The notes under the pieces were generated by a model. The model was given only the letters and a program-made list of their open reading frames with translations. It made no database searches and was not told the origin of the DNA. 64,000 nucleotides of DNA from a virus, in IMG/VR virus record IMGVR_UViG_3300011113_000747, positions 1 through 64,000 of that record; one strand, written 5' to 3'. The position numbers and the translations under genes are program-made. This document shows positions 1 to 64,000 of the stretch, piece by piece (the stretch's first letter is position 1; the number at the start of each line of letters is the position of its first letter).

Positions 1-2
1 AG

Positions 3-41
3 GCTCTAGTTGCAGCAAAGAAAGGTAAGAAGAAGGCCTAA
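3..41 (+). CDS. C-terminal end of a truncated upstream gene
   Basis: Only the last 12 codons and the TAA are in the window. They encode a Lys/Ala-rich tail (ALVAAKKGKKKA). A similar Lys/Ala-rich tail ends the minus-strand gene at 4469-4768. A terminator hairpin follows at 69-95, so this closes an upstream transcription unit. Function unknown. Confidence 0.6.
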   Translation, partial: ALVAAKKGKKKA

Positions 42-68
42 TAGGAAGCAATTGAAAGGATGTTAATA

Positions 69-105
69 GAGGGGTGAGTGAATAGCTCACCCCTCCTCTC
101 TTTAT
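69..105 (+). terminator. Rho-independent-type terminator
   Basis: A perfect 10-bp stem (69-78 with 86-95, GC-rich) with a 7-nt loop is followed by a pyrimidine/T-rich tract. It separates the upstream gene from the early promoter array. Confidence 0.8.
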
Positions 106-132
106 AATAAGGAAAGTCGATATAATATTGTT

Positions 133-411
133 ATGGAAACAGAACTGAAAAAGCGATGCCGCGGGTTTGCTCTTAAGCAATATAATGAAATGATTGAATG
201 GTTGGGGTCTGATTTCAATGATTCCTGGCATGTGGTAACCATCTCTGACAAGTCTGGTAACATCGAAGAGCTCGTTGGTGTGGGTGAGACGTTCAGTAAT
301 GTTAAGCGCGCTCTACGCGAAGGTTGGAAGCGTCTGCGTGAGAACTATGATGAGAACGATTTCTCAGTTGATCTTCTCGTTGATAGCCGCCTTCGCTCTT
401 ACGTCATCTAA
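133..411 (+). CDS. Small early protein, unknown function
   Basis: 92 aa, mixed charge, no signal peptide or membrane segment. The early promoter at 111 places the predicted transcript start on the ATG. I do not recognise the family. It is the first member of the tandem small-gene array; such early accessory genes in phages often encode host-takeover proteins, which is only context here. Confidence 0.8.
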   Translation: METELKKRCRGFALKQYNEMIEWLGSDFNDSWHVVTISDKSGNIEELVGVGETFSNVKRALREGWKRLRENYDENDFSVDLLVDSRLRSYVI

Positions 412-435
412 TTGGAAAGTCGATATAATAATAGT

Positions 436-717
436 ATGAGAAAGATTACACAATTTATTGTTGACACTTATGTCGATGATCTTGATGGGGGAGATTATCA
501 AGGAGGCTTTATTAGAGATGGCGCTGTTGGTGAGCTCGAGCCGCATGTTGTTGAGATTGTTGATAGTGAAAGTGTGGTTGTGAAAGGCAAGCAGGGTATG
601 TATGTGGTGACTGATATTGGCACTGATGATGAGTTTATCATGAGGCTCATCGAGCGTGTTGAACGCCGCGAGTATACCGAAGATGGTGAGGATGTGACAG
701 AGATAATCGAACTGTAA
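436..717 (+). CDS. Small acidic early protein, unknown function
   Basis: 93 aa, rich in Asp/Glu/Val. The frame is open from an upstream TTG at 412, but the early promoter at 414 ends on the ATG at 436, so MRKITQFIVD is taken as the N-terminus. The stop TAA runs directly into the next promoter (GGAA at 718). Family not recognised. Confidence 0.8.
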   Translation: MRKITQFIVDTYVDDLDGGDYQGGFIRDGAVGELEPHVVEIVDSESVVVKGKQGMYVVTDIGTDDEFIMRLIERVERREYTEDGEDVTEIIEL

Positions 718-739
718 GGAAAGTCGATATAATAATAGT

Positions 740-889
740 ATGAAAATTAAATTCAGCAAGTTACCTCTAGCTCAAGAACTCACAATTGTTACTCTCGGTG
801 ATTACTTTGGAGGTGGACTCCAAATTTTGTGCTAACTATCTGGAATGGTAAGATTGCTATTGTGAGTGGTGAATAATAGGAAAGTCGAT
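740..889 (+). pseudogene. Small early gene with apparent frameshift
   Basis: The ATG at 740 follows the promoter at 718 and reads 31 codons to a TAA at 833-835. A different frame continues without a stop from about 826 to a TAA at 873-875 (ending ...IWNGKIAIVSGE), just before the next promoter. The two frames join at a short T-run near 824-828, suggesting a one-base frameshift, a sequencing error, or rarely a recoding site. If intact, the product would be about 45 aa. The sequence does not form a classical slippery heptamer in frame. Confidence 0.55.
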
Positions 890-900
890 ATAATAATAGT

Positions 901-1098
901 ATGAAAGATCTTAGTGACTATATTGTGTTCCAAGATGGTAAGTTTTGGGTTGATACCGAGGATGTAGATACTGGGAGTGTGCCTTTCGAAGTGAACGTTC
1001 CTTTTAAGTTCGTCCATGAAGGTGTCGAGCTTGTTGGTGTCGTTGAATGTGATGATGGTGTGAATGAGTTTGCAATGATTCCGTTCACCGTCAAATAA
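901..1098 (+). CDS. Small acidic early protein, unknown function
   Basis: 65 aa, Asp/Glu/Val-rich, probably a small beta-rich dom​ain by its alternating hydrophobic pattern. Early promoter at 879; ATG at the predicted transcript start. Family not recognised. Confidence 0.8.
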   Translation: MKDLSDYIVFQDGKFWVDTEDVDTGSVPFEVNVPFKFVHEGVELVGVVECDDGVNEFAMIPFTVK

Positions 1099-1120
1099 GG
1101 AACTTCAATATAATAATAGT

Positions 1121-1303
1121 ATGAAAGTTAAAGATTTGCTTAAGATGCTCGAAGGTGTTAACCCTGAGGCTGATGTTGAAGTTGTGGCTGAGATTGAGTC
1201 TCATCGAAGTGTTTCTATTTGCAATGACGCAAGGCTCACAGCTTGTGAAGTTGAAGGTATCTTTCACATTTGTGTGAGTGGTGAAGAAAATGATTGGGAG
1301 TAA
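1121..1303 (+). CDS. Small early protein, unknown function
   Basis: 60 aa starting MKVKDLLKML, an amphipathic N-terminal helix. The promoter at 1099 is the GGAACTTCAA variant. The opening resembles many small phage proteins of the form 'MTVKELIEKLSKLDPEAEV', but I cannot assign a function. Confidence 0.8.
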   Translation: MKVKDLLKMLEGVNPEADVEVVAEIESHRSVSICNDARLTACEVEGIFHICVSGEENDWE

Positions 1304-1340
1304 TAAAATTAACGAAAAGGAAATTCAATATAATATTAAT

Positions 1341-1679
1341 ATGACGAACGAACAAATTGCTGCTGTTATCTCTATTCGCGAGCCTTCTGACATTACCTCT
1401 TTTAAGGTTGTAAGTGTGTATGAAGACGATCATGCGATGTGCGCTGATGTGGTCATTAATGGCACCCCGCTAGAGTTTCTCTGGTATGATAATGTTGGCT
1501 TCATTGAGTACTGGGATGAGTCGCCGAAAGCGATGAAGCATCTGGTTAACGCTATTATGGCTGCCGTTCAGATGAAGCTTGATGATGTTGATGAGTTGGA
1601 TAACTATCAAGTGCTGTATAAGAATATGGTTGAAGATTACTTCAATAGCATCATTGAACCTCGCTCCTCGCTGAGCTGA
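1341..1679 (+). CDS. Early protein, unknown function
   Basis: 112 aa. The frame is open from 1278, but the promoter at 1319 fixes the start at MTNEQIAAVI (1341). Soluble, acidic. It ends at the edge of a GC-rich structured patch (1687-1742), unlike the other array genes, whose stops run straight into the next promoter. Confidence 0.8.
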   Translation: MTNEQIAAVISIREPSDITSFKVVSVYEDDHAMCADVVINGTPLEFLWYDNVGFIEYWDESPKAMKHLVNAIMAAVQMKLDDVDELDNYQVLYKNMVEDYFNSIIEPRSSLS

Positions 1680-1686
1680 GCTCGTA

Positions 1687-1742
1687 GCGGGGCCAGGCCG
1701 CCAGGGTTTTGTGGTGACCTGAGCCCCGCGTGAGGCGCTCAC
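1687..1742 (+). terminator. GC-rich double hairpin (terminator or small RNA)
   Basis: Two adjacent stems: 1687-1697 with 1718-1729 (11 bp with one bulged A, very GC-rich), and GTGAG/CTCAC at 1730-1742. No long T-tract follows at once, so it could be a structured RNA rather than a plain terminator. The whole 1680-1765 patch is much richer in GC than its neighbours. Confidence 0.5.
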
Positions 1743-1793
1743 ACCCTCTCGCCGCCTGCAGATATTCATTTGGAAATAAGATATAATATTAGT

Positions 1794-1961
1794 ATGACAA
1801 AGACACCTAATTCAGTTCGTAATAAAGCTTTTGAAGTTATTGGTTTTCACAAGCCCGAATATAAGCGCCATTGGTCGTTCACAGGTCCGAAGCGTGGTTA
1901 TAAAAAGGCGGGATCGCTCCAACCGACTGCTGAGCGTTGGGCAATTTGTGATCGAATGTAA
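1794..1961 (+). CDS. Small basic early protein, unknown function
   Basis: 55 aa, strongly basic and aromatic. Start set by the promoter at 1772, although the frame is open from 1770. A strong terminator follows at 1980-2020. Basic composition is compatible with nucleic-acid binding, but no known domain is visible. Confidence 0.75.
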   Translation: MTKTPNSVRNKAFEVIGFHKPEYKRHWSFTGPKRGYKKAGSLQPTAERWAICDRM

Positions 1962-1979
1962 ATTTCTCTTGCATGCCAT

Positions 1980-2020
1980 ACCCCGCTCTGAGGTCTTTTC
2001 TTTCTCCCTCAGAGCGGGGT
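1980..2020 (+). terminator. Strong hairpin terminator
   Basis: A perfect 13-bp GC-rich stem (1981-1993 with 2007-2019) around a pyrimidine-rich loop, placed between the gene ending at 1961 and the promoter at 2030. Confidence 0.75.
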
Positions 2021-2051
2021 CGATAATAGGGAAAGTCGATATAATATTTGT

Positions 2052-2231
2052 ATGAATAAATTTGACACTCTCTTTGATGCCTGGGGTAAGTTTTGCGATG
2101 CTGCTAATAAGATCTCTGCTAGTGAGATGCAGAGTATGTATGATAAGATTAGTGATGAGTGCAGCCCTGAATATGATGAAGAGAAGAGTATGATGCTGCA
2201 TTGCATTATGCAAGCTCTTGAAATCAACTAA
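2052..2231 (+). CDS. Small acidic early protein, unknown function
   Basis: 59 aa (MNKFDTLFDAWGKF...), predicted helical and acidic. Promoter at 2030, ATG exactly 22 nt on. Its opening DTLFD echoes CDTLFDLF in the next gene, so the two may be distant paralogs. Confidence 0.75.
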   Translation: MNKFDTLFDAWGKFCDAANKISASEMQSMYDKISDECSPEYDEEKSMMLHCIMQALEIN

Positions 2232-2264
2232 ACGTCACAAAAGGATCATTGATATAATAATATT

Positions 2265-2489
2265 ATGAAAATCGAAATTGATATTGCTAAGCTTAATTGT
2301 GACACTCTCTTTGATCTCTTCAGCACTCTTAATAGCATTGAGCAGTATTATAAGTCGACAGAGCCTGATGCTGAGATTGCAAAAGAGATGGCTCAGCATA
2401 AGGCGGCCATTAATGAGTATCTTGCTGCTGATGACTTGAAGATCGTCAAGTGGTTTGATGGCACTTGGGTGGTCGACTCGATCGCTTAA
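2265..2489 (+). CDS. Small early protein, unknown function
   Basis: 74 aa, predicted mostly helical. The promoter at 2243 deviates (GGATCATTGA) but keeps the 22-nt spacing to the ATG. Shares a CDTLFD segment with the preceding gene. Function unknown. Confidence 0.75.
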   Translation: MKIEIDIAKLNCDTLFDLFSTLNSIEQYYKSTEPDAEIAKEMAQHKAAINEYLAADDLKIVKWFDGTWVVDSIA

Positions 2490-2529
2490 GCAAGAATATA
2501 TCAAAAGGGAAAGTCGATATAATATTATT

Positions 2530-2808
2530 ATGCAAAATAAAATTGATCTTATTAAAGGCGCGAAAGTGATTATCAAAGGCGAAGTTAGCGGTATTGACTT
2601 TGATCTGCGCGATGGTGATGTTGTTACCTTTGAAAGCTTTGATGAGCGGCCTTTAGAAAGCTTTGCTAACGATTGGCGTGAAACGTTCGCTGATGAAGTT
2701 GATGGTGATCTTAGCCGCCTTAAAGGTGTGATGCTTATTTTGGATGCAGAATGCTGCACCGGGTGGTTCCCAATTGATGTGCAGACTAAGACGATTCTTA
2801 GCTACTGA
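2530..2808 (+). CDS. Early protein, unknown function
   Basis: 92 aa, acidic. The frame is open from 2455; the promoter at 2508 sets the start at MQNKIDLIKG. Uses all four bases normally, in contrast with the cytosine-free gene that begins 42 nt after its stop. Confidence 0.75.
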   Translation: MQNKIDLIKGAKVIIKGEVSGIDFDLRDGDVVTFESFDERPLESFANDWRETFADEVDGDLSRLKGVMLILDAECCTGWFPIDVQTKTILSY

Positions 2809-2849
2809 GCACGAAGTGTCACTAAAAGGAAAGTTAATATAATATTATT

Positions 2850-3110
2850 ATGAAAGAAATAATTTTAATTAATGGTGAGAATAAAGTTTTAGGTGTGTGG
2901 GTGGGTGTGTGGGGAGAGAAAATATGGAATGAGATTAATGAGGAGTGTGAGGTGGGAATGGAGTTTGGGGAGTGGAGTGAGGGAGAGGAGAGAGGTGATG
3001 GGTGGAAGATTTATGAGAGTGATGGTATGGGTGTGTTGGTGGTTGATGAGGGGAGGGATTGGAAAAAATGTAAGAAAGAGTATTGGGGGATGGTGTTAAG
3101 AAAATATTAA
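2850..3110 (+). CDS. Cytosine-free small early gene
   Basis: 86 aa. The coding strand contains no C from 2823 to 3122, so Ala, Pro, Thr, His and Gln are entirely absent and the protein is rich in Gly, Glu, Val and Trp (starts MKEIILINGENK). The promoter at 2828 is the C-free variant. In a three-letter A/G/T sequence stop codons are frequent (3 of 27 codons), so an 86-codon open frame is unlikely by chance, which supports a real protein. No family recognised. Confidence 0.7.
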   Translation: MKEIILINGENKVLGVWVGVWGEKIWNEINEECEVGMEFGEWSEGEERGDGWKIYESDGMGVLVVDEGRDWKKCKKEYWGMVLRKY

Positions 3111-3150
3111 TTTAATTGAGAGCTTTTAGGAAAGTTAATATAATATTAAT

Positions 3151-3351
3151 ATGAAAATCATCGAAATTAATGTTGCTGAGAAGAGTGTTAAGATTGAGTA
3201 TGTGGGTAAAGAAAGGTTAGTGACTTTTAGTGATAATGGTGATATTGATGTTGAGCCTTTTGGTGACTTGAGTGATTGTGAAAGTGAAGTGTTGTTTGAT
3301 AGTATTTTGAATAGTGAAGAGATTAATTGTGCTCTTCCTTTTGAAGACTAA
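3151..3351 (+). CDS. Small acidic early protein, unknown function
   Basis: 66 aa, Glu/Asp/Val/Ser-rich. Promoter at 3129 (C-free variant). Cytosine use is low but not zero, intermediate between normal genes and the C-free neighbours. Terminator at 3369-3394 follows. Confidence 0.75.
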   Translation: MKIIEINVAEKSVKIEYVGKERLVTFSDNGDIDVEPFGDLSDCESEVLFDSILNSEEINCALPFED

Positions 3352-3368
3352 AAGAGAATTTGAGATAA

Positions 3369-3394
3369 GGCAGCAGGGTGAAAGCTCTGCTGCC
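3369..3394 (+). terminator. Hairpin terminator
   Basis: 8-bp perfect stem GGCAGCAG/CTGCTGCC (3369-3376 with 3387-3394) followed by a CTCCTCCC tract, between the gene ending at 3351 and the promoter at 3410. Confidence 0.65.
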
Positions 3395-3431
3395 TCCTCC
3401 CGTCGCTAAGGAAAATTAATATAATATTATT

Positions 3432-3713
3432 ATGCAAGAAATTAAAAATTATAATGGGCTTAGCAATGATGAAGAGGTGGAGTTGCTTAATGAGATGGTG
3501 GGTGAAATGTGTGATGAGTATGGTGATGGTTTGATTGGTTTGAGTGAGTTGGTGAGTGTGATTTGTGGTAAAGAGTTTTATAATAAGTATGATGATGAAG
3601 ATTTGGATTATGTGAAAGAGGTGATGAGGGAGTTTTGTAGGGTGAATGTGGAGTTTAATTTGGAGAATGAAGATGTGTATTTGGTGAGTTTTGTGGATGA
3701 AGATGAGGAGTGA
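3432..3713 (+). CDS. Nearly cytosine-free early gene
   Basis: 93 aa, very acidic (many Glu/Asp), with only four C residues, all in the first 55 nt; none from 3487 on. Ala, Pro, Thr and His are absent and only one Gln occurs. Promoter at 3410. Function unknown. Confidence 0.7.
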   Translation: MQEIKNYNGLSNDEEVELLNEMVGEMCDEYGDGLIGLSELVSVICGKEFYNKYDDEDLDYVKEVMREFCRVNVEFNLENEDVYLVSFVDEDEE

Positions 3714-3745
3714 AAAGGGAGAGGGAAAATTAATATAATATTAGT

Positions 3746-3988
3746 ATGAAAGAAATGAAAGTTAATATTGAAAATAAAGTTGTTGGAATTTTGGATGAAG
3801 ATAATGTTTTGGGGTTTGTGGAAGTGAATGAAGATGTGAAAGATTTGTGGAATGGTTGTTTGGTTGTTGAGAGTGGGAAGTATGGTTATATGGATGATAT
3901 GGTGGTGTTTGTTGGTGATAGTGAAGATGAAGTGAAGAAGGAAGTGAAAGAATTTTTGAAGAAAGAGATTGAAGAAAGAGATTGGTGA
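3746..3988 (+). CDS. Cytosine-free small early gene
   Basis: 80 aa, no C on the coding strand; Ala, Pro, Thr, His and Gln absent; rich in Val, Glu, Asp and Lys, with an acidic/basic helical C-terminus. Promoter at 3724. It lies in a 554-nt C-free run (3487-4040) that also covers its promoter and both flanks. Confidence 0.7.
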   Translation: MKEMKVNIENKVVGILDEDNVLGFVEVNEDVKDLWNGCLVVESGKYGYMDDMVVFVGDSEDEVKKEVKEFLKKEIEERDW

Positions 3989-4044
3989 GGGGTGTGGAGG
4001 GGAGAGGTGGAAGGATAAGAAAGGAAAATTAATATAATAACTTT

Positions 4045-4200
4045 ATGAAGACGCTATTTACAATTAAGATTGACAAAATGGATGCCTTTAATAAAGTGCG
4101 GCGCGGGCCGGCTGGTAAAGGTAAGTTTGGGGGTTATGCCTTTCGAGATAAGACGAAATATTGTCGCAAAGAGAAGTTCCGATCTCAGAGAGGGGTGTGA
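4045..4200 (+). CDS. Small basic early protein, unknown function
   Basis: 51 aa (MKTLFTIKIDKMDAF...), Lys/Arg-rich C-terminal half. Promoter at 4023 with the ATG at exactly +22. Followed by a strong terminator with T-run, so it ends the plus-strand half of the array. Family not recognised. Confidence 0.7.
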   Translation: MKTLFTIKIDKMDAFNKVRRGPAGKGKFGGYAFRDKTKYCRKEKFRSQRGV

Positions 4201-4224
4201 GCGATACAAAAACAATTTCTATAG

Positions 4225-4257
4225 AGCAGAGGGGTGTATAGCTCCTCTGCTTTTTTT
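4225..4257 (+). terminator. Rho-independent terminator
   Basis: Stem AGCAGAGG/CCTCTGCT (4225-4232 with 4244-4251) followed directly by TTTTTTT. Canonical intrinsic terminator ending the first plus-strand early block. Confidence 0.85.
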
Positions 4258-4468
4258 ATGGCTATTAGTTCCATTCTGATCTCTCTACTCCTTGCAGTTA
4301 TTAGAAAAGTTAGAACGCGACGAGAGAACAGGGGAAGAGCGCCCCCCTTTCGGAGAGCGCTCTCGGTTGTTTTATCAGATCAATACCTATTCAATTGACA
4401 GGCTTGACCTAATAGAATGAAAATTAGTAGAATTAATACAATCATATTTTGTTAAGTTAATGTTAGGC
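4258..4468. other. Intergenic gap between convergent early blocks
   Basis: No convincing ORF or promoter seen. It contains a hairpin with AGAGCGC/GCGCTCT arms (4336-4342 with 4357-4363), possibly a terminator for one of the two converging blocks. The rest is AT-rich. Confidence 0.5.
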
Positions 4469-4768
4469 TCAGGCCTTGGCTTTCGCCTTAGCCTTCTTAG
4501 CCTTCTGAGCTGCCAGCAGCTGGCGAGCCTCTTTCATCTTGAGCTTATAAGCCTCATAACGAGCCACCTTATTAGCGGCCTTCTCAGCCTCAGCCTCAGC
4601 ATTCACTTCAGCAGCCCAAGCCGCAATCTCAGCTTTATGCTGCAGCCCAAACTCAATCAGCTTATTCATAAGCTCTTTCTCGCCAATATTCAGCTCATCT
4701 CGCAGAGTCTGAACCAATTCTTTATCAGCATTGAAGACCATCGTAGCAGTGAATTTAGCTTCTTTCAT
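4469..4768 (-). CDS. Lys/Ala/Glu-rich helical protein
   Basis: 99 aa from MKEAKFTATM; a mostly helical Ala/Glu/Lys protein with a repetitive C-terminal tail of AK repeats. The frame stays open upstream through a (GAAA)n repeat to near 4819, but the first ATG is at 4768. The minus-strand early promoter at 4822-4837 would give a ~45-nt leader with a purine-rich AGAAAG stretch before the ATG, so unlike its neighbours this gene would not be leaderless. Basic tail suggests nucleic-acid binding (inference). Confidence 0.7.
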   Translation of the reverse strand: MKEAKFTATMVFNADKELVQTLRDELNIGEKELMNKLIEFGLQHKAEIAAWAAEVNAEAEAEKAANKVARYEAYKLKMKEARQLLAAQKAKKAKAKAKA

Positions 4769-4821
4769 ATTCTTTCTTTCTTTCTTTCTTTTTATTTTAT
4801 TTACTTTCTTCTTACTCAAAT

Positions 4822-4837
4822 ATTATATTAACTTTCC
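4822..4837 (-). promoter_or_regulatory. Minus-strand early promoter
   Basis: Reverse strand reads GGAAAGTTAATATAAT, the same element as in the plus-strand array. It directs the Lys/Ala-rich gene at 4469-4768; the predicted start near 4815 leaves a short leader. Confidence 0.7.
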
Positions 4838-4847
4838 CTTTCGCATT

Positions 4848-4982
4848 TTATATAAATTGCGCAAATTTAATATTAATATAACTTTCTTTCACATCATTAT
4901 TATATGCACTTTCCCTTTCAAGGGCTGCATTATTAATAAGCTTAATTTTAATAAGCTTATTTTTAATAATAACGTTTTGCAT
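4848..4982 (-). CDS. 44-aa basic early peptide
   Basis: ATG at 4982 lies 22 nt after the GGAA of the promoter at 4989-5004. Encodes a Lys/Ile/Asn-rich 44-aa peptide (MQNVIIKNKLIKIKLI...). A second promoter copy sits inside the frame (4899-4914), ending on a GTG that would give a 14-aa in-frame product. Short, so moderate confidence. Confidence 0.5.
   Translation of the reverse strand: MQNVIIKNKLIKIKLINNAALERESAYNNDVKESYINIKFAQFI
4899..4914 (-). promoter_or_regulatory. Minus-strand early promoter (internal)
   Basis: Reverse strand GGAAAGTGCATATAAT, 22 nt before an in-frame GTG. Nested inside the 44-aa ORF. Confidence 0.6.
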
Positions 4983-4988
4983 AATAAT

Positions 4989-5004
4989 ATTATATGCACT
5001 TTCC
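4989..5004 (-). promoter_or_regulatory. Minus-strand early promoter
   Basis: Reverse strand GGAAAGTGCATATAAT with ATG at 4982, the standard 22-nt spacing. Divergent from the plus-strand promoter at 5033. Confidence 0.7.
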
Positions 5005-5054
5005 CTTGCTGCCTTTTACCATCGTCGTAATCGGAAATACGATATAATATCGAT

Positions 5055-5216
5055 ATGCAAAAAGAACTTGAAGCTAAGCTCGCTGAAATTAATGCAGAAA
5101 TTGCAGAACTTGAGGGTGATACCGAAATGGAGACGGCATACTATCTCGGCAGAATCTGGGCTCTAAAGGATATGAAAGAGTGGCTTGAGGGTATGATTAC
5201 AAATTATTGCGAATAA
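5055..5216 (+). CDS. Small coiled-coil early protein
   Basis: 53 aa (MQKELEAKLAEINAEI...), an N-terminal heptad-like Leu/Ile/Ala coiled coil, then a mixed C-terminus. Promoter at 5033. Likely oligomeric or a small binding protein; function unknown. Confidence 0.7.
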   Translation: MQKELEAKLAEINAEIAELEGDTEMETAYYLGRIWALKDMKEWLEGMITNYCE

Positions 5217-5241
5217 TTTGGAACACATATATAATAATGAT

Positions 5242-5382
5242 ATGAGCAGAACGCTTCGCAAACCTTATACAAAATCAAAACGCTTTGACAAATCTTGTCG
5301 CTCTCATGGTGGTTGCTCTTATTGTTTGGGCAACAGAATGCATAATACGAAAAAGAGAGAGCTTGCTGCTAACGCTGAATAA
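5242..5382 (+). CDS. Small Cys/His-containing basic protein
   Basis: 46 aa, basic, with a Cys-His-Cys-x2-Cys-x5-His cluster (CRSHGGCSYCLGNRMH) that could bind zinc. Promoter at 5220; stop runs into the promoter at 5383. Proposed zinc binding is inference. Confidence 0.7.
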   Translation: MSRTLRKPYTKSKRFDKSCRSHGGCSYCLGNRMHNTKKRELAANAE

Positions 5383-5404
5383 GGAACCTCAATATAATAA
5401 TGAT

Positions 5405-5548
5405 ATGAGAGAATATCAATTCTATTATGAGACGCGAAAAAAGACTGGCACACATACTGTCCGTGCTGATGGTTATGTTGATGCTCTTCAGAAGCTCAAG
5501 AAAGAAATCCGAGGCATCATTTACTTCAAATCGATCGACAATCAGTAA
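5405..5548 (+). CDS. Small early protein, unknown function
   Basis: 47 aa (MREYQFYYETRKK...). The frame is open from 5285, but the promoter at 5383 fixes the ATG at 5405. Pattern resembles small phage beta-alpha 'DUF' proteins, but I cannot name a family. Confidence 0.75.
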   Translation: MREYQFYYETRKKTGTHTVRADGYVDALQKLKKEIRGIIYFKSIDNQ

Positions 5549-5570
5549 GGAACCCCAATATAATAATAGT

Positions 5571-5843
5571 ATGAGCAAACCATTCGATACGGGTAAGATG
5601 TTCGACGCTAGCAAGTTTTATTGGATTGGCAATCGTGGTATTGCTGATGCTTCTGAGCTCGGTCTCAAGGCTGGTGATGTGCCTTATAGTTACGTCTATT
5701 ATTATGAATGCGGTACTGGGATGATTCTCCACAATCCTAAGAAAGGAACGCGTATGGATTTTATCCTCGATTCGTCTGATGAAACTGGATGGCATTTCAA
5801 ATCGGTTGATGGTAAGGTGTTTGTTACCATCTATAACGACTAA
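5571..5843 (+). CDS. Early protein, unknown function
   Basis: 90 aa, starts MSKPFDTGKM; aromatic-rich, likely a small beta domain. Start chosen from the promoter at 5549 although the frame is open from 5427. Confidence 0.75.
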   Translation: MSKPFDTGKMFDASKFYWIGNRGIADASELGLKAGDVPYSYVYYYECGTGMILHNPKKGTRMDFILDSSDETGWHFKSVDGKVFVTIYND

Positions 5844-5866
5844 AGGAACCTCAATATAATATCGAT

Positions 5867-6043
5867 ATGAACGAAGAACTAAAAAATCATCGCATGCGAA
5901 TGCTTGCTCAGCATGTTTTGAGCGTACTAACCAATCCAGGTGTTGACAATCATTACGATATGGAGCGCATATTGTATGCCGCGCTCGATCTTGGATTGGT
6001 TGAATACAATAATGAAGATGAATTGGTGAAGAAGGAACACTGA
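5867..6043 (+). CDS. Small helical early protein
   Basis: 58 aa (MNEELKNHRMRM...), predicted helical. Its last codons and TGA (6041-6043) overlap the next promoter (GGAA at 6034), showing how tightly coding sequence and promoter are packed. Confidence 0.75.
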   Translation: MNEELKNHRMRMLAQHVLSVLTNPGVDNHYDMERILYAALDLGLVEYNNEDELVKKEH

Positions 6044-6055
6044 TATAATATCAAT

Positions 6056-6253
6056 ATGAACGACGAGCAAAAGCTCAAAATGCTCAATAAGTTTGCGAAA
6101 GACTTTGCCAAGCTTATGGCTAAATATCCAGACGTTAGTGTGTGGAGTGATCGAGATGGGGATGTGGTTGGGCATGTGAGCTTGCAAATGCCAAGTTACA
6201 AAAACAAACATGGCAACATTCAATTGACTTATCAAGGAAAGGTGATACAATAA
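6056..6253 (+). CDS. Early protein, unknown function
   Basis: 65 aa, N-terminal helix then a short beta-rich part. Promoter at 6034. Its C-terminal codons overlap the next promoter (6236). Family not recognised. Confidence 0.75.
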   Translation: MNDEQKLKMLNKFAKDFAKLMAKYPDVSVWSDRDGDVVGHVSLQMPSYKNKHGNIQLTYQGKVIQ

Positions 6254-6257
6254 CAAT

Positions 6258-6485
6258 ATGATAGAAATGACCAACACTGATTTCATCTGCTTCATGCATG
6301 AAGCCGCTCATCCACACGATAACCCATCTTCAGAACATGCTGAAATAATGGACGAAGCTGCTCGACGCATTCAGAAGCTTGAAGCTGAACTGCAAGCTTG
6401 GAAGAGGGCTGCTGATAATGGAGCAGGGTGTGATACCCCTGAAGGTTTAGCTAACTTCATTTATGATTGTGGCGATTACTGCTAG
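6258..6485 (+). CDS. Small acidic early protein
   Basis: 75 aa with a central helix (AARRIQKLEAELQAWKRA) of the kind seen in many small phage proteins. The promoter at 6236 has TACAAT in place of TATAAT. Confidence 0.75.
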   Translation: MIEMTNTDFICFMHEAAHPHDNPSSEHAEIMDEAARRIQKLEAELQAWKRAADNGAGCDTPEGLANFIYDCGDYC

Positions 6486-6506
6486 GAAAGTAGATAAAAT
6501 ATAAGT

Positions 6507-6596
6507 ATGAAAGAGCTAATTGAAAAGGTAAATGCAGGTGAAATTACCCTCGACCAAATGGTAGCTTTATTGGCTGCTATTAGTGAAGCGAAGTAG
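6507..6596 (+). CDS. 29-aa early peptide
   Basis: 29 aa (MKELIEKVNAGEITLDQM...), a possible two-helix micro-protein. Promoter at 6485 (TAAAAT variant) and correct spacing support it despite its length. Confidence 0.6.
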   Translation: MKELIEKVNAGEITLDQMVALLAAISEAK

Positions 6597-6617
6597 GAAC
6601 ACTGATATAATAATAGT

Positions 6618-6860
6618 ATGAAAGCAATTAAAACAACCGCAAATAATAAGATGACGATCAAAGACATTTTCAATATTGGTGACAAAGTTACTTGGACTAC
6701 AAGCTGGTTTGATGGTCGTGTTACAGAGTTTACAAAGCATAGTGGGCGAATTGTAAAGGTTAACAACAAAACTGTTAACGTTGCAACACCTGCAGGTAAT
6801 GTTGTGAAGCTTAGAGCGTTTAAGAATATTACCACTAAAGAGTGGATGGTTGGTGAATAA
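6618..6860 (+). CDS. Early protein, probable SH3-like fold
   Basis: 80 aa; the pattern 'NIGDKVTWTTSWFDGRVTEF...GRIVKVNNKTVNV' looks like a small SH3/KOW-type beta barrel (inference). Promoter at 6596. Confidence 0.75.
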   Translation: MKAIKTTANNKMTIKDIFNIGDKVTWTTSWFDGRVTEFTKHSGRIVKVNNKTVNVATPAGNVVKLRAFKNITTKEWMVGE

Positions 6861-6890
6861 TCAAAATAGGAACTCTGATATAATATTAGT

Positions 6891-7151
6891 ATGAAATTAG
6901 ATATGATCTGCTGGATGACAGAACAAGGCAATGAATGGCTCAAAGAAGAGTTTGAAGATTTGACTCCTGAATTGGTGGTAGATTATGTCAACCGAACCAA
7001 AACGCAAGCTGACAATCTGGTAAAAGGTTGGAGAAGGAATGGAGAAGAAGTTAGTCTAACTGTAGTTTTAGAAATCAATTCTTTGGTTAAGTTTGATCGA
7101 ATTGAAAGACTAAAACAAATCAACACTGTTCTAGATGAGCTAGGATTTTAA
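6891..7151 (+). CDS. Helical early protein, unknown function
   Basis: 86 aa, predicted helical. Promoter at 6869, the last member of the continuous early array; the next gene downstream carries a late-type promoter. Confidence 0.75.
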   Translation: MKLDMICWMTEQGNEWLKEEFEDLTPELVVDYVNRTKTQADNLVKGWRRNGEEVSLTVVLEINSLVKFDRIERLKQINTVLDELGF

Positions 7152-7186
7152 TATGAAATATCTACTAGTGGAGCATAAATAATGAT

Positions 7187-7600
7187 ATGAGCAAATCTAA
7201 CAATATCGTCGACAAACTAGCAAAGATCTATATGGAGTCAGTCCAACCAGGTAAAACAATCAACGAACAGAGCGGTGCAAAGGTGGTGTATATTGTGGTG
7301 TATGAATCACAATTTGAGGGTCAAACTCTAATGGGTATCTACTCCACTGAGGAAGCAGCTGAGCAAGCTCTCCAACAAGCAACTGATGAAGATAGTAGTG
7401 GTTATTCAGTTAAAGAGATTGCGATGGATAGACCAGCCGTTTGGGACCTACTCAACAATGCACGTAAGGTAAAGGTCAAACCGAAAGCAGCAGCACGTAA
7501 ACGTGAGACAGCACGAGAGCTTAATGCAGCTGCAGATCGTCGCAGACAACAACGCGTTGTTGATCGTGATGGTAGTATTAGAATGATAGGTCACCGCTGA
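7187..7600 (+). CDS. Capsid-tagged small late protein
   Basis: 137 aa. A late promoter (CATAAATAATGATATG) places the ATG at the transcript start. N-terminus contains two candidate cleavage motifs of the T4 prohead-protease type, IYME and TINEQ. The body is paralogous to the gene at 8588: both have KTINEQ-G, then a Val/Tyr strand, and QQAL/QAL helices. C-terminus is Arg/Lys-rich. Proposed role: internal head protein delivered with DNA (inference from the tag family). Confidence 0.75.
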   Translation: MSKSNNIVDKLAKIYMESVQPGKTINEQSGAKVVYIVVYESQFEGQTLMGIYSTEEAAEQALQQATDEDSSGYSVKEIAMDRPAVWDLLNNARKVKVKPKAAARKRETARELNAAADRRRQQRVVDRDGSIRMIGHR

Positions 7601-7618
7601 AAGGAGCTCCTAGGATCG

Positions 7619-7647
7619 GATTAGGATTGGAATAGGATTAGGATTGT
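7619..7647 (+). repeat. GGATTA short tandem repeat
   Basis: Several GGATT(A/G)-type units lie just upstream of the sigma70-like promoter. Could be a binding site or simple repeat. Confidence 0.5.
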
Positions 7648-7648
7648 G

Positions 7649-7676
7649 TTGACAATCCAAAAACATCCTCTATAAT
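7649..7676 (+). promoter_or_regulatory. Sigma70-like promoter
   Basis: Perfect TTGACA (7649-7654) and TATAAT (7671-7676) with a 16-nt spacer, preceded by a GGATTA-type repeat. It is the clearest classical host-type promoter in the window and differs from both phage promoter classes. It would drive the lipoprotein gene and/or the GC-rich RNA downstream. Confidence 0.8.
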
Positions 7677-7691
7677 CTAGATCAATTGCAT

Positions 7692-7880
7692 ATGAAACAT
7701 CTACTACTAGTATTGGTTAGTATGGTTATGGTTGGGTGTAGTGGTGTGGGTAGGGTAGAGGTAGATGGCGTCATCCCTTCCTGCATGATGGATTCCCTTC
7801 AGCTCGAACACTCGCTCAATCGTGGTAACCCTCTCGAGAAGCAGACCCTCTCCGAGAGAACCTGTCGCGAGACTTTGTAG
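7692..7880 (+). CDS. Putative small lipoprotein
   Basis: 62 aa with a hydrophobic signal (MKHLLLVLVSMVMVGC) ending in a lipobox-like V-M-V-G-C, so a lipid-anchored envelope protein is predicted. Expressed from the sigma70-like promoter at 7649. The C-terminal half falls in GC-rich sequence with no recognisable domain. Possible roles for such phage lipoproteins include superinfection exclusion or spanin-like function; neither can be shown here. Confidence 0.5.
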   Translation: MKHLLLVLVSMVMVGCSGVGRVEVDGVIPSCMMDSLQLEHSLNRGNPLEKQTLSERTCRETL

Positions 7881-8030
7881 TGAGAGAAGGACCGGGGCCC
7901 GGGTCTGGGGGTGCATGGTCCAAATTTTTCGCGCGCTCCCGGGGAGATTCTTAGAAAGGGGTTCCTCTATACCCGCGGGAGATTTTGCGCGCTCTTCCCC
8001 GAGACTTTCTATATAGGGGCTTAAATAATA
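7745..8030 (+). ncRNA. GC-rich island, possible structured RNA
   Basis: Composition is sharply GC-rich compared with flanks. From 7925 two imperfect copies of a unit built around TTTT-CGCGCGCTC-(C/T)-C-CCGGGAGA...CT(A/T)TA occur (about 7927-7975 and 7982-8022). Potentially transcribed from the promoter at 7649. No known RNA family recognised. Confidence 0.35.
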
Positions 8031-8032
8031 CT

Positions 8033-8359
8033 ATGACACGCAAAGACATTAATCTACTTGCTGAAGCTTATAAAGAAGCATCTATGGGGGACTGGGAAAC
8101 TGAATGGGATAATATGACACCACCTCCGAGCGTGTTTGAAAGAGCTCTTGCTGATCCTACCAATTTTGATCTACATATTACTAGTGAAGAAGGTCTTGAC
8201 TGGGATAACTTTAAGATGCATCCTGTATATACGGTATATGAAATTGGTAGTAATGGTAAGTATGGTGACTATGAAGTGGTATCTAACTATGCTGATATTG
8301 AAGATATTGTAGATGCATTTGAAAAAAAGAACCCACAAGGTATTAAAGATAAAAGATAA
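8033..8359 (+). CDS. Capsid-tagged late protein, MTRKDINLLAEAY family
   Basis: 108 aa. The frame is open from 7985 but the late promoter (TTAAATAATACTATG) sets the start at 8033. Begins with MTRKDINLLAEAY, shared almost exactly by four consecutive genes; it resembles T4 capsid-targeting peptides and contains an L-A-E cleavage motif. The remaining acidic body is unrelated to its neighbours. Function unknown. Confidence 0.8.
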   Translation: MTRKDINLLAEAYKEASMGDWETEWDNMTPPPSVFERALADPTNFDLHITSEEGLDWDNFKMHPVYTVYEIGSNGKYGDYEVVSNYADIEDIVDAFEKKNPQGIKDKR

Positions 8360-8367
8360 ATAATATC

Positions 8368-8583
8368 ATGACACGCAAAGACATTAATCTACTTGCTGAA
8401 GCCTACGGAAATTCTGATGAGGTTGGTAATTTAGCTAGGCAATTTCGCTATAATGATAAAGTTAGGCAAATACTAAAAGACTTAGCACATCACGGTAAAA
8501 TTTCAAACTTGGAAGCAGATAATGATGCATTTGAAGCAATGTTATATGCTTTTGCAGCAGGTTACCATATGAGAAATAAATAA
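8368..8583 (+). CDS. Capsid-tagged late protein, MTRKDINLLAEAY family
   Basis: 71 aa. Promoter GATAAATAATATCATG; tag followed by a helical body (VRQILKDLAHHGKIS...). Same tag DNA as its neighbours but a different body. Function unknown. Confidence 0.8.
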   Translation: MTRKDINLLAEAYGNSDEVGNLARQFRYNDKVRQILKDLAHHGKISNLEADNDAFEAMLYAFAAGYHMRNK

Positions 8584-8587
8584 TATC

Positions 8588-8869
8588 ATGACACGCAAAG
8601 ACATTAATCTACTTGCTGAAGCTTTCAGTTCGACTAAACCTAAAACTATTAATGAACAGAATGGTGATGCTGTGTATGGTCTTATTAATACCGCTGATGG
8701 TCCAACATTAGTTGGTTTGTATGTATCACAAGAACAAGCTCAGCAAGCTCTTGATGCCTTTTTAGCAACCCCAGAAGGTGAGAATGAAACTGATTATTTT
8801 TACATTACACCACTTGCGTTAGGTCAACCAGTTAACTTTGATTACATTTATGACACGCAAAGACATTAA
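8588..8869 (+). CDS. Capsid-tagged late protein, paralog of 7187 gene
   Basis: 93 aa. Tag MTRKDINLLAEAF, then KTINEQNG and a body matching that of the 7187 gene (QAQQALDAF versus AAEQALQQA, PVNFDYIYD versus PAVWDLLNN). Two (L/I)-x-E sites (LAE and INE) suggest removal of the whole leader. The end overlaps the start of the next gene by 20 nt. Confidence 0.8.
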   Translation: MTRKDINLLAEAFSSTKPKTINEQNGDAVYGLINTADGPTLVGLYVSQEQAQQALDAFLATPEGENETDYFYITPLALGQPVNFDYIYDTQRH

Positions 8870-9041
8870 TCTTATCACTGAAGCCTATGAGAAGAATAAG
8901 GTTGATGCAGAACAACTCAGAATCGGAATTGAAGTTGAACTTGAACATACCGATGATGAGAAAGTTGCTGAGAAGATCGCACGTGATCACTTAGCAGAAG
9001 ACCCTCACTATTACACCAAGTTAAAGAAAGCTGGACTATAA
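8850..9041 (+). CDS. Capsid-tagged DUF5661-like protein
   Basis: 63 aa. Tag MTRKDINLITEAY, then the pattern '(Q)LRIGIEVELEHTDD...VAEKIARDHLAEDPHYYTKL', which matches the family annotated DUF5661, common in phages and bacteria but of unknown function. Start at 8850 rather than 8838, by alignment of the tag. Confidence 0.8.
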   Translation: MTRKDINLITEAYEKNKVDAEQLRIGIEVELEHTDDEKVAEKIARDHLAEDPHYYTKLKKAGL

Positions 9042-9049
9042 ATAATAAT

Positions 9050-9454
9050 ATGAATCGCAACGATCAAAAATTACTCTCTAATCTCTATCTTGAGAACATT
9101 AATCAATTCGGCGCTAAGTCTGCTTCATCTGAAGAGATGGCTGGTATGTTAGCTAAGAATCCAGCAGCTGGTCAATCAATGGAGACATCTTATTCACTTA
9201 ATGCTCCTGAAGGTTATGAAGTTGATTATGATGGTAGTACTCTTACTGTAAAGAGAACAATCAATGGTCTTGAGTCTACAACGATGACAAAAATGGGTAA
9301 GAAGCCTATAGAAGAGGTTCAGAGAGATGTCGACTATCAAGTAGCTTATGATGAGTTTATGAGCAAAAGAGGTGGTGGAGCTAGCCCACAACAAGCAGCT
9401 GACGCAAAGAGTGCTTTCTTAGCTAAGCAGAAGCAGATTTACAGTAAGAAGTAA
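9050..9454 (+). CDS. Capsid-tagged late protein, unknown function
   Basis: 134 aa. Late promoter TATAAATAATAATATG. N-terminus MNRNDQKLLSNLYLENI is a diverged tag with L-Y-L-E. The rest is Ala/Gln/Lys-rich and soluble. Confidence 0.75.
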   Translation: MNRNDQKLLSNLYLENINQFGAKSASSEEMAGMLAKNPAAGQSMETSYSLNAPEGYEVDYDGSTLTVKRTINGLESTTMTKMGKKPIEEVQRDVDYQVAYDEFMSKRGGGASPQQAADAKSAFLAKQKQIYSKK

Positions 9455-9474
9455 ATAGCGAAAAAATCCGCTTT

Positions 9475-10176
9475 ATGTCCTTATTTGAAGAGAGATTTCT
9501 AGATAAGGTCGCATTTGTTTTACTCAACGCTATATTGTATACCGGTGAGTATAATGCGATCTTAGATAGGTTAAATCCAAACGAGAAGGTTAAACTCGTT
9601 AACTATCTTCCGGATGTTAAAATGGCTCCGGCGCAAAAGGAAAAGGTAAAGCAGGTTGTAATGACTAGCTTAAAGCAGGATCAAGCTGTTCCTAAAGCTA
9701 TTCCTTATACAGGTAGTTCCAATATAACCAAATTAAGGAAAGCTCTTATTGAGAAGCTTAAAAAGGAAGAAGGAGTTATTCCTCATATGTATAAAGACCA
9801 TTACGGAAATCTAACTATCGGTATTGGTCATTTAGTTACACCAAAAGAAGTTCCTTATTATCGTAATCGTACATTAACACAAAAGGAAATGTTAGACTTA
9901 CTTAATAAGGATATCGATTGGAAATTATCTCTCATTAAGAAAGACTTTCCTAAATTTAATTCATATCCTTTTGATTTGCAGATGATGATTGCAAATGGAT
10001 ACTTTAGAGGTGATCTTGCTGGTTCACCTCGCACTAAAATGCTTATCAGACAAGGAAAGTTTAAACAAGCTGCTGAAGAATATTTAGATAACGCTGAGTT
10101 TAAACGTGAAGCAAAAGTTAAATCTGGTGTATATAAAAGGATGCTTAAAAATGCGAACGTTTTAAGAAGCATGTAA
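9475..10176 (+). CDS. T4-type lysozyme (GH24) with N-terminal extension
   Basis: 233 aa. Residues ~90-230 form a T4 lysozyme-like glycoside hydrolase 24 domain that cleaves peptidoglycan: Glu99 (EEG), Asp108 (YKDHYG) and Thr114 (LTIGIGHLVT) have the same spacing as the T4 catalytic Glu11/Asp20/Thr26. Residues 1-80 are an extension not found in T4 gpe. Downstream of capsid-tagged genes, so it may be either the lysis endolysin or a virion lysozyme; no holin is adjacent. Confidence 0.85.
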   Translation: MSLFEERFLDKVAFVLLNAILYTGEYNAILDRLNPNEKVKLVNYLPDVKMAPAQKEKVKQVVMTSLKQDQAVPKAIPYTGSSNITKLRKALIEKLKKEEGVIPHMYKDHYGNLTIGIGHLVTPKEVPYYRNRTLTQKEMLDLLNKDIDWKLSLIKKDFPKFNSYPFDLQMMIANGYFRGDLAGSPRTKMLIRQGKFKQAAEEYLDNAEFKREAKVKSGVYKRMLKNANVLRSM

Positions 10177-10192
10177 GCTATAAATAATATAG

Positions 10193-10741
10193 ATGAAAGA
10201 TAGAGATACATTGTTGCTACAAGAAGCTTATGCTGCTATAAATACCCAACATCAGCTTAATGAATCATTTTTTAATACAGTTGCTGACGCCATTGAGTAT
10301 TTACAGAGTGGAGCTGGAGCAGCATTGTTAGTTGTGTTTCGTAAACAGATACATAGCATATTGAGAAAAGTAGGTGTACCATTAAAGGCTAATAAAAAAG
10401 AATTAATATCTTTACTAAATAAGGTTAACCAAGAACTTAGTTTATTACAAAATAATCAGCGTGCTAATACATTAGACACATTTAAATTATATGATGAGGT
10501 TATAGAAAAATTAAAATATAACTTAGAACCCACAACTACAGCTGCGTTGAGAACACAATCTAGAACACCTGGTATACGAACACATGCAGATGTTACTCAG
10601 TTAGGTAAGGCAATAAAAGGTGTTATTTATAGTTTAATTGGTAACATGCCTGACAGTAAATCATTACCAAAAACTAAAGCTGTTTTGATGATGGTATTAT
10701 TATCTATTGCTATAAAGCAAATTTTAGATTTATTTCACTAG
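10193..10741 (+). CDS. Capsid-tagged late protein with C-terminal hydrophobic segment
   Basis: 182 aa. Late promoter TATAAATAATATAGATG. N-terminus MKDRDTLLLQEAY contains L-Q-E, and LNES follows, a second candidate site. A hydrophobic helix sits near the C-terminus (AVLMMVLLSIAIKQIL), so membrane association after injection is possible. Function unknown. Confidence 0.75.
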   Translation: MKDRDTLLLQEAYAAINTQHQLNESFFNTVADAIEYLQSGAGAALLVVFRKQIHSILRKVGVPLKANKKELISLLNKVNQELSLLQNNQRANTLDTFKLYDEVIEKLKYNLEPTTTAALRTQSRTPGIRTHADVTQLGKAIKGVIYSLIGNMPDSKSLPKTKAVLMMVLLSIAIKQILDLFH

Positions 10742-10780
10742 CAAGTAAAATATTAAATAATATAGTAACCACAACAATTT

Positions 10781-10993
10781 ATGCCTTTACCTCTTTTAGC
10801 TAAAAAACTTTTCGGTCGTAAAAGAAAGAAATCTCCACCACAGTTTGTAATCAGAAATTACGGGTCGTTTAGATTACCTGATGAATTGTATTTTTTACCA
10901 GCTACAGGTAAAGCTAAAATTGTACTTGATCTTTATAAAAACCTATCATCCAGAAAACTCCAAAGTGAAAGGGATATTGTAGAAAGGGAATAA
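10781..10993 (+). CDS. Small basic late protein
   Basis: 70 aa, Lys/Arg-rich N-terminus (LLAKKLFGRKRKK). Late-promoter-like TTAAATAATATAG lies 25 nt upstream, leaving a short leader. Function unknown. Confidence 0.7.
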   Translation: MPLPLLAKKLFGRKRKKSPPQFVIRNYGSFRLPDELYFLPATGKAKIVLDLYKNLSSRKLQSERDIVERE

Positions 10994-11001
10994 ATATTAT
11001 T

Positions 11002-11289
11002 ATGGCAGAAGCAGCAGCAAGTAAATTAATTTCTAGAATCAACATTTCTTTAACTGGTGTTGCTAATCCATTTACACCAACGCAGTTTGCAAGGTTACAA
11101 GAAATTAAAGGGCTATTACAAAATCCATTATATTCAGGGGCTGGTGGTTTAGATCTCTTAAGACGTTTTGATAGACGTACTTTTAATGAGTATAATAGGC
11201 TATCGAGAAGTTTTAGTAATGCTACCACTAGACGAGATGCTCTTCCTGGATTTTTTGTTATACAAAGAAGTGTAACTCGCGGACTTTAG
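11002..11289 (+). CDS. Small late protein, unknown function
   Basis: 95 aa, basic, starts MAEAAASKLISRI. Late promoter AATAAATATTATTATG puts the ATG at the transcript start. Family not recognised. Confidence 0.7.
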   Translation: MAEAAASKLISRINISLTGVANPFTPTQFARLQEIKGLLQNPLYSGAGGLDLLRRFDRRTFNEYNRLSRSFSNATTRRDALPGFFVIQRSVTRGL

Positions 11290-11303
11290 TATTAAATAAA
11301 GTC

Positions 11304-11507
11304 ATGAAAATGTTATCTGAAAACTCAGTTAAGTTGTGCTGTAAAGCTAAAAAAGGTTGCCCAGAGTTAACCAAAGTGGATGAAGAATTTTATTCTATTA
11401 AGGACGACGACGGCAACGTTATAAAAATTCATAAAGATGAGCTTAAGCTTGTTGGTGATGCTGTTAAGTTAATTGATGAGTCGAGAGAAAAGCTTATCTT
11501 GGGATGA
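11304..11507 (+). CDS. Small Cys-containing late protein
   Basis: 67 aa with CCKAKKGCP near the N-terminus followed by an acidic beta/helix part ('DDGNVIKIHKDELKLVGDAV'). Late promoter TTAAATAAAGTCATG. Overlaps the next gene by 4 nt (ATGA), so translation is probably coupled. Confidence 0.75.
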   Translation: MKMLSENSVKLCCKAKKGCPELTKVDEEFYSIKDDDGNVIKIHKDELKLVGDAVKLIDESREKLILG

Positions 11508-11776
11508 CCACATTCGCAATAATCGGCCTTACCTTTATTCTCAAATACGGGGATATATTACATTCAATTAGGCAATCTTTATGTGAAAACTCAAGATATT
11601 TTACAAAGCTTTTTGAATGTGCATTGTGTCTGGGGTTTTGGTCTGGGTTATTTATCGGCATAGTAACAAAAGAAAATATTGTTACTATGCCTTTTTATGG
11701 AGCTGCAGTCTCTTTTTTTGCAGATTTAATTATGGAATTAATATATTCCACTATGCGTAGGTTAGATAAAGATTAA
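11504..11776 (+). CDS. Small membrane protein (DUF1360-like)
   Basis: 90 aa with hydrophobic segments near residues 1-15, 40-55 and 60-80 and a CALCLGFWSG motif, similar to the Cys-x2-Cys-x-G-F/V-W signature of DUF1360-type phage/bacterial membrane proteins. Coupled to the upstream gene by ATGA overlap. Role unknown. Confidence 0.65.
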   Translation: MTTFAIIGLTFILKYGDILHSIRQSLCENSRYFTKLFECALCLGFWSGLFIGIVTKENIVTMPFYGAAVSFFADLIMELIYSTMRRLDKD

Positions 11777-12120
11777 CCCTGTTTGTGAGCCTTAATAGCT
11801 TCTTTTAATTTACCTAAAACAAACACACAATAATCCATATCTTTTATTCTAGCATCTTCCATTTCTTTGGTAATCATCGCAAGTATAGTTTCTTTTCTGA
11901 CTTCACCTAAATCAGATTCTTCATATTCCACAGGTGCTGCTACTGTTGGGTTATATCCAATAGCTCTATCTACCTTATCAGGGTTTGTAGTAGGTGGTGG
12001 TCTTCTATAAGTGGTTGTTGCTTGTCTTTCTTGAGGTGGTGAATAATTTGTTAACGGGGTGTCTATACTTATACCATTATAGCCTTCATAAATTTTTTGT
12101 ATTTTTCGTAAGTCAGACAT
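11773..12120 (-). CDS. Capsid-tagged late protein on minus strand
   Basis: 115 aa; starts MSDLRKIQKIYEGYNG (I-Y-E cleavage motif), then a Pro/Thr-rich linker and a helical C-terminus. A TATAAATA element lies 10 nt upstream of the ATG. Convergent with the 11504 gene. Function unknown. Confidence 0.7.
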   Translation of the reverse strand: MSDLRKIQKIYEGYNGISIDTPLTNYSPPQERQATTTYRRPPPTTNPDKVDRAIGYNPTVAAPVEYEESDLGEVRKETILAMITKEMEDARIKDMDYCVFVLGKLKEAIKAHKQG

Positions 12121-12152
12121 TGTTTAATTATATTTATAGTATATAGTTTTGT

Positions 12153-12614
12153 ATGTTGAAAAAGTTCATAACATGGAATGAAATTCATAACTATATTAAA
12201 CAATCTGATGTAGTTAAAAATAATCAAGATGTGGATTTAGTTGTAGCTGTTGGTTCAGGTGGCATGATACCAGGTGTAATTATTGCAAAGTTGCTTGATA
12301 AGCCTGTTATTAATATCGGTGTTAAGACATATAACGCTAATTTGAACGAGCAAACATACATGGCACAATGGTATCAGAAGTTTGATTTTAAAAAATCGAA
12401 ACATAAAAAGCTTTTGGTTGTTGATGATATTAATGATACAGGATTTACTCTTGCAACTATTAACTCATTTTTAATGTCTGGATTTTATACAGAACAGGAT
12501 GTAAATTATTTTACAGTATTTTCAAAGCCAAGATCATATTTTAGATGTGATAGTGCTGCTGAAGTAGCTGATGACGCTTGGTTAGTTTTTCCATGGGAGG
12601 TAAATAATGAGTGA
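12153..12614 (+). CDS. Purine phosphoribosyltransferase-like protein
   Basis: 153 aa. Type I PRTase fold: a Val/Gly-rich strand-loop (VVAVGSGGMIPGVIIA) and the PRPP-binding motif LLVVDDINDTGFTL; the C-terminal DAWLVFPWE resembles xanthine-guanine phosphoribosyltransferases. Predicted to convert a free purine base plus PRPP to a nucleotide. Fits with GMP reductase and RNR nearby. Substrate is inferred. Confidence 0.8.
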   Translation: MLKKFITWNEIHNYIKQSDVVKNNQDVDLVVAVGSGGMIPGVIIAKLLDKPVINIGVKTYNANLNEQTYMAQWYQKFDFKKSKHKKLLVVDDINDTGFTLATINSFLMSGFYTEQDVNYFTVFSKPRSYFRCDSAAEVADDAWLVFPWEVNNE

Positions 12615-12975
12615 TAGAAAAGTAATATGTTTAATTACAGGTCAGTCTGTAATGATGGGTAAAGATTATTTTGCTAAAAAAGCAGAAGAGTATGGTAGTG
12701 AAGATAATCTACGTAAGTATTACATAAGCAAGAAGGCAAAAAGCTTAGTAAGGAGAGGTTATTCTGTAAATGAAATTCGTAAAATTCTAAATGTCACTGA
12801 ACCTGGATTACCTGGTGGTGATACACAAGATGTTATTGATATTATAAACTACCATAAAGTTGAAAAACAAAGTATATCAGAAAAACGGATTGATAGTGCT
12901 CAAAACTTTATGATGCAGTCTTCTGATGAAGATGTAAAAGAATTTATAAATAATATTAAGAAATTAAATTTATGA
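12607..12975 (+). CDS. Conserved-looking phage protein, unknown function
   Basis: 122 aa, basic helical protein (SKKAKSLVRRGYSVNEIRKIL). A real Shine-Dalgarno (GGAGGT) lies 5 nt before the ATG, which overlaps the end of the upstream PRTase gene, so the host uses SD-led translation. The helical repeat may bind nucleic acid (inference). Confidence 0.75.
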   Translation: MSDRKVICLITGQSVMMGKDYFAKKAEEYGSEDNLRKYYISKKAKSLVRRGYSVNEIRKILNVTEPGLPGGDTQDVIDIINYHKVEKQSISEKRIDSAQNFMMQSSDEDVKEFINNIKKLNL

Positions 12976-13202
12976 CAAAGCGTTTTATTCCATCCGTTTC
13001 AGGTACCAATCAGATTAAAATTTATAATGCTGAAACAGGCAATCTATATAAAGTTTTCAATGTGGGTGGTAAAATTACCGGTCAACCAATTGTAACAGAA
13101 TCAGAACTTTACGTAGAAGTTACCACAACAGGTAATAAAAAATTTATCAGATATTATAGCTTACCTAATTTTACTCTTAAAAAGTCTGTAAATTTAGATT
13201 AA
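12972..13202 (+). CDS. Small beta-rich protein, unknown function
   Basis: 76 aa; the pattern 'NQIKIYNAETGNLYKVFNVGGKITGQPIVTESELYVEV' resembles one or two beta-propeller/PQQ-like blades. Overlaps the previous stop (ATGA). Function unknown. Confidence 0.65.
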   Translation: MTKRFIPSVSGTNQIKIYNAETGNLYKVFNVGGKITGQPIVTESELYVEVTTTGNKKFIRYYSLPNFTLKKSVNLD

Positions 13203-13257
13203 AAAAAAGATAATAACTTGATTGTTTTGTATCATGGTATATACTAAATAGTATACT

Positions 13258-15726
13258 ATGAAGGTACTTAAGCGAAACGGTAAACTCGAAAATTTAAACG
13301 ATAAAAAAATTCACAAGTGTGTGGAACGCACTTGTAAGGGTCTTAAAAATGTAGACCCATTAACAGTTGTGTATAATGCAACCTTAAAGTTGTATGATGG
13401 TGTACCAACTGCTGAGATTGATAAATCTCTTATTAAGTCTGCTCGTGCTCTTATTGAACAGGAACCAGAATATTCTCACGTAGCAGCTCGTCTTCTTCTC
13501 AATACTCTTAATAAAGAGGTGTTTAAAGAAGGTGTTGATAGTGATGCATTTGAATTGCAATACAAGAAGTCGTTCATTACTAACTTGAAGGCTCTTGTTA
13601 AGAATGGAACTCTTCAGAAAGATCTTTTGAAGACGTTTGATCTCAAGGCTATCTCTGAAGCTATTGATATTAAGAGAGATTATCTTCTTGAATATCTTGG
13701 CTTACAGACTCTTGTTGATCGCTATCTTTGCCGCATTAATGATAAAATTGTGGAAAGTCCGCAAGGTTTCTTTATGCGAGTCGCAATGGGTATTGCTCTT
13801 GCGGAAAAGCCAGAGGAACGAACCGAATGGGCAATTAAGTTTTACAATAAGATCTCTTCGTTAGAATACGTTCCTTCAACACCTACGCTCTTTTATTCTG
13901 GAAACGTGAGAAACCAGCTCTCTTCTTGTTTCCTTAATACCTTCGAAGATAGTGTGTTTGGTATCTTTGATGGATTGCATCAGGAAGCTCAGAAGAGTAA
14001 GTTTGCAGGCGGACTTGGTATGGACTTTACTCCATTCCGTGCTGGTGGTGCTCGTATTAATACAACAGGTGGGCTTACCACAGGTGCTGTTTATACTTGG
14101 AAGCTCTTTAACGATATGCTGATTGCTATCAATCAGGGAGGAAAACGTAAGGGTGCTGGTTGTGGTTATCTCGAAACTTGGCATTATGACATCGAAGACT
14201 TCTTGGAATTAAGGAAGAACGTCGGTGAAGAACGTCGTCGTACCCATGATATGAATACTGCTAACTGGATTCCAGACTTGTTCATGAAGCAAGTTAAGAA
14301 TGAAGGTAAGTGGTATTTGTTCTCTCCAGAAGAAGTACCTGAACTTCATGAACTCTGGGGTGATGAGTTTGAAGCTAAATATTGGAAGTATGTTGAAAAG
14401 GGTAAGAATGGTGAACTTAGACTCTTTAGAGAGATCGAAGCAAAAGATCTTTGGAAGAAGATGCTTAAGATGCTTTTCGAAACTGGACATCCTTGGATTA
14501 CTTTCAAAGATCCTTGCAATATTCGTTACACGAATCAGCATTGCGGTACTGTTCATTCTTCAAATCTTTGTACTGAAATTACTCTTCATACTAAAGCAAC
14601 TTCATTCGAACCTAATAACGATCGCAAAATTAAAGAGTATGGTGAAACAGCTGTATGTAATCTCGGTTCTGTAAACCTTGCTCGTCATCTTGTATTAATT
14701 GATGGTAAATATCAGCTCGATTATCTCAAGCTGAGTGAGTCGGTAGCTATTGGTTGCCGTATGCTTGATAACGTTGTTGATATTAATTTTTATCCAACGC
14801 AAGAAGCTAAGCTCTCTAACATGAGACACCGTCCAGTTGGTCTTGGCTCTATGGGTTGGCATGACTTATTCCACGCTCTTGATGTTGTGTATGATAGTGA
14901 TGAAGCTACAAAGCTCTCTGGAGATGTTTATGAATTCATTTCATGGCATGCTATCAATCAGAGTTCAGTGCTAGCTAAAGAGCGTGGTAGTTATTCTACA
15001 TATGATGGCTCTCTTTGGAGTAAAAATGTATTCCCAGTTGATTCGTATATCGATCTTATGATGCGTCGTGATGAAAAATTCAATAAGACCTCAAAAGACT
15101 TCGAAAAAATGGATTGGAGCATTGTTCGTGAGAGAGTTAAAGAACATGGTATGAGAAATTCTAACGTGATGGCTATTGCTCCTACAGCAACTATTTCATC
15201 TATTGCTGGTTGTTCTTCTACAACTGAGCCTCTCTTCTCTAACATCTTTGCATATTCTACTTTGAGTGGTGACTTTACAATGGTAAATAAGTGGCTTATC
15301 AATGATTTGAAAGCTCTTGGCCTTTGGAATCACAACATGGTTGAACAGCTCAAAGCGGCTGATGGTGATATTAGTAAAGTTTCACTACCAGAAAATGTTA
15401 AAGAACGATTTGTATCTAAGTACAAAACAACATTCCAGATTGATCAGCTCAAGCTTCTCGACCAAGCTGCAGCTCGTGGTATTTGGATTGACCAAGCAAT
15501 GTCTGTAAATCTCTTTAATGATAAGACATCGCTTAAGTATCTTAACGATATTTACGAACATGCTTGGAATATTGGCCTCAAGACAACCTATTACCTTCGT
15601 AATAGGGGAGCATCTTCAATTGAAAAGGCTTCAGTAAAATCGGAGCAAGTGCTTAGTTCAATTGGAGATGACAAGTTAGGTAAAGCTTGCCTTATTAATG
15701 ATCCAACCTGCCAATCGTGCCAATGA
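13258..15726 (+). CDS. nrdA: Ribonucleotide reductase class I alpha subunit
   Basis: 822 aa. N-terminal ATP-cone (residues ~1-95), then the catalytic barrel with conserved LSSCFLNTFEDS (substrate Cys), GGLGMDFTPFR, NLCTEI (radical Cys) and GSVNLA, and the C-terminal redox pair CQSCQ. Makes deoxyribonucleoside diphosphates with the beta subunit at 16019. Full-length, no intein or intron seen. A TAAATA element lies just upstream of the ATG. Confidence 0.97.
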   Translation: MKVLKRNGKLENLNDKKIHKCVERTCKGLKNVDPLTVVYNATLKLYDGVPTAEIDKSLIKSARALIEQEPEYSHVAARLLLNTLNKEVFKEGVDSDAFELQYKKSFITNLKALVKNGTLQKDLLKTFDLKAISEAIDIKRDYLLEYLGLQTLVDRYLCRINDKIVESPQGFFMRVAMGIALAEKPEERTEWAIKFYNKISSLEYVPSTPTLFYSGNVRNQLSSCFLNTFEDSVFGIFDGLHQEAQKSKFAGGLGMDFTPFRAGGARINTTGGLTTGAVYTWKLFNDMLIAINQGGKRKGAGCGYLETWHYDIEDFLELRKNVGEERRRTHDMNTANWIPDLFMKQVKNEGKWYLFSPEEVPELHELWGDEFEAKYWKYVEKGKNGELRLFREIEAKDLWKKMLKMLFETGHPWITFKDPCNIRYTNQHCGTVHSSNLCTEITLHTKATSFEPNNDRKIKEYGETAVCNLGSVNLARHLVLIDGKYQLDYLKLSESVAIGCRMLDNVVDINFYPTQEAKLSNMRHRPVGLGSMGWHDLFHALDVVYDSDEATKLSGDVYEFISWHAINQSSVLAKERGSYSTYDGSLWSKNVFPVDSYIDLMMRRDEKFNKTSKDFEKMDWSIVRERVKEHGMRNSNVMAIAPTATISSIAGCSSTTEPLFSNIFAYSTLSGDFTMVNKWLINDLKALGLWNHNMVEQLKAADGDISKVSLPENVKERFVSKYKTTFQIDQLKLLDQAAARGIWIDQAMSVNLFNDKTSLKYLNDIYEHAWNIGLKTTYYLRNRGASSIEKASVKSEQVLSSIGDDKLGKACLINDPTCQSCQ

Positions 15727-15935
15727 TTTTCAGGCAAACATTTTTAGAAGCTCTTACAGAGGACGAACAGTCTCTGCTCTACTATATCGTAAATCAGCAC
15801 AAAAACCAGGGTGTTGTATACGAATTGGCCTATAGTAGAGTGGAGGTTGTTATACCTAAACTTAGAGTTGCAAACCTAACAGAAGAAGGTGATAGTCTCC
15901 GAGCTAGTATCTTAGAAAAATTCCAGACATTATAA
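15717..15935 (+). CDS. Small protein between RNR genes
   Basis: 72 aa, starts MPMIFRQTFLEAL and overlaps the last 10 nt of nrdA, so it is translationally coupled. Helical, acidic. FQTFLEALTEDEQSLL could be a small RNR-associated or regulatory protein, but no family is recognised. Terminator follows. Confidence 0.65.
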   Translation: MPMIFRQTFLEALTEDEQSLLYYIVNQHKNQGVVYELAYSRVEVVIPKLRVANLTEEGDSLRASILEKFQTL

Positions 15936-15941
15936 CTACAA

Positions 15942-15989
15942 AAGAATCAAAGATTTATAAGGGTAAAAACCTTTTTATCTTTGATTCTT
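15942..15989. terminator. Bidirectional hairpin terminator
   Basis: 13-bp perfect stem (15942-15954 with 15977-15989) with an inner AAGG/CCTT extension, located between nrdA and nrdB blocks. Confidence 0.75.
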
Positions 15990-16018
15990 CCCCTCTATAT
16001 ATTATACTAAATACACTT

Positions 16019-17017
16019 ATGAATAAAACAGGTTTAATTTTAGGTAAGGAAAAAGAGAGTGTTAATCAAATTCTACCTCACATGCATAAGTGGGCTTGGG
16101 ATTTATACAAAAATGGTAAAAGGAATAACTGGGACCCAGAAGAGGTTCCAATGAACAAAGATATTGTTAACTGGCGTAATGATAAGTTATCTGAAGCTGA
16201 GAAGCTTGTAGTGAAGCGTTGTCTTGGTTTCTTTGCTGGTTCTGAGTCTCTTGTAGGAAATAATCTTGTGTCTTTGTTTAGACATATTACAGATCCAGAG
16301 TGTCGCCAGTTTATGTCGCGTCAGATTTGGGAAGAATGCTTACATAATGATACAATCGTTTATATTTGCGACTCTCTTAATTTGGATATTAAGGAAGTAT
16401 ATGAAGCTTATGCAACCATACCAGCTATCAAAGCTAAAGATGACTTTTTGATGTCAGTTACAAAAGGTCTTAACCCTAATGTGGATACTTCTACAATTGA
16501 AGGTGTGAGAGAAGTTCTCAAAGCTGCATTCATTTATTGGATTGTTTGTGAAGGTACATTCTTCTTCTCTGGATTTGCAATGCTTCTTTCTATGAAAGAT
16601 AAGATTCCAGGTATTGGTGAGCAGATTGAATATACTCTTAGAGATGAATCTGGTCATATTAAGTTTGGTACAAGTCTTATCAAAGAGATTATCAAACAGC
16701 ATCCGGGAGCTTGGACACAAGAGTTCGAAGACGAACTTACCGGTTATCTTAAAAAGGCAGTCGAACTTGAAGTAGCATACGCGCATGATGCATTACCTAG
16801 AGGTATTTTAGGTCTTAATGCAGATATGTTCTTACAGTATATGCATTATATCGGTAATCGTCGCTTAGAGAATATTGGTATGAAGTTTAGATTTGAACAC
16901 GATAAAAATCCTTTTGATTTCTTATCTGAAGTTCAAGATCTTATCAAGGCTAAAAACTTCTTCGAAACCAGAGTTATTGAATATCAATCTGCTGGTGCAC
17001 TTGATGATGACTTTTAA
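16019..17017 (+). CDS. nrdB: Ribonucleotide reductase class I beta subunit
   Basis: 332 aa. Radical-generating di-iron subunit, with helices carrying the conserved E/H metal ligands (WEECLHND, EGTFFFSGF, RDESGHIKFG). Works with NrdA. Followed by a terminator, so it ends this unit. Confidence 0.96.
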   Translation: MNKTGLILGKEKESVNQILPHMHKWAWDLYKNGKRNNWDPEEVPMNKDIVNWRNDKLSEAEKLVVKRCLGFFAGSESLVGNNLVSLFRHITDPECRQFMSRQIWEECLHNDTIVYICDSLNLDIKEVYEAYATIPAIKAKDDFLMSVTKGLNPNVDTSTIEGVREVLKAAFIYWIVCEGTFFFSGFAMLLSMKDKIPGIGEQIEYTLRDESGHIKFGTSLIKEIIKQHPGAWTQEFEDELTGYLKKAVELEVAYAHDALPRGILGLNADMFLQYMHYIGNRRLENIGMKFRFEHDKNPFDFLSEVQDLIKAKNFFETRVIEYQSAGALDDDF

Positions 17018-17041
17018 TTAATTTACTAAAAAAACACACGA

Positions 17042-17069
17042 TGCCATGGTGAGAGCCATGGCATTTTTT
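17042..17069 (+). terminator. Rho-independent terminator
   Basis: Stem TGCCATGG/CCATGGCA (17042-17049 with 17056-17063) followed by TTTTTT. Ends the nrdB transcript. Confidence 0.85.
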
Positions 17070-17070
17070 G

Positions 17071-17078
17071 TATAAATA
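17071..17078 (+). promoter_or_regulatory. T4-type late promoter
   Basis: TATAAATA with ATG (17085) 6 nt downstream, the geometry in which the late transcript would begin at the start codon. Representative of more than 20 late sites in the window (e.g. before 7187, 8033, 8368, 8588, 9050, 10193, 11002, 42944, 54202, 59363, and minus-strand genes starting at 26512, 29330, 55977, 60661). Confidence 0.85.
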
Positions 17079-17084
17079 TTATGG

Positions 17085-17690
17085 ATGTTTGAAACTATAG
17101 ACCCAGATTTAAGAACCTCTATTATTGGCTTTGTATCGGGATTGCTAGGCACATTAGTAATTTTCATTAAAAAGATTTTAGATAAAGTAGCAGATAGATT
17201 ATTTGAACCTAAAGATAAAGTACTTGAAGTGCTTAATTTAGGTAAACTAATTAAAGATAGCTTAGAAAGCTTAAGAGTGGAATGGGGTGCAGATAGAGCA
17301 TCCATTGTACAATTTCATAATGGTGGTTATTTTTCTAATGGTGAGTCTATGCAAAAGCTTACTATTACCCATGAAGAAATTGGACCAGGTGTTAACCCTC
17401 TCTGCAATATCATCAAAAACATACCACTTACTAACGCTCTTTGGGTGGGTAATTTAATACAAGGTGAGTGTATAGCTAAAGTAGATAACATTCAAGATGT
17501 TATATCAAGAACATTCTTAGAAGAATTTGGTGTTAAATCTATTATTGGCTGCCCCCTTAAAAAGAATGATAAAGTTATCGGAATGGTAATGCTTCATTGG
17601 ACAAACCATAACGCTAATTTTGATGACGAATCTTATAAAAAATTAACTGAACAGTGCAAAAGTATTCCTGTCTTGTTAAACAAAATTTGA
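17085..17690 (+). CDS. Membrane-anchored GAF-like protein
   Basis: 201 aa. One N-terminal transmembrane helix (~residues 12-30, IIGFVSGLLGTLVIFI), then a GAF-like domain (SIVQFHNGGYFSNG... SIIGCPLKKNDKVIGMVMLHW). Such proteins sense small ligands or act as scaffolds in signalling; ligand unknown. Late promoter at 17071; ATG at predicted transcript start. Confidence 0.75.
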   Translation: MFETIDPDLRTSIIGFVSGLLGTLVIFIKKILDKVADRLFEPKDKVLEVLNLGKLIKDSLESLRVEWGADRASIVQFHNGGYFSNGESMQKLTITHEEIGPGVNPLCNIIKNIPLTNALWVGNLIQGECIAKVDNIQDVISRTFLEEFGVKSIIGCPLKKNDKVIGMVMLHWTNHNANFDDESYKKLTEQCKSIPVLLNKI

Positions 17691-17705
17691 GGTTTAAATA
17701 CTTAC

Positions 17706-18335
17706 ATGAAACATCCTATCTGGTTAAGCAATGGTGAAGAAGAACAGCCTTTAGAACAGATTATTCGAATAGAAGCGCCCGCTGATGATTCTAGTTTATC
17801 TCATATAAAGAGCACTGATAATACCATTTCATTTTACGGTGCGGTAGATATTATCACTTCTGGTGAAATTAATCGACTATTAACTGAGGTTGATATTAGA
17901 TTGCAGAATACAAAAAATATTCTTGGTGCTGATTACAACCCGACCATCCATCTTAAAATTAGATCAGATGGTGGTGGTCTCTTCGAAGGTCTTGCGATCT
18001 TAGATAGAATTCGCACTCTCAAGAGTAATTTACATACATACGTCGAAGGTGGTGCAGCAAGTGCAGCAACTCTTATTTCTATTGCTGGTAAAAAGAGATA
18101 CATTGGTAAAAATTCTCTTATGTTAATTCATCAGTTATCAGCTGGTAATTATGGTAACTTTCAACAACTTGAAGATCATCAAGAGAATTACCGTAGACTC
18201 ATGAACATTATAAAGGGTGTATACAAGCAGTATACTAAGTTGCCCATGAAGACTCTTGAAGAGATACTAAAGAGAGATCTTTGGTTAACTGCAGAAGAAT
18301 GTTTGAAATATGGTATGGTAGATGAAATCATTTAG
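17706..18335 (+). CDS. ClpP-like serine peptidase
   Basis: 209 aa. ClpP/crotonase fold with nucleophile Ser119 (GGAASAAT, GxASA type), His142 (LMLIHQ) and substrate-strand RSDGGG; C-terminal YGMVDEII is typical of ClpP. Degrades unfolded or tagged proteins with a Clp ATPase; none is in the window, so it may recruit the host's ClpX/A or act in head maturation. It coexists with a phage tmRNA at 58900, whose tag could feed it. Late-type promoter TTTAAATACTTACATG. Confidence 0.88.
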   Translation: MKHPIWLSNGEEEQPLEQIIRIEAPADDSSLSHIKSTDNTISFYGAVDIITSGEINRLLTEVDIRLQNTKNILGADYNPTIHLKIRSDGGGLFEGLAILDRIRTLKSNLHTYVEGGAASAATLISIAGKKRYIGKNSLMLIHQLSAGNYGNFQQLEDHQENYRRLMNIIKGVYKQYTKLPMKTLEEILKRDLWLTAEECLKYGMVDEII

Positions 18336-18370
18336 TTGATTTCATAGCGACTTAGACCATAATAATTATT

Positions 18371-19321
18371 ATGGATAAGAAGCTCTACTACGACGACGTT
18401 GCATTAGTTCCTGGATTCTCTAAATTTAAATCTAGATCTGAAATTGACGTTGGATGCTATATTGATGGAACAAAGTTCAGGCTTCCGGTTATTCCTGCTA
18501 ATATGAAATGCGTTATCGATGAAAAGATAGCGCATTTTCTGTCTAGTAATTTATACTTTTATATTATGCATCGATTTAATATCGATAACTATAAATTTGT
18601 CAAACATGCAAACGTAAATAGTTGGAGAGTTGTATCTATTTCTGTAGGTGTAAAAGATAAAGATAAAGATGAATTGCTAAAAATTCATAATGATAATCTT
18701 ATCGTAAATTTTATTACTATTGATATTGCTCATGGTCATAGCCAGTCAATGAAAGAAATGATTCAATATGTTAGATCATTATTTCCACTTGTAACTATTA
18801 TTGCTGGTAATGTTTGTACTAAATATGGTTATCATGATCTAGTGTATTGGGGAGCAGATGTTGTTAAGGTTGGTGTAGGACCTGGAGCTGCATGTACAAC
18901 TAAGTTAAAAACAGGATTTACTTATCCAATGTTTAGTTGTATTAAAGAAATCGCAGATTATAAAGATGAGCTTAAACTTATTGCTCCTATTATTGCAGAT
19001 GGTGGTATCTCTCATAATGGAGATATTGCTAAGGCTTTAGTTGCTGGAGCTGATTATGTAATGTGTGGTAAGCTCTTTAGTGAGTGTATTGACTCACCAG
19101 CACCATATATTAATGGAAAGAAGCTCTATTACGGCTCTGCATCAGAACATAATAAAGGTCATTCGAATAACATTGAAGGAAAATTAATTCAGGTAGAACA
19201 GAATGGAATGACATTTGAGCAGAAGCTTGGGGAAATTACTCAAGACTTGCAAAGTTCTGTTTCTTACTCCGGTTGTGATGGTATTTCTAATCTATGGATG
19301 ACACCATGGGTTAGAATTTAA
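18371..19321 (+). CDS. GMP reductase / IMPDH-family enzyme
   Basis: 316 aa. TIM-barrel of the IMPDH/GMPR family without CBS domains. The catalytic Cys loop GVGPGAACTTKLKTGFTYP, with Thr-Lys-x-K-T-G, fits GMP reductase (GMP to IMP, NADPH) better than IMP dehydrogenase. DGGI and CGKLF motifs complete the phosphate site. Unusual in a phage; may recycle guanylate toward IMP/AMP, or tune the GTP pool needed by FolE. Confidence 0.85.
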   Translation: MDKKLYYDDVALVPGFSKFKSRSEIDVGCYIDGTKFRLPVIPANMKCVIDEKIAHFLSSNLYFYIMHRFNIDNYKFVKHANVNSWRVVSISVGVKDKDKDELLKIHNDNLIVNFITIDIAHGHSQSMKEMIQYVRSLFPLVTIIAGNVCTKYGYHDLVYWGADVVKVGVGPGAACTTKLKTGFTYPMFSCIKEIADYKDELKLIAPIIADGGISHNGDIAKALVAGADYVMCGKLFSECIDSPAPYINGKKLYYGSASEHNKGHSNNIEGKLIQVEQNGMTFEQKLGEITQDLQSSVSYSGCDGISNLWMTPWVRI

Positions 19322-20584
19322 TTACTTACCTGTAATTGAAAACCCTTTACTCAATCCTGGAAAATTAAAAAGCCCAATTAAAAAAGTTTTTAGAAACGAG
19401 CTCGTTTTTTTATACTTTGGACCATCTTCTAACTGACTAGCAGCTGCTGGTTTATTATCATTTGTTATCTGAGCTTTATTTCTAAGTACTTCATTGACAC
19501 TTACGTTATTATCACTTTCTAACAATGTAAGTGGTAAGTTAGGAAATTCATGACCATGTGGTAATAGTTCTACAGCTTTATTGTTAGGACCTTGATTACC
19601 TAAATAAATTTTTATAGGAGCTATTTTAACAGATGGTAACGGTATTAATGTAACCCCTGTACCATCGACAAAGTCAGCAACATATGGGTATTGAGTTATA
19701 CCACCACCAACAGGAGTAAGAGGATCTTCAGCACCAAGTTTTTTAATAGCTGAGGTTGTAGCAGTACTACCTAAAAGACTAGCTGAAGGACCCCCGATAA
19801 CCGCAATACCAGAAATCCAAGATCCAAATTTTAGTACCCCTTCAGCACCCTCTTTTGTAAATCCAATTATGGTTTGTTGAATTTCTCTTGGTGCTGTTAT
19901 ATGGTTAATGAAGGTTTCACCTTCTGTATACATACCACCACGTACTACTATATTATTTTTTACACCAAGTGTACCATCCACAACTACCTGTCTCGCACTT
20001 TTTAAATTGAGAGTATCACCCACAATACTTACATTACTATTACCACTGATGGTTACATCTTCACCTAATACGACAGTTTGTGCACCAGAAACCTTTGTAG
20101 TTGTTTCACCAATTAACGATGCACTACCTGATGATACTAAATGTGCACCACCACCACCCGTTTTAACAGAAAATCTATTACCAACGTCGATATTATAATT
20201 ACCACATGGAAACATACTGTGGTTATCTACTTCTTGTATAGTTGGTGATCCTTTATCAATTACAAGTGTACCTTTACTTGATACTGCTATAGCAGCTGGT
20301 ATTTTTCTACCAACTGGGTCAATTCTACCTTGTGGTGTTAGATTAGTAGCAGCTCCTACAACTACGTGCATATTCTTAATAATATTTTGCACATAATTAC
20401 CACCATCACCTAAATCCTTTTCTATTTCATTTAAAGTTTCTTGTGTTTGTTTTACAAGATCAGACATACCGTTTCTTGTATCATTAATTGGTGCAGTTGC
20501 ACCTTCAGTGATAGGTGGGTTATCAGATACTAAATCTTTTATGTTTGGAGCATTTATTTTAAGATCTTTTGCTTTGATTGCCAT
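19322..20584 (-). CDS. Baseplate spike-like protein with beta-helical repeats
   Basis: 420 aa, last gene of a five-gene minus-strand baseplate cluster. Residues ~130-240 are rich in short Val/Gly/Ser/Thr strands (e.g. VSSGSASLIGETTTKVSGAQ) typical of gp5 C-terminal needle or other beta-helix. N-terminal part helical. Probably part of the puncturing device or hub; exact T4 counterpart unclear. Confidence 0.7.
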   Translation of the reverse strand: MAIKAKDLKINAPNIKDLVSDNPPITEGATAPINDTRNGMSDLVKQTQETLNEIEKDLGDGGNYVQNIIKNMHVVVGAATNLTPQGRIDPVGRKIPAAIAVSSKGTLVIDKGSPTIQEVDNHSMFPCGNYNIDVGNRFSVKTGGGGAHLVSSGSASLIGETTTKVSGAQTVVLGEDVTISGNSNVSIVGDTLNLKSARQVVVDGTLGVKNNIVVRGGMYTEGETFINHITAPREIQQTIIGFTKEGAEGVLKFGSWISGIAVIGGPSASLLGSTATTSAIKKLGAEDPLTPVGGGITQYPYVADFVDGTGVTLIPLPSVKIAPIKIYLGNQGPNNKAVELLPHGHEFPNLPLTLLESDNNVSVNEVLRNKAQITNDNKPAAASQLEDGPKYKKTSSFLKTFLIGLFNFPGLSKGFSITGK

Positions 20585-20618
20585 AGCTCTATTTAATTAT
20601 AAAATTATACATAACCAC

Positions 20619-21338
20619 TTATTTTAATTTTGTTGGTTGTGGTGTAGGATTTTGAATTTGTGGTATTGTAACACCCTTTACAGTTGTAGTAAGGGTATCG
20701 GTTACAGCTGATGCAGTAGACTTAACAATATCTCCAACAGCACCACCTACAATTTTAGTTATATCATTTACAACTGTTCCAGTGTTACCAATTGTACCTT
20801 GAATAGCACCATCGGTAAAATTTGAAAGTTTAACCACACCCGCTACCAACTGCGCGTTACCTGCTTCAACCAATCTATTAATATTACCTGTAACATTGTT
20901 AACTTGATTAACAACATTTGTAAGTCCTGTATTTACCTGGCCAATAACACCTTCTGTTTGCGATCTAACATCACTTGCTAACTCACCCAATGCATTGGTA
21001 ACAGCATACGTTGCAACATTTTTAGCTAAGTTTGTAACTATATTTTGAATACTAAATGCAATTTTAAGTGTTACATTATTTAAAATTTCACCAGATAAAA
21101 TTCTTTGTTGTAAGTTTTGAATACCAGCAGCGGGAGCATAAACAATCGTATCGACAGCACCTTGAATGGTATTTAAAGTGTTAATGGTTGATTGAATTGA
21201 TGACGCAATTGGTTGTGATATACCAGTTGCAAGTGTACAAAAAGGACCAACATCTTTTGTCGTTACAGAAGCTGGATTAATAGCTTGTGTAACAGTATTG
21301 GTATCTGATTTTTTTTCTGGTATATAAGGACTACTCAT
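20619..21338 (-). CDS. Helical baseplate-associated protein
   Basis: 239 aa, Ala/Val/Thr/Asn-rich, low complexity, with repeated 'VNQVNNVTGNI'-like amphipathic segments and no Trp. Lies between gp5-like needle genes, so probably structural (hub chaperone, tape or plug). Not recognised. Confidence 0.6.
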   Translation of the reverse strand: MSSPYIPEKKSDTNTVTQAINPASVTTKDVGPFCTLATGISQPIASSIQSTINTLNTIQGAVDTIVYAPAAGIQNLQQRILSGEILNNVTLKIAFSIQNIVTNLAKNVATYAVTNALGELASDVRSQTEGVIGQVNTGLTNVVNQVNNVTGNINRLVEAGNAQLVAGVVKLSNFTDGAIQGTIGNTGTVVNDITKIVGGAVGDIVKSTASAVTDTLTTTVKGVTIPQIQNPTPQPTKLK

Positions 21339-21339
21339 C

Positions 21340-21747
21340 TTATGCTATATTATTAATATCTATACCTGGTAAAATTGGATATGTTGGTATTTTAAGTTCT
21401 GGTGTAAGATTTGCAGCAGCTATTTTTGCAAATTCATCTGCCCAGCGTTGATAAGCATTTGTTTGCATTGCAATTGTTGGGCCTATTATTTCATAATAAT
21501 CCCCACCATCAACTCTCACTTCTCTATCACCTTTTACATATATATTATCATCACCCTTCACAGTAATGAAACGATCCATTGTCGTAGTAAGTCTATATGT
21601 ATTTGGTGTAAATTCACTTATACCACTAGAGTCAGTAACTTTTGAATTACCATGAAAGTCACCTGTTGCGACGTACTCATTACCTGTAACGTTTGAAACT
21701 ACTTTCTGTTCTGCTTTTGATATTGTAACTGAACCACTCTGCTGCAT
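21340..21747 (-). CDS. gp5 C-terminal needle-like protein
   Basis: 135 aa with a short Val-Gly-Asp repeat (ITVKGDDNIYVKGDREVRVDGG) like the triple-stranded beta-helix of the T4 gp5 needle, then a helical C-terminus. Late promoter (CTAAATAATTTTATG) on the minus strand. With the OB-fold protein next door it suggests gp5 functions are split among separate genes. Confidence 0.7.
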   Translation of the reverse strand: MQQSGSVTISKAEQKVVSNVTGNEYVATGDFHGNSKVTDSSGISEFTPNTYRLTTTMDRFITVKGDDNIYVKGDREVRVDGGDYYEIIGPTIAMQTNAYQRWADEFAKIAAANLTPELKIPTYPILPGIDINNIA

Positions 21748-21751
21748 AAAA

Positions 21752-22402
21752 TTATTTAGTTGAGGTTTGCGAATCGGGGTTGTTTAATCCTGTTGCTTTC
21801 ATCACACTACTAAAATCATAAATGTCTGGTAATGCACCAATATACACTGGAAAATTAATATTACCTTCAAAAAATGTTACTAACAGTGATGCACCAACTC
21901 TAGGTACAGTAAAATTACCTTTAGGTAAATTACTTAGCGCAGGAGCTCTACTATATGCGTTAACATCACCCTTTCTTACCATAAATTGTGAAGGGTTAGC
22001 GTAAGGCGACGCTGTATTTAAAATACCAGCTGCAGTTGAAAAACTTTGAGCAGGATTTGGTACTGCATCTAAAGATATACAGTCAGCTTCAGTAACACTA
22101 GCAACACCCTGTTCCGCATCATAGAAACCACTGCCTGTATCACCTGTCACGGGTGTGCAAGGTACACACCACGGGCAAAAAGTCTTTAACTGGTCTACAA
22201 CATCCTTGGTAAGAGCTGTTTGAATATTATTACCAACAAATCTAAAAGAATAATTAGTACTACCTTTAAAAAGAGATTCAAGCTGTGTAACATGCACGGC
22301 AGGTATAAACACTTGCACTCTACCACTCATTGGGTAGAGTGTATCATAGTTATCTATTACGATAGCTTTATAAACAGAAAAATCTTGCGTAAAATTAAAC
22401 AT
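21752..22402 (-). CDS. Baseplate hub OB-fold protein (gp5/VgrG-like)
   Basis: 216 aa. N-terminal strand 'GRVQVFIPAVHV' and C-terminal 'FTVPRVGASLLVTFFEGNINFPVYIGALPD' form the gp5 N-terminal/VgrG-type OB fold; WCVPCTPVTG lies between. A central insertion (~residues 85-150) is not typical. Lacks a lysozyme domain, unlike T4 gp5. Confidence 0.8.
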   Translation of the reverse strand: MFNFTQDFSVYKAIVIDNYDTLYPMSGRVQVFIPAVHVTQLESLFKGSTNYSFRFVGNNIQTALTKDVVDQLKTFCPWCVPCTPVTGDTGSGFYDAEQGVASVTEADCISLDAVPNPAQSFSTAAGILNTASPYANPSQFMVRKGDVNAYSRAPALSNLPKGNFTVPRVGASLLVTFFEGNINFPVYIGALPDIYDFSSVMKATGLNNPDSQTSTK

Positions 22403-23049
22403 TATCTAAAAGTAACATTGTTAAAGTTATTAATATCGTTGAGTTGAAGTGCTAGCTTATTAACTCTATTATTTTCTGCTCTCAAATAACTATCAGCAAT
22501 ACCAGGAACATTTATTTCATTTAAAAGCTTTTGTGATTTAACTCCAAGTGATTCTATAGATTCAATATTTGGGTTATTTAAATCTTTAAAAATTTCTGAG
22601 TCTACAATATTACGTTGTAAACCTCTAGCATATCTATTGTAAATTTTAAACCTAATACAAGCTCCAATTTGCGCTGCAATAAAATTACACCTTTCATCAT
22701 TTGCGTTAATATTAAAAAAATCTTTACCAATTTGTGAAATTTCACTAGCTAAATCTGTTACTAGTTGTTCAACACCACAAACTGTTTTAGCTAATCCTTC
22801 TACTTGGTTTTTAATGGTGGTTAATCTATTAGTTGTATTACCTATTACAGTTTGAAACTGCTGAGAAATATTTCTTGCAATTAATATTAAATTTTGCTTA
22901 AACTTTTCAGCTACAACTGCTGTAAATTCTCCAACAATATTTGCAGTTAGTAGTTTGTTTACAATTTGTGGTAAACATACAACATTTTGGATTACGTTAG
23001 ATGCGTAATTTTTGATATTTGTTACATTTTGTAAAAACTGCAATGCCAT
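22402..23049 (-). CDS. Helical baseplate-associated protein
   Basis: 215 aa, predicted coiled-coil/helical through ~30-190. First gene of the hub cluster, behind a late promoter (CTAAATAATTTTATG). Its end abuts the OB-fold gene. Could be a hub or tail-assembly protein; not recognised. Confidence 0.6.
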   Translation of the reverse strand: MALQFLQNVTNIKNYASNVIQNVVCLPQIVNKLLTANIVGEFTAVVAEKFKQNLILIARNISQQFQTVIGNTTNRLTTIKNQVEGLAKTVCGVEQLVTDLASEISQIGKDFFNINANDERCNFIAAQIGACIRFKIYNRYARGLQRNIVDSEIFKDLNNPNIESIESLGVKSQKLLNEINVPGIADSYLRAENNRVNKLALQLNDINNFNNVTFR

Positions 23050-23087
23050 AAAATTATTTAGTTGAATTTCTTCATATCAAAACTATA

Positions 23088-23900
23088 ATGAAATATATGT
23101 TAGTATCACACGAATCACCAATATCAATGTTACCGTTATCTATCGGATATAACGACTATGACTATGCTTTGGTTCATCTTTTTGAACAGTATCCGGAATA
23201 TTATCAGTTTTTCAAAAATAGTTTGCAGAGTGGTAGGGAAGTTTTACTTGATAACTCTATTTTCGAACTTGGAGTAGCTTTCGATTCAAATAAATTTTAT
23301 GATTATATTGTAGATCTGAAGCCTTCTTATTATGTTGTACCTGATGTGCTAGAAGATACAATTGGAACAGTTGAGTCATTTATCAGGTGGGATAAGGAAC
23401 ATGATCATAAACCGATAAGCCACATTCCACGTATTGGTGTGGTTCAAGGAAAGACCTTCACCGAGCTTGCTGATTGTTATGAGTTCATGTCCAAACATGC
23501 AGATTACATTGCAATCAGTTTTGACTATTCTTACTATCAGATTACAGGATTTGGGTCAAACAAGTTAGAAAAGCAGAGAAATGGACGTATCAAGCTATTA
23601 GAAGATCTGGTTAAATATGGCATTTGGAATAAAAATAAACCTCACCATCTTCTAGGGTGTTCATTACCGAATGAGTTTGGTCATTATATGTCTAATTATG
23701 TTTTTAATAACATTAGATCGATTGATACCTCAAATCCAGTTGTAGCTGGTATTCATAATATCAGGTATATGAAAGGTGTTGGTCTTATCGATAAACTTAG
23801 TATTAAACTTTGCGATCTTATCGATTATAAAGTTACAGAGACCAACAAAAAGAATATTCTTTTTAATACCAGTGAATTTAAACAGATTAACTCTCTATGA
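23088..23900 (+). CDS. DpdA-like DNA/tRNA guanine transglycosylase
   Basis: 270 aa. TIM-barrel of the tRNA-guanine transglycosylase superfamily: LLDNSIFELG (active-site Asp region), YVVPDVLED, IGVVQGKTF and a C-terminal HLLGCSLPNEFGHY. Phage proteins of this kind (DpdA families) exchange guanine in DNA for a 7-deazaguanine base. Clustered with QueF two genes on, supporting DNA modification. No C-terminal PUA domain, unlike tRNA TGTs. The exact DpdA subgroup is uncertain. Confidence 0.75.
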   Translation: MKYMLVSHESPISMLPLSIGYNDYDYALVHLFEQYPEYYQFFKNSLQSGREVLLDNSIFELGVAFDSNKFYDYIVDLKPSYYVVPDVLEDTIGTVESFIRWDKEHDHKPISHIPRIGVVQGKTFTELADCYEFMSKHADYIAISFDYSYYQITGFGSNKLEKQRNGRIKLLEDLVKYGIWNKNKPHHLLGCSLPNEFGHYMSNYVFNNIRSIDTSNPVVAGIHNIRYMKGVGLIDKLSIKLCDLIDYKVTETNKKNILFNTSEFKQINSL

Positions 23901-24442
23901 TTGTTCGATTAACAAAACAAGAATGTCTAGCTTTAGCAGAAACGCTTGATAGTAAGACTAAGTCCTATCTAGTTGATGACTGTATTGCAACATGGGATAG
24001 AAAAGATCTCTGGCATCAAGAACCTTTTGCATACATTGAAAATGATCAAATCATTAGTGTGATGTTTGCGAATATTGAAGAGTGTTCTAATGGTGAAGAA
24101 ATTCTCTATATTCAGAGAGTGTTTACATTACCTGAATATAGAAAGAAGGGATTCTTTAGAATGATCTTTAATGAGGTATATACACTCTATCATAAAAAAG
24201 GATGTAGATATTTAAAACTTTTCGTTGATGAAGATGCTTATAAAGCATACAAAGCAATGAAATTTATTATGAATGAAAAAACTGATAAAGGTTATTACTT
24301 TATTTTTGTACCGATGATTCATCAAGTACTTGAATATAATAACTTCATCAATTCACTCTCACCCAAACAATTCTTTTTAAGTCAATCTGCATATGATTTT
24401 TATCTGGATATGCAGAAAAAATACAATATAATTGAATTATGA
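23897..24442 (+). CDS. GNAT-family acetyltransferase
   Basis: 181 aa. GNAT fold: acceptor-side strand 'FAYIENDQIISVMFA', then the acetyl-CoA motif 'IQRVFTLPEYRKKGFFRMIFNEV' (R/Q-x-x-G-x-G/A-like) and 'YLKLFVDEDAYKAYKAMKFI'. Starts 4 nt before the stop of the DpdA-like gene, so co-translated. Its position between DpdA and QueF suggests acylation of an amine, possibly the preQ1 aminomethyl group (inference). Confidence 0.78.
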   Translation: MIVRLTKQECLALAETLDSKTKSYLVDDCIATWDRKDLWHQEPFAYIENDQIISVMFANIEECSNGEEILYIQRVFTLPEYRKKGFFRMIFNEVYTLYHKKGCRYLKLFVDEDAYKAYKAMKFIMNEKTDKGYYFIFVPMIHQVLEYNNFINSLSPKQFFLSQSAYDFYLDMQKKYNIIEL

Positions 24443-24999
24443 TTATTTCATTTACTGGTGCTCAATCCACAGGCAAGTCAACTCTTCTTAATAAATGTAT
24501 GGAAGAGTTTGGAGATAAGTTTGTTTACTTTCCGGAGATCACTCGTCAGATCAAAGCTGAATGTGGTGTTGCAATTAACGAAGCTGGTGATAGTATAACG
24601 CAAAATATTATTACTGCAGAGCATATTAAAAATATGCTTAAAGCTAGCAAGGGTAATACTATTCTTGATAGATGTATTCTTGATGGGCTTGTATATACAA
24701 TGTATTTGCATTTTGATAAAAAGCAGGTGGATGAATTTTCACTTGCATTTGCTATCAAGATTTTCGACAAGTTTATTGATAAAGTTGATGTAATCTTTTA
24801 TACAGACCCTAAAGATGTTCCGTTAGTTGATGATGGTGAACGTAGTATTAATGGTGAATTCAGAAACAGAATTATTGAAATCTTTGAATGGGTTATTAAA
24901 GAATACAAAGTAAAAAATATCGTCAAGCTCTCAGGTACTGTTGAAGAAAGAATGGATACAATCAGAAAAACATTGAAAAATAAAGGTATTAATCTATAA
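24439..24999 (+). CDS. AAA_28/NadR-like P-loop kinase
   Basis: 186 aa. Walker A GAQSTGKST at residues ~7-15, catalytic LDRCILDGLVY (DR motif of nucleoside-type kinases), VDVIFYTDP. Resembles nicotinamide-riboside kinase/AAA_28 proteins; substrate is unknown. Overlaps the GNAT stop (ATGA), placing it in the deazaguanine cluster. A paralog lies at 43575-44321. Confidence 0.8.
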   Translation: MIISFTGAQSTGKSTLLNKCMEEFGDKFVYFPEITRQIKAECGVAINEAGDSITQNIITAEHIKNMLKASKGNTILDRCILDGLVYTMYLHFDKKQVDEFSLAFAIKIFDKFIDKVDVIFYTDPKDVPLVDDGERSINGEFRNRIIEIFEWVIKEYKVKNIVKLSGTVEERMDTIRKTLKNKGINL

Positions 25000-25006
25000 T
25001 TATATT

Positions 25007-25921
25007 ATGCTAGAAAAACTCGATAATTCAAACATCAGCGTCCATCTTGGTAAGGCGTCTGAATACAAATCACAATACGATCCTGCTCTTCTTGTAAAAG
25101 AACCTCGTAGTAATAATCGTAAACATATTAATGTGTCTGATGATGACCTACCATTCGTTGGTTATGATACGTGGAATGCATATGAAGTGTCTGCATTGAC
25201 AAATAACGGATTACCTGTTACGGGTGTAGGTAAGATCGTTTACCCATCTGATAGTAAATACATTGTAGAATCAAAATCTCTTAAGCTCTACTTCAATTCA
25301 TTTAATATGTCTAAGCTCGGTGTCACACCTAGTGAAGTAAGAGAGAAAATTAAAGAGCTTGTTATTAAAGATCTTTCTGAACTACTTGAAACGACTGTAA
25401 TGGTTGAGATTTTTTCAGATAATGAAATTGTTATCAACAATGGTAAGCTTCTTGATGAATACTATGAAGGTTTTACAACTCTTGAAGAAGAGTATGAGCA
25501 TCAACTTACTGATGAGTTTACTGTTTATCAAGAGACTCCTGAACTGTTGAAATATACTGAAGGTGATACAGTTAAGAGAAAATATCATAGTGCTCTTCTT
25601 AAATCCAATTGCCGTGTGACTTCACAGCCAGACTGGGGAGATGTTTATATTACATATGAAGGTGATAGAGATGTCGACCCAGTCTCGCTTGTGAAATATA
25701 TTGTTTCATTCAGAGATGAATGTCATTTTCATGAGGAGATTTGTGAGACAATCTATGTAAGGTTGAATGAGATTCTCAAACCATCAAAACTTCATGTGAT
25801 GTGTTTATATGCTCGTCGTGGTGGTATTGATATCAATCCTCAAAGAGCAAGTGATGAATCTACATTACATTGGTCAGTGTGTAATACACATTTCAGTCAT
25901 ATCAAGACTCCAAAGCAGTAA
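25007..25921 (+). CDS. queF: NADPH-dependent preQ0 reductase QueF (long type)
   Basis: 304 aa, E. coli-type tandem T-fold enzyme. N-terminal half has YPSDSKYIVESKSLKLYFNSFN; C-terminal half has catalytic Cys202 (SNCRVTSQPDWG) and Asp209, spaced as in E. coli QueF, plus EICETIY (substrate Glu) and YARRGGIDINP. Reduces 7-cyano- to 7-aminomethyl-7-deazaguanine (preQ1). In a phage this implies preQ1-type DNA. Confidence 0.93.
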   Translation: MLEKLDNSNISVHLGKASEYKSQYDPALLVKEPRSNNRKHINVSDDDLPFVGYDTWNAYEVSALTNNGLPVTGVGKIVYPSDSKYIVESKSLKLYFNSFNMSKLGVTPSEVREKIKELVIKDLSELLETTVMVEIFSDNEIVINNGKLLDEYYEGFTTLEEEYEHQLTDEFTVYQETPELLKYTEGDTVKRKYHSALLKSNCRVTSQPDWGDVYITYEGDRDVDPVSLVKYIVSFRDECHFHEEICETIYVRLNEILKPSKLHVMCLYARRGGIDINPQRASDESTLHWSVCNTHFSHIKTPKQ

Positions 25922-25933
25922 ATAGATAATAAA

Positions 25934-25963
25934 AAAGCCCGCTGAATTAATTCAGCGGGCTTT
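25934..25963. terminator. Bidirectional terminator
   Basis: 13-bp perfect stem AAAGCCCGCTGAA/TTCAGCGGGCTTT with 4-nt loop and A/T tails on both sides, between converging queF and the minus-strand head block. Confidence 0.88.
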
Positions 25964-25975
25964 CCTATATATGAA

Positions 25976-26512
25976 TTAGGCTTCGTAACCCTGACGAAGT
26001 CTTACTTGACGACCAACAGTGCGATACACAACATTTGATGATGTTAATCCACCAAATGTAGAAGTATAATCACCATCACTTGCTAAAATAACTAAAGGAT
26101 TATCAAGATTACTTGTACTCAATGCTAATGCTGAAGTACCTCTTGCTGAAATATCGATATTAGTTGTAACATAGTTGGGATCGTTAAACTTGATAGTAGC
26201 TGTAATAGTAGATGTACTAGCAGTAAATGTAGATGAATGAACTTTACCATAAACAACTACATTACCGAGATTAGAGCCTTGTGTTAATCTAATACCTGTT
26301 GCTGTAGCGCTAACCCCATTGAGAGATGAATTAGGTGTAAGGGTAAATGTAACAGAAAGATTACTTACAGTTGTGTTACCACTAAGAGGTGGTGCTACAA
26401 GAGTTGTGGCAGCTGAAAGGGATAAAGTACCATTAATAGCTGATGTAGCACCAGTACGTGTAACTGTTTGAACTGTACGATTGGAAAGGGGTAAAAGGTA
26501 TTCGTAAGGCAT
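25976..26512 (-). CDS. Beta-rich putative head decoration protein
   Basis: 178 aa from MPYEYLLPLS. The frame is open to 26569, but the late promoter CATAAATATTATTATG fixes the start at 26512. Ser/Thr/Asn-rich, Cys-free, many short beta strands, Ig-like overall. Directly downstream of gp23 beyond its terminator; likely a capsid decoration or fibre-type protein (inference). Confidence 0.7.
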   Translation of the reverse strand: MPYEYLLPLSNRTVQTVTRTGATSAINGTLSLSAATTLVAPPLSGNTTVSNLSVTFTLTPNSSLNGVSATATGIRLTQGSNLGNVVVYGKVHSSTFTASTSTITATIKFNDPNYVTTNIDISARGTSALALSTSNLDNPLVILASDGDYTSTFGGLTSSNVVYRTVGRQVRLRQGYEA

Positions 26513-26544
26513 AATAATATTTATGCCTTTTAGTGTATTTTTTA

Positions 26545-26581
26545 CAATAAAAAACCCTTGATGTAGCAATCCATCAAGGGT
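26545..26581 (-). terminator. gp23 transcript terminator
   Basis: 10-bp stem ACCCTTGATG/CATCAAGGGT (26554-26563 with 26572-26581); on the minus strand it is followed by TTTTTTATTG. Sits directly after the capsid gene. Confidence 0.85.
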
Positions 26582-26605
26582 AGAAAAACTTTCGTTTTAG
26601 AAGTA

Positions 26606-28126
26606 TTACAAGTAAACAGACTGTGTACCTGGAGTGAACGCAGTACCGAGACCGGTTACAATTACAACGTGGTAATAGAGATTTGCACCAAAGATGTTAT
26701 CGACAACACCATAACGAGTAAGCAAGCCTACGCGTGGAGCGAAGTCGTTTGGACCGATGGTTCTCTGTACCATGATAGGAATGTAAGGGCAATAGATGAT
26801 ACCTGTATCATAGAACTCTGGACCCTTGTAGCCAAGCAATGCATATTCAAGAGCTGTTGAGCGTGTTGAATATCCAGTGTTTGTATAACCTGGGTTTTGA
26901 GCTTCTGTACGTGTATCACGGTAAACTGTGAATCTACCACCAACTGTACCAACCTTAGCAATACCTACACCTTGTGTGTTGACGTTTCCATCAACAGACA
27001 TCCACTGGAATTCAGGGAGCATTTCAAGGATAGCGCACACACGTGGTGTTGCTACGATGAAGTTTGCTGCCCCTCTTCTGTTGCGGACGGCGATACGGTT
27101 TGCTTCGATGATAAGCTTCTGATAGAAGTCACGATTGCGTTCTGCTAACCAGCGACCGTCAGCTGAGGCTGGACTCCAGAAAGAGTAACCTGCTGTAGCG
27201 CCACCGTTAAGAGCTGATTGGATCATTCTCATTACCATTTCACGGTCGATTTCTGCTTGAATTTCATACGACATTGCGTTGGTTAATTCAGCATCGATAT
27301 CGATACCGTTCATGTTTTTGAGATCCTGCTCTAATTCGATGGACCAGCGAGCACCTAATCTACGAGTACCTGCTTCAACGGAGGTTTTCTCGAAACTTAC
27401 TTCAACTGTAGGGATATTGGAGTTGATTTCGAAATTCTTAAGAATTTCTGCAACACCTTGATCAGGAGCGAGGAACTCGAAAGCAGAACCTGTACCAAGA
27501 CCACTAAGGGCCCCAGCAGAAGTACCTGTAAAGCGAGTTTCAAGGAACTGATATCCTAATTCGTTGTTGCCAGCGGAAGGTGTAACTGAATAGCTAACAC
27601 CAATCTGGTTGTGGGCTGCACCGGTAGCTGAAGCTGCAGTAGGTGGAGTACCATTAGTGAAGTAACCATCTGTGAGGTTAGCACCACCAAGGGTCTGTGA
27701 ACCATACTTGTAGCGAAGCGCGAATGCAAGACCAACTGGACCAGACATAGGCTGGACACCAACGATTTCGTTAGAAATAAGCTCTGGGAATGTACGTCTG
27801 ATCATCGGAATAAGGATCTTAGGAAGGCGTGCGTCACCAGTAGCATAGTTGTCACCATTTGGTACTGCACCACCGTAATTGTTCAGGTTAACTGAACCGT
27901 TACTGAATGCAGAACCGGTACCACCAGCTTGGTTAGCTTCACGGAAGCAGAACTGTTCTTGGTTCTCAAGAAGTACTGCAGTCGCATAGCGCTTATAAGA
28001 ATCCTCGATTGGAGCAACTGTATCTGACGAATAGTCAAGTACAGGAGCCCACTTTTCAAGAAGAGCGTCAGCTCTTGATTGATCGATGAAGGACTGTGGA
28101 GCGTTGATTTTCATACGTTTTATCAT
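26606..28126 (-). CDS. Major capsid protein, gp23-like
   Basis: 506 aa. HK97-fold T4 gp23 homologue: '(L)IPMIRRTFPELISNEIVGVQPMSGPVGLAFALRYKYG' matches the T4 'VRRAIPNLIAFDICGVQPM' region; FEKTSVEAGTRRLGARWSIELEQDLKNMNGIDID and C-terminal GPNDFAPRVGLLTRYG are also typical. The start at 28126 (MIKRMKINAPQ) is chosen because GAGG lies 6 nt upstream; the frame extends to 28138. It has an SD-bearing leader, unlike most late genes here. Confidence 0.93.
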   Translation of the reverse strand: MIKRMKINAPQSFIDQSRADALLEKWAPVLDYSSDTVAPIEDSYKRYATAVLLENQEQFCFREANQAGGTGSAFSNGSVNLNNYGGAVPNGDNYATGDARLPKILIPMIRRTFPELISNEIVGVQPMSGPVGLAFALRYKYGSQTLGGANLTDGYFTNGTPPTAASATGAAHNQIGVSYSVTPSAGNNELGYQFLETRFTGTSAGALSGLGTGSAFEFLAPDQGVAEILKNFEINSNIPTVEVSFEKTSVEAGTRRLGARWSIELEQDLKNMNGIDIDAELTNAMSYEIQAEIDREMVMRMIQSALNGGATAGYSFWSPASADGRWLAERNRDFYQKLIIEANRIAVRNRRGAANFIVATPRVCAILEMLPEFQWMSVDGNVNTQGVGIAKVGTVGGRFTVYRDTRTEAQNPGYTNTGYSTRSTALEYALLGYKGPEFYDTGIIYCPYIPIMVQRTIGPNDFAPRVGLLTRYGVVDNIFGANLYYHVVIVTGLGTAFTPGTQSVYL

Positions 28127-28188
28127 TTTGGACCTCATGGGATTGGATACCCAAGCAACTCAAGTCATACGATTGACTTCATTAAACC

Positions 28189-29034
28189 TTACTTCTTACC
28201 AAGTTGACCGAGATAAGAAGAAATTAGTGGATTATGGCTTTGACCTTTGTTGCTTTCTGTAACAACTTTAGGTGCATCACTCTTAACAGTGCGATTATTG
28301 AATGCTTGTTCCTTAATGGTTTCAAGCTGTTCAGCTTCTCTCTTGTCATAGAGTTTTGATACATAATCAAAATTCTCTTGCACAAACTTAAGATCTTTAT
28401 CAGAAAGAATCTTTTTGATGTATTCTTTCTTAGATACTGTCATTTTAGCGACATTAGACTCAATGAATAAATTCTTATTCATGTCATCAATTTTCTTCTT
28501 AAGTTGAGCGTTTTCTGTTGCAAGCTTATTTGCTTGTTGGGTAGCTTCATCAATTTGTTGCTTACCCTCAACAACTGCATCTTTGATAGACTCTTTCATA
28601 AGAGCTGAATCAACTGCAAGTGTCTTTCTTAAACCTTCAAGAATTGCAACTGCTTGCTTATTCTTAGTAGCTTCTTCGATTGCTTCTGCTGGAATAGCTT
28701 CGTCAATATAAGCTTCAAGGTATGTGGAAATATTATCTACAATCTGTGATTTGAATGTAGAAGCGGACTCATTTAATTCTGTTTCGTATTTCTTTACGAT
28801 ATTAATGAGCTTTGCGGAATTGTTTTTGTCAATAGCTTCAACGACCTTAGTAAGCTTTTCAGAGTGGTCTTTGTTGATAGCTTCAAGAAGTGACTTTAAT
28901 TTTGAAGCGTAAAGTTCATCTTGCTTAGCAAGAGCTGATTCAACATGAAGATTAAGCTTTTGTGTAAATGCATTTTCAATTGCATTAACTGACTCTTCTG
29001 ATAAGATGTTCTGTGGGATTAGGTCCTTAAGCAT
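28189..29034 (-). CDS. Prohead core scaffold protein, gp22-like
   Basis: 281 aa, almost entirely helical, Lys/Glu/Ala-rich with coiled coils. Position between gp21 and gp23 as in T4. The scaffold is expected to be degraded by the gp21 protease during head maturation. N-terminus MLKDLIPQNILSEES contains ILSE. Confidence 0.85.
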   Translation of the reverse strand: MLKDLIPQNILSEESVNAIENAFTQKLNLHVESALAKQDELYASKLKSLLEAINKDHSEKLTKVVEAIDKNNSAKLINIVKKYETELNESASTFKSQIVDNISTYLEAYIDEAIPAEAIEEATKNKQAVAILEGLRKTLAVDSALMKESIKDAVVEGKQQIDEATQQANKLATENAQLKKKIDDMNKNLFIESNVAKMTVSKKEYIKKILSDKDLKFVQENFDYVSKLYDKREAEQLETIKEQAFNNRTVKSDAPKVVTESNKGQSHNPLISSYLGQLGKK

Positions 29035-29039
29035 AAATT

Positions 29040-29330
29040 TTAAAAAAGTGTTGGCTTGATAGCTTGAGAAATTCTCTCCATGATCTTATTCTCAATTACC
29101 TGCTTCAAATATTTATTAGCTTCAGCATAATTTTCTTCACTGACGCACTTAATAAAGTTTGCAATTAACACATTTTCTTTGACAACCTTTTTATTTTTAC
29201 CTTCTTTTTTACTTTTACCCTTTGTTGCACCAGTAATAACATCAGCACGGGTAACCTTATCATAAGGTGGAGCTAACTTAGCAAGTTTTTTAGCTTTTGT
29301 TTTTTTAGAAGTCTTTTTAGCCTTTGCCAT
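29040..29330 (-). CDS. Lys-rich prohead core protein (gp67/gp68-like position)
   Basis: 96 aa, very basic N-terminus (AKKTSKKTKAKKLAKL) and helical C-terminus. Late promoter TATAAATAACTATATG. Small core proteins sit near gp21 in T4; sequence alone does not prove homology. Confidence 0.6.
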   Translation of the reverse strand: MAKAKKTSKKTKAKKLAKLAPPYDKVTRADVITGATKGKSKKEGKNKKVVKENVLIANFIKCVSEENYAEANKYLKQVIENKIMERISQAIKPTLF

Positions 29331-29338
29331 ATAGTTAT

Positions 29339-30001
29339 TTATAGTCTAGAGATAAATTTTAGGATTTGTTCTGTAAGAAATTTATCCATATCCTTTTTAG
29401 GTAATGTACTAATACCTTTTTGAAATGATTCATAAGCTTCTTCAAACTTACCATCAGCTGCAAGAACAAATTGTTTTGATTCAAGAATACCATTAACGAA
29501 AGCTTTTGGGCATGATGGATCTGCAACACAGTCAACAGCAATAAGTCTCATATTACGTACTGTATTAAATTTTGAACTCTCTTCTAATGTACCTAATGCA
29601 CGAGAAGACATACCAACTTTTACACCATCATTGATAAGTGATTTAACAATCAACCCACATGGTGTAGATAACACCTTTGATTTACCAACGTAAATATTAC
29701 CCTCGCAATGCATTTCAGTTACAAGGTGGCAAGCTCTTTCGAGATCAACATCAGCTGATGTTGGGTGGTTAAGTTCACCCATTGCGCGCTGTGTTTTAAT
29801 CATCTCTTCGTTGTAACGTCTTACTTCACGTTCAAGTTCTTCTTTTGGATATCTACGGTTATTCTTATTGACATCTTCTGCCATCATATAAGGTCCTTTG
29901 ATAAACAAAGACGACGGAGCGTTTCTATTTTGTTCTTCGTAAATGTACTCGAACTCTTCTTTAATTGGTTTTTCTACTAATAGATTTAGACGCATTGCCA
30001 T
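29339..30001 (-). CDS. Prohead maturation protease, gp21-like
   Basis: 220 aa. T4 gp21 family serine protease: catalytic His79 (MGELNHP) and Ser132/133 (VGMSSRALG). Cleaves head proteins after (L/I)-x-E; the many small genes with such sites near their N-termini are candidate substrates. Late promoter region TAAATAAATA just upstream. Confidence 0.92.
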   Translation of the reverse strand: MAMRLNLLVEKPIKEEFEYIYEEQNRNAPSSLFIKGPYMMAEDVNKNNRRYPKEELEREVRRYNEEMIKTQRAMGELNHPTSADVDLERACHLVTEMHCEGNIYVGKSKVLSTPCGLIVKSLINDGVKVGMSSRALGTLEESSKFNTVRNMRLIAVDCVADPSCPKAFVNGILESKQFVLAADGKFEEAYESFQKGISTLPKKDMDKFLTEQILKFISRL

Positions 30002-30005
30002 ATAT

Positions 30006-30455
30006 TTATTTATTTACTGTTAGATGTTTTTCTGTGATTATTATAAACTCTAAGCCTTTTTTATTGCACCACTCACGAGCAGCTTGCCATTTAGCTTGAT
30101 TTGTTACGTACATTGTTTGTTCGTAAATTAGATTTGACTTTTTACGGTACTTTGTTTTAGGTGGTTGTAATTGACCTGAAGGTTTTATCTCTACTAGATA
30201 TCTTTTTACCTTATCACCTTCTTTTATTTGAACAAAATTATCTACAAAATAGCGATGCATTTTACCATCTAATGGGTTGAAATAAGGTATAATAACGTTT
30301 TCAGATCCCCATTTAATTACATTCTCGTTTACATCGCAGAATTTCATAAATCGTAATTCTAACGACGAACGATAAAAAGCTTTACTACCAATAAACTTAT
30401 CTTTGTTTTTTGGTATAAAAATACCTTGAGTAAACTTTGGATTTTTTTTAAGCAT
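30006..30455 (-). CDS. Head completion protein, gp4-like
   Basis: 149 aa matching the T4 gp4 (50/65) head-completion family, which has a TnsA/PD-(D/E)XK-like nuclease fold: SKAFYRSSLELRFMKFCD, YRYFVDNF and KRYLVEIKPSGQ (E-x-K). Needed to finish DNA-filled heads before tail joining. Confidence 0.87.
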   Translation of the reverse strand: MLKKNPKFTQGIFIPKNKDKFIGSKAFYRSSLELRFMKFCDVNENVIKWGSENVIIPYFNPLDGKMHRYFVDNFVQIKEGDKVKRYLVEIKPSGQLQPPKTKYRKKSNLIYEQTMYVTNQAKWQAAREWCNKKGLEFIIITEKHLTVNK

Positions 30456-31600
30456 TATCCAACAAAGAACATTACAGGGTCATTATCACCAAATCCAGGT
30501 GAAGCACCTTCATAAAGTTGTTTTTCAAGTTCAGCTTTTTCGGTTCTACCTTCTTCCAATAAATCATAATTGAGAGAACCACCACCAAGAAGAGCTACTT
30601 GACCAAATTTACCACGTACTCTACCTACTGAAATTTTTGTTAGAGCAAGAGCGTATTGGTAAATCCAAGGTTCCATAATAATATCTCGAATTGCCTTTTC
30701 AATGTAGCAAGTCACAGCCCCATAAAACTGCGACGTATCACGTGGTTGGGGATATATTTTGAGCATCTGTGTTCTATCATTGAATTCATAAGAGCGTCTG
30801 ATAGCTAACATTTTTTCACGCATATCAATCCACTCTTTTAAAGTATACCATGAAACAAGATCAAAGCCGTAATTACCCAATGCATATGAATAATATGTTT
30901 GTTGAGCAAGAGTTTGTTCTAGAGTAAACAATGTATTAATACCAGTTGTACTACCTTCTTCAAAATTAGCAACTGCTATAACTTTTCTATAATCTAAAAT
31001 ATCATAATCATATACAGAGTTAATTGTCGTACCTGTAACAGGTGATTGTGATACTGTTGGTGTTGGTACGTATGACGATTTAAATGAGCTAGATAACCCT
31101 GAATTAAAAGTTATAATTTCATTATATGTTGGTACACTTATAAGTTCATATGTATTGATACCATTCGTAAACACACTAAGCGATGTCGACGAAGTAAATA
31201 TAGAACTGGCTATAGCAGATGTACAAACATATGCCGTATTTGAAATGTTATAATAATATGACGAGCTTGGGTTAGAGATTAAATGCTCATTTTGTTGTGT
31301 CTGTGTTAATCCTGTTTTAGCTAAAGTGTAGAGTTTATCTAAAGGTATACCAACGTCATGTATATACAATCTCGAATCAAAAACAAGATATTCTTTTGTA
31401 TATCCAGCATACTTGGTAAACATCTCAATAGCTATAGAAATATTTTCATAAAGCTGATCTTTATGTACCTCTACAGTTACTAGTGGGTAACCTAACGCTC
31501 TTAAAATTCTATCACCTAACCTATCAAATGTTGTAATCTTTGAATTAAGATTTGTAGATTGGAAAGCTGAAATTGGGGTAATGGAACAAGGTAAGCTCAT
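30455..31600 (-). CDS. Neck protein, gp13-like
   Basis: 381 aa. 'RLGDRILRALGYPLVTVEVHKDQLYENISIAIEMFTKYAGYTKEYLVFDS' is typical of the T4-superfamily neck protein gp13. Lies directly downstream of the portal. Has a Ser/Thr-rich middle (residues ~105-200) that looks like an insertion. Late promoter TTAAATAAAATAAATG. Confidence 0.75.
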   Translation of the reverse strand: MSLPCSITPISAFQSTNLNSKITTFDRLGDRILRALGYPLVTVEVHKDQLYENISIAIEMFTKYAGYTKEYLVFDSRLYIHDVGIPLDKLYTLAKTGLTQTQQNEHLISNPSSSYYYNISNTAYVCTSAIASSIFTSSTSLSVFTNGINTYELISVPTYNEIITFNSGLSSSFKSSYVPTPTVSQSPVTGTTINSVYDYDILDYRKVIAVANFEEGSTTGINTLFTLEQTLAQQTYYSYALGNYGFDLVSWYTLKEWIDMREKMLAIRRSYEFNDRTQMLKIYPQPRDTSQFYGAVTCYIEKAIRDIIMEPWIYQYALALTKISVGRVRGKFGQVALLGGGSLNYDLLEEGRTEKAELEKQLYEGASPGFGDNDPVMFFVG

Positions 31601-31609
31601 TTATTTTAT

Positions 31610-33385
31610 TTAAGCTGTTGGAGCTTCACCTGCTGGAGGTGCTTCTGGAGGTGTTGCTTCACCCTCTACTGGTGGTGTTTCACCACCAATTTCAGCTGGA
31701 CCTCCACCAAATGCTGGAGGGGCTCCACCACCTCCTCCTCCACCACCGAGAGGTGCAGCTCCACCCTCTGTAGGGGATCCCCCAGCTTCAATAGCTTCTT
31801 TCCAGTTAGGACCACCATTTTGAATTTGTTGAATCTCCCACTGAAACTCTGCATCTTTTCTAAGATACTCTCTGTTAGCAAGGATTTGTAGATCAGTCCA
31901 GTTAAGATATCTTTTCTGAGCGTAAGTCTTAGAAATAAACTCACTCTGAGTGATATTATTATATGTGGTTGTTTTCAACTCCATCTTCTGATTTTCACGC
32001 AAATCATAGAAGTTAGTTGGTGCGTTAAATTCTACAGAAAGATTAGTTTCTTTAAGTTCGTATTCATCCCAAATCTTTTTTAATTTAAGATGTGTAACGA
32101 AAGTCTTTTTAATTGCTGAAGAAAATCTCTGTTGCATTCTTATAATAAAACGAGCAAACTTAAGTTCTTCTCTTAAAATTTCATTACCATCTCTAAATGC
32201 ATCTTGTGGGTCAAGTCTTGAAGTTGGTACTTTAAGTGAGCGATAAAGTTTTTTAATAAAGTACATCAAATCTGATAGTTCACCAAGATTAGCACCACCA
32301 GGTAATTGTGTTACTTTAGTACCTTCAGACCCTTGTCTTTTAGCAAACCAGAATGCATCAAGCATCGATTGTGGTGTAAATTTTTGCACCATATCATTTT
32401 GATCCACATCAATTGTTTTTGTAGACCAGTAATTTTGAATAAGCTTACGAAGGTATGCTTCTGCTTTAGGTGGTGGCATGTTACCAACATCAACGTCAAA
32501 TACAAGACGTTCAGGTGCTCTTACCATTCTATAAATGACAATAGCGTCTTCAATAAGTGAGAGCTGTCTATAAGCTCTTCTAGCATTTTCTAGAATTGGT
32601 AAAACAAATGTTTTATTTTCATCATATATACCAGAGCTAATATATACAATCTGATTTTCATCCATTGGGATGTAATCATATTTTTCTACTTTCTGTGGTT
32701 GTTTCGGATCAAGAATAGGCTTTTTATAGATATAGCCTTTAATCATTAAATTTTGTAAGTTATTATATACAGGGTCGCAAAGCTCAGCTGGTATATTAAC
32801 AAAACCTAAAATACCTTGATCTGAATAATCCTTATGGATAATATTTTCAAAGTACACTTCACCTTCAATAAGAAACTGTCTGATATATGACCAACCTCTA
32901 TTTTCTAAGTCAAAATATTCTACAATTTTACTAAACTCTTTCTTAAGAGTTTGTTGTTGTTCATCTGTAAGTTTTTTATCTCTAAACTCCAAATGTACAA
33001 TATCACCATTTTCATCTTTATTAATAAATTCATCGCAAATTTCATCCAATGCATCAGCTACATCTGAATATGCTGCCATAATACGATAATCACGTAATCT
33101 ACCCGACTTATCTGAATTGACATTAGAATATAAAACAGATTGTAGTGTTTTATCTTGATTGAAAAGACCACCACCAGGTTCATTTAACCTACCAATTGCA
33201 ATGGAATTATTAGCTAAAGCTTCTGCACGCTTTGGTCCATTCTTTGCGAAAAGTTCATATTTAGGATTTTTTTCCTGAATATTATCTACTTCTTTATATG
33301 AATAAGGCAACCTTTGCGCAATATAGGTCATTAGACCTCTGCCGAATGTTGATGATTTACCTGTATTGTTTTCTTGCATCGCCAT
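31610..33385 (-). CDS. Portal vertex protein, gp20-like
   Basis: 591 aa. T4 gp20 family: YRIMAAYSDVADALDEICDEFINKDENG, WSYIRQFLIEGEVYFENIIH, RAPERLVFDVDVGNMPPPKAEAYL, and LPGGANLGELSDLMYFIKKLYRSLKVP. The C-terminal ~60 residues are a low-complexity Gly/Pro/Ala/Glu tail, unusual for portals. Confidence 0.95.
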   Translation of the reverse strand: MAMQENNTGKSSTFGRGLMTYIAQRLPYSYKEVDNIQEKNPKYELFAKNGPKRAEALANNSIAIGRLNEPGGGLFNQDKTLQSVLYSNVNSDKSGRLRDYRIMAAYSDVADALDEICDEFINKDENGDIVHLEFRDKKLTDEQQQTLKKEFSKIVEYFDLENRGWSYIRQFLIEGEVYFENIIHKDYSDQGILGFVNIPAELCDPVYNNLQNLMIKGYIYKKPILDPKQPQKVEKYDYIPMDENQIVYISSGIYDENKTFVLPILENARRAYRQLSLIEDAIVIYRMVRAPERLVFDVDVGNMPPPKAEAYLRKLIQNYWSTKTIDVDQNDMVQKFTPQSMLDAFWFAKRQGSEGTKVTQLPGGANLGELSDLMYFIKKLYRSLKVPTSRLDPQDAFRDGNEILREELKFARFIIRMQQRFSSAIKKTFVTHLKLKKIWDEYELKETNLSVEFNAPTNFYDLRENQKMELKTTTYNNITQSEFISKTYAQKRYLNWTDLQILANREYLRKDAEFQWEIQQIQNGGPNWKEAIEAGGSPTEGGAAPLGGGGGGGGAPPAFGGGPAEIGGETPPVEGEATPPEAPPAGEAPTA

Positions 33386-33405
33386 ATTTATTTTATTTAT
33401 TTAAC

Positions 33406-34539
33406 TCAAATAAGCGTAAAAACAATATTTTTGGACTTAAATGATGAATCCCAACCAACTTCATTTGCAACAACTATGGTGAAATTACCAGTCTGTTGTG
33501 TATAAGGTAAAGTAAAATATAGTAAGTTATCGTTTACTATAGTGTAATCATCTAGAAGGAACCCACTTACTGTACCTTGCTTAATTGTAGAAATTGATGT
33601 AATGTTTGGATATAAACTAGTATTATTAGATGAAAGCATCAAATATAATACATCGCTTTCTTTATACCATTCACCCCCCACTGAAAATGTTAAGTTCGAT
33701 AACTGATTACGTACCGTTGTATTTTCGGTTATTTCTGCTTGAGCTTTTGTACTGAAGGATGTTCTAGCATATATACTTTTCACAGAAGGTATACCAGATA
33801 TAGAGAATGATTCTGTTACACCTGACAAGTTCATACCCGAAAGCGTAAAGTATGAATTATATGTTAGAGGTGGTCCTGACTTTGCTGTGAGATTGTAGAA
33901 GTTTGTATCTACAACAAAAATGTTTGATGTTTCTTCAAACTTTTTAAATAACCAACCTTTAATTGTAAAGGTGGTATCAGCTACAATATTGTATTTGTCT
34001 GAAGAAGTTAAGTCTATAGGTGATGTAAGACTCACACTACCATCCCATAATACTTCTGATCTTATTTCACCATAATAATTTAACCCAGCTGACTCTGGAA
34101 CTTTCCATGATAGTATAATATATGGGTTATTATATGGTACAAAATTTGATAGAATCTGATCAATATCAGTCTGAAATTTTGCAATTATAGATAGTGAAAC
34201 TGTTAAATTAACTGGCGTTGGGGTTGGTATTTTACTATACGTTCCGGTGTTTCTATTGTACACCTTTTGCATATAAAATCCATCTAGTTTATTAAACACA
34301 CGTTCATTATCACGTGCTACGCTAGTTAAATTAACAGCAACAACTGGTAAAGTTATGTTTTGTTGTTCGTTTATAATATCATAAAGAACACGCTGCTTTG
34401 GAGCTAATACATATCTTACTTCAATATTTGACTTTGGTACCCTATTGTTATCATACCTCTTAATAATACAGTCATTAAACGCAGCTAAAAACTGCGTAAG
34501 TAAATCCTTTATTTCAAAATGGTATGTATAATTCTTCAC
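33406..34539 (-). CDS. Tail completion/sheath stabiliser, gp15-like, extended
   Basis: 377 aa. Residues 1-215 align in pattern with T4 gp15 (FNDCIIKRYD, LPVVAVNLTSVARDNERVFNK, TPTPVNLTVSLSIIAKFQTDIDQILSNFVPY, FTIKGWLFK). Residues ~215-377 are two Ig/IPT-like beta domains absent from T4 gp15. Terminates the tail tube and sheath in T4. Confidence 0.78.
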   Translation of the reverse strand: MKNYTYHFEIKDLLTQFLAAFNDCIIKRYDNNRVPKSNIEVRYVLAPKQRVLYDIINEQQNITLPVVAVNLTSVARDNERVFNKLDGFYMQKVYNRNTGTYSKIPTPTPVNLTVSLSIIAKFQTDIDQILSNFVPYNNPYIILSWKVPESAGLNYYGEIRSEVLWDGSVSLTSPIDLTSSDKYNIVADTTFTIKGWLFKKFEETSNIFVVDTNFYNLTAKSGPPLTYNSYFTLSGMNLSGVTESFSISGIPSVKSIYARTSFSTKAQAEITENTTVRNQLSNLTFSVGGEWYKESDVLYLMLSSNNTSLYPNITSISTIKQGTVSGFLLDDYTIVNDNLLYFTLPYTQQTGNFTIVVANEVGWDSSFKSKNIVFTLI

Positions 34540-34550
34540 CTTAATATTTA

Positions 34551-36185
34551 TCAGACAAATCGGTCGATAAAATATTTAGGTAAGATATCAGTATTATTTT
34601 TCAATACATTGAGCACTGTAGCATCTAAGATATATGTCACGCAATGATCGTCTTTTGATCTAATTCCACGACCACAAGCTTGAATAAGAGAGCATAACAT
34701 TTTATTTTCATACCACTTTTTATCTGCATCAAATAGAATTTTAATTCTCTGATCTGTGAGTGGTAGGTAAGGAGCTTTTACAATGATTTGAAATCTTGCA
34801 AGATCATCTTTTAAGTCAACACCATGAGTAAGTGAAGGTGATACAAGTACTGTCGGCTCATCGGTTTCATAATGAAGTTTGAGAATTTCATCATTCATTA
34901 CACCTTGCTCACGATACAAAAATCGTTTTTCACCACATTTCGGTTTGATTGCATTCGTGATAGCTAACGTATGGGTGTGAATGATACCTTTATCATTTTT
35001 ATGCATTTCACAAATACTCTGCACCATATCAACAATAATAGGTAGAGTTGACTTCATCGAATACGCATTCAATCTATGCTTTGCATTTACATAAATTGGA
35101 GCCTTTTTACTATCAAAAGGTGATGCAATATCGATAAACTTAAACTTCTCAATACCTAAAGTTTTTGCAAAGTTCTTTTCATCAATAATGGTTGCAGACA
35201 TCAAAACAATCTTTTTACCGTAATCAAAAAGATATTTTGTAAGCCTATCAATTTTGAGAGGTGTAAATGTGATGGTATTGCCATTTTTCTTTTCAATGAG
35301 ATACTCACAATCATTCCACGATTCAATAAGCAATTGCAGTTTGCTGTTAAGGTTTTTCAACCCAATCATCTTCTTTTTCTCGTTTTCGAGATAATTAGTT
35401 AACTTGTCATTACCTTTGATAGTCAATTCAATTGCCTTGACTTTCTCTTGAATTGACAATGCAAGAGCTTCTACACCACGATATGCCTTTGCATAATCAC
35501 CAGTTGGAATACTGCTAGAGTAAAAATTAATATCACACTCATCTAGAAAGTCAGTATCGATATTACATGTAAACTCTTTTACAAATTCATCCTCAAGTTC
35601 CGATGCCTCATCACAAATAATGTATTCGCGATGTTTAACATGATCAGGCAATGAGAAAAACATCTTGTAGTTCAAAGTTGCAAATGGACCAACAATTGCT
35701 TCGTTTCTATCTCTATAATAGGTACAGAAGTTTTTTCTCCAACATTCATCTCTTAGTTTCTTAATATGAACACATGGAGCTGTTTCAACAGAATAATTTT
35801 TATCTACTTCACAAAGGTAGTTATTTTTACCTTTTAGTACTTTCACATCATCAAAGAACTGCTTATACTGATCTTGAAGACCCTTTGTTACAGTTAATGC
35901 AAAACAGCCAAATGGTTGCTTCTCAGTTTCATTAACACAATCATATTCATATTCTCCATCTTGCTTATATGCAAGATATGATGTAATAAGATCTCTAAAT
36001 TCTTTAGAGCATTGATTTGAAGCATTAGCTACAGTTTTAGAGATAAAAGATTTACCAGTACCAGTAGGTGCTCTTACTATTACAAATTTATGACCTTCTA
36101 AAAAGGCTTGCTCAATATTATTGAGTACAATTTGTTGAGACTCGTTAGGCTTATATCCAGATGGAAAACAATTAATTAATTTCAC
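34551..36185 (-). CDS. XPD/DinG-type Fe-S helicase
   Basis: 544 aa. Superfamily 2 helicase: Walker A APTGTGKS (~residues 40-47), DEAS box in place of DEAH (IICDEASELED), four Cys (C133, C147, C158, C163 approx.) forming a probable 4Fe-4S domain, and the C-terminal motif VI QACGRGIRS. 5'-3' DNA helicase expected in repair or replication. Confidence 0.88.
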   Translation of the reverse strand: MKLINCFPSGYKPNESQQIVLNNIEQAFLEGHKFVIVRAPTGTGKSFISKTVANASNQCSKEFRDLITSYLAYKQDGEYEYDCVNETEKQPFGCFALTVTKGLQDQYKQFFDDVKVLKGKNNYLCEVDKNYSVETAPCVHIKKLRDECWRKNFCTYYRDRNEAIVGPFATLNYKMFFSLPDHVKHREYIICDEASELEDEFVKEFTCNIDTDFLDECDINFYSSSIPTGDYAKAYRGVEALALSIQEKVKAIELTIKGNDKLTNYLENEKKKMIGLKNLNSKLQLLIESWNDCEYLIEKKNGNTITFTPLKIDRLTKYLFDYGKKIVLMSATIIDEKNFAKTLGIEKFKFIDIASPFDSKKAPIYVNAKHRLNAYSMKSTLPIIVDMVQSICEMHKNDKGIIHTHTLAITNAIKPKCGEKRFLYREQGVMNDEILKLHYETDEPTVLVSPSLTHGVDLKDDLARFQIIVKAPYLPLTDQRIKILFDADKKWYENKMLCSLIQACGRGIRSKDDHCVTYILDATVLNVLKNNTDILPKYFIDRFV

Positions 36186-36207
36186 ATCTTTATTATAGCT
36201 TATACCT

Positions 36208-36549
36208 TCATTCAGTCAACATATATAAAAAGTTATCATACATTTTATTAGATGTCTTTTTATCTGTTGTTTTGAGTTTATAATAAAGCTCTGAACTATT
36301 ACTATTACAAAAACTACTCAAAGTATATTCAAATACTAGAGAGTTATTTGTTTCGTGAATTTTGTAAGGATAAGGCACTTCAAAAACTTTAATTTCATTA
36401 TCAATATCAAGATTAAACTTAATAAAGAATTGCTTAATTGTAAAAATTTTTAACTTGCCTTTTTTGATTACCTTATTATTAAGTTTGAAAGTAACAGGCT
36501 TAAGTAAGAAGTTGTTTATTTTTTTCTCTATTGAATCTTTGTTTCTCAT
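36208..36549 (-). CDS. Unknown phage protein
   Basis: 113 aa, basic, Lys/Phe/Asn-rich; its start overlaps the stop of the gene upstream (ATGA at 36546-36549), so co-translated. No family recognised. Confidence 0.7.
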   Translation of the reverse strand: MRNKDSIEKKINNFLLKPVTFKLNNKVIKKGKLKIFTIKQFFIKFNLDIDNEIKVFEVPYPYKIHETNNSLVFEYTLSSFCNSNSSELYYKLKTTDKKTSNKMYDNFLYMLTE

Positions 36550-36917
36550 GACATCATAAAGTTAATTTTTTGTTGTGTGGTCATTAAACGTAGACTATTA
36601 TTGAAATATTTCCAGAACTCATCATTGCCTGGAATTCTATTTAACACCGTTACTGTTTCAGCAGGGATGTTTCTAAAGTCTTGCATTAAAACATCCCACA
36701 CAATAACTAATCCTTCTGATTCAGGATTAAACTTTGGAGCTTGTACTGGAGCTCTATAACCTAACGAAATTAAACCGTTATTTGAGTTTAAAATATTATT
36801 GCTTTTAGTGCATATCATTCGCCTTGTTAGTGGTTTATTTTTTACAGGTAACCGTCTAACAAAGCGAATATCTAGCACATTTTCAGCTAATAATGAATTT
36901 AACTCAGTCGTTGTCAT
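36546..36917 (-). CDS. SH3-fold DUF2693-like protein
   Basis: 123 aa. Pattern 'ENVLDIRFVRRLP...TRRMICT...NPESEGLVIVWDVLMQDFRNIPAETVTVL' matches the DUF2693/SH3 beta-barrel family widespread in large phages, function unknown. Overlaps neighbours on both sides. Confidence 0.75.
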   Translation of the reverse strand: MTTTELNSLLAENVLDIRFVRRLPVKNKPLTRRMICTKSNNILNSNNGLISLGYRAPVQAPKFNPESEGLVIVWDVLMQDFRNIPAETVTVLNRIPGNDEFWKYFNNSLRLMTTQQKINFMMS

Positions 36918-37317
36918 TTGTTTCTAAAGGTTTGCAGATGCCAAAAATGCGCTGTTCATTTAAAAACATTCCCTTTTTGAGCAAACCATAACCATCAACT
37001 TCAATATTTGCAACTGTAATTCCTTTATCATTTGGAAAGATTACAATGTCACCCTTTTTAGTGAACTTGACATTTGGTCCAACTAGAATTACTTCAGCTT
37101 TTCGCCATGCAGCTCTTACTGCATTTGCTTTGATAAATAGTGATCCACGTTTAATTAAATCACCATCATCGGCATCCATGTCAATATATTTGACAAGAAT
37201 AATATCATCAAAAATGAAGGTGAGCTTGTGGTCTTGTAAACCAAAGTCACCTTCACTATGTGAACTTAAATCAATTACGCTTTTTTGTGTTGGTAAAATA
37301 TCAATATCTGCAGGCAT
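36904..37317 (-). CDS. GroES/gp31-like co-chaperonin
   Basis: 137 aa. Cpn10 fold: 'LTFIFDDIILVKYID', 'AEVILVGPNVKFTKKGDIVIFPNDKGI' and 'MFLNEQRIFGICK' correspond to the GroES barrel strands; the central mobile loop (~residues 50-65) differs, as in T4 gp31. Replaces host GroES to fold the large capsid protein (known for T4; inferred here). Confidence 0.8.
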   Translation of the reverse strand: MPADIDILPTQKSVIDLSSHSEGDFGLQDHKLTFIFDDIILVKYIDMDADDGDLIKRGSLFIKANAVRAAWRKAEVILVGPNVKFTKKGDIVIFPNDKGITVANIEVDGYGLLKKGMFLNEQRIFGICKPLETNDND

Positions 37318-37333
37318 ACAGATAATTAATAAA

Positions 37334-37678
37334 TTATTTCAACATATCAACGTACAAATCTAATTCTCTTTTTGATAAAAATTCCCGTTTAACGGGTTGT
37401 ACATCATCTGCTTCTTTTTTTGTTTTTTTAATGTACGATATTTTTTTAAATCTTAATTTTGGTAAAAAGTTAAAATAAAATTCATACAACGCAGTTTTAT
37501 CTTCAAATGGTAAAACACGATTCAAAAAATTATTAACAAAGACAGCAAGATCATTGTTATACATAGAGGTCCATCTATTTATCATAAATGGACCTCCGAA
37601 TGCGTTTTCATCCTCTAAATTCAAATCAATTTTCTTCTTTGAATAAAGGATGCTATTGAGAATATCAAATATTGTCAT
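37334..37678 (-). CDS. Unknown phage protein
   Basis: 114 aa, basic with helical N-terminus. In an operon-like run of short minus-strand genes; starts overlapping the 37665 gene. Not recognised. Confidence 0.7.
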   Translation of the reverse strand: MTIFDILNSILYSKKKIDLNLEDENAFGGPFMINRWTSMYNNDLAVFVNNFLNRVLPFEDKTALYEFYFNFLPKLRFKKISYIKKTKKEADDVQPVKREFLSKRELDLYVDMLK

Positions 37679-37874
37679 TTAATGCTAACTTAACATTATC
37701 ACTAATTTTATTCAAAAATTGTTTCATAATGTCATTCAACGCTTTATTAGCAGCTGTTGGGTCCATTGCTAAAACATCTTTACGATTAAGCTTAATGGTG
37801 TATTCAATACTCTTATCATTTAAAGCTACATTTGTGGTGATTGTAACTACGTCTGGTTCTGTTTTTGGTTTCAT
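37665..37874 (-). CDS. Unknown small phage protein
   Basis: 69 aa, beta-alpha pattern (VTITTNVALNDKSIEYTIKLNRKDV). Lies 1-2 nt from the DUF366 gene upstream and overlaps the downstream gene, so co-translated. Confidence 0.7.
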   Translation of the reverse strand: MKPKTEPDVVTITTNVALNDKSIEYTIKLNRKDVLAMDPTAANKALNDIMKQFLNKISDNVKLALNDNI

Positions 37875-37875
37875 G

Positions 37876-38457
37876 TTAAACTATTACTTTGGATGTTGCG
37901 ACAAAAATGTCATTGGTTAAATTATAAAATTCTGTTTCCACTTCAGCCATAAACTCCAAACACTTTTCAATTGATAAGTTGGTTGAATATGCAAAATTAG
38001 GAGCAAGCGGACCTGCAACAATATTGATACCAGTATGACCAATTGCAACATTATCTTTACTATATGTAATGCTCACACTTGCTTTCCCCTTTTCTTGTTC
38101 TGTACCATCACTACCGATAAATTTATCGTATACCATAATATCATCACCCTTTACAGAAATACTCTTGTTGATATATTTGTAAAGAATGCTAGCAATCTTA
38201 GTATTAAAAAGTCTCTGAAAACAAACTGCTCCAAAACTATCTAAGTTAGGAATTTCCCAACAGAAGTTCATAGCACCTTGACTTACAATATAGTCGTTTG
38301 ACATTGAATCTTCTAAGTCAATTAAGTTTGTGGACACCAACATAGGTCCAATAAACGAAACAATATCACCAGTTGCACAAACATTTTTCTTCAAAAATCT
38401 ATAAGCAAATCTCTGATGAATAAGAGAGCCGTCGTAATTTTTTTCTTCAATATACAT
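37876..38457 (-). CDS. DUF366 family protein
   Basis: 193 aa. 'FIGPMLVSTNLIDLEDSMSNDYIVSQGAMNFCWEIPN', 'CFQRLF', 'VKGDDIMVYD' and 'KASVSITYSKDNVAIGHTGINI' match the DUF366 family of archaea, bacteria and phages. Function is not established; biotin/lipoate-ligase-like folds have been suggested for it. Head of a six-gene run. Confidence 0.75.
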   Translation of the reverse strand: MYIEEKNYDGSLIHQRFAYRFLKKNVCATGDIVSFIGPMLVSTNLIDLEDSMSNDYIVSQGAMNFCWEIPNLDSFGAVCFQRLFNTKIASILYKYINKSISVKGDDIMVYDKFIGSDGTEQEKGKASVSITYSKDNVAIGHTGINIVAGPLAPNFAYSTNLSIEKCLEFMAEVETEFYNLTNDIFVATSKVIV

Positions 38458-38463
38458 ATCTTA

Positions 38464-39462
38464 TTATGGTATAAGATTAGCGTTTTTCAACTTTAAAACT
38501 GTTTGTTTTACTGCCATCCACATATCCATATATGTGTAAGTTGCTAACCTACCTAGAAAAATAACATTATCTTCTTTATCAGCTAACTCTTTATATTTTG
38601 TATACATTTGCAACCCCTCACCCCATGGAATTGGATAAAATGGAATATTTTTACCGTTATATGGTTCTGGATATTCTTCTGTTATAATAGTGGTGCCTTT
38701 GTGGTTTGGTGTAAAAAAGCTGTGATCATACGTTCTTGTAAAATCAACAGCTTTTGTATTTTGATTGTATACCACTGCATCAAATTTATTTTCAGAGGTA
38801 ATATGCTTAAACCACAAAGATCTGTATGGTAACTGACCGAAACAATAATTAAAATACTCATCAATTTTACCAGTATATATTGTAAGATCTGCTTGTTCTT
38901 TTTTCCATTCATCAATAGTGCAGTTAAGTCTCACTTCAATACCTTGTAACATTTTTTCAAACATTTTTGTATAACCTTCTTTAGGAATGCATTGATATTT
39001 CTGTCCCTCAAACCAAGTAGGATCTTCACAATCTTTTGTTTTAGGGATTCGGTTAGTAATAGATTTAGGAATTTGATCAAAAGGTACACCCCACTGTTTT
39101 TCGGAATAATCTGCGAAAATTACATCGATAATCTCTTCTTGGGACAATTCTCTTTTAAGTTCACTTTCTGTTTTCTTGCTATATGGTAATGAAATAATAC
39201 CTAGTTTTGTTGCACCTTTGGGTTTATATTCAAACGGAACCCATTCTGTAAATTGTGACAAAAACGCAAAAACTTCTTCATCATCTGTATGAAAAATATG
39301 AGGTCCATAATTGTGCACTATTGTACCGCAAATATTTGAATCATAGCAGTTGCCGCCTATGTGGTTTCGTGATTCAAATATTGTCACTTCATGCCCATGA
39401 TCTTTTAAAAGACGTGCTGCGACCACACCAGATAACCCACAGCCTACTATATTAGCTTTCAT
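38464..39462 (-). CDS. glf: UDP-galactopyranose mutase
   Basis: 332 aa. FAD-binding GxGxxG (GCGLSGVVAARLL), NIGGNCYD, 'HNYGPHIFHTDDEEVF', 'YTGKIDEYF' and 'PYRSLWF' are hallmarks of Glf, which interconverts UDP-galactopyranose and UDP-galactofuranose. Clustered with glycosyltransferase-like genes, so the phage may decorate its virion, DNA base or the host surface with galactofuranose. Confidence 0.93.
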   Translation of the reverse strand: MKANIVGCGLSGVVAARLLKDHGHEVTIFESRNHIGGNCYDSNICGTIVHNYGPHIFHTDDEEVFAFLSQFTEWVPFEYKPKGATKLGIISLPYSKKTESELKRELSQEEIIDVIFADYSEKQWGVPFDQIPKSITNRIPKTKDCEDPTWFEGQKYQCIPKEGYTKMFEKMLQGIEVRLNCTIDEWKKEQADLTIYTGKIDEYFNYCFGQLPYRSLWFKHITSENKFDAVVYNQNTKAVDFTRTYDHSFFTPNHKGTTIITEEYPEPYNGKNIPFYPIPWGEGLQMYTKYKELADKEDNVIFLGRLATYTYMDMWMAVKQTVLKLKNANLIP

Positions 39463-40069
39463 GCACCCAGAAATTATTGTTTATGATTTTAAATGATTCG
39501 CCGAATGATTCAGTTACAGCTTTTTTAACACCAGGCCAAGTATCCGTATAATCATCCCCGAACATTACTCCGTTCTTATTTAACAGCTTTTTGTAGTTGT
39601 GTATATCTGATAAAACATCTTCATATTCGTGTGACGCATCAATATACATTAAATCTGCTTTTATACCATGATATGATAATACTTTATGGGCTATATTTGA
39701 TGGTAATGGTAACGGTGTAATGTACTCGTCTGTTTCTGTATGGACAACATTTGATAAAAACTGGAAATATATTTGTGGGTACCCATTTTTCAAAAGTAAA
39801 TTTCTCTCTTCTGTATTTGCTAGATTTGTCCAAAATTCTACAGCACCCAGCCATGTATCAATACAAAAAATTTGACATTGTATATTATGCTTCTTACATA
39901 TGCGTGCCATGTTAATAGCCGATGCACCTTTCCATGTTCCTACCTCCACTATTACAGCTGGTTTTGTTTGTAGTATTAATGATTCAAAGACATTATCATT
40001 GCTGTTCCATCCTCTTAAATCGAGGGGAAGTAAATTTATATTTTTATAGATGGTTTTATCGTTTATCAT
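39452..40069 (-). CDS. Class I SAM methyltransferase
   Basis: 205 aa. Methyltransf_24-type: VEVGTWKGASAINMA (motif I), IFCIDTWLG, 'LMYIDASHEYEDVLSDIHNYKKLLNKNGVMFGDDY'. In the glycan cluster, so a sugar- or GT-product-modifying role is likely (inference). Overlaps glf by 11 nt. Confidence 0.8.
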   Translation of the reverse strand: MINDKTIYKNINLLPLDLRGWNSNDNVFESLILQTKPAVIVEVGTWKGASAINMARICKKHNIQCQIFCIDTWLGAVEFWTNLANTEERNLLLKNGYPQIYFQFLSNVVHTETDEYITPLPLPSNIAHKVLSYHGIKADLMYIDASHEYEDVLSDIHNYKKLLNKNGVMFGDDYTDTWPGVKKAVTESFGESFKIINNNFWVHES

Positions 40070-40732
40070 TTAAATATTTACAGTCATATTATCAATAGGG
40101 GTCTGTCCCCAATTTGATTTGTTTTTATACAAATCAATATGCGGATAATATTCTGTTCTTCTATTTGTTTTTGTTCCGTACCAGTCATCAGGTTCTGTAA
40201 CTACAAAACCACTATATTCACCATACACTGCTGGGGTGGGTCCTGTTCTCCACAGCAAAAAATCCTCGTTTTCTACATGCCATTTTTTACAGTTTAAAAT
40301 ACCCTGATGTGTATAGTCTTTGTTCTTTATAGAAAGAATTAGTTGTTTGTTTGCCAACAGGTAGTCTCCTCTGTATGCACCTATCGACATTGACGGCATG
40401 TCTTTGATGGCTATTTTTTCAGGATTGTCTGCTGGTATATTTTCTATTTTGTTCTTAAAATTTCTACCTACTTTGCATGTATCATGCAACAAAAACCAAT
40501 AGTCTTCTTGGAGGTTATTTTCCACTATACCTATAAGTGCTGTTAACTCAAATGTATTGTTATCTAACAAATAACTAGTACACCCATATAACTCTTTTTT
40601 ATCACAAACGCTATAACCACCAATAAAAATAATTATATCGTTAACAGTGTAACCTGCATCCAGTAGTGATGGTAATAACGTTGGTAATGTTTTTTCGTAA
40701 AAATCTATATTTGAAGCTATAGCTATTTTCAT
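40070..40732 (-). CDS. Glycosyltransferase-like protein
   Basis: 220 aa from MKIAIASNID. The ATG at 40732 overlaps the preceding TGA (ATGA), preferred over 40741. GT-A-like: 'YTVNDIIIFIGG', 'DYWFLLHDTCKVG' (acidic motif region), 'HQGILNCKKW'. Family not assigned with certainty. Confidence 0.65.
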   Translation of the reverse strand: MKIAIASNIDFYEKTLPTLLPSLLDAGYTVNDIIIFIGGYSVCDKKELYGCTSYLLDNNTFELTALIGIVENNLQEDYWFLLHDTCKVGRNFKNKIENIPADNPEKIAIKDMPSMSIGAYRGDYLLANKQLILSIKNKDYTHQGILNCKKWHVENEDFLLWRTGPTPAVYGEYSGFVVTEPDDWYGTKTNRRTEYYPHIDLYKNKSNWGQTPIDNMTVNI

Positions 40733-41412
40733 TTCATCCATTTTTTGTTAAAAACTGCTGTCTGGTTATAAGTCATTTCTTGTAATTTAGTTGATGGTAC
40801 CGTATCATGTGAACTACTTGTTTCATGATACACTCTTGATGTTGTTACAAGCGCATGTGGTATAGAATGCTGCTGTAATGTTAACCCATAGTCATTATCT
40901 TGATACCAGAAATTAAATGTTTCATCGAATAAATTACACTGATCAATAACACTTTTATGTACTACAATACACCAACCTGCAATTTCATGTGCAGCTCTAT
41001 AACCATAGTGGTGTGTTACATCATTATTTAGCCCATGCTGTTTATGCCAATTTGGCTCATAAGGTGACATTGACAGTACTTCAGGTACTTTTTTTTGAAA
41101 AATCATTAATTTGGTAAACCAGTTTTCAGTGTAAATAACGTCATTATTTGATATTACAATCCAATCAGATTTACACTCAGTAAGACCGATGTTTAAAAAT
41201 CTATTATAATTAAATTCTTCACCAGGAATTATAACTGTTGAATTATGATAAACATATCCATCTTGCAAATAATTGGGGTTTGTTTCAACTATAATTTCAT
41301 TAAATTTAAATTCCTTTTCACTAGCTCTTAGTGTATTAAGTGTTCTAGTAGTTAAACCGTAATGTTTTAGACTAGCTGTATTTGATAAGATAATAATATC
41401 TACTTGTTGCAT
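40729..41412 (-). CDS. Family 2-like glycosyltransferase
   Basis: 227 aa, GT-A fold: 'VDIIILSNTASLKHYGLTTRTLNTL', NNDVIY in the metal-binding position, 'AGWCIVVHKSVIDQCNLFDETFNFWYQDNDYGLTL' typical of GT2 acceptor sites. Co-translated with neighbours. Confidence 0.85.
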   Translation of the reverse strand: MQQVDIIILSNTASLKHYGLTTRTLNTLRASEKEFKFNEIIVETNPNYLQDGYVYHNSTVIIPGEEFNYNRFLNIGLTECKSDWIVISNNDVIYTENWFTKLMIFQKKVPEVLSMSPYEPNWHKQHGLNNDVTHHYGYRAAHEIAGWCIVVHKSVIDQCNLFDETFNFWYQDNDYGLTLQQHSIPHALVTTSRVYHETSSSHDTVPSTKLQEMTYNQTAVFNKKWMK

Positions 41413-41413
41413 T

Positions 41414-42127
41414 TTATAATAATGTTATAATGTCTTGGTAATATTTTTGTCTTACCAGTTCACCGTATTTTTTTAAATTTTCATCAGGATGTGTACCACC
41501 AAAATCAATGTCAGTATCTGGTTTAGTAGGATTATAACTCTGCACACGCCATGACATACCTTCATAGTGAATATATTTTTTATTTCTAAAATCCATATCT
41601 CCTATTGTTAAACCATTTAACTTTATATCTTCATACATAGTTGAACCAATATTATAAACTCTAGAAGTTGCTTTACTTTTACGTGTTCGTTCTTCATCAA
41701 AGAATACAATATTATGTTTGTTTATTTGATCTAGATCAATAAAACAAAAACTTGGATCCACTCTAGGGTAAAGTAATTTACCACCTTCATCACCTACAAC
41801 TCTACCCGCTAATGCTACCCCACTACTCACAAATTTATTGAACAGTGGTTGTAAATTATCAATAATAATTACATCTGAGTCTACTAGTAAAACATATTTT
41901 GTTTTAATTTGTTTTAATCCATAATTAACACCATTACCATGAACAGCACCTTTTAAATTTATAAAATTTAAATTATTAGAAACTAAAACCTTTTGTGATT
42001 CATCTTCTGTAGATGTATTCACAATAAAAAAATTATACTCTAACTTACTATTTTTATCAAATGATTTCTTTAAATTTAAAATAAGATCAGGTGTATTATA
42101 ATTACAGGTTAATACTGTTAAGTTCAT
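41414..42127 (-). CDS. Family 2-like glycosyltransferase
   Basis: 237 aa. 'LTVLTCNYNTPDLILNLKKSF', DSD metal motif (LLVDSDVII), then a variable acceptor half. Overlaps the upstream gene by 26 nt. Confidence 0.85.
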   Translation of the reverse strand: MNLTVLTCNYNTPDLILNLKKSFDKNSKLEYNFFIVNTSTEDESQKVLVSNNLNFINLKGAVHGNGVNYGLKQIKTKYVLLVDSDVIIIDNLQPLFNKFVSSGVALAGRVVGDEGGKLLYPRVDPSFCFIDLDQINKHNIVFFDEERTRKSKATSRVYNIGSTMYEDIKLNGLTIGDMDFRNKKYIHYEGMSWRVQSYNPTKPDTDIDFGGTHPDENLKKYGELVRQKYYQDIITLL

Positions 42128-42896
42128 TAATTTTTTGTTTGCAAAATTTTGTTATTTCACTCACCGATTGTAGTGGTATTTGTAATGGTAAACATCCATG
42201 TTTTTCAACAAATATTTTATCAGCATCTTTCATCATTTGTTGGTGGTTTGGTTTTGATGAAATTGTAGATTTTTCTAAACTCCATTCTTCATCACCTAAA
42301 TAGTCCCATGAATTTTCAATATCTGCAAAATACCAAAAAGGAGGATGCATACCTGCTTTAATTATTTCATAAGTGTGATCTACATGCTCACATGCATTGT
42401 AATATCTTTCATCAATTATACCTATTTTATCAATGCATTTTCGAGTATAAAGAGAAAATGCACCCACACAATGTGGGTATAGTGGTAACTTTATTTTACC
42501 ATAATCAACAACAATTCGAGGATTAGGTGTACCTGCAGGCCATGATTTATTCATCATACCATGTTGTGAAAAATTGAAATGTTGAATACCAGTAAGTTTT
42601 GATGCTTCAATATATTTGCTAAAAACAGATACATCTTTAATATAAATATCATCCTCAATCAAAAACAAATAATCACATCCTTTTTCCATGAGGTATTTTA
42701 ACGCTTTGTTTTTTGATTTACCCACACCTAAGTTAACTTCGTTTTCAATTAATACACCATTACCAATATCAAATGGTAATGGTTTACCGTCATTCACAAC
42801 GACAATTTCATTAACTTGTGCAGGTATTAACGAATTTAAACACTTACGTAAAAGTTCTGGTCTATTATGGGTTATAATACCAACTCCAATTTTCAT
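42102..42896 (-). CDS. Family 2-like glycosyltransferase
   Basis: 264 aa. 'GVGIITHNRPELLRKCLNSL', 'EIVVVNDGK', 'NLGVGKSKNKALKYL', EDD motif (FLIEDDIYI), 'GAFSLYTRKCIDKIG'. First gene of the sugar cluster, reading away from the 42944 structural gene. Confidence 0.87.
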   Translation of the reverse strand: MKIGVGIITHNRPELLRKCLNSLIPAQVNEIVVVNDGKPLPFDIGNGVLIENEVNLGVGKSKNKALKYLMEKGCDYLFLIEDDIYIKDVSVFSKYIEASKLTGIQHFNFSQHGMMNKSWPAGTPNPRIVVDYGKIKLPLYPHCVGAFSLYTRKCIDKIGIIDERYYNACEHVDHTYEIIKAGMHPPFWYFADIENSWDYLGDEEWSLEKSTISSKPNHQQMMKDADKIFVEKHGCLPLQIPLQSVSEITKFCKQKINELNSINL

Positions 42897-42943
42897 ATTT
42901 AAAATTTAATATCCAATCCGCTAAACTCAACATAAATAATAGT

Positions 42944-43594
42944 ATGCAGACTAACGGTAAAGACATTTACGTAAATATAAAAGAGTTACCTCTTGTTAAT
43001 GAGGTACAGGCAGGTGATTTTTTTATTGTCGAAACCACACAAGGTACAAATATTATTGATTTTTCTAATATTATCATACCACCTGAAAATACTTCTTTTT
43101 ATGGAGAAATACAGCAACTTCAAACTGACGTTGCTGGTCTTTCAACACTTTATGATTTACAGACAGCTTTAATTGTAGCTGTATCTGGGGAGTTAGATAC
43201 CAAGATTGATTCTACTTCTGCAGAACTTCAAACATCTATCGATAGTGTATCTGCAAATCTTTATGAAAGATTTTATCTTGTAGGTGGTGGTGTTACCTTT
43301 GATGGTAACAGTGTTGAAACAACTGCAGGTGTGAGATGTTTTGCTATCCGAAATGGTGTTGGTAATTATAGTATTGTTTTTGATGACAGTATTGCTACTG
43401 CAGTAGCATCATCTAATCAAGATAAAACAATCGTTCTTGGTGTTGATGGTAACGTAGCTACCGTACAAACATTCCAACTTTCTTATACCTTTGATGTATC
43501 TGGTGGTAGTGGTACTACAGCGATTTCAGCTATTGAAACAGCTCTTTCTTATGAACCGTTTGATGCAGATATTGTTACTGTGATGGGGTTTTAA
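42944..43594 (+). CDS. Putative tail fibre or virion surface protein
   Basis: 216 aa. Late promoter CATAAATAATAGTATG. N-terminal ~50 residues form a typical fibre-attachment-like beta start (VNEVQAGDFFIVETTQGTNIIDF), residues ~55-110 a coiled coil (ELDTKIDSTSAELQTSIDSV), then a beta-rich Ser/Thr/Val C-terminal domain. Exact role unknown. Overlaps the end of the 43575 kinase gene by 20 nt in opposite orientation. Confidence 0.65.
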   Translation: MQTNGKDIYVNIKELPLVNEVQAGDFFIVETTQGTNIIDFSNIIIPPENTSFYGEIQQLQTDVAGLSTLYDLQTALIVAVSGELDTKIDSTSAELQTSIDSVSANLYERFYLVGGGVTFDGNSVETTAGVRCFAIRNGVGNYSIVFDDSIATAVASSNQDKTIVLGVDGNVATVQTFQLSYTFDVSGGSGTTAISAIETALSYEPFDADIVTVMGF

Positions 43595-44321
43595 TTTCAC
43601 TAATTAGTTTATTGATTTCATCATCATAGGCTTTTTGCTCTTTTTGTTCTTTGAGCAGCTGCTCCATAATATCTAACTGTTCACCACTAAAGATGCTATG
43701 TTCTTCACCGTAGAGTTCACCACCCTCACCAATATAGTCACCAATTGTAATAAGTCTATTTTCTCTAGATCCCCAAATATCAATTACACCTGGTGAATCA
43801 TTTTTTGGCCAAAATACATCAGCATCAAAATTAGTCTTATACTGATCAATAATACCTTTAAAAATCTGATCAATTTGTTCTCTGTAGATAACACTTACAT
43901 CTCTAAATTCATCATCAACAATACCAAAATTGCATTTATCTGCAGGGATGTAAAAAATAATGTCAAGATTTCTCATTGACTCTTTAACCATGTCAATGGT
44001 TTCATCTACAAACTTACCGTCAATAGAACCAGGCATATATCTATATGCCCAGAGAGTATATACAAGATTATCTAACAAGCAACGATCATAAACAATCTTA
44101 TCACCTTGCTTATTTTTTTTAATTTCACCGTACATCCAATCACGAATTAAACGCTGAGTTTCCTGAGTTGTATTTGAAGAATGGGTAAGTCCATTCTCTT
44201 TAATTACATCCCTATAGCTTTTATCTAAAGTTTTATATTGCGGCCAACAAGTAAGAAAGTCTCTAATTAGTGTTGTCTTACCGGTATTTTGTGCGCCTGA
44301 AAAAGCTATTCTCATAATCAA
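43575..44321 (-). CDS. AAA_28-type P-loop kinase
   Basis: 248 aa. Walker A GAQNTGKTT, VYDRCLLDNLVYTLWA (nucleoside-kinase-like DR motif), 'DIIFYIPAD'. Paralogous to 24439-24999 but with a longer C-terminus. Adjacent to thyX, so nucleotide metabolism is plausible; substrate unknown. Confidence 0.78.
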   Translation of the reverse strand: MIMRIAFSGAQNTGKTTLIRDFLTCWPQYKTLDKSYRDVIKENGLTHSSNTTQETQRLIRDWMYGEIKKNKQGDKIVYDRCLLDNLVYTLWAYRYMPGSIDGKFVDETIDMVKESMRNLDIIFYIPADKCNFGIVDDEFRDVSVIYREQIDQIFKGIIDQYKTNFDADVFWPKNDSPGVIDIWGSRENRLITIGDYIGEGGELYGEEHSIFSGEQLDIMEQLLKEQKEQKAYDDEINKLISEIKTPSQ

Positions 44322-44329
44322 TATATAGT

Positions 44330-44980
44330 TTAATGTCCGAAAGCTTCAATGGTATATTTGAAAGGATTACCTTCAATGTTTTTTACAAGATCAAGCATGG
44401 TTGCGGCAATGTCACGAATTTCTTTCTGTGCATCAGGCTTGTTACGAAGCCTCAAGAAATGATGAAAAGACCTCCAATTGAACATTACATCAGCTTGAAT
44501 CTGAGAGTTGTATGTCTTGAAGAAACGGGCAGATTCTTTTGCACGCTTGCGACCAAGAACAGGTTCAAGGTCTTTGAGGCATTGATGATAAATTCTATTA
44601 CCTAATTCAGTATATTCCTTCAAAGCATCTAACCAAGTTTCACCCGTTTTCTTCCAAGAAATTTCTATATCTTCCCAATCATCAGGAATGTAATATTTGT
44701 CTTCTTTCAGTTCTTTATACCTAGCACTCTCACCATTGATTGAAACACCAATGCGATGCTTAAGAAGGTGAATGTGAGAAGCAATGTCGCAATCCACAAG
44801 AAAATGCAGGCTGCTTTTCTCGAAAGGGGTATGGTGTCCTGCATCTGCAAGCATTTTGAGGAGTTTCGGAATGCGTTCACGTTTTTCTTCTGTAATGTCA
44901 CGGCTAGTAGAGGTCCATGCAGAGCATGCATGAATCTCGTCACTGCCGTAAAATCCAATTAGTTCAACTTTGTTTTTCAT
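44330..44980 (-). CDS. thyX: FAD-dependent thymidylate synthase ThyX
   Basis: 216 aa. ThyX signature region LLKHRIGVSINGESARYKEL (K-H-R..S-x-N-x-x-S-x-R), 'GHHTPFEKSSLHFLV' and C-terminal 'FNWRSFHHFLRLR'. Makes dTMP from dUMP using CH2-H4folate, FAD and NADPH. Confidence 0.94.
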   Translation of the reverse strand: MKNKVELIGFYGSDEIHACSAWTSTSRDITEEKRERIPKLLKMLADAGHHTPFEKSSLHFLVDCDIASHIHLLKHRIGVSINGESARYKELKEDKYYIPDDWEDIEISWKKTGETWLDALKEYTELGNRIYHQCLKDLEPVLGRKRAKESARFFKTYNSQIQADVMFNWRSFHHFLRLRNKPDAQKEIRDIAATMLDLVKNIEGNPFKYTIEAFGH

Positions 44981-45339
44981 TCAAGTGTGAGCAAATACAT
45001 TAACTGATTAATTTCAGCTTCAATTTCATCTTTGATATTAAGAAGGTCTTTATTATCACCATTAGCTAAATCCTGTGAAAGATCTGCCATAATTTTATCT
45101 TTATATTCCTGAATAATGTTTACAAAAGACTGTAAAGAATAAGAGTCAAGACTAAAACCGTATTGCATTTCTTTTTCTGGTCGTCCATACTTACCATAAT
45201 AAACTTCAACAAATCTATCAAATAGTTTATCTAAAGCTTCATATGCGTTACCAAGAGCAATATGTTGTGCATAAGATCTAGTTTGCCAGTGAAAAATTTT
45301 AATCTGACTTAGGAATGCTAGGAATGTAGTTAATTTCAT
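44977..45339 (-). CDS. DUF5856-like helical protein
   Basis: 120 aa. 'IKIFHWQTRSYAQHIALGNAYEALDKLFDRFVEVYYGKYGRP' resembles the DUF5856/Dps-like family common in phages; predicted four-helix bundle. Lacks complete ferritin ligands as far as I can see. Overlaps thyX by 4 nt. Confidence 0.75.
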   Translation of the reverse strand: MKLTTFLAFLSQIKIFHWQTRSYAQHIALGNAYEALDKLFDRFVEVYYGKYGRPEKEMQYGFSLDSYSLQSFVNIIQEYKDKIMADLSQDLANGDNKDLLNIKDEIEAEINQLMYLLTLE

Positions 45340-45959
45340 TTTGTTATATTGTAAATGTAATGGTCTGAAGTTTCAATCTTGCGACTATTTTCCACAGAAT
45401 ATAAATTCATATCAATAAGATATCCAGGATTTTTTTCAATTCTATTTTTAATCCAAGCATCATCATACCAAATAACTCTGTTATTTGGATAGGCAAAATA
45501 ATTACCTTCATCCATTTTAAATACATGAGCACATTTATGTTCAGATGTTTCTGAAAAATTTATATCAGTAGCTCCTGATTTATTTTCCCAAGACCAATCT
45601 AATGTAAACATATAAATGCCTTGTAGCTTTTCTTGTTTATAAGTTATAAGCTCTGCTCTAAGACCTGATAATCTCTGCCTTACCTGCACATCAATATAGG
45701 GTGAAAAACAATCCCAATACATATGCTCATTCAACGGTCTTACTGGAGCATCTTTTTTCCAACAAAAAGCATTGATGGGTCTACGAGTCCAGTTAACACC
45801 ATTTTCTAAAAATGCTTCAAATAACGGTGAGCGTTTTTCTATAGATGCTACACTATGTACATCACATAGTGTAAATTGTCCATGCCCTTTAGTATGGTTA
45901 AACATATACTCATTACGAATGTAACAAGTAATTACAGGTATATTGTGATTAAGATACAT
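45336..45959 (-). CDS. Conserved-looking phage protein, unknown function
   Basis: 207 aa, Trp/Tyr/His-rich, ('IPVITCYIRNEYMFN...GHGQFTLCDVHSVAS'). I have a sense of seeing this in large phages without a function. Overlaps its upstream SET-protein gene by 11 nt and the downstream gene by 4 nt. Confidence 0.75.
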   Translation of the reverse strand: MYLNHNIPVITCYIRNEYMFNHTKGHGQFTLCDVHSVASIEKRSPLFEAFLENGVNWTRRPINAFCWKKDAPVRPLNEHMYWDCFSPYIDVQVRQRLSGLRAELITYKQEKLQGIYMFTLDWSWENKSGATDINFSETSEHKCAHVFKMDEGNYFAYPNNRVIWYDDAWIKNRIEKNPGYLIDMNLYSVENSRKIETSDHYIYNITK

Positions 45960-46350
45960 TCCAGTCTCTTTCTTTTGGCAAGTAGTAGCAAGTCAATTCT
46001 TCACCTGAAATAATATTTCTAATGGCCCAATATTCATCTGTTTCAGAGTCATAATGAAGATTGGGGTTATCAGAATGATTTACAAAATATGATGCATTGA
46101 TATCATTGGGTGGTCTATCAATAATAATTCCAGATTCGTTTGTATGACAAATTGATTTAAAATATGATAATGAAATAAATGGAATTACATCCCATGGTAA
46201 GGTGTAATTGCGTTTTGGTTTAAACACTAAAGTGTCTTTTGCTATGTTGGTGACAGCAAACACACCAACCCCACCTTTATCAATAATAGATGGTTTGAGC
46301 CTCACAATATGCTCTTCTTTAAACGCTTGTAATATATCTAGATAGTTCAT
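45949..46350 (-). CDS. SET-domain protein
   Basis: 133 aa, nearly all SET domain: KGGVGVFAVTNIAKDTLVF, 'ASYFVNHSDNPNLHYDSETDEYWAIRNIISGEELTCYYL' (NHS..PN and Y motifs of SET lysine methyltransferases). Substrate unknown; could methylate a host or phage protein. Coupled to queE. Confidence 0.85.
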   Translation of the reverse strand: MNYLDILQAFKEEHIVRLKPSIIDKGGVGVFAVTNIAKDTLVFKPKRNYTLPWDVIPFISLSYFKSICHTNESGIIIDRPPNDINASYFVNHSDNPNLHYDSETDEYWAIRNIISGEELTCYYLPKERDWNVS

Positions 46351-47123
46351 ACCTTTAAAGCTTTATCCCAGAGAAGTAAATGAAGTCGAGGACTGAAATT
46401 AACATTCATTGCTTTTGCATACTCTGCAACTGCAGGAGCTTTTTCAATATGTTCAGCACGAGAACCACAACATGGCATAAACCAAATACGATGTAATGGT
46501 ACATTAATACCTTTATCATCATTCACATACTTTTTCCAAACCTCTTCAATATCTTTATCCGTATTAATAACAAATTTAAATCCACTTTCATATTGACTAT
46601 GCCATCTAAGTGCATCTGGTTTGTAAGTTCTATTTTCAGGATCACCATTATGAGTTAATTTTGGTGATGTTGTAAATGTTGCAAAGAAATCTGTCTTCCA
46701 GTTTTGATCAGGAATAATTGTTGCATTAGTTTCAAAATCAATTCGTGGTGTTTTTCCAAGCTTATTTGAAATATATTCAACAAACTTCAACAACTTAATT
46801 TCCTGAATTAGAGGTTCACCACCAGTTAGTTTAAGAATGGCACCTTTATTAAGTTTTTCAGCATAACCACTTTTTAAGAAGAACTCTTCCCAAATATCAG
46901 CAAATTTCATTTTATTTTTTACTGACCATGAAATGTATGAATCACATCCATGAGGTGAATCAGCACTTGCAAATCCTTTACATGTAAGATTGCACATTGA
47001 CATTCTCATAAACACTGAAGGTTGACCAATATATTCACCTTCACCTTCTAGCGTATAAAATAGTTTATCGTCTGATAAGAAGATTACCTCGTCGTCTAAA
47101 TTCATATTTATAGTATAAAACAT
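46347..47123 (-). CDS. queE: 7-carboxy-7-deazaguanine synthase QueE (radical SAM)
   Basis: 258 aa. 'YTLEGEGEYIGQPSVFMRMSMCNLTC...GCDSYISW' is the QueE radical-SAM opening, with cluster Cys spaced C-x3-C-x11-C instead of C-x3-C-x2-C; 'LTGGEPLIQ' binds SAM. Converts 6-carboxytetrahydropterin to CDG in the preQ0 pathway. The ATG at 47105 (MNLDDEV) is an alternative start. Confidence 0.88.
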   Translation of the reverse strand: MFYTINMNLDDEVIFLSDDKLFYTLEGEGEYIGQPSVFMRMSMCNLTCKGFASADSPHGCDSYISWSVKNKMKFADIWEEFFLKSGYAEKLNKGAILKLTGGEPLIQEIKLLKFVEYISNKLGKTPRIDFETNATIIPDQNWKTDFFATFTTSPKLTHNGDPENRTYKPDALRWHSQYESGFKFVINTDKDIEEVWKKYVNDDKGINVPLHRIWFMPCCGSRAEHIEKAPAVAEYAKAMNVNFSPRLHLLLWDKALKV

Positions 47124-47172
47124 GTTTTGGTCATTTCAACTTGCATTTTGAAAAATAGATAAATATTTGCAT

Positions 47173-47949
47173 ATGTCTAAAAAAACTCGTAAACGTGACG
47201 AAAGTCACGAGTTGGTGACGGAATTATATGATAATTTTAACAGAAATGCATACCTCAATTATGAGATAAAAATGCCATTTCAATTTAACGAAAGACATAC
47301 AGAAATGTTACATCTTTTACAAACAAATAAAACCAAAATGGTTTTTGTAGATGGACCAGCTGGAACAGCTAAAACATATATTGCTGTATTAGCAGGATTA
47401 CATCTCCTTAAGGAGCATTACATTGACAATATTTACTATATTAGATCTATTGTCGAGTCTGCATCAAGGCAAATAGGCTCTCTACCTGGAGAAATTGATG
47501 ACAAATTCTTACCATGGTCAATGCCTCTTATTGATAAAATTACAGAGATCTCTGGTAAAATAACTGCTGATAATCTTTACAAAGGTGAAATGATTAAAGG
47601 TTTACCGGTTAATTTTTGTAGAGGTTTAACATTTAACAAATCATTAGTAATTGTTGATGAAGCTCAAAACCTTACTAAAGAAGAGCTTACAACAATTCTT
47701 ACAAGATTTGGTCATAAATCCAAATACGTTATCGTTGGGGATACATTCCAATCAGACATAAAAAACTCCGGATTCAAGGACATATATAATGCCTTCAATA
47801 CGGAGTTTAGTAAAGATAACCAGATTTATTGCCTCAAATTTTATAATGAGGATATTGTAAGATCAGAAATTCTCAAACACATTGTAAGAGTGCTTGAGAG
47901 TATTCCAAAAACTCAACCCCATCTAGTACCAGCAAACAAACCTGAATAA
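47173..47949 (+). CDS. phoH: PhoH-like ATPase
   Basis: 258 aa. PhoH family P-loop ATPase: 'FVDGPAGTAKTYIAVLAGLHLL' (Walker A), 'IYYIRSIVESASRQIGSLPGEIDDKFLPW', 'SLVIVDEAQNLTKEELTTILTRFG' (Walker B, DEAQ) and 'IVGDTFQSDI'. Start at ATG 47173 after a late promoter (GATAAATATTTGCATATG), not the upstream TTG. Frequent in marine T4-like phages; role debated. Confidence 0.92.
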   Translation: MSKKTRKRDESHELVTELYDNFNRNAYLNYEIKMPFQFNERHTEMLHLLQTNKTKMVFVDGPAGTAKTYIAVLAGLHLLKEHYIDNIYYIRSIVESASRQIGSLPGEIDDKFLPWSMPLIDKITEISGKITADNLYKGEMIKGLPVNFCRGLTFNKSLVIVDEAQNLTKEELTTILTRFGHKSKYVIVGDTFQSDIKNSGFKDIYNAFNTEFSKDNQIYCLKFYNEDIVRSEILKHIVRVLESIPKTQPHLVPANKPE

Positions 47950-48599
47950 TTACCACTTGTAGGTTGTTTACCAACAGGAGCTGCAGTATCATTTACTGGT
48001 CCTTGTACCGGAGCCACTTCTTGCTCTTTAAGTTGTTCCGCAGTTATTTCTAATTGTTTTTGTTGAACTGCAGCTTCTTGAGTAAGATATGTTTTAACTA
48101 ACTCTTCTGCTGTCTCTAAATTTGTTGTGGTAAGCATACCATGATCAACAAATTTAGGATTTACATATATTGCAGAGTTTTTTTCATGTTCAAACACTTC
48201 TACTTTTTCCACCCAACGAAGTCCTCCGAAACGTTTCTCTAAGAAATCAGTCGCAATATTAAAGCATAATTCTGCAGTACGTTCAATACCAACACCTTTT
48301 TCAAAAATACGAAGATCAATTACACCCTTTTCGTGTAACTGTCTAAAATCTTCTAAAAACGGATCATCTTGAGCTACACAAAATGTATGATCAAAAATTG
48401 TATTGAGTGTATTTTTAAGTTCGTCAAGATCACCAAAATCGACAACCCAATTACGATTATCGAGAAAATCTCCTCCGAAATAAAATTTAGCTTTTAATTC
48501 ATAACCGTGAATTTTTGAACAATGACTAGTCGTTGCTCTCCACTGACGAAATGCACACGAACCCAAACTAATTAACTTTGTTGATTGATATAATCCCAT
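47913..48599 (-). CDS. queD: 6-carboxytetrahydropterin synthase-like QueD
   Basis: 228 aa. T-fold QueD: 'CAFRQWRATTSHCSKIHGYELKAKFYF', 'VVDFGDLDELKNTLNTIFDHTF', 'VGIERTAELCFNIATDFL'. The usual H-x-H of CxxxHGH reads H-G-Y, and the start is Cys-rich; zinc ligation may be altered. Residues ~155-228 are a Gln/Pro/Val-rich extension. Converts dihydroneopterin triphosphate in the preQ0 pathway. Overlaps the end of phoH. Confidence 0.82.
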   Translation of the reverse strand: MGLYQSTKLISLGSCAFRQWRATTSHCSKIHGYELKAKFYFGGDFLDNRNWVVDFGDLDELKNTLNTIFDHTFCVAQDDPFLEDFRQLHEKGVIDLRIFEKGVGIERTAELCFNIATDFLEKRFGGLRWVEKVEVFEHEKNSAIYVNPKFVDHGMLTTTNLETAEELVKTYLTQEAAVQQKQLEITAEQLKEQEVAPVQGPVNDTAAPVGKQPTSGNYSGLFAGTRWG

Positions 48600-48740
48600 A
48601 TTAATAATTATAACGTTTTATTTTTGGGTTTCAACTTTTTTTTTTATTCTCTTATTTATTTAATATTATATATCACCAAAAATCAACTGACTTTTTTTAA
48701 CTTTTTTTCTTGAACATTTAAAAAAAGATGCCATATTATA
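48600..48740. other. AT-rich divergent intergenic region
   Basis: 141 nt between divergent queD and folE. Long T and A tracts and a TATAAT (48733-48738 region, followed by GTATATG) that fits a -10 for folE. No GGAA element at -22. Confidence 0.5.
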
Positions 48741-49352
48741 ATGTATATGAGTCAAAAATACGATTTAATTGCAGCTGAAGAAGCTTATGGTAAATTTTTA
48801 GAGGCTTTAGGCTTCGATTGGAAAAATAATCCGCATATGGAAGATACCCCACATCGAGTTGCTAAAGCTTGGGTGCATGATCTTGCAAGAGGTTGTTTTG
48901 AAAACGAACCAAAGATTACAGCATTTGAAAACGATGGTCAGTATGATGGTATGGTTTGTCAAACAAACATTCCAGTAATCAGTATGTGTGCACATCATAA
49001 TCTTCCTTTTATGGGTTATGCTCACGTTGCATACATTCCATCTCCAGATGGTAAAGTGATTGGTCTTTCGAAATTGAATCGAATTGTCGATTATATTTCT
49101 CGTCGTCCTTCTGTGCAAGAAACTTTGAATATGGACATTCATAAGTTCATTGATAAAGTTTGCTCTAATAATAAAGGTGTTGCAGTTATGGTTGAAGCAA
49201 ATCATACTTGTTGCTCTTTGCGTGGTATTAAGCAGAATTCAACAATGAGAACAGCTCGTATGTCTGGTTCATTTCATGAGCTTGGAGATAATAGCCGAAA
49301 TGAATTCTATAAATTTATTGAATTTGCACAAAATAGTCGGTCGTTAGTTTAA
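48741..49352 (+). CDS. folE: GTP cyclohydrolase I FolE
   Basis: 203 aa. 'DTPHRVAKAWVHDL', zinc ligands CAHHNLPF and 'NHTCCSLRGIKQ', 'GLSKLNRIVDYISRRPSVQETL' define FolE, which converts GTP to dihydroneopterin triphosphate, the first step to preQ0. A second ATG at 48747 is possible. Confidence 0.95.
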   Translation: MYMSQKYDLIAAEEAYGKFLEALGFDWKNNPHMEDTPHRVAKAWVHDLARGCFENEPKITAFENDGQYDGMVCQTNIPVISMCAHHNLPFMGYAHVAYIPSPDGKVIGLSKLNRIVDYISRRPSVQETLNMDIHKFIDKVCSNNKGVAVMVEANHTCCSLRGIKQNSTMRTARMSGSFHELGDNSRNEFYKFIEFAQNSRSLV

Positions 49353-49374
49353 GGAAATATTATATAATTCGGTT

Positions 49375-49911
49375 ATGAATATTTTTGTAACCGATGAAGA
49401 TCCTGTTGTATCAGCAATTAATCTTTGTGATCAACATGCAAGATCTAAAATGATTATCGAGTCCTGCATTATGCTACAAAACGCATTTTCGCAGGACTCG
49501 CTTTCTCATGAATCATGCCCTCGAACTAAAACAGGTCGAGTACGCAGACGAGGTAAAGGGTATGCAAAACATCAGTGCACTCTTTGGACGATTGAATCGC
49601 AATCTAATTTCGAATGGTTGCTTGAACATGCTCTTGCAATGGTTGATGAACGAAACTTCAGATGGCCTAATAGTCCAGAACATTTTAGTGTATCGTTTTT
49701 AAAATGGTGTAAGGAAAATCGGTATAATACGATTATTGAAAGAAAAGGTTTAACACCATTTACTGTTGCGATAAGTCAAGATAGTGAATGCCGTCAGATC
49801 AAAGCTTTCAATAAGCTCTCTGTTATTGATCAATATAGACAATATATTGTCCATGACAAAGACTTCGCAACCTGGACAAAAAGAAAAAAGCCTTTTTGGT
49901 ATGGAAAATAA
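49375..49911 (+). CDS. Conserved phage protein, Pyr_excise-like
   Basis: 178 aa. 'MNIFVTDEDPVVSAINLCDQHARSKMIIES...' plus 'HQCTLWTIESQSNFEWLLEHALAMVDE' is a pattern I associate with phage proteins sometimes annotated as pyrimidine-dimer glycosylase-like; the assignment is weak. An early promoter (GGAA at 49353, TATAAT) gives the ATG at +22, so an early, leaderless gene outside the main array. Confidence 0.7.
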   Translation: MNIFVTDEDPVVSAINLCDQHARSKMIIESCIMLQNAFSQDSLSHESCPRTKTGRVRRRGKGYAKHQCTLWTIESQSNFEWLLEHALAMVDERNFRWPNSPEHFSVSFLKWCKENRYNTIIERKGLTPFTVAISQDSECRQIKAFNKLSVIDQYRQYIVHDKDFATWTKRKKPFWYGK

Positions 49912-49936
49912 GCTCAGCTAATATAAATAAAATTAG

Positions 49937-50038
49937 ATGAACCATAATGTCACATACCTCAATACAGGCGCCTTTAGTAAAGGTTGCGAGGGGTATGATT
50001 GGTCTAATCCGATGCCGCAACGAATTTCGAAAAGATAA
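49937..50038 (+). CDS. Possible 33-aa late peptide
   Basis: TATAAATA at 49922 with an ATG 7 nt on; 33 codons (MNHNVTYLNTGAF...). An overlapping 47-codon frame from ATG 49947 to 50090 (MSHTSIQAPLVKV...) is an equally possible product. Short; low confidence. Confidence 0.35.
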   Translation: MNHNVTYLNTGAFSKGCEGYDWSNPMPQRISKR

Positions 50039-50062
50039 TTTAAGAAAAGAAGTTGAAGTAAA

Positions 50063-50078
50063 GGAAAAAGACTATAAT
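50063..50078 (+). promoter_or_regulatory. Early promoter of the tRNA array
   Basis: GGAAAAAGACTATAAT; predicted start near 50085. First of six copies of the early promoter that lead tRNA blocks. Confidence 0.7.
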
Positions 50079-50084
50079 ATAAAG

Positions 50085-50266
50085 ACATAACACAAAAGGT
50101 TCACGACGAGGGATGACCAAAACAGCCCAAGAGCTCGCAGAATGCGACGTAAAGCGAAAAGCTGACAGTGATATAAAGTATTGAAATAAAATAAAGCATA
50201 TGGGTTAGTAATGCAAATTGCATGAGGCTCCCCCGGTGTAGCCACCACAAGCCATGAATTTCAAAA
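50085..50266 (+). ncRNA. Leader of tRNA array, structured RNA candidate
   Basis: No tRNA recognised. Nucleotides ~50200-50257 can form GGCT/AGCC and GGTG/CACC stems and end in the same ATTTCAAA spacer that follows mature tRNA 3' ends, suggesting it is processed like a tRNA. Family unknown. Confidence 0.4.
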
Positions 50267-50341
50267 GGCTGCTTAGCTGAGATAGATTAGCGTCTGCCTG
50301 AAGAGCAGAATAGACTGGAGCGTTACCAGTAGCAGCCACCA
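50267..50341 (+). tRNA. tRNA-Phe (GAA)
   Basis: Acceptor GGCTGCT/AGCAGCC, discriminator A, CCA encoded. Anticodon stem TCTGC/GCAGA, loop CTGAAGA. T-stem ACTGG/CCAGT but T-loop AGCGTTA in place of TTCRANY; D-loop lacks GG. Confidence 0.85.
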
Positions 50342-50409
50342 TTTTTAGTTGGAGAACTGATCCTTCAGACTTTCGGTGATCTGAAGCAAAGAAAACACCG
50401 TACAATTTC

Positions 50410-50498
50410 GGGACCTGCCCCCATCAATGGACTGTAAATCCATTGCCATTAATAAGATGGGAAGTTGGCAAGTGGTGCGTTACCACCAGGGCCCACCA
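50410..50498 (+). tRNA. tRNA-Tyr (GTA), no normal D-arm
   Basis: Acceptor GGGACCT/AGGGCCC with one A-G mismatch, CCA encoded. Anticodon arm ATGGA-CTGTAAA-TCCAT follows only 10 nt after the acceptor, so there is no room for a D-arm. Long variable region (TGCCA/TGGCA); T-loop TGCGTTA. CCCATC before the anticodon arm could pair with GATGGG in the variable region. Confidence 0.7.
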
Positions 50499-50592
50499 TT
50501 TCAAGTTGGAGACATCGCGCTGTGTTGTCTTTAAAACGCTAACCAACAAGAACAAACCAGTCGTGTCTGCTGGTATAGAAAAAGACACACAT
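50499..50592 (+). ncRNA. Inter-tRNA segment, possible structured RNA
   Basis: Starts AGTTGGAGA, a start shared with the segment at 50347. Forms GTTGG/CCAAC, ACCAG/CTGGT and GTGTC/GACAC stems. Not a recognisable tRNA. May be a leader or sRNA. Confidence 0.35.
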
Positions 50593-50685
50593 GGAGAGAG
50601 TCCGGCTAGACGAGGAGCAATCTTGGAAAGATTGTAGACGCAGCTCTGCTGGGTCTGGTGGGTGCGAGTCCCCCTCTCTCCTCCA
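50593..50685 (+). tRNA. tRNA-Ser (GGA)
   Basis: Acceptor GGAGAGA/TCTCTCC, CCA encoded. Anticodon loop TTGGAAA, long variable arm as expected for Ser. T-loop TGCGAGT (G at position 55). Confidence 0.88.
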
Positions 50686-50691
50686 TTTTCT

Positions 50692-50781
50692 GGGTAGTTA
50701 ACTAGACAAGCGCGCTAGGACCGACTTGAAATCGGATCGAGGTGTAAAAGCCTTGGGGTGCAAGCCCTCAGCTGCCCGCCA
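50692..50781 (+). tRNA. tRNA-Ser (TGA)
   Basis: Acceptor GGGTAGT/GCTGCCC. Anticodon loop CTTGAAA; long variable arm. D-loop ACAAGCGCG without GG; T-loop TGCAAGC. Confidence 0.85.
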
Positions 50782-50787
50782 TTTTTT

Positions 50788-50862
50788 GCGGATATAATTC
50801 AGTGGTAGAATATCTCGTTGCCAACGAGAGTGTCGTCGGTTCAAATCCGACTATCCGCTCCA
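50788..50862 (+). tRNA. tRNA-Gly (GCC)
   Basis: Fully canonical cloverleaf: acceptor GCGGATA/TATCCGC, D-loop AGTGGTA, anticodon loop TTGCCAA, T-loop TTCAAAT, T-CCA. Confidence 0.97.
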
Positions 50863-50871
50863 TTTTCAAAA

Positions 50872-50946
50872 GCGGTGTAGATGTTAATGGCTGCACACCT
50901 GACTTCCAATCAGAAGGAGGGGGTTCGATTCCCCCACACCGCACCA
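50872..50946 (+). tRNA. tRNA-Gly (TCC)
   Basis: Acceptor GCGGTGT/ACACCGC, anticodon loop CTTCCAA, T-stem GGGGG/CCCCC with TTCGATT. Canonical elbow. Confidence 0.95.
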
Positions 50947-50953
50947 ATTTTAA

Positions 50954-51030
50954 CGGGATGTAGCTCAGCCTGGTAGAGCGCTTGCTTTGGGAGCAAGATG
51001 TCGTCGGTTCGAATCCGGCTATCCCGACCA
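50954..51030 (+). tRNA. tRNA-Pro (TGG)
   Basis: C1:G72 acceptor CGGGATG/TATCCCG typical of Pro, D-loop AGCCTGGTA, anticodon loop TTTGGGA, T-loop TTCGAAT, ACCA end. Canonical. Confidence 0.97.
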
Positions 51031-51035
51031 TTTAT

Positions 51036-51128
51036 GGAGAGTTAACTGGACAAGCGCGCCAGGGATGTTTGCTAAACATCACGCACTTCCCTCAGAGGTG
51101 TGCGGGGCAGGACCGCAGCTCTCCTCCA
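51036..51128 (+). tRNA. tRNA-Ser (GCT)
   Basis: Acceptor GGAGAGT/GCTCTCC, anticodon loop TTGCTAA, long variable arm. D-loop ACAAGCGCG (no GG), T-loop GGCAGGA. Confidence 0.85.
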
Positions 51129-51136
51129 TTTTTATT

Positions 51137-51213
51137 CGGGTGGTGTCTGGACAAGTAAACGAGCTCGGTTTGGATCCGAGTATATGTGGGAGCGTTACCC
51201 ACTCACCCGACCA
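51137..51213 (+). tRNA. tRNA-Pro (TGG), second copy, atypical elbow
   Basis: C1:G72 acceptor CGGGTGG/TCACCCG, A73. Anticodon stem CTCGG/CCGAG, loop TTTGGAT. D-arm weak, without GG; T-loop AGCGTTA. Confidence 0.75.
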
Positions 51214-51223
51214 ATTTCAAAAA

Positions 51224-51312
51224 TCCCCCTTAGCTCAGTGGTAGAGCGCTTGGCTGTTAACCAGGAGGCCCTTATAAGGTATAGCGACGATCGTAACGTC
51301 GAGGGGGAGCCA
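51224..51312 (+). tRNA. tRNA-Asn (GTT) with enlarged variable region
   Basis: Acceptor TCCCCCT/AGGGGGA, canonical D-arm (AGTGGTA) and anticodon loop CTGTTAA. A 19-nt variable region with CCTT/AAGG and a T-loop ATCGTAA are atypical for Asn. Confidence 0.8.
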
Positions 51313-51321
51313 ATTTCAAAA

Positions 51322-51407
51322 GCAGGTGTGGGTCAATTGGTTGACCAACAGACTTTTAATCTGTGCGAGTAATCGCTATGTGGGTTCGAGTCCCATCGCC
51401 TGCACCA
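51322..51407 (+). tRNA. tRNA-Lys (TTT) with variable-arm hairpin
   Basis: Acceptor GCAGGTG/CGCCTGC, anticodon loop CTTTTAA, T-loop TTCGAGT. Variable region carries a GCGA/TCGC hairpin, unusual for Lys. Confidence 0.88.
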
Positions 51408-51416
51408 ATTTCAAAT

Positions 51417-51493
51417 ATCCGGCCATGTTCCAAGGCTAGGCGACGCGGACTCCAAATTTGCGTGGGTCAGTTCAATTCTGACGCCGGATGCCA
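51417..51493 (+). tRNA. tRNA-Trp (CCA)
   Basis: Acceptor ATCCGGC/GCCGGAT, anticodon stem with G-T pairs and loop CTCCAAA, T-stem GTCAG/CTGAC with TTCAATT, G73. Confidence 0.85.
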
Positions 51494-51501
51494 TTTCAAA
51501 T

Positions 51502-51577
51502 GCCCCATTAGTATAACGGACAGAACACTCGGCTACGAACCGAGAGAAGGTAGGTTCAATTCCTCCATGGGGTACCA
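51502..51577 (+). tRNA. tRNA-Arg (ACG)
   Basis: Acceptor GCCCCAT/ATGGGGT, anticodon arm CTCGG-CTACGAA-CCGAG, T-loop TTCAATT with one T-stem mismatch. Confidence 0.9.
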
Positions 51578-51580
51578 TTT

Positions 51581-51655
51581 CGCGCAATGGTGTAAGGTAA
51601 AGCACGCTGGCCACACTGGCGCCAGAGGAAGGGTGAAAAGCCTGATGCGCAACCA
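51581..51655 (+). tRNA. tRNA-like, possibly Val (CAC)
   Basis: Ends in CCA between two tRNAs; acceptor CGCGCAA/ATGCGCA has a C-A first pair and one A-A mismatch. A CGCTG/TGGCG stem presents GCCACAC (anticodon CAC, C at 33). T-arm weak. Could be degenerate. Confidence 0.4.
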
Positions 51656-51663
51656 TTTCAAAT

Positions 51664-51742
51664 GCTCCAGAAGCTACAGTAGACGGGCAGCTGGCTCTTA
51701 ACCAGAAGATTCGTGTGGTTGCAACTACCACCTGGAGTACCA
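51664..51742 (+). tRNA. tRNA-Lys (CTT)
   Basis: Acceptor GCTCCAG/CTGGAGT, anticodon loop CTCTTAA, T-stem GTGGT/ACCAC with loop TGCAACT. Confidence 0.85.
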
Positions 51743-51752
51743 ATTTCAAAAA

Positions 51753-51829
51753 GCCCCGGTAGCATAACTGGTAACTGCAGCAGTCTCAAACACTGAAGAG
51801 TGTCGGTTCGAATCCGACTCGGGGTACCA
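51753..51829 (+). tRNA. tRNA-Leu (CAA), short variable arm
   Basis: Acceptor GCCCCGG/TCGGGGT, anticodon loop CTCAAAC, T-loop TTCGAAT. The variable loop is 5 nt, whereas bacterial tRNA-Leu normally has a long arm. Very similar to the Leu (TAG) gene at 52129. Confidence 0.85.
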
Positions 51830-51834
51830 ATTAA

Positions 51835-51921
51835 GGAAGCACCAGCTGAGATGGACGCTCTGCGGAGAAGTGTTACTTGTGCAAGAAAGCTAAACGAACG
51901 CTTTCCAGCTGACTTCCACCA
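51835..51921 (+). tRNA. tRNA-like RNA, unassigned
   Basis: CCA-ended segment with GGAAG/CTTCC outer stem, inner CAGCTG/CAGCTG pairing, an AGC/GCT D-arm-like hairpin with GG, and GAAAGC/GCTTTC hairpin. No clean anticodon arm. Possibly a degenerate tRNA or another RNA. Confidence 0.35.
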
Positions 51922-51928
51922 ATTTCAT

Positions 51929-52027
51929 GGGAGTGTGAAGCCAAAGGCTAGGCTAGTGGTTCGATTCCACTTTAATTGCTGGTGCACTCGACGGAGCAAG
52001 AGGGTTCGAATCCCTTCACTTCCACCA
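51929..52027 (+). tRNA. tRNA-Ser-like (CGA by position)
   Basis: Acceptor GGGAGTG/CACTTCC, D-stem GCC/GGC, anticodon-position arm AGTGG-TTCGATT-CCACT (CGA), a ~30-nt variable arm with TTGCT/AGCAA, T-loop TTCGAAT. Anticodon loop itself looks like a T-loop, so the assignment is uncertain. Confidence 0.55.
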
Positions 52028-52036
52028 ATTTCAAAT

Positions 52037-52120
52037 GGGCTTGTGGATAACCAGAAACAGCAGAATGGCTCGGCTTAAACCCGATGATCCTTGAGGGTGC
52101 AACTCCCTTCAAGCCTACCA
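52037..52120 (+). tRNA. tRNA-Leu (TAA), short variable arm
   Basis: Acceptor GGGCTTG/CAAGCCT, A73. Anticodon loop CTTAAAC. D-stem CCA/TGG with a loop lacking GG; T-loop TGCAACT; variable region short. Confidence 0.78.
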
Positions 52121-52128
52121 ATTTCAAT

Positions 52129-52205
52129 GCCCTGGTAGCATAACTGGCAACTGCGTCTGACTTAGGATCAGAAGAATGGGGGTTCGAATCCCTCTCAGGG
52201 TACCA
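52129..52205 (+). tRNA. tRNA-Leu (TAG), short variable arm
   Basis: Acceptor GCCCTGG/TCAGGGT, anticodon loop CTTAGGA, T-loop TTCGAAT; 5-nt variable loop, unlike normal class II Leu. Confidence 0.88.
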
Positions 52206-52213
52206 ATTTCAAA

Positions 52214-52288
52214 GGCCTATAAGCATAGATAGCGATGTATCCGTTTTGTAGTCGGAATAGGAGTGCGCAAGTCACTCATGGGCCTCCA
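52214..52288 (+). tRNA. tRNA-Thr (TGT)
   Basis: Acceptor GGCCTAT/ATGGGCC. Anticodon loop TTTGTAG. D-arm GCAT-AGATAGCG-ATGT without GG; T-stem GAGTG/CACTC with loop CGCAAGT. Same elbow pattern as Thr (GGT) at 56907. Confidence 0.8.
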
Positions 52289-52294
52289 TTTTAT

Positions 52295-52369
52295 TACCCT
52301 CTAGTGTAATGGTTAACACACCTGACTTTGACTCAGGTAGTCCTCGTTCGAATCGAGGGAGGGTAGCCA
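52295..52369 (+). tRNA. tRNA-Gln (TTG)
   Basis: Acceptor TACCCTC/GAGGGTA, anticodon arm CCTGA-CTTTGAC-TCAGG, T-loop TTCGAAT. Canonical. Confidence 0.95.
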
Positions 52370-52379
52370 ATTTTCAAAT

Positions 52380-52442
52380 GGGGTGTCCTGTGCCGCCTAG
52401 CAGGGTAATGGAAAATCTTGGGCTAACCTCCACATTCCACCA
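52380..52442 (+). tRNA. 63-nt CCA-ended tRNA-like RNA
   Basis: Acceptor-type stem GGGGTGT/ACATTCC plus A-CCA and an internal CCTGT/GCAGG hairpin, but no complete anticodon or T-arm. Too short for a normal tRNA; possibly a minimised or degenerate one. Confidence 0.35.
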
Positions 52443-52451
52443 ATTTCAAAT

Positions 52452-52529
52452 AACCCTATCGTATAGTCTGGTTGAGTATGTCTGTCTCTGAAACAGAAGG
52501 CCCTGGTTCAAATCCAGGTAGGGTTGCCA
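52452..52529 (+). tRNA. tRNA-Gln (CTG)
   Basis: Acceptor AACCCTA/TAGGGTT, anticodon arm TCTGT-CTCTGAA-ACAGA, T-loop TTCAAAT. Canonical. Confidence 0.94.
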
Positions 52530-52551
52530 ATTTCAAACAACAAACACAAAC

Positions 52552-52833
52552 ATGTGGCCAAGCATTAATAATTTTAAAATCTTATCACCAAAAGAAAAAT
52601 GTATAGCTGCATTTCATTATTGGGTTGAAACACAAACAGATGGTAGTGTTTCTTGGAGACATGCAAATACATGTACAACTTCTCTAACACAAAAGCAGCA
52701 GATGCATTATAGAAAATATTATGAAGTGCTTCATGCAATTAGGTTTGTTATTCATACTGAACGCTATGATTTGCTAATTTCTGAGCATCAAGCATTGAAT
52801 GCTCTCAATGATGGCAACAATGTTTTAGTTTAG
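52552..52833 (+). CDS. Small protein inside the tRNA array
   Basis: 93 aa, His/Trp/Thr-containing helical protein (MWPSINNFKILSPKE...). Sits between the Gln and Met tRNAs with only short gaps, so it is co-transcribed with tRNAs. Function unknown. Confidence 0.7.
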   Translation: MWPSINNFKILSPKEKCIAAFHYWVETQTDGSVSWRHANTCTTSLTQKQQMHYRKYYEVLHAIRFVIHTERYDLLISEHQALNALNDGNNVLV

Positions 52834-52839
52834 TAAAAA

Positions 52840-52914
52840 TGCTCTCGGGAGGTAAGGATCTCGGACCGTCTCATAAGCGGTGTTAAGTGGGTGCAATCCC
52901 CACGGGAGCGACCA
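52840..52914 (+). tRNA. tRNA-Met/Ile2 (CAT)
   Basis: Acceptor TGCTCTC/GGGAGCG, anticodon arm ACCGT-CTCATAA-GCGGT, T-stem GTGGG/CCCAC with loop TGCAATC. Elongator Met or lysidine-modified Ile; lacks initiator GGG/CCC stem. Confidence 0.85.
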
Positions 52915-52920
52915 ATTTAA

Positions 52921-52936
52921 GGAAATACGATATAAT
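52921..52936 (+). promoter_or_regulatory. Early promoter before Glu tRNA block
   Basis: GGAAATACGATATAAT, start predicted near 52943, immediately before tRNA-Glu. Confidence 0.8.
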
Positions 52937-52957
52937 AATAGAGTAATAAATTTAAAA

Positions 52958-53035
52958 GTCCCTGTAGTTAACGGAAGGCTATAACATCGCCCTTTCACGG
53001 CGAAATACCCGGTTCGACCCCGGGTGGGGATGCCA
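52958..53035 (+). tRNA. tRNA-Glu (TTC)
   Basis: Acceptor GTCCCTG/TGGGGAT, anticodon arm TCGCC-CTTTCAC-GGCGA, T-stem CCCGG/CCGGG. Canonical. Confidence 0.94.
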
Positions 53036-53044
53036 ATTTCAAAT

Positions 53045-53118
53045 GACCCTGTAGATTAATAGTAAATCGCCACGCTTTCAACGTGAAGACGACGGAGCAT
53101 AACCGTCCTGGGTTGCCA
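53045..53118 (+). tRNA. tRNA-Glu-like (TTC), atypical elbow
   Basis: Acceptor GACCCTG/CTGGGTT with one mismatch. D-arm GATT-AATAGTA-AATC lacks GG; anticodon stem CACG/CGTG, loop CTTTCAA; T-stem GACGG/CCGTC with loop AGCATAA. Confidence 0.7.
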
Positions 53119-53127
53119 ATTTCAAAT

Positions 53128-53205
53128 AGAGCCGAAGTCAAACAGCATTGACGCTCGCCTGTCGAGCGAGATATAAAGTGGGGGCAGCACCCATCGGCTC
53201 TGCCA
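53128..53205 (+). tRNA. tRNA-Asp (GTC)
   Basis: Acceptor AGAGCCG/CGGCTCT, G73. D-loop AACAGCAT (no GG), anticodon arm CTCGC-CTGTCGA-GCGAG, T-loop GGCAGCA. Confidence 0.85.
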
Positions 53206-53213
53206 ATTTCAAT

Positions 53214-53289
53214 CCTTCTGTAGCTGAGTGGTTTTTAGCAGCGTCTTGATAAGGCGCAGACGTAGGTTCAATTCCTACCAGAAGGACCA
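53214..53289 (+). tRNA. tRNA-Ile (GAT)
   Basis: Acceptor CCTTCTG/CAGAAGG, anticodon arm GCGTC-TTGATAA-GGCGC, T-stem GTAGG/CCTAC with TTCAATT. Canonical. Confidence 0.93.
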
Positions 53290-53297
53290 ATTTCAAA

Positions 53298-53373
53298 AGC
53301 CCTATAGCCCAACAGCAGAGGCAATACGTTAAGGGCGTATTCAGTGCAGGTGCAAATCCTGCTAGGGGTACCA
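53298..53373 (+). tRNA. tRNA-Leu (AAG), short variable arm
   Basis: Acceptor AGCCCTA/TAGGGGT with one G-G mismatch. D-stem GCC/GGC, loop without GG. Anticodon arm ATACG-TTAAGGG-CGTAT. T-stem GCAGG/CCTGC with TGCAAAT. Unmodified A34 is unusual. Confidence 0.7.
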
Positions 53374-53378
53374 ATTTT

Positions 53379-53561
53379 ATGAAAATAATTGTCAACACAG
53401 AACAAGAAAAGATTGCTTTATTAAAAGCTTCAAAATACATTCATGATCTAAAATGTTTAGATACAAGCGATGATGCTGTTAATACAATAGCTCATTTGTA
53501 TTGTGCACCATTTTTAATTGAAGTTGATCCTAATTTAAAAATTTCAGTTGAACAACAATAG
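53379..53561 (+). CDS. Small protein inside the tRNA array
   Basis: 60 aa (MKIIVNTEQEKIALLKAS...), likely soluble alpha/beta. The frame begins 6 nt after the Leu tRNA. The next early promoter begins right at its stop. Function unknown. Confidence 0.65.
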   Translation: MKIIVNTEQEKIALLKASKYIHDLKCLDTSDDAVNTIAHLYCAPFLIEVDPNLKISVEQQ

Positions 53562-53576
53562 GAAAGAGTATATAAT
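53561..53576 (+). promoter_or_regulatory. Early promoter before Asn tRNA block
   Basis: GGAAAGAGTATATAAT, start predicted near 53583, overlapping the end of the 53379 CDS. Confidence 0.75.
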
Positions 53577-53593
53577 ATTGTTGTAGATAAAAA

Positions 53594-53669
53594 TCCCAAG
53601 TAGCTCAGCGGTAGTAGCGAGTGGCTGTTAACCACTAGGTCGCTGGTTCGATCCCAGCCTTGGGAGCCA
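53594..53669 (+). tRNA. tRNA-Asn (GTT), canonical copy
   Basis: Acceptor TCCCAAG/CTTGGGA, G73, anticodon arm AGTGG-CTGTTAA-CCACT, T-stem GCTGG/CCAGC with TTCGATC. Confidence 0.95.
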
Positions 53670-53679
53670 TTTTCAAAAT

Positions 53680-53753
53680 TGCAGGTAGGTGGTCTAGTGA
53701 CCATTCTGGGCTCATAACCCGGAGAGCGTGGTGCGATTCCCGGCCTGTTACCA
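53680..53753 (+). tRNA. Initiator tRNA-fMet (CAT)
   Basis: Anticodon stem CTGGG/CCCGG has three consecutive G-C pairs next to the CTCATAA loop, and the first acceptor pair is unpaired (T-T): both initiator hallmarks. T-arm is weak with TGCGATT. Confidence 0.8.
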
Positions 53754-53761
53754 ATTTCAAT

Positions 53762-53837
53762 GCCCGGTTAGCTCAGCGGTAGTAGCACCGCCTTTACACG
53801 GCGACTGTCGCAGGTTCAATCCCTGCACCGGGTACCA
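53762..53837 (+). tRNA. tRNA-Val (TAC)
   Basis: Acceptor GCCCGGT/ACCGGGT, anticodon loop TTTACAC, T-stem GCAGG/CCTGC with TTCAATC. Canonical. Confidence 0.94.
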
Positions 53838-53843
53838 GTTTAT

Positions 53844-53919
53844 GGGGCCATAGCACAATTGGTAGTGCACCTGCTTTGCAAGCAGAAGGTTACCGGTTCG
53901 ACTCCGGTTGGCTCCACCA
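53844..53919 (+). tRNA. tRNA-Ala (TGC)
   Basis: Acceptor GGGGCCA/TGGCTCC with the G3-T70 pair that identifies tRNA-Ala; anticodon loop TTTGCAA; T-loop TTCGACT; A-CCA. Canonical. Confidence 0.97.
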
Positions 53920-53929
53920 ATTTCTAAAT

Positions 53930-54025
53930 GATCGGCGTCTGAAAAGGTAAGAGAAACCTCTCCCACTGCAAACGTTAGCAGATGAAGTTTTGAGCTTTCA
54001 TAACGACGAGTATACCTGGTCACCA
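53930..54025 (+). ncRNA. CCA-ended multibranch RNA
   Basis: Outer stem GATCGG/CCTGGTC, then CGTC/GACG enclosing AGGT/ACCT, CTGC/GCAG and ATGAA/TTCAT hairpins. Ends A-CCA and the usual ATTTC spacer, but is not a standard cloverleaf. Confidence 0.45.
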
Positions 54026-54030
54026 ATTTC

Positions 54031-54150
54031 AGAACATTCAATCAACCGCAACACAGAGGTCGATCTTGCAAGCCGAGTACCTCTGACGGCTCTGATAACA
54101 GGTGCGCTTGCACGAGCCTTGCGAATGGTTCTGCATGCACCAGCTGAATT
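54031..54150 (+). ncRNA. Structured RNA ending in CCA
   Basis: Outer AGAAC-ATTC/GAAT-GGTTCT stem, a CAGAGGT/ACCTCTG hairpin, and CGGCTC/GAGCC enclosing GTGC-GCTT-GCAC. Ends GCATGCACCA. No CDS in this stretch. Not a tRNA; family unknown. Confidence 0.45.
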
Positions 54151-54201
54151 AGCTACTCAGTGTGGTGCTAAATTTTTTAATTAACTATAATAAATATTAA
54201 C

Positions 54202-54660
54202 ATGAAAAAAGATTTAAAACTCATTGCAGAAGCTTATAACAAGGTTATTATTGAACAAATAACTGATGATTGGTTTCAACAAGGAGCATTTCAAGCTTAT
54301 AAAAAGCCAGCAAAAGAACCATATCAAGTTGCAAAGCAAGATGGTGTGTTACAGACCTTAGAAGGACCACAACAATACAAAGCTGGTTTTTATATTATTA
54401 CAGGACCGAAAGGTGAAAAATATTCGATGCCTCCAGAAAAATTCAATGAATTAAAAGATGATAACGGGGATGGTACAGCTTCACCTAAAAAAATTATTAA
54501 GCAAGTAAAATTAGCTGATTCAGATGGTGTTGTAAAAACTTCATGGGGAGCTGATTTACAATATAAGTCTGGGGAAGATTATATTGTTAAACATGGTCCG
54601 GGTGATTATGGTGTGGTAAAGAAAGATATTTTTCAGCAAACATACGTATCCGAACAATAA
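54202..54660 (+). CDS. Capsid-tagged late protein in the tRNA array
   Basis: 152 aa. Late promoter AATAAATATTAACATG. N-terminus MKKDLKLIAEAYNKVIIEQ has I-A-E and I-I-E sites of the tag family. The body has two related halves (residues ~45-90 and ~100-145: 'DGVLQTLEGPQQYKAGFYIITGPKGEKY' and 'DGVVKTSWGADLQYKSGEDYIVKHGPGDY'), an internal duplication of a small beta domain. Function unknown. Confidence 0.8.
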   Translation: MKKDLKLIAEAYNKVIIEQITDDWFQQGAFQAYKKPAKEPYQVAKQDGVLQTLEGPQQYKAGFYIITGPKGEKYSMPPEKFNELKDDNGDGTASPKKIIKQVKLADSDGVVKTSWGADLQYKSGEDYIVKHGPGDYGVVKKDIFQQTYVSEQ

Positions 54661-54670
54661 ATTTTTCAAT

Positions 54671-54745
54671 GCGCAATGAGCCAGCTGGCGTAGGCAGCGG
54701 TCTGCAAAATCGCTTAGTAGGGTTCGATTCCCTAATTGCGCTCCA
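54671..54745 (+). tRNA. tRNA-Cys (GCA)
   Basis: Acceptor GCGCAAT/ATTGCGC, T73. D-stem GCC/GGC with GG; anticodon stem GCGGT/ATCGC, loop CTGCAAA; T-stem TAGGG/CCCTA with TTCGATT. Confidence 0.9.
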
Positions 54746-54770
54746 ATTCTAGTACGCGTATCCGGCGCTA

Positions 54771-54836
54771 GGCTCGTCGCTGGTTAATTCTAGACATCTG
54801 AGATTCCAAATTTCAGATGAAGTTAACGGGCCGCCA
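54771..54836 (+). tRNA. 66-nt tRNA-like RNA with CCA anticodon-like loop
   Basis: GGCTCGT/ACGGGCC stem plus G-CCA end. A 9-bp hairpin carries TTCCAAA (anticodon CCA). No T-arm. May be a degenerate tRNA-Trp. Confidence 0.35.
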
Positions 54837-54858
54837 ATTTTTTTAGTTGAATTAGATA

Positions 54859-54874
54859 GGAAATATCTTATAAT
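54859..54874 (+). promoter_or_regulatory. Early promoter before Arg tRNA block
   Basis: GGAAATATCTTATAAT, start predicted near 54881, followed by tRNA-Arg. Confidence 0.75.
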
Positions 54875-54897
54875 AAAGGTGTAAACAAACAACAAAA

Positions 54898-54980
54898 GCC
54901 CCGGTAGCGGATCCGCCTTCTAAGCGGAGCATTGTACCGTAATTGGACGCATACAGGTTCGAGTCCTGTTCGGGGTACCA
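54898..54980 (+). tRNA. tRNA-Arg (TCT), D-arm missing or displaced
   Basis: Acceptor GCCCCGG/TCGGGGT, T-stem ACAGG/CCTGT with TTCGAGT. The anticodon arm TCCGC-CTTCTAA-GCGGA starts only 7 nt after the acceptor; a D-like CGT-AATTGG-ACG hairpin lies instead between anticodon arm and T-arm. Confidence 0.75.
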
Positions 54981-54990
54981 TTTTTCAAAA

Positions 54991-55067
54991 TCCCTGCGTA
55001 TCATAATTAGTTAATGTCCTCGCCTGTGAAGCGAGCTAAGACGGGGCAGAACCGTCCCAGGGAACCA
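54991..55067 (+). tRNA. tRNA-His (GTG), atypical
   Basis: Acceptor TCCCTG/CAGGGA, anticodon arm CTCGC-CTGTGAA-GCGAG, T-stem GACGG/CCGTC with GGCAGAA; D-loop without GG. Has A73 and no evident G-1, the usual HisRS determinant. Confidence 0.78.
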
Positions 55068-55074
55068 TTTCATC

Positions 55075-55362
55075 ATGACAACCACACGCAAAGATAAAAT
55101 TTTAGTTTTCCAACACAAAATAACTAATTTATATTTAGCAGTATGGCGTGAGCCGGGATCAACTTCTTATTTTTGGACATATGATGTTAATGATGCTATG
55201 CAGTCAAATGTATGGGATGAAAATCATGCAATTTTTCAGAACATTGAAAAGGCAGACCCTGCAAAATATTTTGACCCCATGAGAAGCAATGAAATTAAAG
55301 ATTGCAAACTTGTAATGTTTGAAAAAGAGTCTACAATCAATTACAAACAAATTTCATCATGA
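55075..55362 (+). CDS. Small protein inside the tRNA array
   Basis: 95 aa, starts MTTTRKDKILVFQHK; alpha/beta, Trp/Phe-rich. Begins 7 nt after the His tRNA; overlaps the next gene by 4 nt (ATGA). Confidence 0.7.
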   Translation: MTTTRKDKILVFQHKITNLYLAVWREPGSTSYFWTYDVNDAMQSNVWDENHAIFQNIEKADPAKYFDPMRSNEIKDCKLVMFEKESTINYKQISS

Positions 55363-55706
55363 CAACATCAACAATCATCAATGAAGATTATGCAATGGAG
55401 CTTACGATGTTGCATCGTTACAGAGACCTTTCAGATGGTCTTTCGGTAATAGAATTTGATTGCAACTTTGATTGGTATCATGGTGATCATTGTCCAAAGT
55501 TTGATTTGAGTCTGAGATTATTCAATTGGACTATTTTTGAGTTTAACATCTACAACAGACATCATGTTGTAGATGAAATAGGCGATGTTTTATTGCCTTG
55601 GGCAAAACAAGATTTTGAAGAATCAGACAAAGCTTTTATAGAGCTTGTAAAAAATTCCGGAATAGTTGCAAACGAGGGTTCGAAACCTCCAGTAGCATCT
55701 AACTGA
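55359..55706 (+). CDS. Small protein inside the tRNA array
   Basis: 115 aa, acidic, Trp/His-rich ('FDCNFDWYHGDHCPKFDLSLRLFNWTIFEFNIYNRHHV'). Coupled to the 55075 gene. Its 3' end contains GAGGGTTCGAAACCTCC, resembling a tRNA T-arm, perhaps from an old tRNA overlap. Confidence 0.7.
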   Translation: MTTSTIINEDYAMELTMLHRYRDLSDGLSVIEFDCNFDWYHGDHCPKFDLSLRLFNWTIFEFNIYNRHHVVDEIGDVLLPWAKQDFEESDKAFIELVKNSGIVANEGSKPPVASN

Positions 55707-55710
55707 GATT

Positions 55711-55786
55711 CAAAGCATCGAAGTTTATAGGTTTGAACGACGGGTTGTTGGCCCGGTAGGTGTGTTCGAGTGCACACGTGCTTTGA
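55711..55786 (+). tRNA. tRNA-like, possibly Asn (GTT)
   Basis: CAAAGCA/TGCTTTG acceptor extendable to 11 bp with flanks, D-arm GTT...GAAC with GG, anticodon arm CGGG-TTGTTGG-CCCG, T-arm GTGTG/CACAC with TTCGAGTG. No encoded CCA, unlike its neighbours. Confidence 0.45.
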
Positions 55787-55797
55787 GTCTCGACAAT

Positions 55798-55872
55798 TCA
55801 TCTGGCTGTTGCAATGAGGTAAAGACCCAACGCAATGCCAAATAGTCCAAAAAGTAAGAGTAAAATATTCAT
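55798..55872 (-). CDS. 24-aa transmembrane micro-peptide
   Basis: MNILLLLFGLFGIALGLY... then IATAR: almost entirely one hydrophobic helix. Second of two tiny minus-strand membrane ORFs (with 55891-55977), downstream of a late promoter. Confidence 0.55.
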   Translation of the reverse strand: MNILLLLFGLFGIALGLYLIATAR

Positions 55873-55890
55873 AAGGGCTGCATTTCAAAA

Positions 55891-55977
55891 CTATGGCAAA
55901 GCTTTTGCTATAGCGATGAAAATTGCAGCAATGCAAAAAAATCCAAGAAACATGTGGATTATCTCAAGGAAGTTCAT
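55891..55977 (-). CDS. 28-aa transmembrane micro-peptide
   Basis: MNFLEIIHMFLGFFCIAAIF then IAIAKALP: one transmembrane helix. Late promoter AATAAATAACTATATG sits right before the ATG, which supports expression. Function unknown; holin-like or membrane-protein regulator are possibilities. Confidence 0.65.
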   Translation of the reverse strand: MNFLEIIHMFLGFFCIAAIFIAIAKALP

Positions 55978-55996
55978 ATAGTTATTTATTCAAAAT

Positions 55997-56084
55997 GCTG
56001 GTGTGGCTGAGCGGCCTAAAGCACTAGTTTTGTAAACTAGCGGGAGTGATCCCATCGTCAGTTCGAATCTGACCACCAGCTCCA
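55997..56084 (+). tRNA. tRNA with Thr anticodon (TGT) and class II arm
   Basis: Acceptor GCTGGTG/CACCAGC, T73. Anticodon arm CTAGT-TTTGTAA-ACTAG. Variable arm CGGGA-GTGA-TCCCATC forms a Ser/Leu-type hairpin. T-stem GTCAG/CTGAC, TTCGAAT. The body looks Ser-like, the anticodon Thr-like. Confidence 0.85.
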
Positions 56085-56090
56085 TCTTCC

Positions 56091-56270
56091 ATGAACAATC
56101 GCAGATCATTCTTCAAAAGACTCATTGGCTTAATCGCTGCACCAAAGGTTGCGAAAGCAACACACTCAAGCAACATAGTCAAAATGTGGACACCTGAAAC
56201 AGGTGTTACATATGGTGAGTATATTCATCCAGGCATTTGTATTAAACAAATTGACAAAACGGGGAGTTAG
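56091..56270 (+). CDS. Small protein with twin-arginine-like N-terminus
   Basis: 59 aa, MNNRRSFFKRLIGLIAAPKV: R-R-x-F-F-K followed by a hydrophobic stretch, resembling a short Tat signal. C-terminal 'VKMWTPETGVTYGEYIHPGICIKQID'. Its stop TAG (56268-56270) lies inside the 5' part of the next tRNA. Confidence 0.6.
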   Translation: MNNRRSFFKRLIGLIAAPKVAKATHSSNIVKMWTPETGVTYGEYIHPGICIKQIDKTGS

Positions 56271-56334
56271 TATAGAAGCAGTACATTGGCTCGACACGCC
56301 AAAGAAGAAGGAGCGTTACCTTCACTCCCTACCA
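56261..56334 (+). tRNA. tRNA-Val (GAC), C33
   Basis: Acceptor GGGGAGT/ACTCCCT, D-arm GTA-TAGAAGCAG-TAC (no GG), anticodon arm TTGGC-TCGACAC-GCCAA with C at position 33, T-stem GAAGG/CCTTC with AGCGTTA. Overlaps the upstream CDS by 10 nt; its CCA is part of the next gene's late promoter. Confidence 0.75.
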
Positions 56335-56345
56335 TAAATATATTC

Positions 56346-56828
56346 ATGAAGTTTGATGATGTTGTAAACGAAGCACTTTCACGTCTTTCGCCTGTAAAAC
56401 TATATAGAGGAGCTGAACCAGATGAGGATCCTTCGAGTGAAGTAGAAAGACCTTGGGCCCAAGGTCGTGAATTAGATTTTCGTGCTGCATTTATGAAAGG
56501 AGATGTTGATGAAGTTATCAGCATGCTGCGTAAGCATGCTGGTGATTCTGGTGTAAGAGCAAAAGGTATAAAGTCATATTCTTTGAATAGAGATGTAGCA
56601 AAAGAGTTTATTTTCGACAAAGGTATAATTAAAGAATTAGATATACCCGCTAAAAACATAATTTCATCAAGACAAAGACTACAAACAATTTTATCTTTAC
56701 CTGATCAACAAAAACAGCAACTGCTCGATCAGGGTGTAGGATTCAACGTTAATAGATTGCTTTCCAAATATAAATTTGCTGCATCTGATCCAGATACAGA
56801 GCAAGAAATAATGATTTACAAAAAGTAA
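56346..56828 (+). CDS. R-S-E mono-ADP-ribosyltransferase
   Basis: 160 aa from MKFDDVVNEALSRL. ART fold: Arg21 (KLYRG), Ser77-Tyr-Ser79 (STS-type), Glu152-Gln-Glu154 (ExE), the R-S-E triad of arginine-type ARTs such as T4 Alt/ModA. Late promoter CATAAATATATTCATG; start at 56346 not 56286. The N-terminus V-N-E could be a capsid tag. Expected to modify host proteins with NAD+; target unknown. Confidence 0.8.
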   Translation: MKFDDVVNEALSRLSPVKLYRGAEPDEDPSSEVERPWAQGRELDFRAAFMKGDVDEVISMLRKHAGDSGVRAKGIKSYSLNRDVAKEFIFDKGIIKELDIPAKNIISSRQRLQTILSLPDQQKQQLLDQGVGFNVNRLLSKYKFAASDPDTEQEIMIYKK

Positions 56829-56906
56829 GCCAACTATCGCTCCACCCGACAGATAGCTTTGCATGACGGTGCAAATGACCCTGAAAATCGCAAGGAGCAA
56901 AATCAT
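56829..56906 (+). ncRNA. Short structured segment between CDS and tRNA
   Basis: CTATC/GATAG and TTTGCA/TGCAAA hairpins. Possibly a tRNA remnant or processing element. Confidence 0.3.
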
Positions 56907-56981
56907 GGTTTCTAAGCATAGACAGCGATGCACACGATTGGTATTCGTGATAGAGGAGCGCAAATCTCCTAGGAGCCTCCA
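56907..56981 (+). tRNA. tRNA-Thr (GGT)
   Basis: Acceptor GGTTTCT/AGGAGCC, D-arm GCAT-AGACAGCG-ATGC, anticodon arm CACGA-TTGGTAT-TCGTG, T-stem AGGAG/CTCCT with loop CGCAAAT. Shares its unusual elbow with the other short-arm Thr tRNA. Confidence 0.82.
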
Positions 56982-57001
56982 TTTTTCAGTGGAACCTTAA
57001 A

Positions 57002-57017
57002 GGAACTACGTTATAAT
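57002..57017 (+). promoter_or_regulatory. Early promoter of the 57055 gene
   Basis: GGAACTACGTTATAAT. The start would be near 57024, so the ATG at 57055 gets a ~30-nt leader; GTG at 57022 is too close. Confidence 0.75.
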
Positions 57018-57054
57018 AAAAGTGAAGTTAAAACAAAAACTAAACTTAAAACAT

Positions 57055-58071
57055 ATGACAGAAACGTTAGAACAACTCAAAGAAACAGTCAAAAGCCATA
57101 CCATTGTGCCTTTTAGCGCACGTAATATTGCTTGCGAAAAAAATACACTCATTATCAATGACCGATATGTTGTTGATCAACCAAAGAAAGTTCTCGAGAC
57201 TCTAGGTATTCGAGATAATCTCATCAAGGAAATTTTTGATAAACCTGATGTTAATTGGGGCGCCATTCGTGATGCTCTTAATACTATCGATGATAAAAAG
57301 TCTTTTGGTGGTATTGTGGATAAAAACAACCGCATGCTTAATCTCACTAAGGCTGTAAAAGAAGAAACTCAGCTTGACTTTGATAAGCGTCTTGATGAGC
57401 TTTTTAATGCTATTGATGGTAGCCAAAGTAATGAACTTCAGAGTGCAATTTGGAGTCCAAGTGATTGTGCAGTTCATGTCAATTCTATTAATCGCTCAAG
57501 TGATATTGATTGCGGTGCTGGTGATATTTGGAAGTTTGGTACAACTACTATCATTGGAGACGCTATGCAACAGTTCAAGAATTATTTTCTTCGTCTAGTC
57601 TGCACAAACGGTATGACCACACGAGATAACATTGCATATCGAGCTGCTACAGCTTCTGTTAATATTGCTAAGCAGTTTGTGAAGTTTGCTAGCGATGGTG
57701 CTTTTGCAAATCAAATTACCCCTCGTGTTAATCGTCTTCGCAACAATCGAGCTTCTCTTTATGAGCTTACCTCTGTTGCTGATTGTCTTAACGCAGAACA
57801 GCGTGATACGTTTATGCCTGAATATGGCTATACCGTTGAACACTTTAAGAACGCTGGTCACCCAGTCGACGGCTTCTCAGCAGCTCGTAAGAAATTTGTT
57901 TATACAAATGAAAATCTTTATGATGTCTTTAATGTTGCAACCAATCTCGCAACACATCAGCGCGATGTGATCGGTGATGCTGCAGCAATGAGGCTCAATA
58001 AGGTTGCTGGTGAAATCTTCTCAAAAGGTCCGAATCTTGATATTCAGATTTTAGATCTTTGGAAGAACTAA
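57055..58071 (+). CDS. DUF932-like protein
   Basis: 338 aa from MTETLEQLKE (an upstream in-frame GTG at 57022 is unlikely because of the promoter). 'AMQQFKNYFLRLVCTNGMTTRDN' matches the DUF932 phage/plasmid family. Soluble alpha/beta. Function unknown. Early expressed; strong terminator follows. Confidence 0.75.
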   Translation: MTETLEQLKETVKSHTIVPFSARNIACEKNTLIINDRYVVDQPKKVLETLGIRDNLIKEIFDKPDVNWGAIRDALNTIDDKKSFGGIVDKNNRMLNLTKAVKEETQLDFDKRLDELFNAIDGSQSNELQSAIWSPSDCAVHVNSINRSSDIDCGAGDIWKFGTTTIIGDAMQQFKNYFLRLVCTNGMTTRDNIAYRAATASVNIAKQFVKFASDGAFANQITPRVNRLRNNRASLYELTSVADCLNAEQRDTFMPEYGYTVEHFKNAGHPVDGFSAARKKFVYTNENLYDVFNVATNLATHQRDVIGDAAAMRLNKVAGEIFSKGPNLDIQILDLWKN

Positions 58072-58078
58072 AAACTTC

Positions 58079-58122
58079 GGTGGGTAACTAGTACATAAAA
58101 AATATTAGTTACCCACCAAAAA
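58079..58122 (+). terminator. Hairpin terminator
   Basis: 12-bp stem GGTGGGTAACTA/TAGTTACCCACC (58079-58090 with 58106-58117), followed by an A-rich tract. Ends the DUF932-like gene. Confidence 0.75.
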
Positions 58123-58138
58123 ATAGTAGATTTATAAA

Positions 58139-58154
58139 GGAAAGTAGCTAAAAT
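58139..58154 (+). promoter_or_regulatory. Early promoter variant
   Basis: GGAAAGTAGCTAAAAT, the TAAAAT variant also used at 6485. Predicted start near 58161, leading into the 58161-58531 region. Confidence 0.6.
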
Positions 58155-58160
58155 AAATAC

Positions 58161-58531
58161 ATAAGAGCGACAAAAAGCTCGATGATCTTTGATAAATTCC
58201 GTGGTGGCAGAACAATGGGTCGCCAGCCCATAATGCACTAAGCAACGTCTGAAAAGACGCCAGGTAGGTTGAAAAAGTTATGCCGGATAAAGCTGAAATA
58301 ACCAAGATTGGTCAAATCTTGAGTGACGTAAGAAGACAACAAATCGTTATTATACGACTGATGGCTGTATTGTCTTGGAGGTAACCATTCCTCTCTATCA
58401 TTAACAATGAGAGTAATTAACTCATTGGATAGTGGCTGAATAATCCGACATAATGGAGACTTGTGAGTAGTCAGGAATCTCACCCACACTAATTTCTCTC
58501 GCAAGAGAATAGAAAGGAAACACACATACAC
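58161..58531 (+). ncRNA. Long non-coding leader, possibly structured RNA
   Basis: About 370 nt between the promoter at 58139 and the CDS at 58532. Contains several short stems, e.g. GAGC/GCTC (58167-58182) and AACGTCT/AGACG (58244-58258). A 34-codon ORF (58280-58384) is possible but weak. May be an sRNA or regulatory leader. Confidence 0.4.
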
Positions 58532-58747
58532 ATGAATAAAAACGCATATGAAATCAGGCTAGATGTTCTTGGTATGGCTCATGGTACTATCATGAATCAA
58601 TACCACGAAAAGATTGGTCAGCTTCGCGATAATGCAAATCGTACAAATCATCAGTTTGATGTTGAGCTTATTGATAAGCTTATGCCGAAAACGGCAGACA
58701 TCATTGCTTATGCAAACGAATTGTATTCCTTCGTAGAAGGCAAATAG
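58532..58747 (+). CDS. Small helical phage protein
   Basis: 71 aa, MNKNAYEIRLDVLGMAHGTI... resembling small proteins common in marine T4-like phages. Preceded by GAAAGGAAA (SD-like). Function unknown. Confidence 0.78.
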   Translation: MNKNAYEIRLDVLGMAHGTIMNQYHEKIGQLRDNANRTNHQFDVELIDKLMPKTADIIAYANELYSFVEGK

Positions 58748-58797
58748 AGTCAAAGTGGTGCTGGATAACCACATTAAACACCAGTAAATATATACAT

Positions 58798-58893
58798 GCT
58801 CCAGTAGCTCAATTGGTAGAGCGGAAGGCTTATACCCTTCGTATGCACCAGATTAGTGCGCGGTTGTCGGTTCGAGCCCGGCCTGGAGTACCA
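58798..58893 (+). tRNA. tRNA-Ile (TAT) with long variable arm
   Basis: Acceptor GCTCCAG/CTGGAGT, canonical D-arm and anticodon arm GAAGG-CTTATAC-CCTTC, T-stem GTCGG/CCGGC. A 25-nt variable arm with GCAC/GTGC hairpin is unusual. The UAU anticodon (AUA codon) is rare in bacteria, which use lysidine-CAU. Confidence 0.9.
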
Positions 58894-58899
58894 ATTTTC

Positions 58900-59343
58900 G
58901 GGGGCGTTCTGGTTTCGACTCAATTGGTTGAATCAAGTTCGCATGCAGAGGTAGACTAGCTGGCCTCTATAAAAGCAAGTCAAAAAACATAAACGCAGAA
59001 GACACTGAAGTCGATGCCCTCTTAGCACAAGCTGAGTACATCTTCAACAACGCTGACGAATTCGTCACCGCTGATGTTGAAGAAGCTCTCTTTGCCTAAG
59101 CAAAAACAGAAATGGATCCTATTAAAATTTCTGAGGTAACCAATAGGTTGAGCTGAACAATGTATGCTCTTAAATCAAACATTGGGGTGACCTCGGACTC
59201 TTCACCGAAGTAGGTAGGCTCTAAAACTTAGGTTGATACGCCATGCAAACCTGTTGCCAATGAAATTGCAAATGTATCTAAGCATGTAGACAACTTAGCT
59301 GATACTATTGAACACAGGGGTTCGACTCCCCTCGCCTCCACCA
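58900..59343 (+). ncRNA. ssrA: tmRNA with a 34-codon tag
   Basis: 444 nt. 5' GGGGGCG-TTCTGG-TTTCGAC and 3' GGGG-TTCGACT-CCCC, acceptor CGCCTCC, A-CCA form the tRNA-Ala-like domain, with the G3-T70 pair. Resume codon GCA at 58995 after TAAAC; tag ORF to TAA 59097-59099 reads AEDTEVDALLA...EEALFA (34 aa encoded). One-piece type. Rescues stalled ribosomes; typical tags are 8-15 aa long, so this is notably long. Confidence 0.93.
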
Positions 59344-59362
59344 TTTTAGAATAAATAAAGAC

Positions 59363-59884
59363 ATGTACCAGCTGTTTTTAGACGATGAACGTATGCCAGA
59401 AGATGTATTTTGGATTAACATTCCAAAAGGAGATTACGTTATCGTGCGTACTGCAGAACAATTTAAGCAGTATATTCAAGAACATGGATTACCTTCACAT
59501 GTTTCATTTGATCATGACTTAGGGGATGATCCTAATGGTTATGACTGCGCAAAGTGGTTAGTAAACTATTGCATTGAAACAGATCAAAAGTTTCCATCAT
59601 ATACAGTACACTCTCAAAACCCAATCGGTAAAGATAACATCATTGGATATATTGATAATTACAAACGAGTGTATGGTGAAAGTGCAAAGCTAACATTCGA
59701 GCAATACTTTTATATCACTGAAAAGAAAAAGAGTATTCATGACCCTGTAAGACCAGGTATACTCAAGAGACAAACAAAGGGTAAGATGACTTGCTCGAAA
59801 GCGAGAGCGTTAAAGTCTAAGCAGAAGAACAAAGGTAATAATACAGCTAAAGCTGCTCAACGCTACCTAAACTATCATTGTTAA
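59363..59884 (+). CDS. Cyclic-phosphate-processing receiver-like protein
   Basis: 173 aa. 'LFLDDERMPED' ... 'VSFDHDLGDDPNGYDCAKWLV' and 'YTVHSQNPIGKDNIIGYIDNY' match the cREC/cyclic-phosphate-processing receiver family. Residues ~125-173 are a Lys/Arg-rich tail. Late promoter AATAAATAAAGACATG. Possibly linked to RNA end processing or anti-signalling (inference). Confidence 0.78.
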   Translation: MYQLFLDDERMPEDVFWINIPKGDYVIVRTAEQFKQYIQEHGLPSHVSFDHDLGDDPNGYDCAKWLVNYCIETDQKFPSYTVHSQNPIGKDNIIGYIDNYKRVYGESAKLTFEQYFYITEKKKSIHDPVRPGILKRQTKGKMTCSKARALKSKQKNKGNNTAKAAQRYLNYHC

Positions 59885-60321
59885 TAGTTAACTTCGATAT
59901 TATCATCGAATATATTCTTTGCTCCTACATCGATTAGAGCATCAAGCTCATTCATAATAAAGTCTTTACCGATGAGTACTGGGTATTCATTATTACCTCT
60001 ATTACCAATAGAGAATTTAACATTATCAAATTCTTTATCTCCTATTTTGATATTGAATTCAACTACTGGTCTATCTTCAAAATTGCCAGCACCCACGTTA
60101 ATCTTAATATGATTCACGACAGGTTTAGTGAGGGTTCTACCATTAACGGTATTGAATGTTACTTGATCATCTTTAACCGATACACCTTCACCATGTAATA
60201 CATTGTAAGCACCATTACCGCTATCAACCTTAGCTTGAACTTCACCAATATCATTGATATAGATGGTTTCAATTAAACCAATTACTGTCTTTTCTTGGAA
60301 ATATTGTTTGAATTTAATCAT
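59881..60321 (-). CDS. Capsid-tagged retropepsin-like protease
   Basis: 146 aa from MIKFKQYFQE (upstream frame to 60357 rejected because the tag motif and the previous stop fix 60321). Aspartic-protease-like: 'VQAKVDSGNGAYNVL' (D-S-G), 'YPVLIGKDFIMNELDALIDVG'. Resembles PF05618/retropepsin-like proteins. Probably a capsid-delivered protease (inference). Confidence 0.72.
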   Translation of the reverse strand: MIKFKQYFQEKTVIGLIETIYINDIGEVQAKVDSGNGAYNVLHGEGVSVKDDQVTFNTVNGRTLTKPVVNHIKINVGAGNFEDRPVVEFNIKIGDKEFDNVKFSIGNRGNNEYPVLIGKDFIMNELDALIDVGAKNIFDDNIEVNY

Positions 60322-60322
60322 A

Positions 60323-60661
60323 TTATTCGCAACCACATCCTTTATCTTGATGTTCATATTCGAGCCAGTGATAAACTGAAGATATATAGTCAGATGCTTT
60401 GGTAATTTTAGCAGCTACCCAACCTTCAAGACCATCAACTTGATCAACCATTTCATAGAGCTTTTGAGAATATTCTGCAAGCTTTCTAAGATCAGCTTTA
60501 GCCATATGGATTTCACTTGGATCACTTTCATCTACGTTGTGACCTTCTGCATCACTAGCCATACCTGGTTGGTGGGTTTCTGGTGAGAGATCAGCTGCTC
60601 TTGCTATAAAAATAGCGTTTTCATATAAAGCTGCAATAGAAAGTTTGTCCTTTTTATCCAT
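60323..60661 (-). CDS. Capsid-tagged helical protein
   Basis: 112 aa. MDKKDKLSIAALYEN contains L-Y-E. C-terminus 'LEGWVAAKITKASDYISSVYHWLEY' is a pattern frequent in marine T4-like phages. Late promoter TTAAATAACTATATG. Ends CGCE. Function unknown. Confidence 0.78.
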   Translation of the reverse strand: MDKKDKLSIAALYENAIFIARAADLSPETHQPGMASDAEGHNVDESDPSEIHMAKADLRKLAEYSQKLYEMVDQVDGLEGWVAAKITKASDYISSVYHWLEYEHQDKGCGCE

Positions 60662-60665
60662 ATAG

Positions 60666-61268
60666 TTATTTAATACGTTCCCTTATTGCATTATACGTTT
60701 TATTTACCAAAATACTTGGTATCATACGAGACATACCTTGTTTGAAAAGATCTATATCATTATCGAGAGCAGCTTTTCTGAGTTTTGAGGCACTCATACC
60801 TTCAACGCCTTCTGAATCTGGATCTCTTTCACCTGCTGATTCAAACTTATAGTCTGCAAATTGAAAAGGGATATTACCCTTTGAATCTGGTTTACCATTA
60901 TATCTCTCAATCAATCCTTCAAATTCAGGAATTCGATCACTACCTGCAATATGAATTATATTTGCATATCCTTTCTCTTGTAAATCTTTTAAAACTGAAA
61001 TTAAATTAGCACCGGATTCCAAAATTTGAATATTTGGTGGTGTCATATACTTCAAAATTTCTTCCTTTTCTTTAAAAGATAGCGGATCCTTTTTATTATT
61101 TTGTGTATGTGAAGGTACGAGAAACCCATTACCATTTACTCTTTTAGTAACTTCAGCTAGTTTATTAATAAGCTTCTCATGACCAACAGTAGGTGGGTTA
61201 TATCTACCGTATGCAATAACTGCAGTTTTACCTTGTTGTTCTAATATAAATTGTTTAAATGATTTCAT
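60666..61268 (-). CDS. Capsid-tagged nucleotidyltransferase
   Basis: 200 aa. MKSFKQFILEQ (I-L-E) then a HIGH-type cytidylyltransferase fold: 'GRYNPPTVGHEKLI' (T-V-G-H) and 'GMSASKLRKAAL' (S-x-S-x-x-R). Similar to NMN/cytidylyl transferases; substrate unknown. Coupled to the ligase gene (ATGA overlap at 61265). Confidence 0.8.
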   Translation of the reverse strand: MKSFKQFILEQQGKTAVIAYGRYNPPTVGHEKLINKLAEVTKRVNGNGFLVPSHTQNNKKDPLSFKEKEEILKYMTPPNIQILESGANLISVLKDLQEKGYANIIHIAGSDRIPEFEGLIERYNGKPDSKGNIPFQFADYKFESAGERDPDSEGVEGMSASKLRKAALDNDIDLFKQGMSRMIPSILVNKTYNAIRERIK

Positions 61269-62536
61269 TTTGTTTGTACACCTCCTGGTTTACCTGTTTG
61301 AAAATTAGCAGCTGAAAATTCTTTTCTATCTACAAACTTAGTAATTTCAGGACCACCTTGTGTACGTGATACAGCATAACCTTCTGGTGGTGTGGTTTTC
61401 CAATTACCACCACCTTGATCCATATATGTACCAAGATAAGAATTTTTAGTCATTTCGTTGAAGATTTTAACGAGATTATTCTTTAAAGTTGCAACTATTT
61501 TTGTAATATCAAAAACTGCTTTGATAGATTTTTTAGCTCCTTTAAGTTCCTTCACCGCAGCTTCAAGCTGAGCTTTCTTTTTCATCTTACCAGACTCACT
61601 TTTAAGAGCATTCAATTCTTTCTGAAATCTACCAGCAATATATTCAATAAACTGCTGAGTTGAAATGGAGGTGTTGTCTAAAAACTTACCACCTCTAATC
61701 TCAGAATTAATATATGTTTTCATTTCCATAGCATATTTTTGTATCATGGAAAAATCGATTGTTTTAAGTAATGCACTAACTTGAGCTTTTTTCTTATCTA
61801 CATCCTTTAAAAGCATATTGAGAATACGCTTATTTGGGTTAGCTTGCTTGTCGATAAGAACGTTAAATACAAATACATCTTTTGAACGTGCAAATTCAGT
61901 TGGTGATGTTGTATATTTTTTAACTCTAAGAATACCACCAACTACTTCATACTCGATATGAATAGCAACACCTATCTGTGAATTTTGAATTTCTCTACCA
62001 AAAGGACTTTCTGGTGATACAGCATATTTAATGGTATTAGGTTTAAAAGAAATAAATGTATTAGTGTTACGAATACCATCTATTGTATTTGGTGTTTCTG
62101 TTTGTTTAATTTGATTATCAAACATATAATCCATTTGATAAATACCCTTCAAATTTAATGATGGTATATATTGAAGAGCTAACTTAAGCTTTTCAGCTAA
62201 ACCAGGACTGTTAGAGTGGTTTGCATCAATGTCATCTTCTGTATAATTTATCTTTGGATTTTTTGCAAATGCTGATTTACTTGCAACGAAGAACTTACCC
62301 TGAGGGTCTTTACCTGCAACAATAGCAGGTGAGCCATCAAACTTTGTAGAGATCTGATAGTCAGTTTCACTTACAAAGTATTCAATAGCCTTATCGATAT
62401 ACTCCAAAGCCTCGATCACACCATCACGACCTTTATTGATAATATTTTCTTCTAAATGGTCAATATGCTTGACAGCTCCTTCAACTTCATCGAAGAACTC
62501 TAGAAATATTTTATTGTATTGTTTAAATGTTATCAT
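61265..62536 (-). CDS. Capsid-tagged ligase-like nucleotidyltransferase
   Basis: 423 aa. MITFKQYNKIFLEFF tag. 'ISTKFDGSPAIVAGKDPQGKFFVASKSAF' carries the K-x-D-G ligase motif (KFDG at ~residue 66) and downstream motifs IYQMDYMF and HIEYEVV; resembles DUF6267/RNA-ligase-like phage proteins. Substrate unknown. Confidence 0.72.
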   Translation of the reverse strand: MITFKQYNKIFLEFFDEVEGAVKHIDHLEENIINKGRDGVIEALEYIDKAIEYFVSETDYQISTKFDGSPAIVAGKDPQGKFFVASKSAFAKNPKINYTEDDIDANHSNSPGLAEKLKLALQYIPSLNLKGIYQMDYMFDNQIKQTETPNTIDGIRNTNTFISFKPNTIKYAVSPESPFGREIQNSQIGVAIHIEYEVVGGILRVKKYTTSPTEFARSKDVFVFNVLIDKQANPNKRILNMLLKDVDKKKAQVSALLKTIDFSMIQKYAMEMKTYINSEIRGGKFLDNTSISTQQFIEYIAGRFQKELNALKSESGKMKKKAQLEAAVKELKGAKKSIKAVFDITKIVATLKNNLVKIFNEMTKNSYLGTYMDQGGGNWKTTPPEGYAVSRTQGGPEITKFVDRKEFSAANFQTGKPGGVQTK

Positions 62537-62540
62537 TTTT

Positions 62541-63959
62541 TTATTGATTGAGAGTTATACCAACACTCGTTCTTGTTGGATCAATTGACATATTAATAAT
62601 AAAGCCAGTGCTAAACATTTCGAAAAATCTAGGAATTTCACTATTTAAATTACCTTCACCTGTAAATACAACTGGGTAAAACTTTTTAGTTTCATCATTC
62701 GTGAATACAATACCATTGAACAATTTATCATTATGGTAACACGCTAAATGAATAGCAGCAATCAAAGGTCTTAACTTTGTGGAAACTGGATCTAAAAATT
62801 CCTGATAATTATCAGGTGTTACAACATTTTTAATACCCACTGTTAAATCATCAATATTAGCGCCTTTATAATTTCTTGTATTAACAAAACCATTAATAAT
62901 ATCATCATAAGATAGATTATTATCTTTCATAAAGAATGTAGCTATACTAGTAGAAAACGACATGTTTTTTCCTTTAATTTTAGAAACTTTATTATAGCTC
63001 GTCTCAATAGTTTTTATTACACTTTGTTTAACTTTTTGATCTCTAGCAGGGTTAGGATCAAAAACAACAGAACTAATCACATTTTTTATTTCTTCTATAT
63101 TATCAGTATCTTTAATTGATTTTGAAATTTTTGCTCCATGCGCAGCCCATCTAAGCTTACCAATAACGTTGCTGACAGAATTTATTACTTTCTGTTTAAC
63201 CGCTTGAAGACTTTTAAGACCTAAATCCGCAGAATTATTACTTAAAATTTCTTCTAATTTTTTAGGAGTTTGTAAAGTATAACCATCACCACCTAACCTA
63301 GCACCTGTACCTTTAACTTCATATTCACCAAACCCTGGAAAATCTAAATCACCCACGTCGCCTTTTTTGGCATCGGAAATTAACGTACTAATTAATTCAC
63401 CTTTACCCACACTGACTGTATTTACAAGAAACTTAACATTATAAAGTCTTTCGAATGCATCTTTTGCATCCTCAGGCATTTCAAATAAATCTATAAACTC
63501 ACTAGGTAATGTATTATACCAACTTTTAACACCTTTTGATAATAACATATTTCGAAATGGTGTATTAGGTGAACCTTGTAGTTTAGTAAATTTGGAAATA
63601 GTTTCGTTGTTTATTTTTAAATCATAGGACTTTAAAATATACATTACAGGGTTTAATACATCTGTAGTATAAGCAGAATTACCTTCATACCACCCTTTAG
63701 TCTGTAAAATATTATCAATAATTGTTTCGAAAGACCCACCACCAGCACCTTCAAATTTTTTATTTGTATTAATTTCTCTCTTTACCTTTTTAACAAAGTC
63801 ATCTGTAACAGGTTCGTTAATGATGGTCTCACCATTTTTTAAAACTGTAAGTTGAGCATCTTCTCTTATAACCTTGTAGATATCTTGCAAAGTTTTTGTC
63901 TGTTTGTGTTTTTTTCTATTACAAACCTGTTCATATAGTTTTGTTAAATTATAGTCCAT
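62541..63959 (-). CDS. Capsid-tagged PD-(D/E)XK-like protein
   Basis: 472 aa from MDYNLTKLYEQV (63959). Tag L-Y-E. 'GDVGDLDFPGFGEYEVKGTGARLGG' fits a D...E-x-K nuclease core. Otherwise helical; C-terminus reads 'TSVGITLNQ'. Starts just before the window end. Likely injected with DNA (inference). Confidence 0.65.
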   Translation of the reverse strand: MDYNLTKLYEQVCNRKKHKQTKTLQDIYKVIREDAQLTVLKNGETIINEPVTDDFVKKVKREINTNKKFEGAGGGSFETIIDNILQTKGWYEGNSAYTTDVLNPVMYILKSYDLKINNETISKFTKLQGSPNTPFRNMLLSKGVKSWYNTLPSEFIDLFEMPEDAKDAFERLYNVKFLVNTVSVGKGELISTLISDAKKGDVGDLDFPGFGEYEVKGTGARLGGDGYTLQTPKKLEEILSNNSADLGLKSLQAVKQKVINSVSNVIGKLRWAAHGAKISKSIKDTDNIEEIKNVISSVVFDPNPARDQKVKQSVIKTIETSYNKVSKIKGKNMSFSTSIATFFMKDNNLSYDDIINGFVNTRNYKGANIDDLTVGIKNVVTPDNYQEFLDPVSTKLRPLIAAIHLACYHNDKLFNGIVFTNDETKKFYPVVFTGEGNLNSEIPRFFEMFSTGFIINMSIDPTRTSVGITLNQ

Positions 63960-64000
63960 ATGTATTATTAATTGCAATTATAGTCCATACTTATTATCGA

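What the first reader, a model, noticed from the sequence alone, without database searches (positions are those of the whole stretch)
56346..63959. An arsenal of enzymes apparently tagged for capsid delivery
Beyond small proteins, the tag precedes a retropepsin-like protease, a nucleotidyltransferase, a KxDG ligase-like protein and a PD-(D/E)XK-like protein, and possibly the R-S-E ADP-ribosyltransferase. Injecting several enzymes at once would allow action before transcription.
Basis: inference. Interest (0 to 1): 0.8.

Follow-up and report, generated by a model that had tools for sequence, protein, structure and literature searches.

The report
Phage enzymes tagged for capsid packaging
A marine T4-like phage encodes several enzymes that carry, right at their front end, the same short removable label that T4 uses to load proteins into its head, and relatives of one of these enzymes with the label have already been found inside purified virus particles, so the phage probably injects a ready-made enzyme kit together with its DNA.

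Summary
The nucleotidyltransferase (60666-61268) and the retropepsin (59881-60321) begin with the T4 IPIII/IPII capsid-targeting register (M..F..[FY][IF].E|); the ligase-like DUF6267 protein (61265-62536) has a spaced, IPI-like form. The PD-(D/E)XK-like protein has a different, strongly conserved leader. The ADP-ribosyltransferase call is weak. The genome encodes the matching gp21 protease, gp23 and a gp55-like late sigma factor.

The tag is real: 3 in-frame matches against 0.3 expected in this genome, and 101 hits in viral contigs for the tag pattern against 0 for a swapped control. It is modular: homologues without it start at the enzyme domain. It predicts packaging: in S-CREM2, 5 of 6 tagged proteins (SAM hydrolase, kinase, cytidylyltransferase, two unknowns) were detected in virions by mass spectrometry. 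All four virion-detected NTases whose N-termini I read (S-SM1, S-SCSM1, S-CREM2, S-SZBM1) are tagged.

Best reading: late-made internal-protein cargo, loaded through the prohead core, trimmed by gp21 and injected as a first-response kit. Packaging is well supported by homologues; injection and targets are inferred. It is a T4-type mechanism used for an enzyme set not linked to this tag in the papers I could search.

The parts
62541..63959 (-). PD-(D/E)XK-like protein, 472 aa, with conserved leader MDYNLTKLY...VIRE|D
   Evidence: 32-sequence alignment: the only residues at 90% or more in the first 184 are M1, L5, Y9 and E33, then G185/G187/E188, G203/D204, E214-x-K216; leader low pLDDT in the model
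61265..62536 (-). DUF6267, RNA-ligase-like fold, tag MITFKQYNKIFLE|F
   Evidence: Pfam DUF6267 1.2e-77 starting at residue 23; residues 1-19 pLDDT<50, rest confident; ligase fold Z up to 9.2; K65, D67, G68 nearly invariant
60666..61268 (-). Nucleotidyltransferase (cytidylyl/NMN-adenylyltransferase-like), tag MKSFKQFILE|Q
   Evidence: PHROG 3041/395; exact IPIII register and good SD; homologues in virions
60323..60661 (-). Small protein with EAY/LYE-type leader MDKKDKLSIAALYEN
   Evidence: related to a pelagiphage HTVC008M protein with leader MTRYTKTMAEAY
59881..60321 (-). Retropepsin-like protease, tag MIKFKQYFQE|K
   Evidence: Pfam Zn_protease 7.8e-12 from residue 13; exact register; register kept in relatives L088, L092, L095
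56346..56828 (+). Putative R-S-E ADP-ribosyltransferase, 9-residue tag MKFDDVVNE|A
   Evidence: motif by eye; no family hit; 9-residue register as in virion-detected S-SZBM1 NTase MRFRQFIIE|A
56333..56340 (+). Late-promoter-like CATAAATA, 5 nt before the ART start
54202..54660 (+). Small PGDYG-domain protein with leader MKKDLKLIAE|AY and late promoter
   Evidence: Pfam PGDYG 2.9e-8; leader and promoter
29339..30001 (-). gp21-type prohead protease, the predicted tag-removing enzyme
   Evidence: Pfam Peptidase_S77 1.3e-33, PHROG head maturation protease; late promoter 5 nt before start
28189..29034 (-). gp22-like scaffold/core protein
   Evidence: position between gp21 and gp23, sequence; inference
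26606..28138 (-). gp23-type major capsid protein
   Evidence: tblastn to cyanophage gp23, e.g. 4e-65
8033..9041 (+). Four consecutive small genes with near-identical leader MTRKDIN(L/I)(L/I)(A/T)EA(Y/F) and different bodies
9050..10741 (+). Two more small genes with related leaders (9050-9454, 10193-10741), each with exact TATAAATA 5-6 nt upstream

Best explanation
These enzymes are internal (ejection) proteins of a T4-type phage. They are made in the late phase and drawn into the prohead core by an N-terminal capsid-targeting sequence. The gp21 protease then cuts after an [LIVFY]-x-E motif and leaves the mature enzyme in the head, and the enzyme is injected with the DNA into the next host, where it can act before phage transcription. 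The cargo is a first-response kit: a ligase-fold DUF6267 protein and a nucleotidyltransferase that are usually encoded side by side (nucleic-acid or NAD repair), a retropepsin, a PD-(D/E)XK-like protein and possibly an ART. Shown here: tag, modularity, protease, late-type genes, and virion detection of tagged homologues (published). Inferred: packaging in this phage, cleavage, injection, and the targets.
For: Register: T4 residues 4 and 7 set targeting, 8 and 10 processing (PMC9026906); T4 IPII/IPIII match the same pattern and IPI shows the spaced form. Non-random: 3 against 0.31 expected; 101 against 0 for a residue-swapped pattern, 76 of 80 continuing in frame for 50 residues or more or to the contig end, in 32 unrelated clusters. 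Modular: DUF6267 starts either M(A)KNTHLEHLED or tag|KNTHLEHLED; NTase either MKKVVFTFGR or tag|...FTFGR. Tag outside the fold. Virion link: S-CREM2 5 of 6 tagged proteins detected against 47 of 213 others, p=0.003, p=0.0002 without known structural proteins; three phages pooled 5 of 8 against 125 of 711, p=0.006. Tagged virion-detected NTases in S-SM1, S-SCSM1, S-CREM2, S-SZBM1. Negative side: NTases of RaK2-type jumbo phages have no tag and sit beside a methyltransferase. gp21 in all four tagged contigs of 100 kb or more. Late-promoter motif upstream of 9 of 21 tagged against 51 of 382 other ORFs, p=0.0014; gp55-like sigma factor present.
Against: No virion data for this phage. Cyanophage authors themselves allow that the enzymes co-purified (PMC10665884, PMC9602691). 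Three small tagged proteins (one in S-SCSM1, two in S-SZBM1) were not detected. Untagged NTases occur in gp21-positive phages. DUF6267 of S-SZBM1 is untagged and was not detected. The retropepsin site FQE is not the classical L/I-x-E. None of the five genes in the 59.9-64.0 kb block has a late-promoter motif within one mismatch of its own; they may be read as one operon. Homologues in the counts are not independent.
Confidence: 0.72

Rival explanations
1. The tagged enzymes are core or scaffold-associated assembly factors: they enter the prohead by the tag but are not injected as effectors; they act during assembly or leave with the core.
For: IPIII has a role in head morphogenesis (PMC9026906); the tag binds the core. 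The same tag would serve such a role.
Against: Tagged homologues are found in finished particles; the cargo is catalytic and highly variable between phages (32 clusters in 80 loci), which suits effectors better than assembly factors.
Confidence: 0.15
2. The enzymes are ordinary intracellular phage enzymes; the N-terminal stretch is a common amphipathic start, and virion detection is carry-over from lysate.
For: Authors name carry-over as possible; untagged homologues exist in other phages.
Against: 101 against 0 pattern control; exact IPIII register; untagged homologues begin at the domain; tag predicts virion detection.
Confidence: 0.08
3. Only one subunit of a complex needs the tag: DUF6267 and NTase travel together and either one carries the signal (piggyback). 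This is a refinement of the best explanation, not exclusive with it.
For: In 14 of 14 non-redundant loci where the NTase starts at its domain the neighbouring DUF6267 is tagged; in 7 of 7 where DUF6267 starts at its domain the NTase is tagged (counted from the list).
Against: Loci are related and the expected number of doubly untagged pairs is only about 1.4, so 0 is not significant; several pairs are doubly tagged; no complex has been shown.
Confidence: 0.3

Closest known systems
T4 internal proteins IPI, IPII, IPIII and their capsid-targeting sequence (Mullaney and Black 1996; reviewed in PMC9026906)
   Same: N-terminal 10-19 residue leader, aromatic residues at 4 and 7, hydrophobic-x-E cleavage site, gp21 protease; checked against T4 IPI-IPIII
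   Different: T4 IPs are small basic proteins; here the leader sits on folded enzymes of 146-423 residues, and on unrelated enzymes in relatives
T4 Alt, injected ADP-ribosyltransferase
   Same: An enzyme delivered from the head that modifies host RNA polymerase
   Different: Alt is processed at both ends (PMC9026906); the window ART is only 160 residues, shows no family match and has a 9-residue leader
NMNAT/cytidylyltransferase found in cyanophage virions (S-SM1, S-SCSM1, S-CREM2, S-SZBM1)
   Same: Homologues of the window NTase, detected in particles and, as read here, tagged
   Different: The passages of those papers I read do not mention the tag, and two call carry-over possible
Head-packaged ARTs, Macro, NADAR and Nudix proteins and polyvalent proteins (PMC9503650, PMC5512222)
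   Same: Idea of enzymes packaged in heads and acting early in infection
   Different: There inferred from fusions to MuF or portal and gene neighbourhood; here from a removable targeting leader, with other enzyme families

Membership tests
T4-type CTS-bearing internal proteins | Leader with aromatic residues at 4 and 7 | tested here: met
   NTase F4/F7, retropepsin F4/Y7, DUF6267 F4/Y7; not met by the PD-(D/E)XK-like protein, offset by one in the ART, so those two are not filed as members
T4-type CTS-bearing internal proteins | gp21 cleavage motif L/I-x-E at the leader's end | tested here: met
   NTase I-L-E, PD-(D/E)XK I-R-E at 33; relaxed hydrophobic-x-E in retropepsin (F-Q-E), DUF6267 (F-L-E), ART (V-N-E)
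T4-type CTS-bearing internal proteins | gp21-type protease and gp23 in the same genome | tested here: met
T4-type CTS-bearing internal proteins | Present, cleaved, in the mature virion | not testable with these tools
   No particles of this phage; tagged homologues are virion-detected in four cyanophages, cleavage not reported in the passages read
T4-type CTS-bearing internal proteins | Injected into the host | not testable with these tools
   needs infection experiments
Covalent nucleotidyltransferase/ligase superfamily (DUF6267) | Ligase adenylation fold | tested here: met
   VIA-align top 50 all nucleic-acid ligases, Naegleria Rnl Z 9.2, T4 Rnl2 7.5, Rnl1 7.2; Foldseek alone gives no hit at E<=0.001
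Covalent nucleotidyltransferase/ligase superfamily (DUF6267) | KxDG lysine | tested here: met
   K65, D67, G68 at 90% or more in 42 sequences; superposition on the ligase lysine not inspected
PD-(D/E)XK nucleases | E..D..(D/E)xK motif on the helix-strand-strand core | tested here: met
   E188, D204, E214-x-K216 near invariant on H188-193, E205-207, E211-216
PD-(D/E)XK nucleases | Restriction-endonuclease-like fold | tested here: inconclusive
   no informative structural match
ADP-ribosyltransferase superfamily | R-S-E motif and ART fold | tested here: inconclusive
   motif by eye; no Pfam, PHROG or PDB match; fold not predicted
Retropepsin-like (RimB/RloA) proteases | Family profile and catalytic DSG | tested here: met
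   above the Pfam cut-off, below NCBIfam curated cut-offs

The most novel reading that the evidence does not exclude
T4-type phages of the sea use the capsid-targeting leader as a general, swappable delivery code for enzyme kits. Its most widespread cargo, the ligase-fold DUF6267 protein with its nucleotidyltransferase partner (plus a Zeta-toxin/P-loop kinase-like protein in HTVC008M and a retropepsin, fused to RimK in Mosig), is an injected repair kit against host immune damage to RNA or NAD. It is carried as a complex in which one tag suffices. A second leader class (W/Y..L..IY ... [VIL]xE or LxEAY) serves the same gate.
Probability: 0.3. Interest if true: 0.88.

Novelty: new variant of a known kind. 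Interest (0 to 1): 0.7.

Why it matters
The tag can be read from sequence, so the injected protein set of thousands of uncultured T4-type phages becomes predictable. It offers a mechanism for why NMNAT, kinases, SAM hydrolase and a Cas9-like nuclease keep turning up in cyanophage particles, which authors had to leave open as possible contamination. It also marks DUF6267, a family of unknown function, as a likely injected ligase-fold enzyme and a good first target for anti-defence assays.

Tried and rejected
A simple rule that phages with gp21 tag the NTase was rejected: untagged NTases occur in gp21-positive contigs. A loose tag pattern (hydrophobic-x-E near the start) did not predict virion detection (p=0.13) and was dropped. 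The broad LY..E pattern for the second leader is not above chance (21 found, 14.9 expected); only the LxEA[YFL] form is (10 against 1.05). S-PM2 was considered as an untagged, undetected control, but its annotated start is probably wrong (an internal MKRFTNTYVKE|G), so it was not used. Foldseek alone gave no significant hit for either model. PDB sequence search gave nothing useful for the NTase or the ART. Pfam gave no family for most tagged proteins from the pattern scan. DUF6267 is named in no paper of the held library. The N-terminal peptide was among the search patterns, so tag conservation was judged from hits found by other peptides, from neighbours, and from the independent phage collection.
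Full report
What the region is. The window lies in a 184,542-base virus record with a T4-type head module: gp21-type prohead protease (Peptidase_S77, 1.3e-33), gp23, a gp22-like core protein and, outside the window, a gp55-like late sigma factor at 67847-68167. Its closest relatives by NTase and gp23 are Kyanoviridae such as cyanophages, pelagiphage HTVC008M and the Methylophilales phage Melnitz. On the minus strand between 59.9 and 64.0 kb lie five genes in a row: PD-(D/E)XK-like, DUF6267, nucleotidyltransferase (NTase), a small protein, retropepsin. The ART-like gene is at 56.3 kb on the plus strand.

Is the tag there? In T4 IPIII the first ten residues suffice for packaging; residues 4 and 7 mainly set targeting, 8 and 10 processing, and gp21 cuts after L/I-x-E (PMC9026906). 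T4 IPII and IPIII read MKTYQEFIAE|A; IPI keeps MKTFKEF but has its L/I-x-E-type site further on (ITE|A). The NTase (MKSFKQFILE|Q) and retropepsin (MIKFKQYFQE|K) fit the ten-residue register; DUF6267 (MITFKQYNKIFLE|F) fits the spaced IPI form. In the whole genome 3 of 1284 in-frame Met codons match against 0.31 expected from shuffles. The ART leader MKFDDVVNE|A is the same pattern shortened by one; a virion-detected S-SZBM1 NTase, MRFRQFIIE|A, has that form too.

Is it more than a common start? A DNA pattern for SD-Met-Lys-x-Phe-x-x-Phe-hydrophobic-x-Glu-Ala gave 101 stretches in 2.9 million viral contigs; the same pattern with Phe4 and Glu10 exchanged gave none. Of the 80 loci read, 76 continue as open frames of at least 50 residues and fall into 32 clusters, among them NTases (10), DUF192, weakly ART-like proteins and many unknowns. 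Every one of these contigs of 100 kb or more carries gp21 (4 of 4); the contigs with gp21 are the ones with gp23.

Is it a detachable module? Yes. DUF6267 homologues next to NTases begin either tag-then-KNTHLEHLED or M(A)KNTHLEHLED. NTases begin either tag-then-domain or MKKVVFTFGRMNPPT. In RaK2-type jumbo phages the NTase begins MVYGRFNP..., next to a DNA methyltransferase, without tag. In the DUF6267 model residues 1-19 are disordered while the rest is confident (mean pLDDT 86). In the PD-(D/E)XK-like family the only residues conserved at 90% or more in the first 184 are M1, L5, Y9 and E33; the spacer varies, and the residue two before E33 is mostly hydrophobic (VLGE, ILGE, VIGE, VIRE). That is what a targeting helix plus a protease site would look like, but of a second type.

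Does the tag predict packaging? S-CREM2 has 219 genes and 52 proteins detected in particles (PMC10665884). Of six proteins with the tag five were detected: SAM hydrolase MKDFDSFLEE|F, an unknown MKDLHSFLTE|Q, APH-like kinase MKRFDAFLTE|E, an unknown MQTFSMFFSE|D, cytidylyltransferase MKNFSSFLTE|A (p=0.003, or 0.0002 without known structural proteins). The detected Cas9-like nuclease has FASFMAE|A about 19 residues in. Across S-CREM2, S-SCSM1 and S-SZBM1 the strict pattern at gene starts gives 5 of 8 detected against 125 of 711 (p=0.006). All four virion-detected NTases that I could read are tagged: S-SM1 MKKFSAFLNE|A (PMC3037559), S-SCSM1 MKSFLQFLKE|A (PMC9602691), S-CREM2, and S-SZBM1 (PMC9146016). 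The authors did not exclude carry-over; the tag is an argument against it.

Timing. TATAAATA-type late promoters stand 5-6 nt before most small tagged genes, the ART, gp21 and a core gene, and are enriched in tagged ORFs (9 of 21 against 51 of 382, p=0.0014). None of the five genes of the 59.9-64.0 kb block has a close match of its own; they overlap or adjoin and may be one operon (inference). Late synthesis of such enzymes makes most sense if they are used in the next infection.

What the enzymes are. The DUF6267 model aligns to nucleic-acid ligases in all 50 top rows (Naegleria Rnl Z 9.2, T4 Rnl2 7.5, Rnl1 7.2) and keeps KxDG: a ligase/nucleotidyltransferase fold, activity untested. The NTase is cytidylyl/NMN-adenylyl-like. 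The retropepsin is RimB/RloA-like; in pelagiphage Mosig the domain follows a RimK ATP-grasp behind a tag-like start (MQVQPFKNYLEE|A). HTVC008M has a Zeta-toxin/P-loop kinase between DUF6267 and NTase. Ligase, kinase and NTase together suggest repair of RNA or NAD after host immune attack; this is inference.

Tag on one partner. In 14 of 14 non-redundant loci whose NTase starts at its domain the adjacent DUF6267 is tagged; in 7 of 7 whose DUF6267 starts at its domain the NTase is tagged. The sample is related and small, so this is a lead.

Verdict. The mechanism is T4's; its use for this enzyme set, and as an explanation of enzymes in cyanophage particles, was not found in the papers searched, though head-packaged ARTs and other NAD/ADP-ribose enzymes have been proposed on other grounds (PMC9503650).

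Noticed in passing
8033-9041 (+): Four consecutive small genes share a near-identical leader (MTRKDIN[LI][LI][AT]EA[YF]) but have unrelated-looking bodies; at least two have a late promoter 5 nt before the ATG. It looks like leader reuse with cargo exchange.
   Followed up: partly
window, e.g. 9050, 10193, 29330, 30001, 56346: TATAAATA-type late promoters end 5-6 nt before the start codon, implying nearly leaderless late mRNAs.
   Followed up: partly
L157 5001-5469: The only close homologue of the ART is interrupted: the frame from its Met stops after 62 residues and the match continues in another frame (real decay or assembly error).
   Followed up: no
L163 7704-10313 (S-CREM2 gp12): A Cas9-like nuclease detected in virions carries the tag-like FASFMAE|A about 19 residues in; the start codon may be misannotated.
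   Followed up: no
L284 1529-2914 (pelagiphage Mosig): Tag-like leader, RimK ATP-grasp and retropepsin in one protein, annotated as glutathione synthetase.
   Followed up: partly
L158 5342-6004 (HTVC008M): Zeta-toxin/P-loop kinase-like protein with start MIPFILKE|G between DUF6267 and NTase.
   Followed up: no
L283 1889-3061 (S-PM2 p139): Annotated start of the cytidyltransferase is probably too far upstream; an internal MKRFTNTYVKE|G would give a tagged protein.
   Followed up: partly
50788-58893 (+): Cluster of 21 predicted tRNA genes interspersed with small genes and the ART-like gene.
   Followed up: no
59363-59884 (+): cREC (cyclic-phosphate processing receiver) domain protein with a late promoter 5 nt upstream and no tag.
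   Followed up: no
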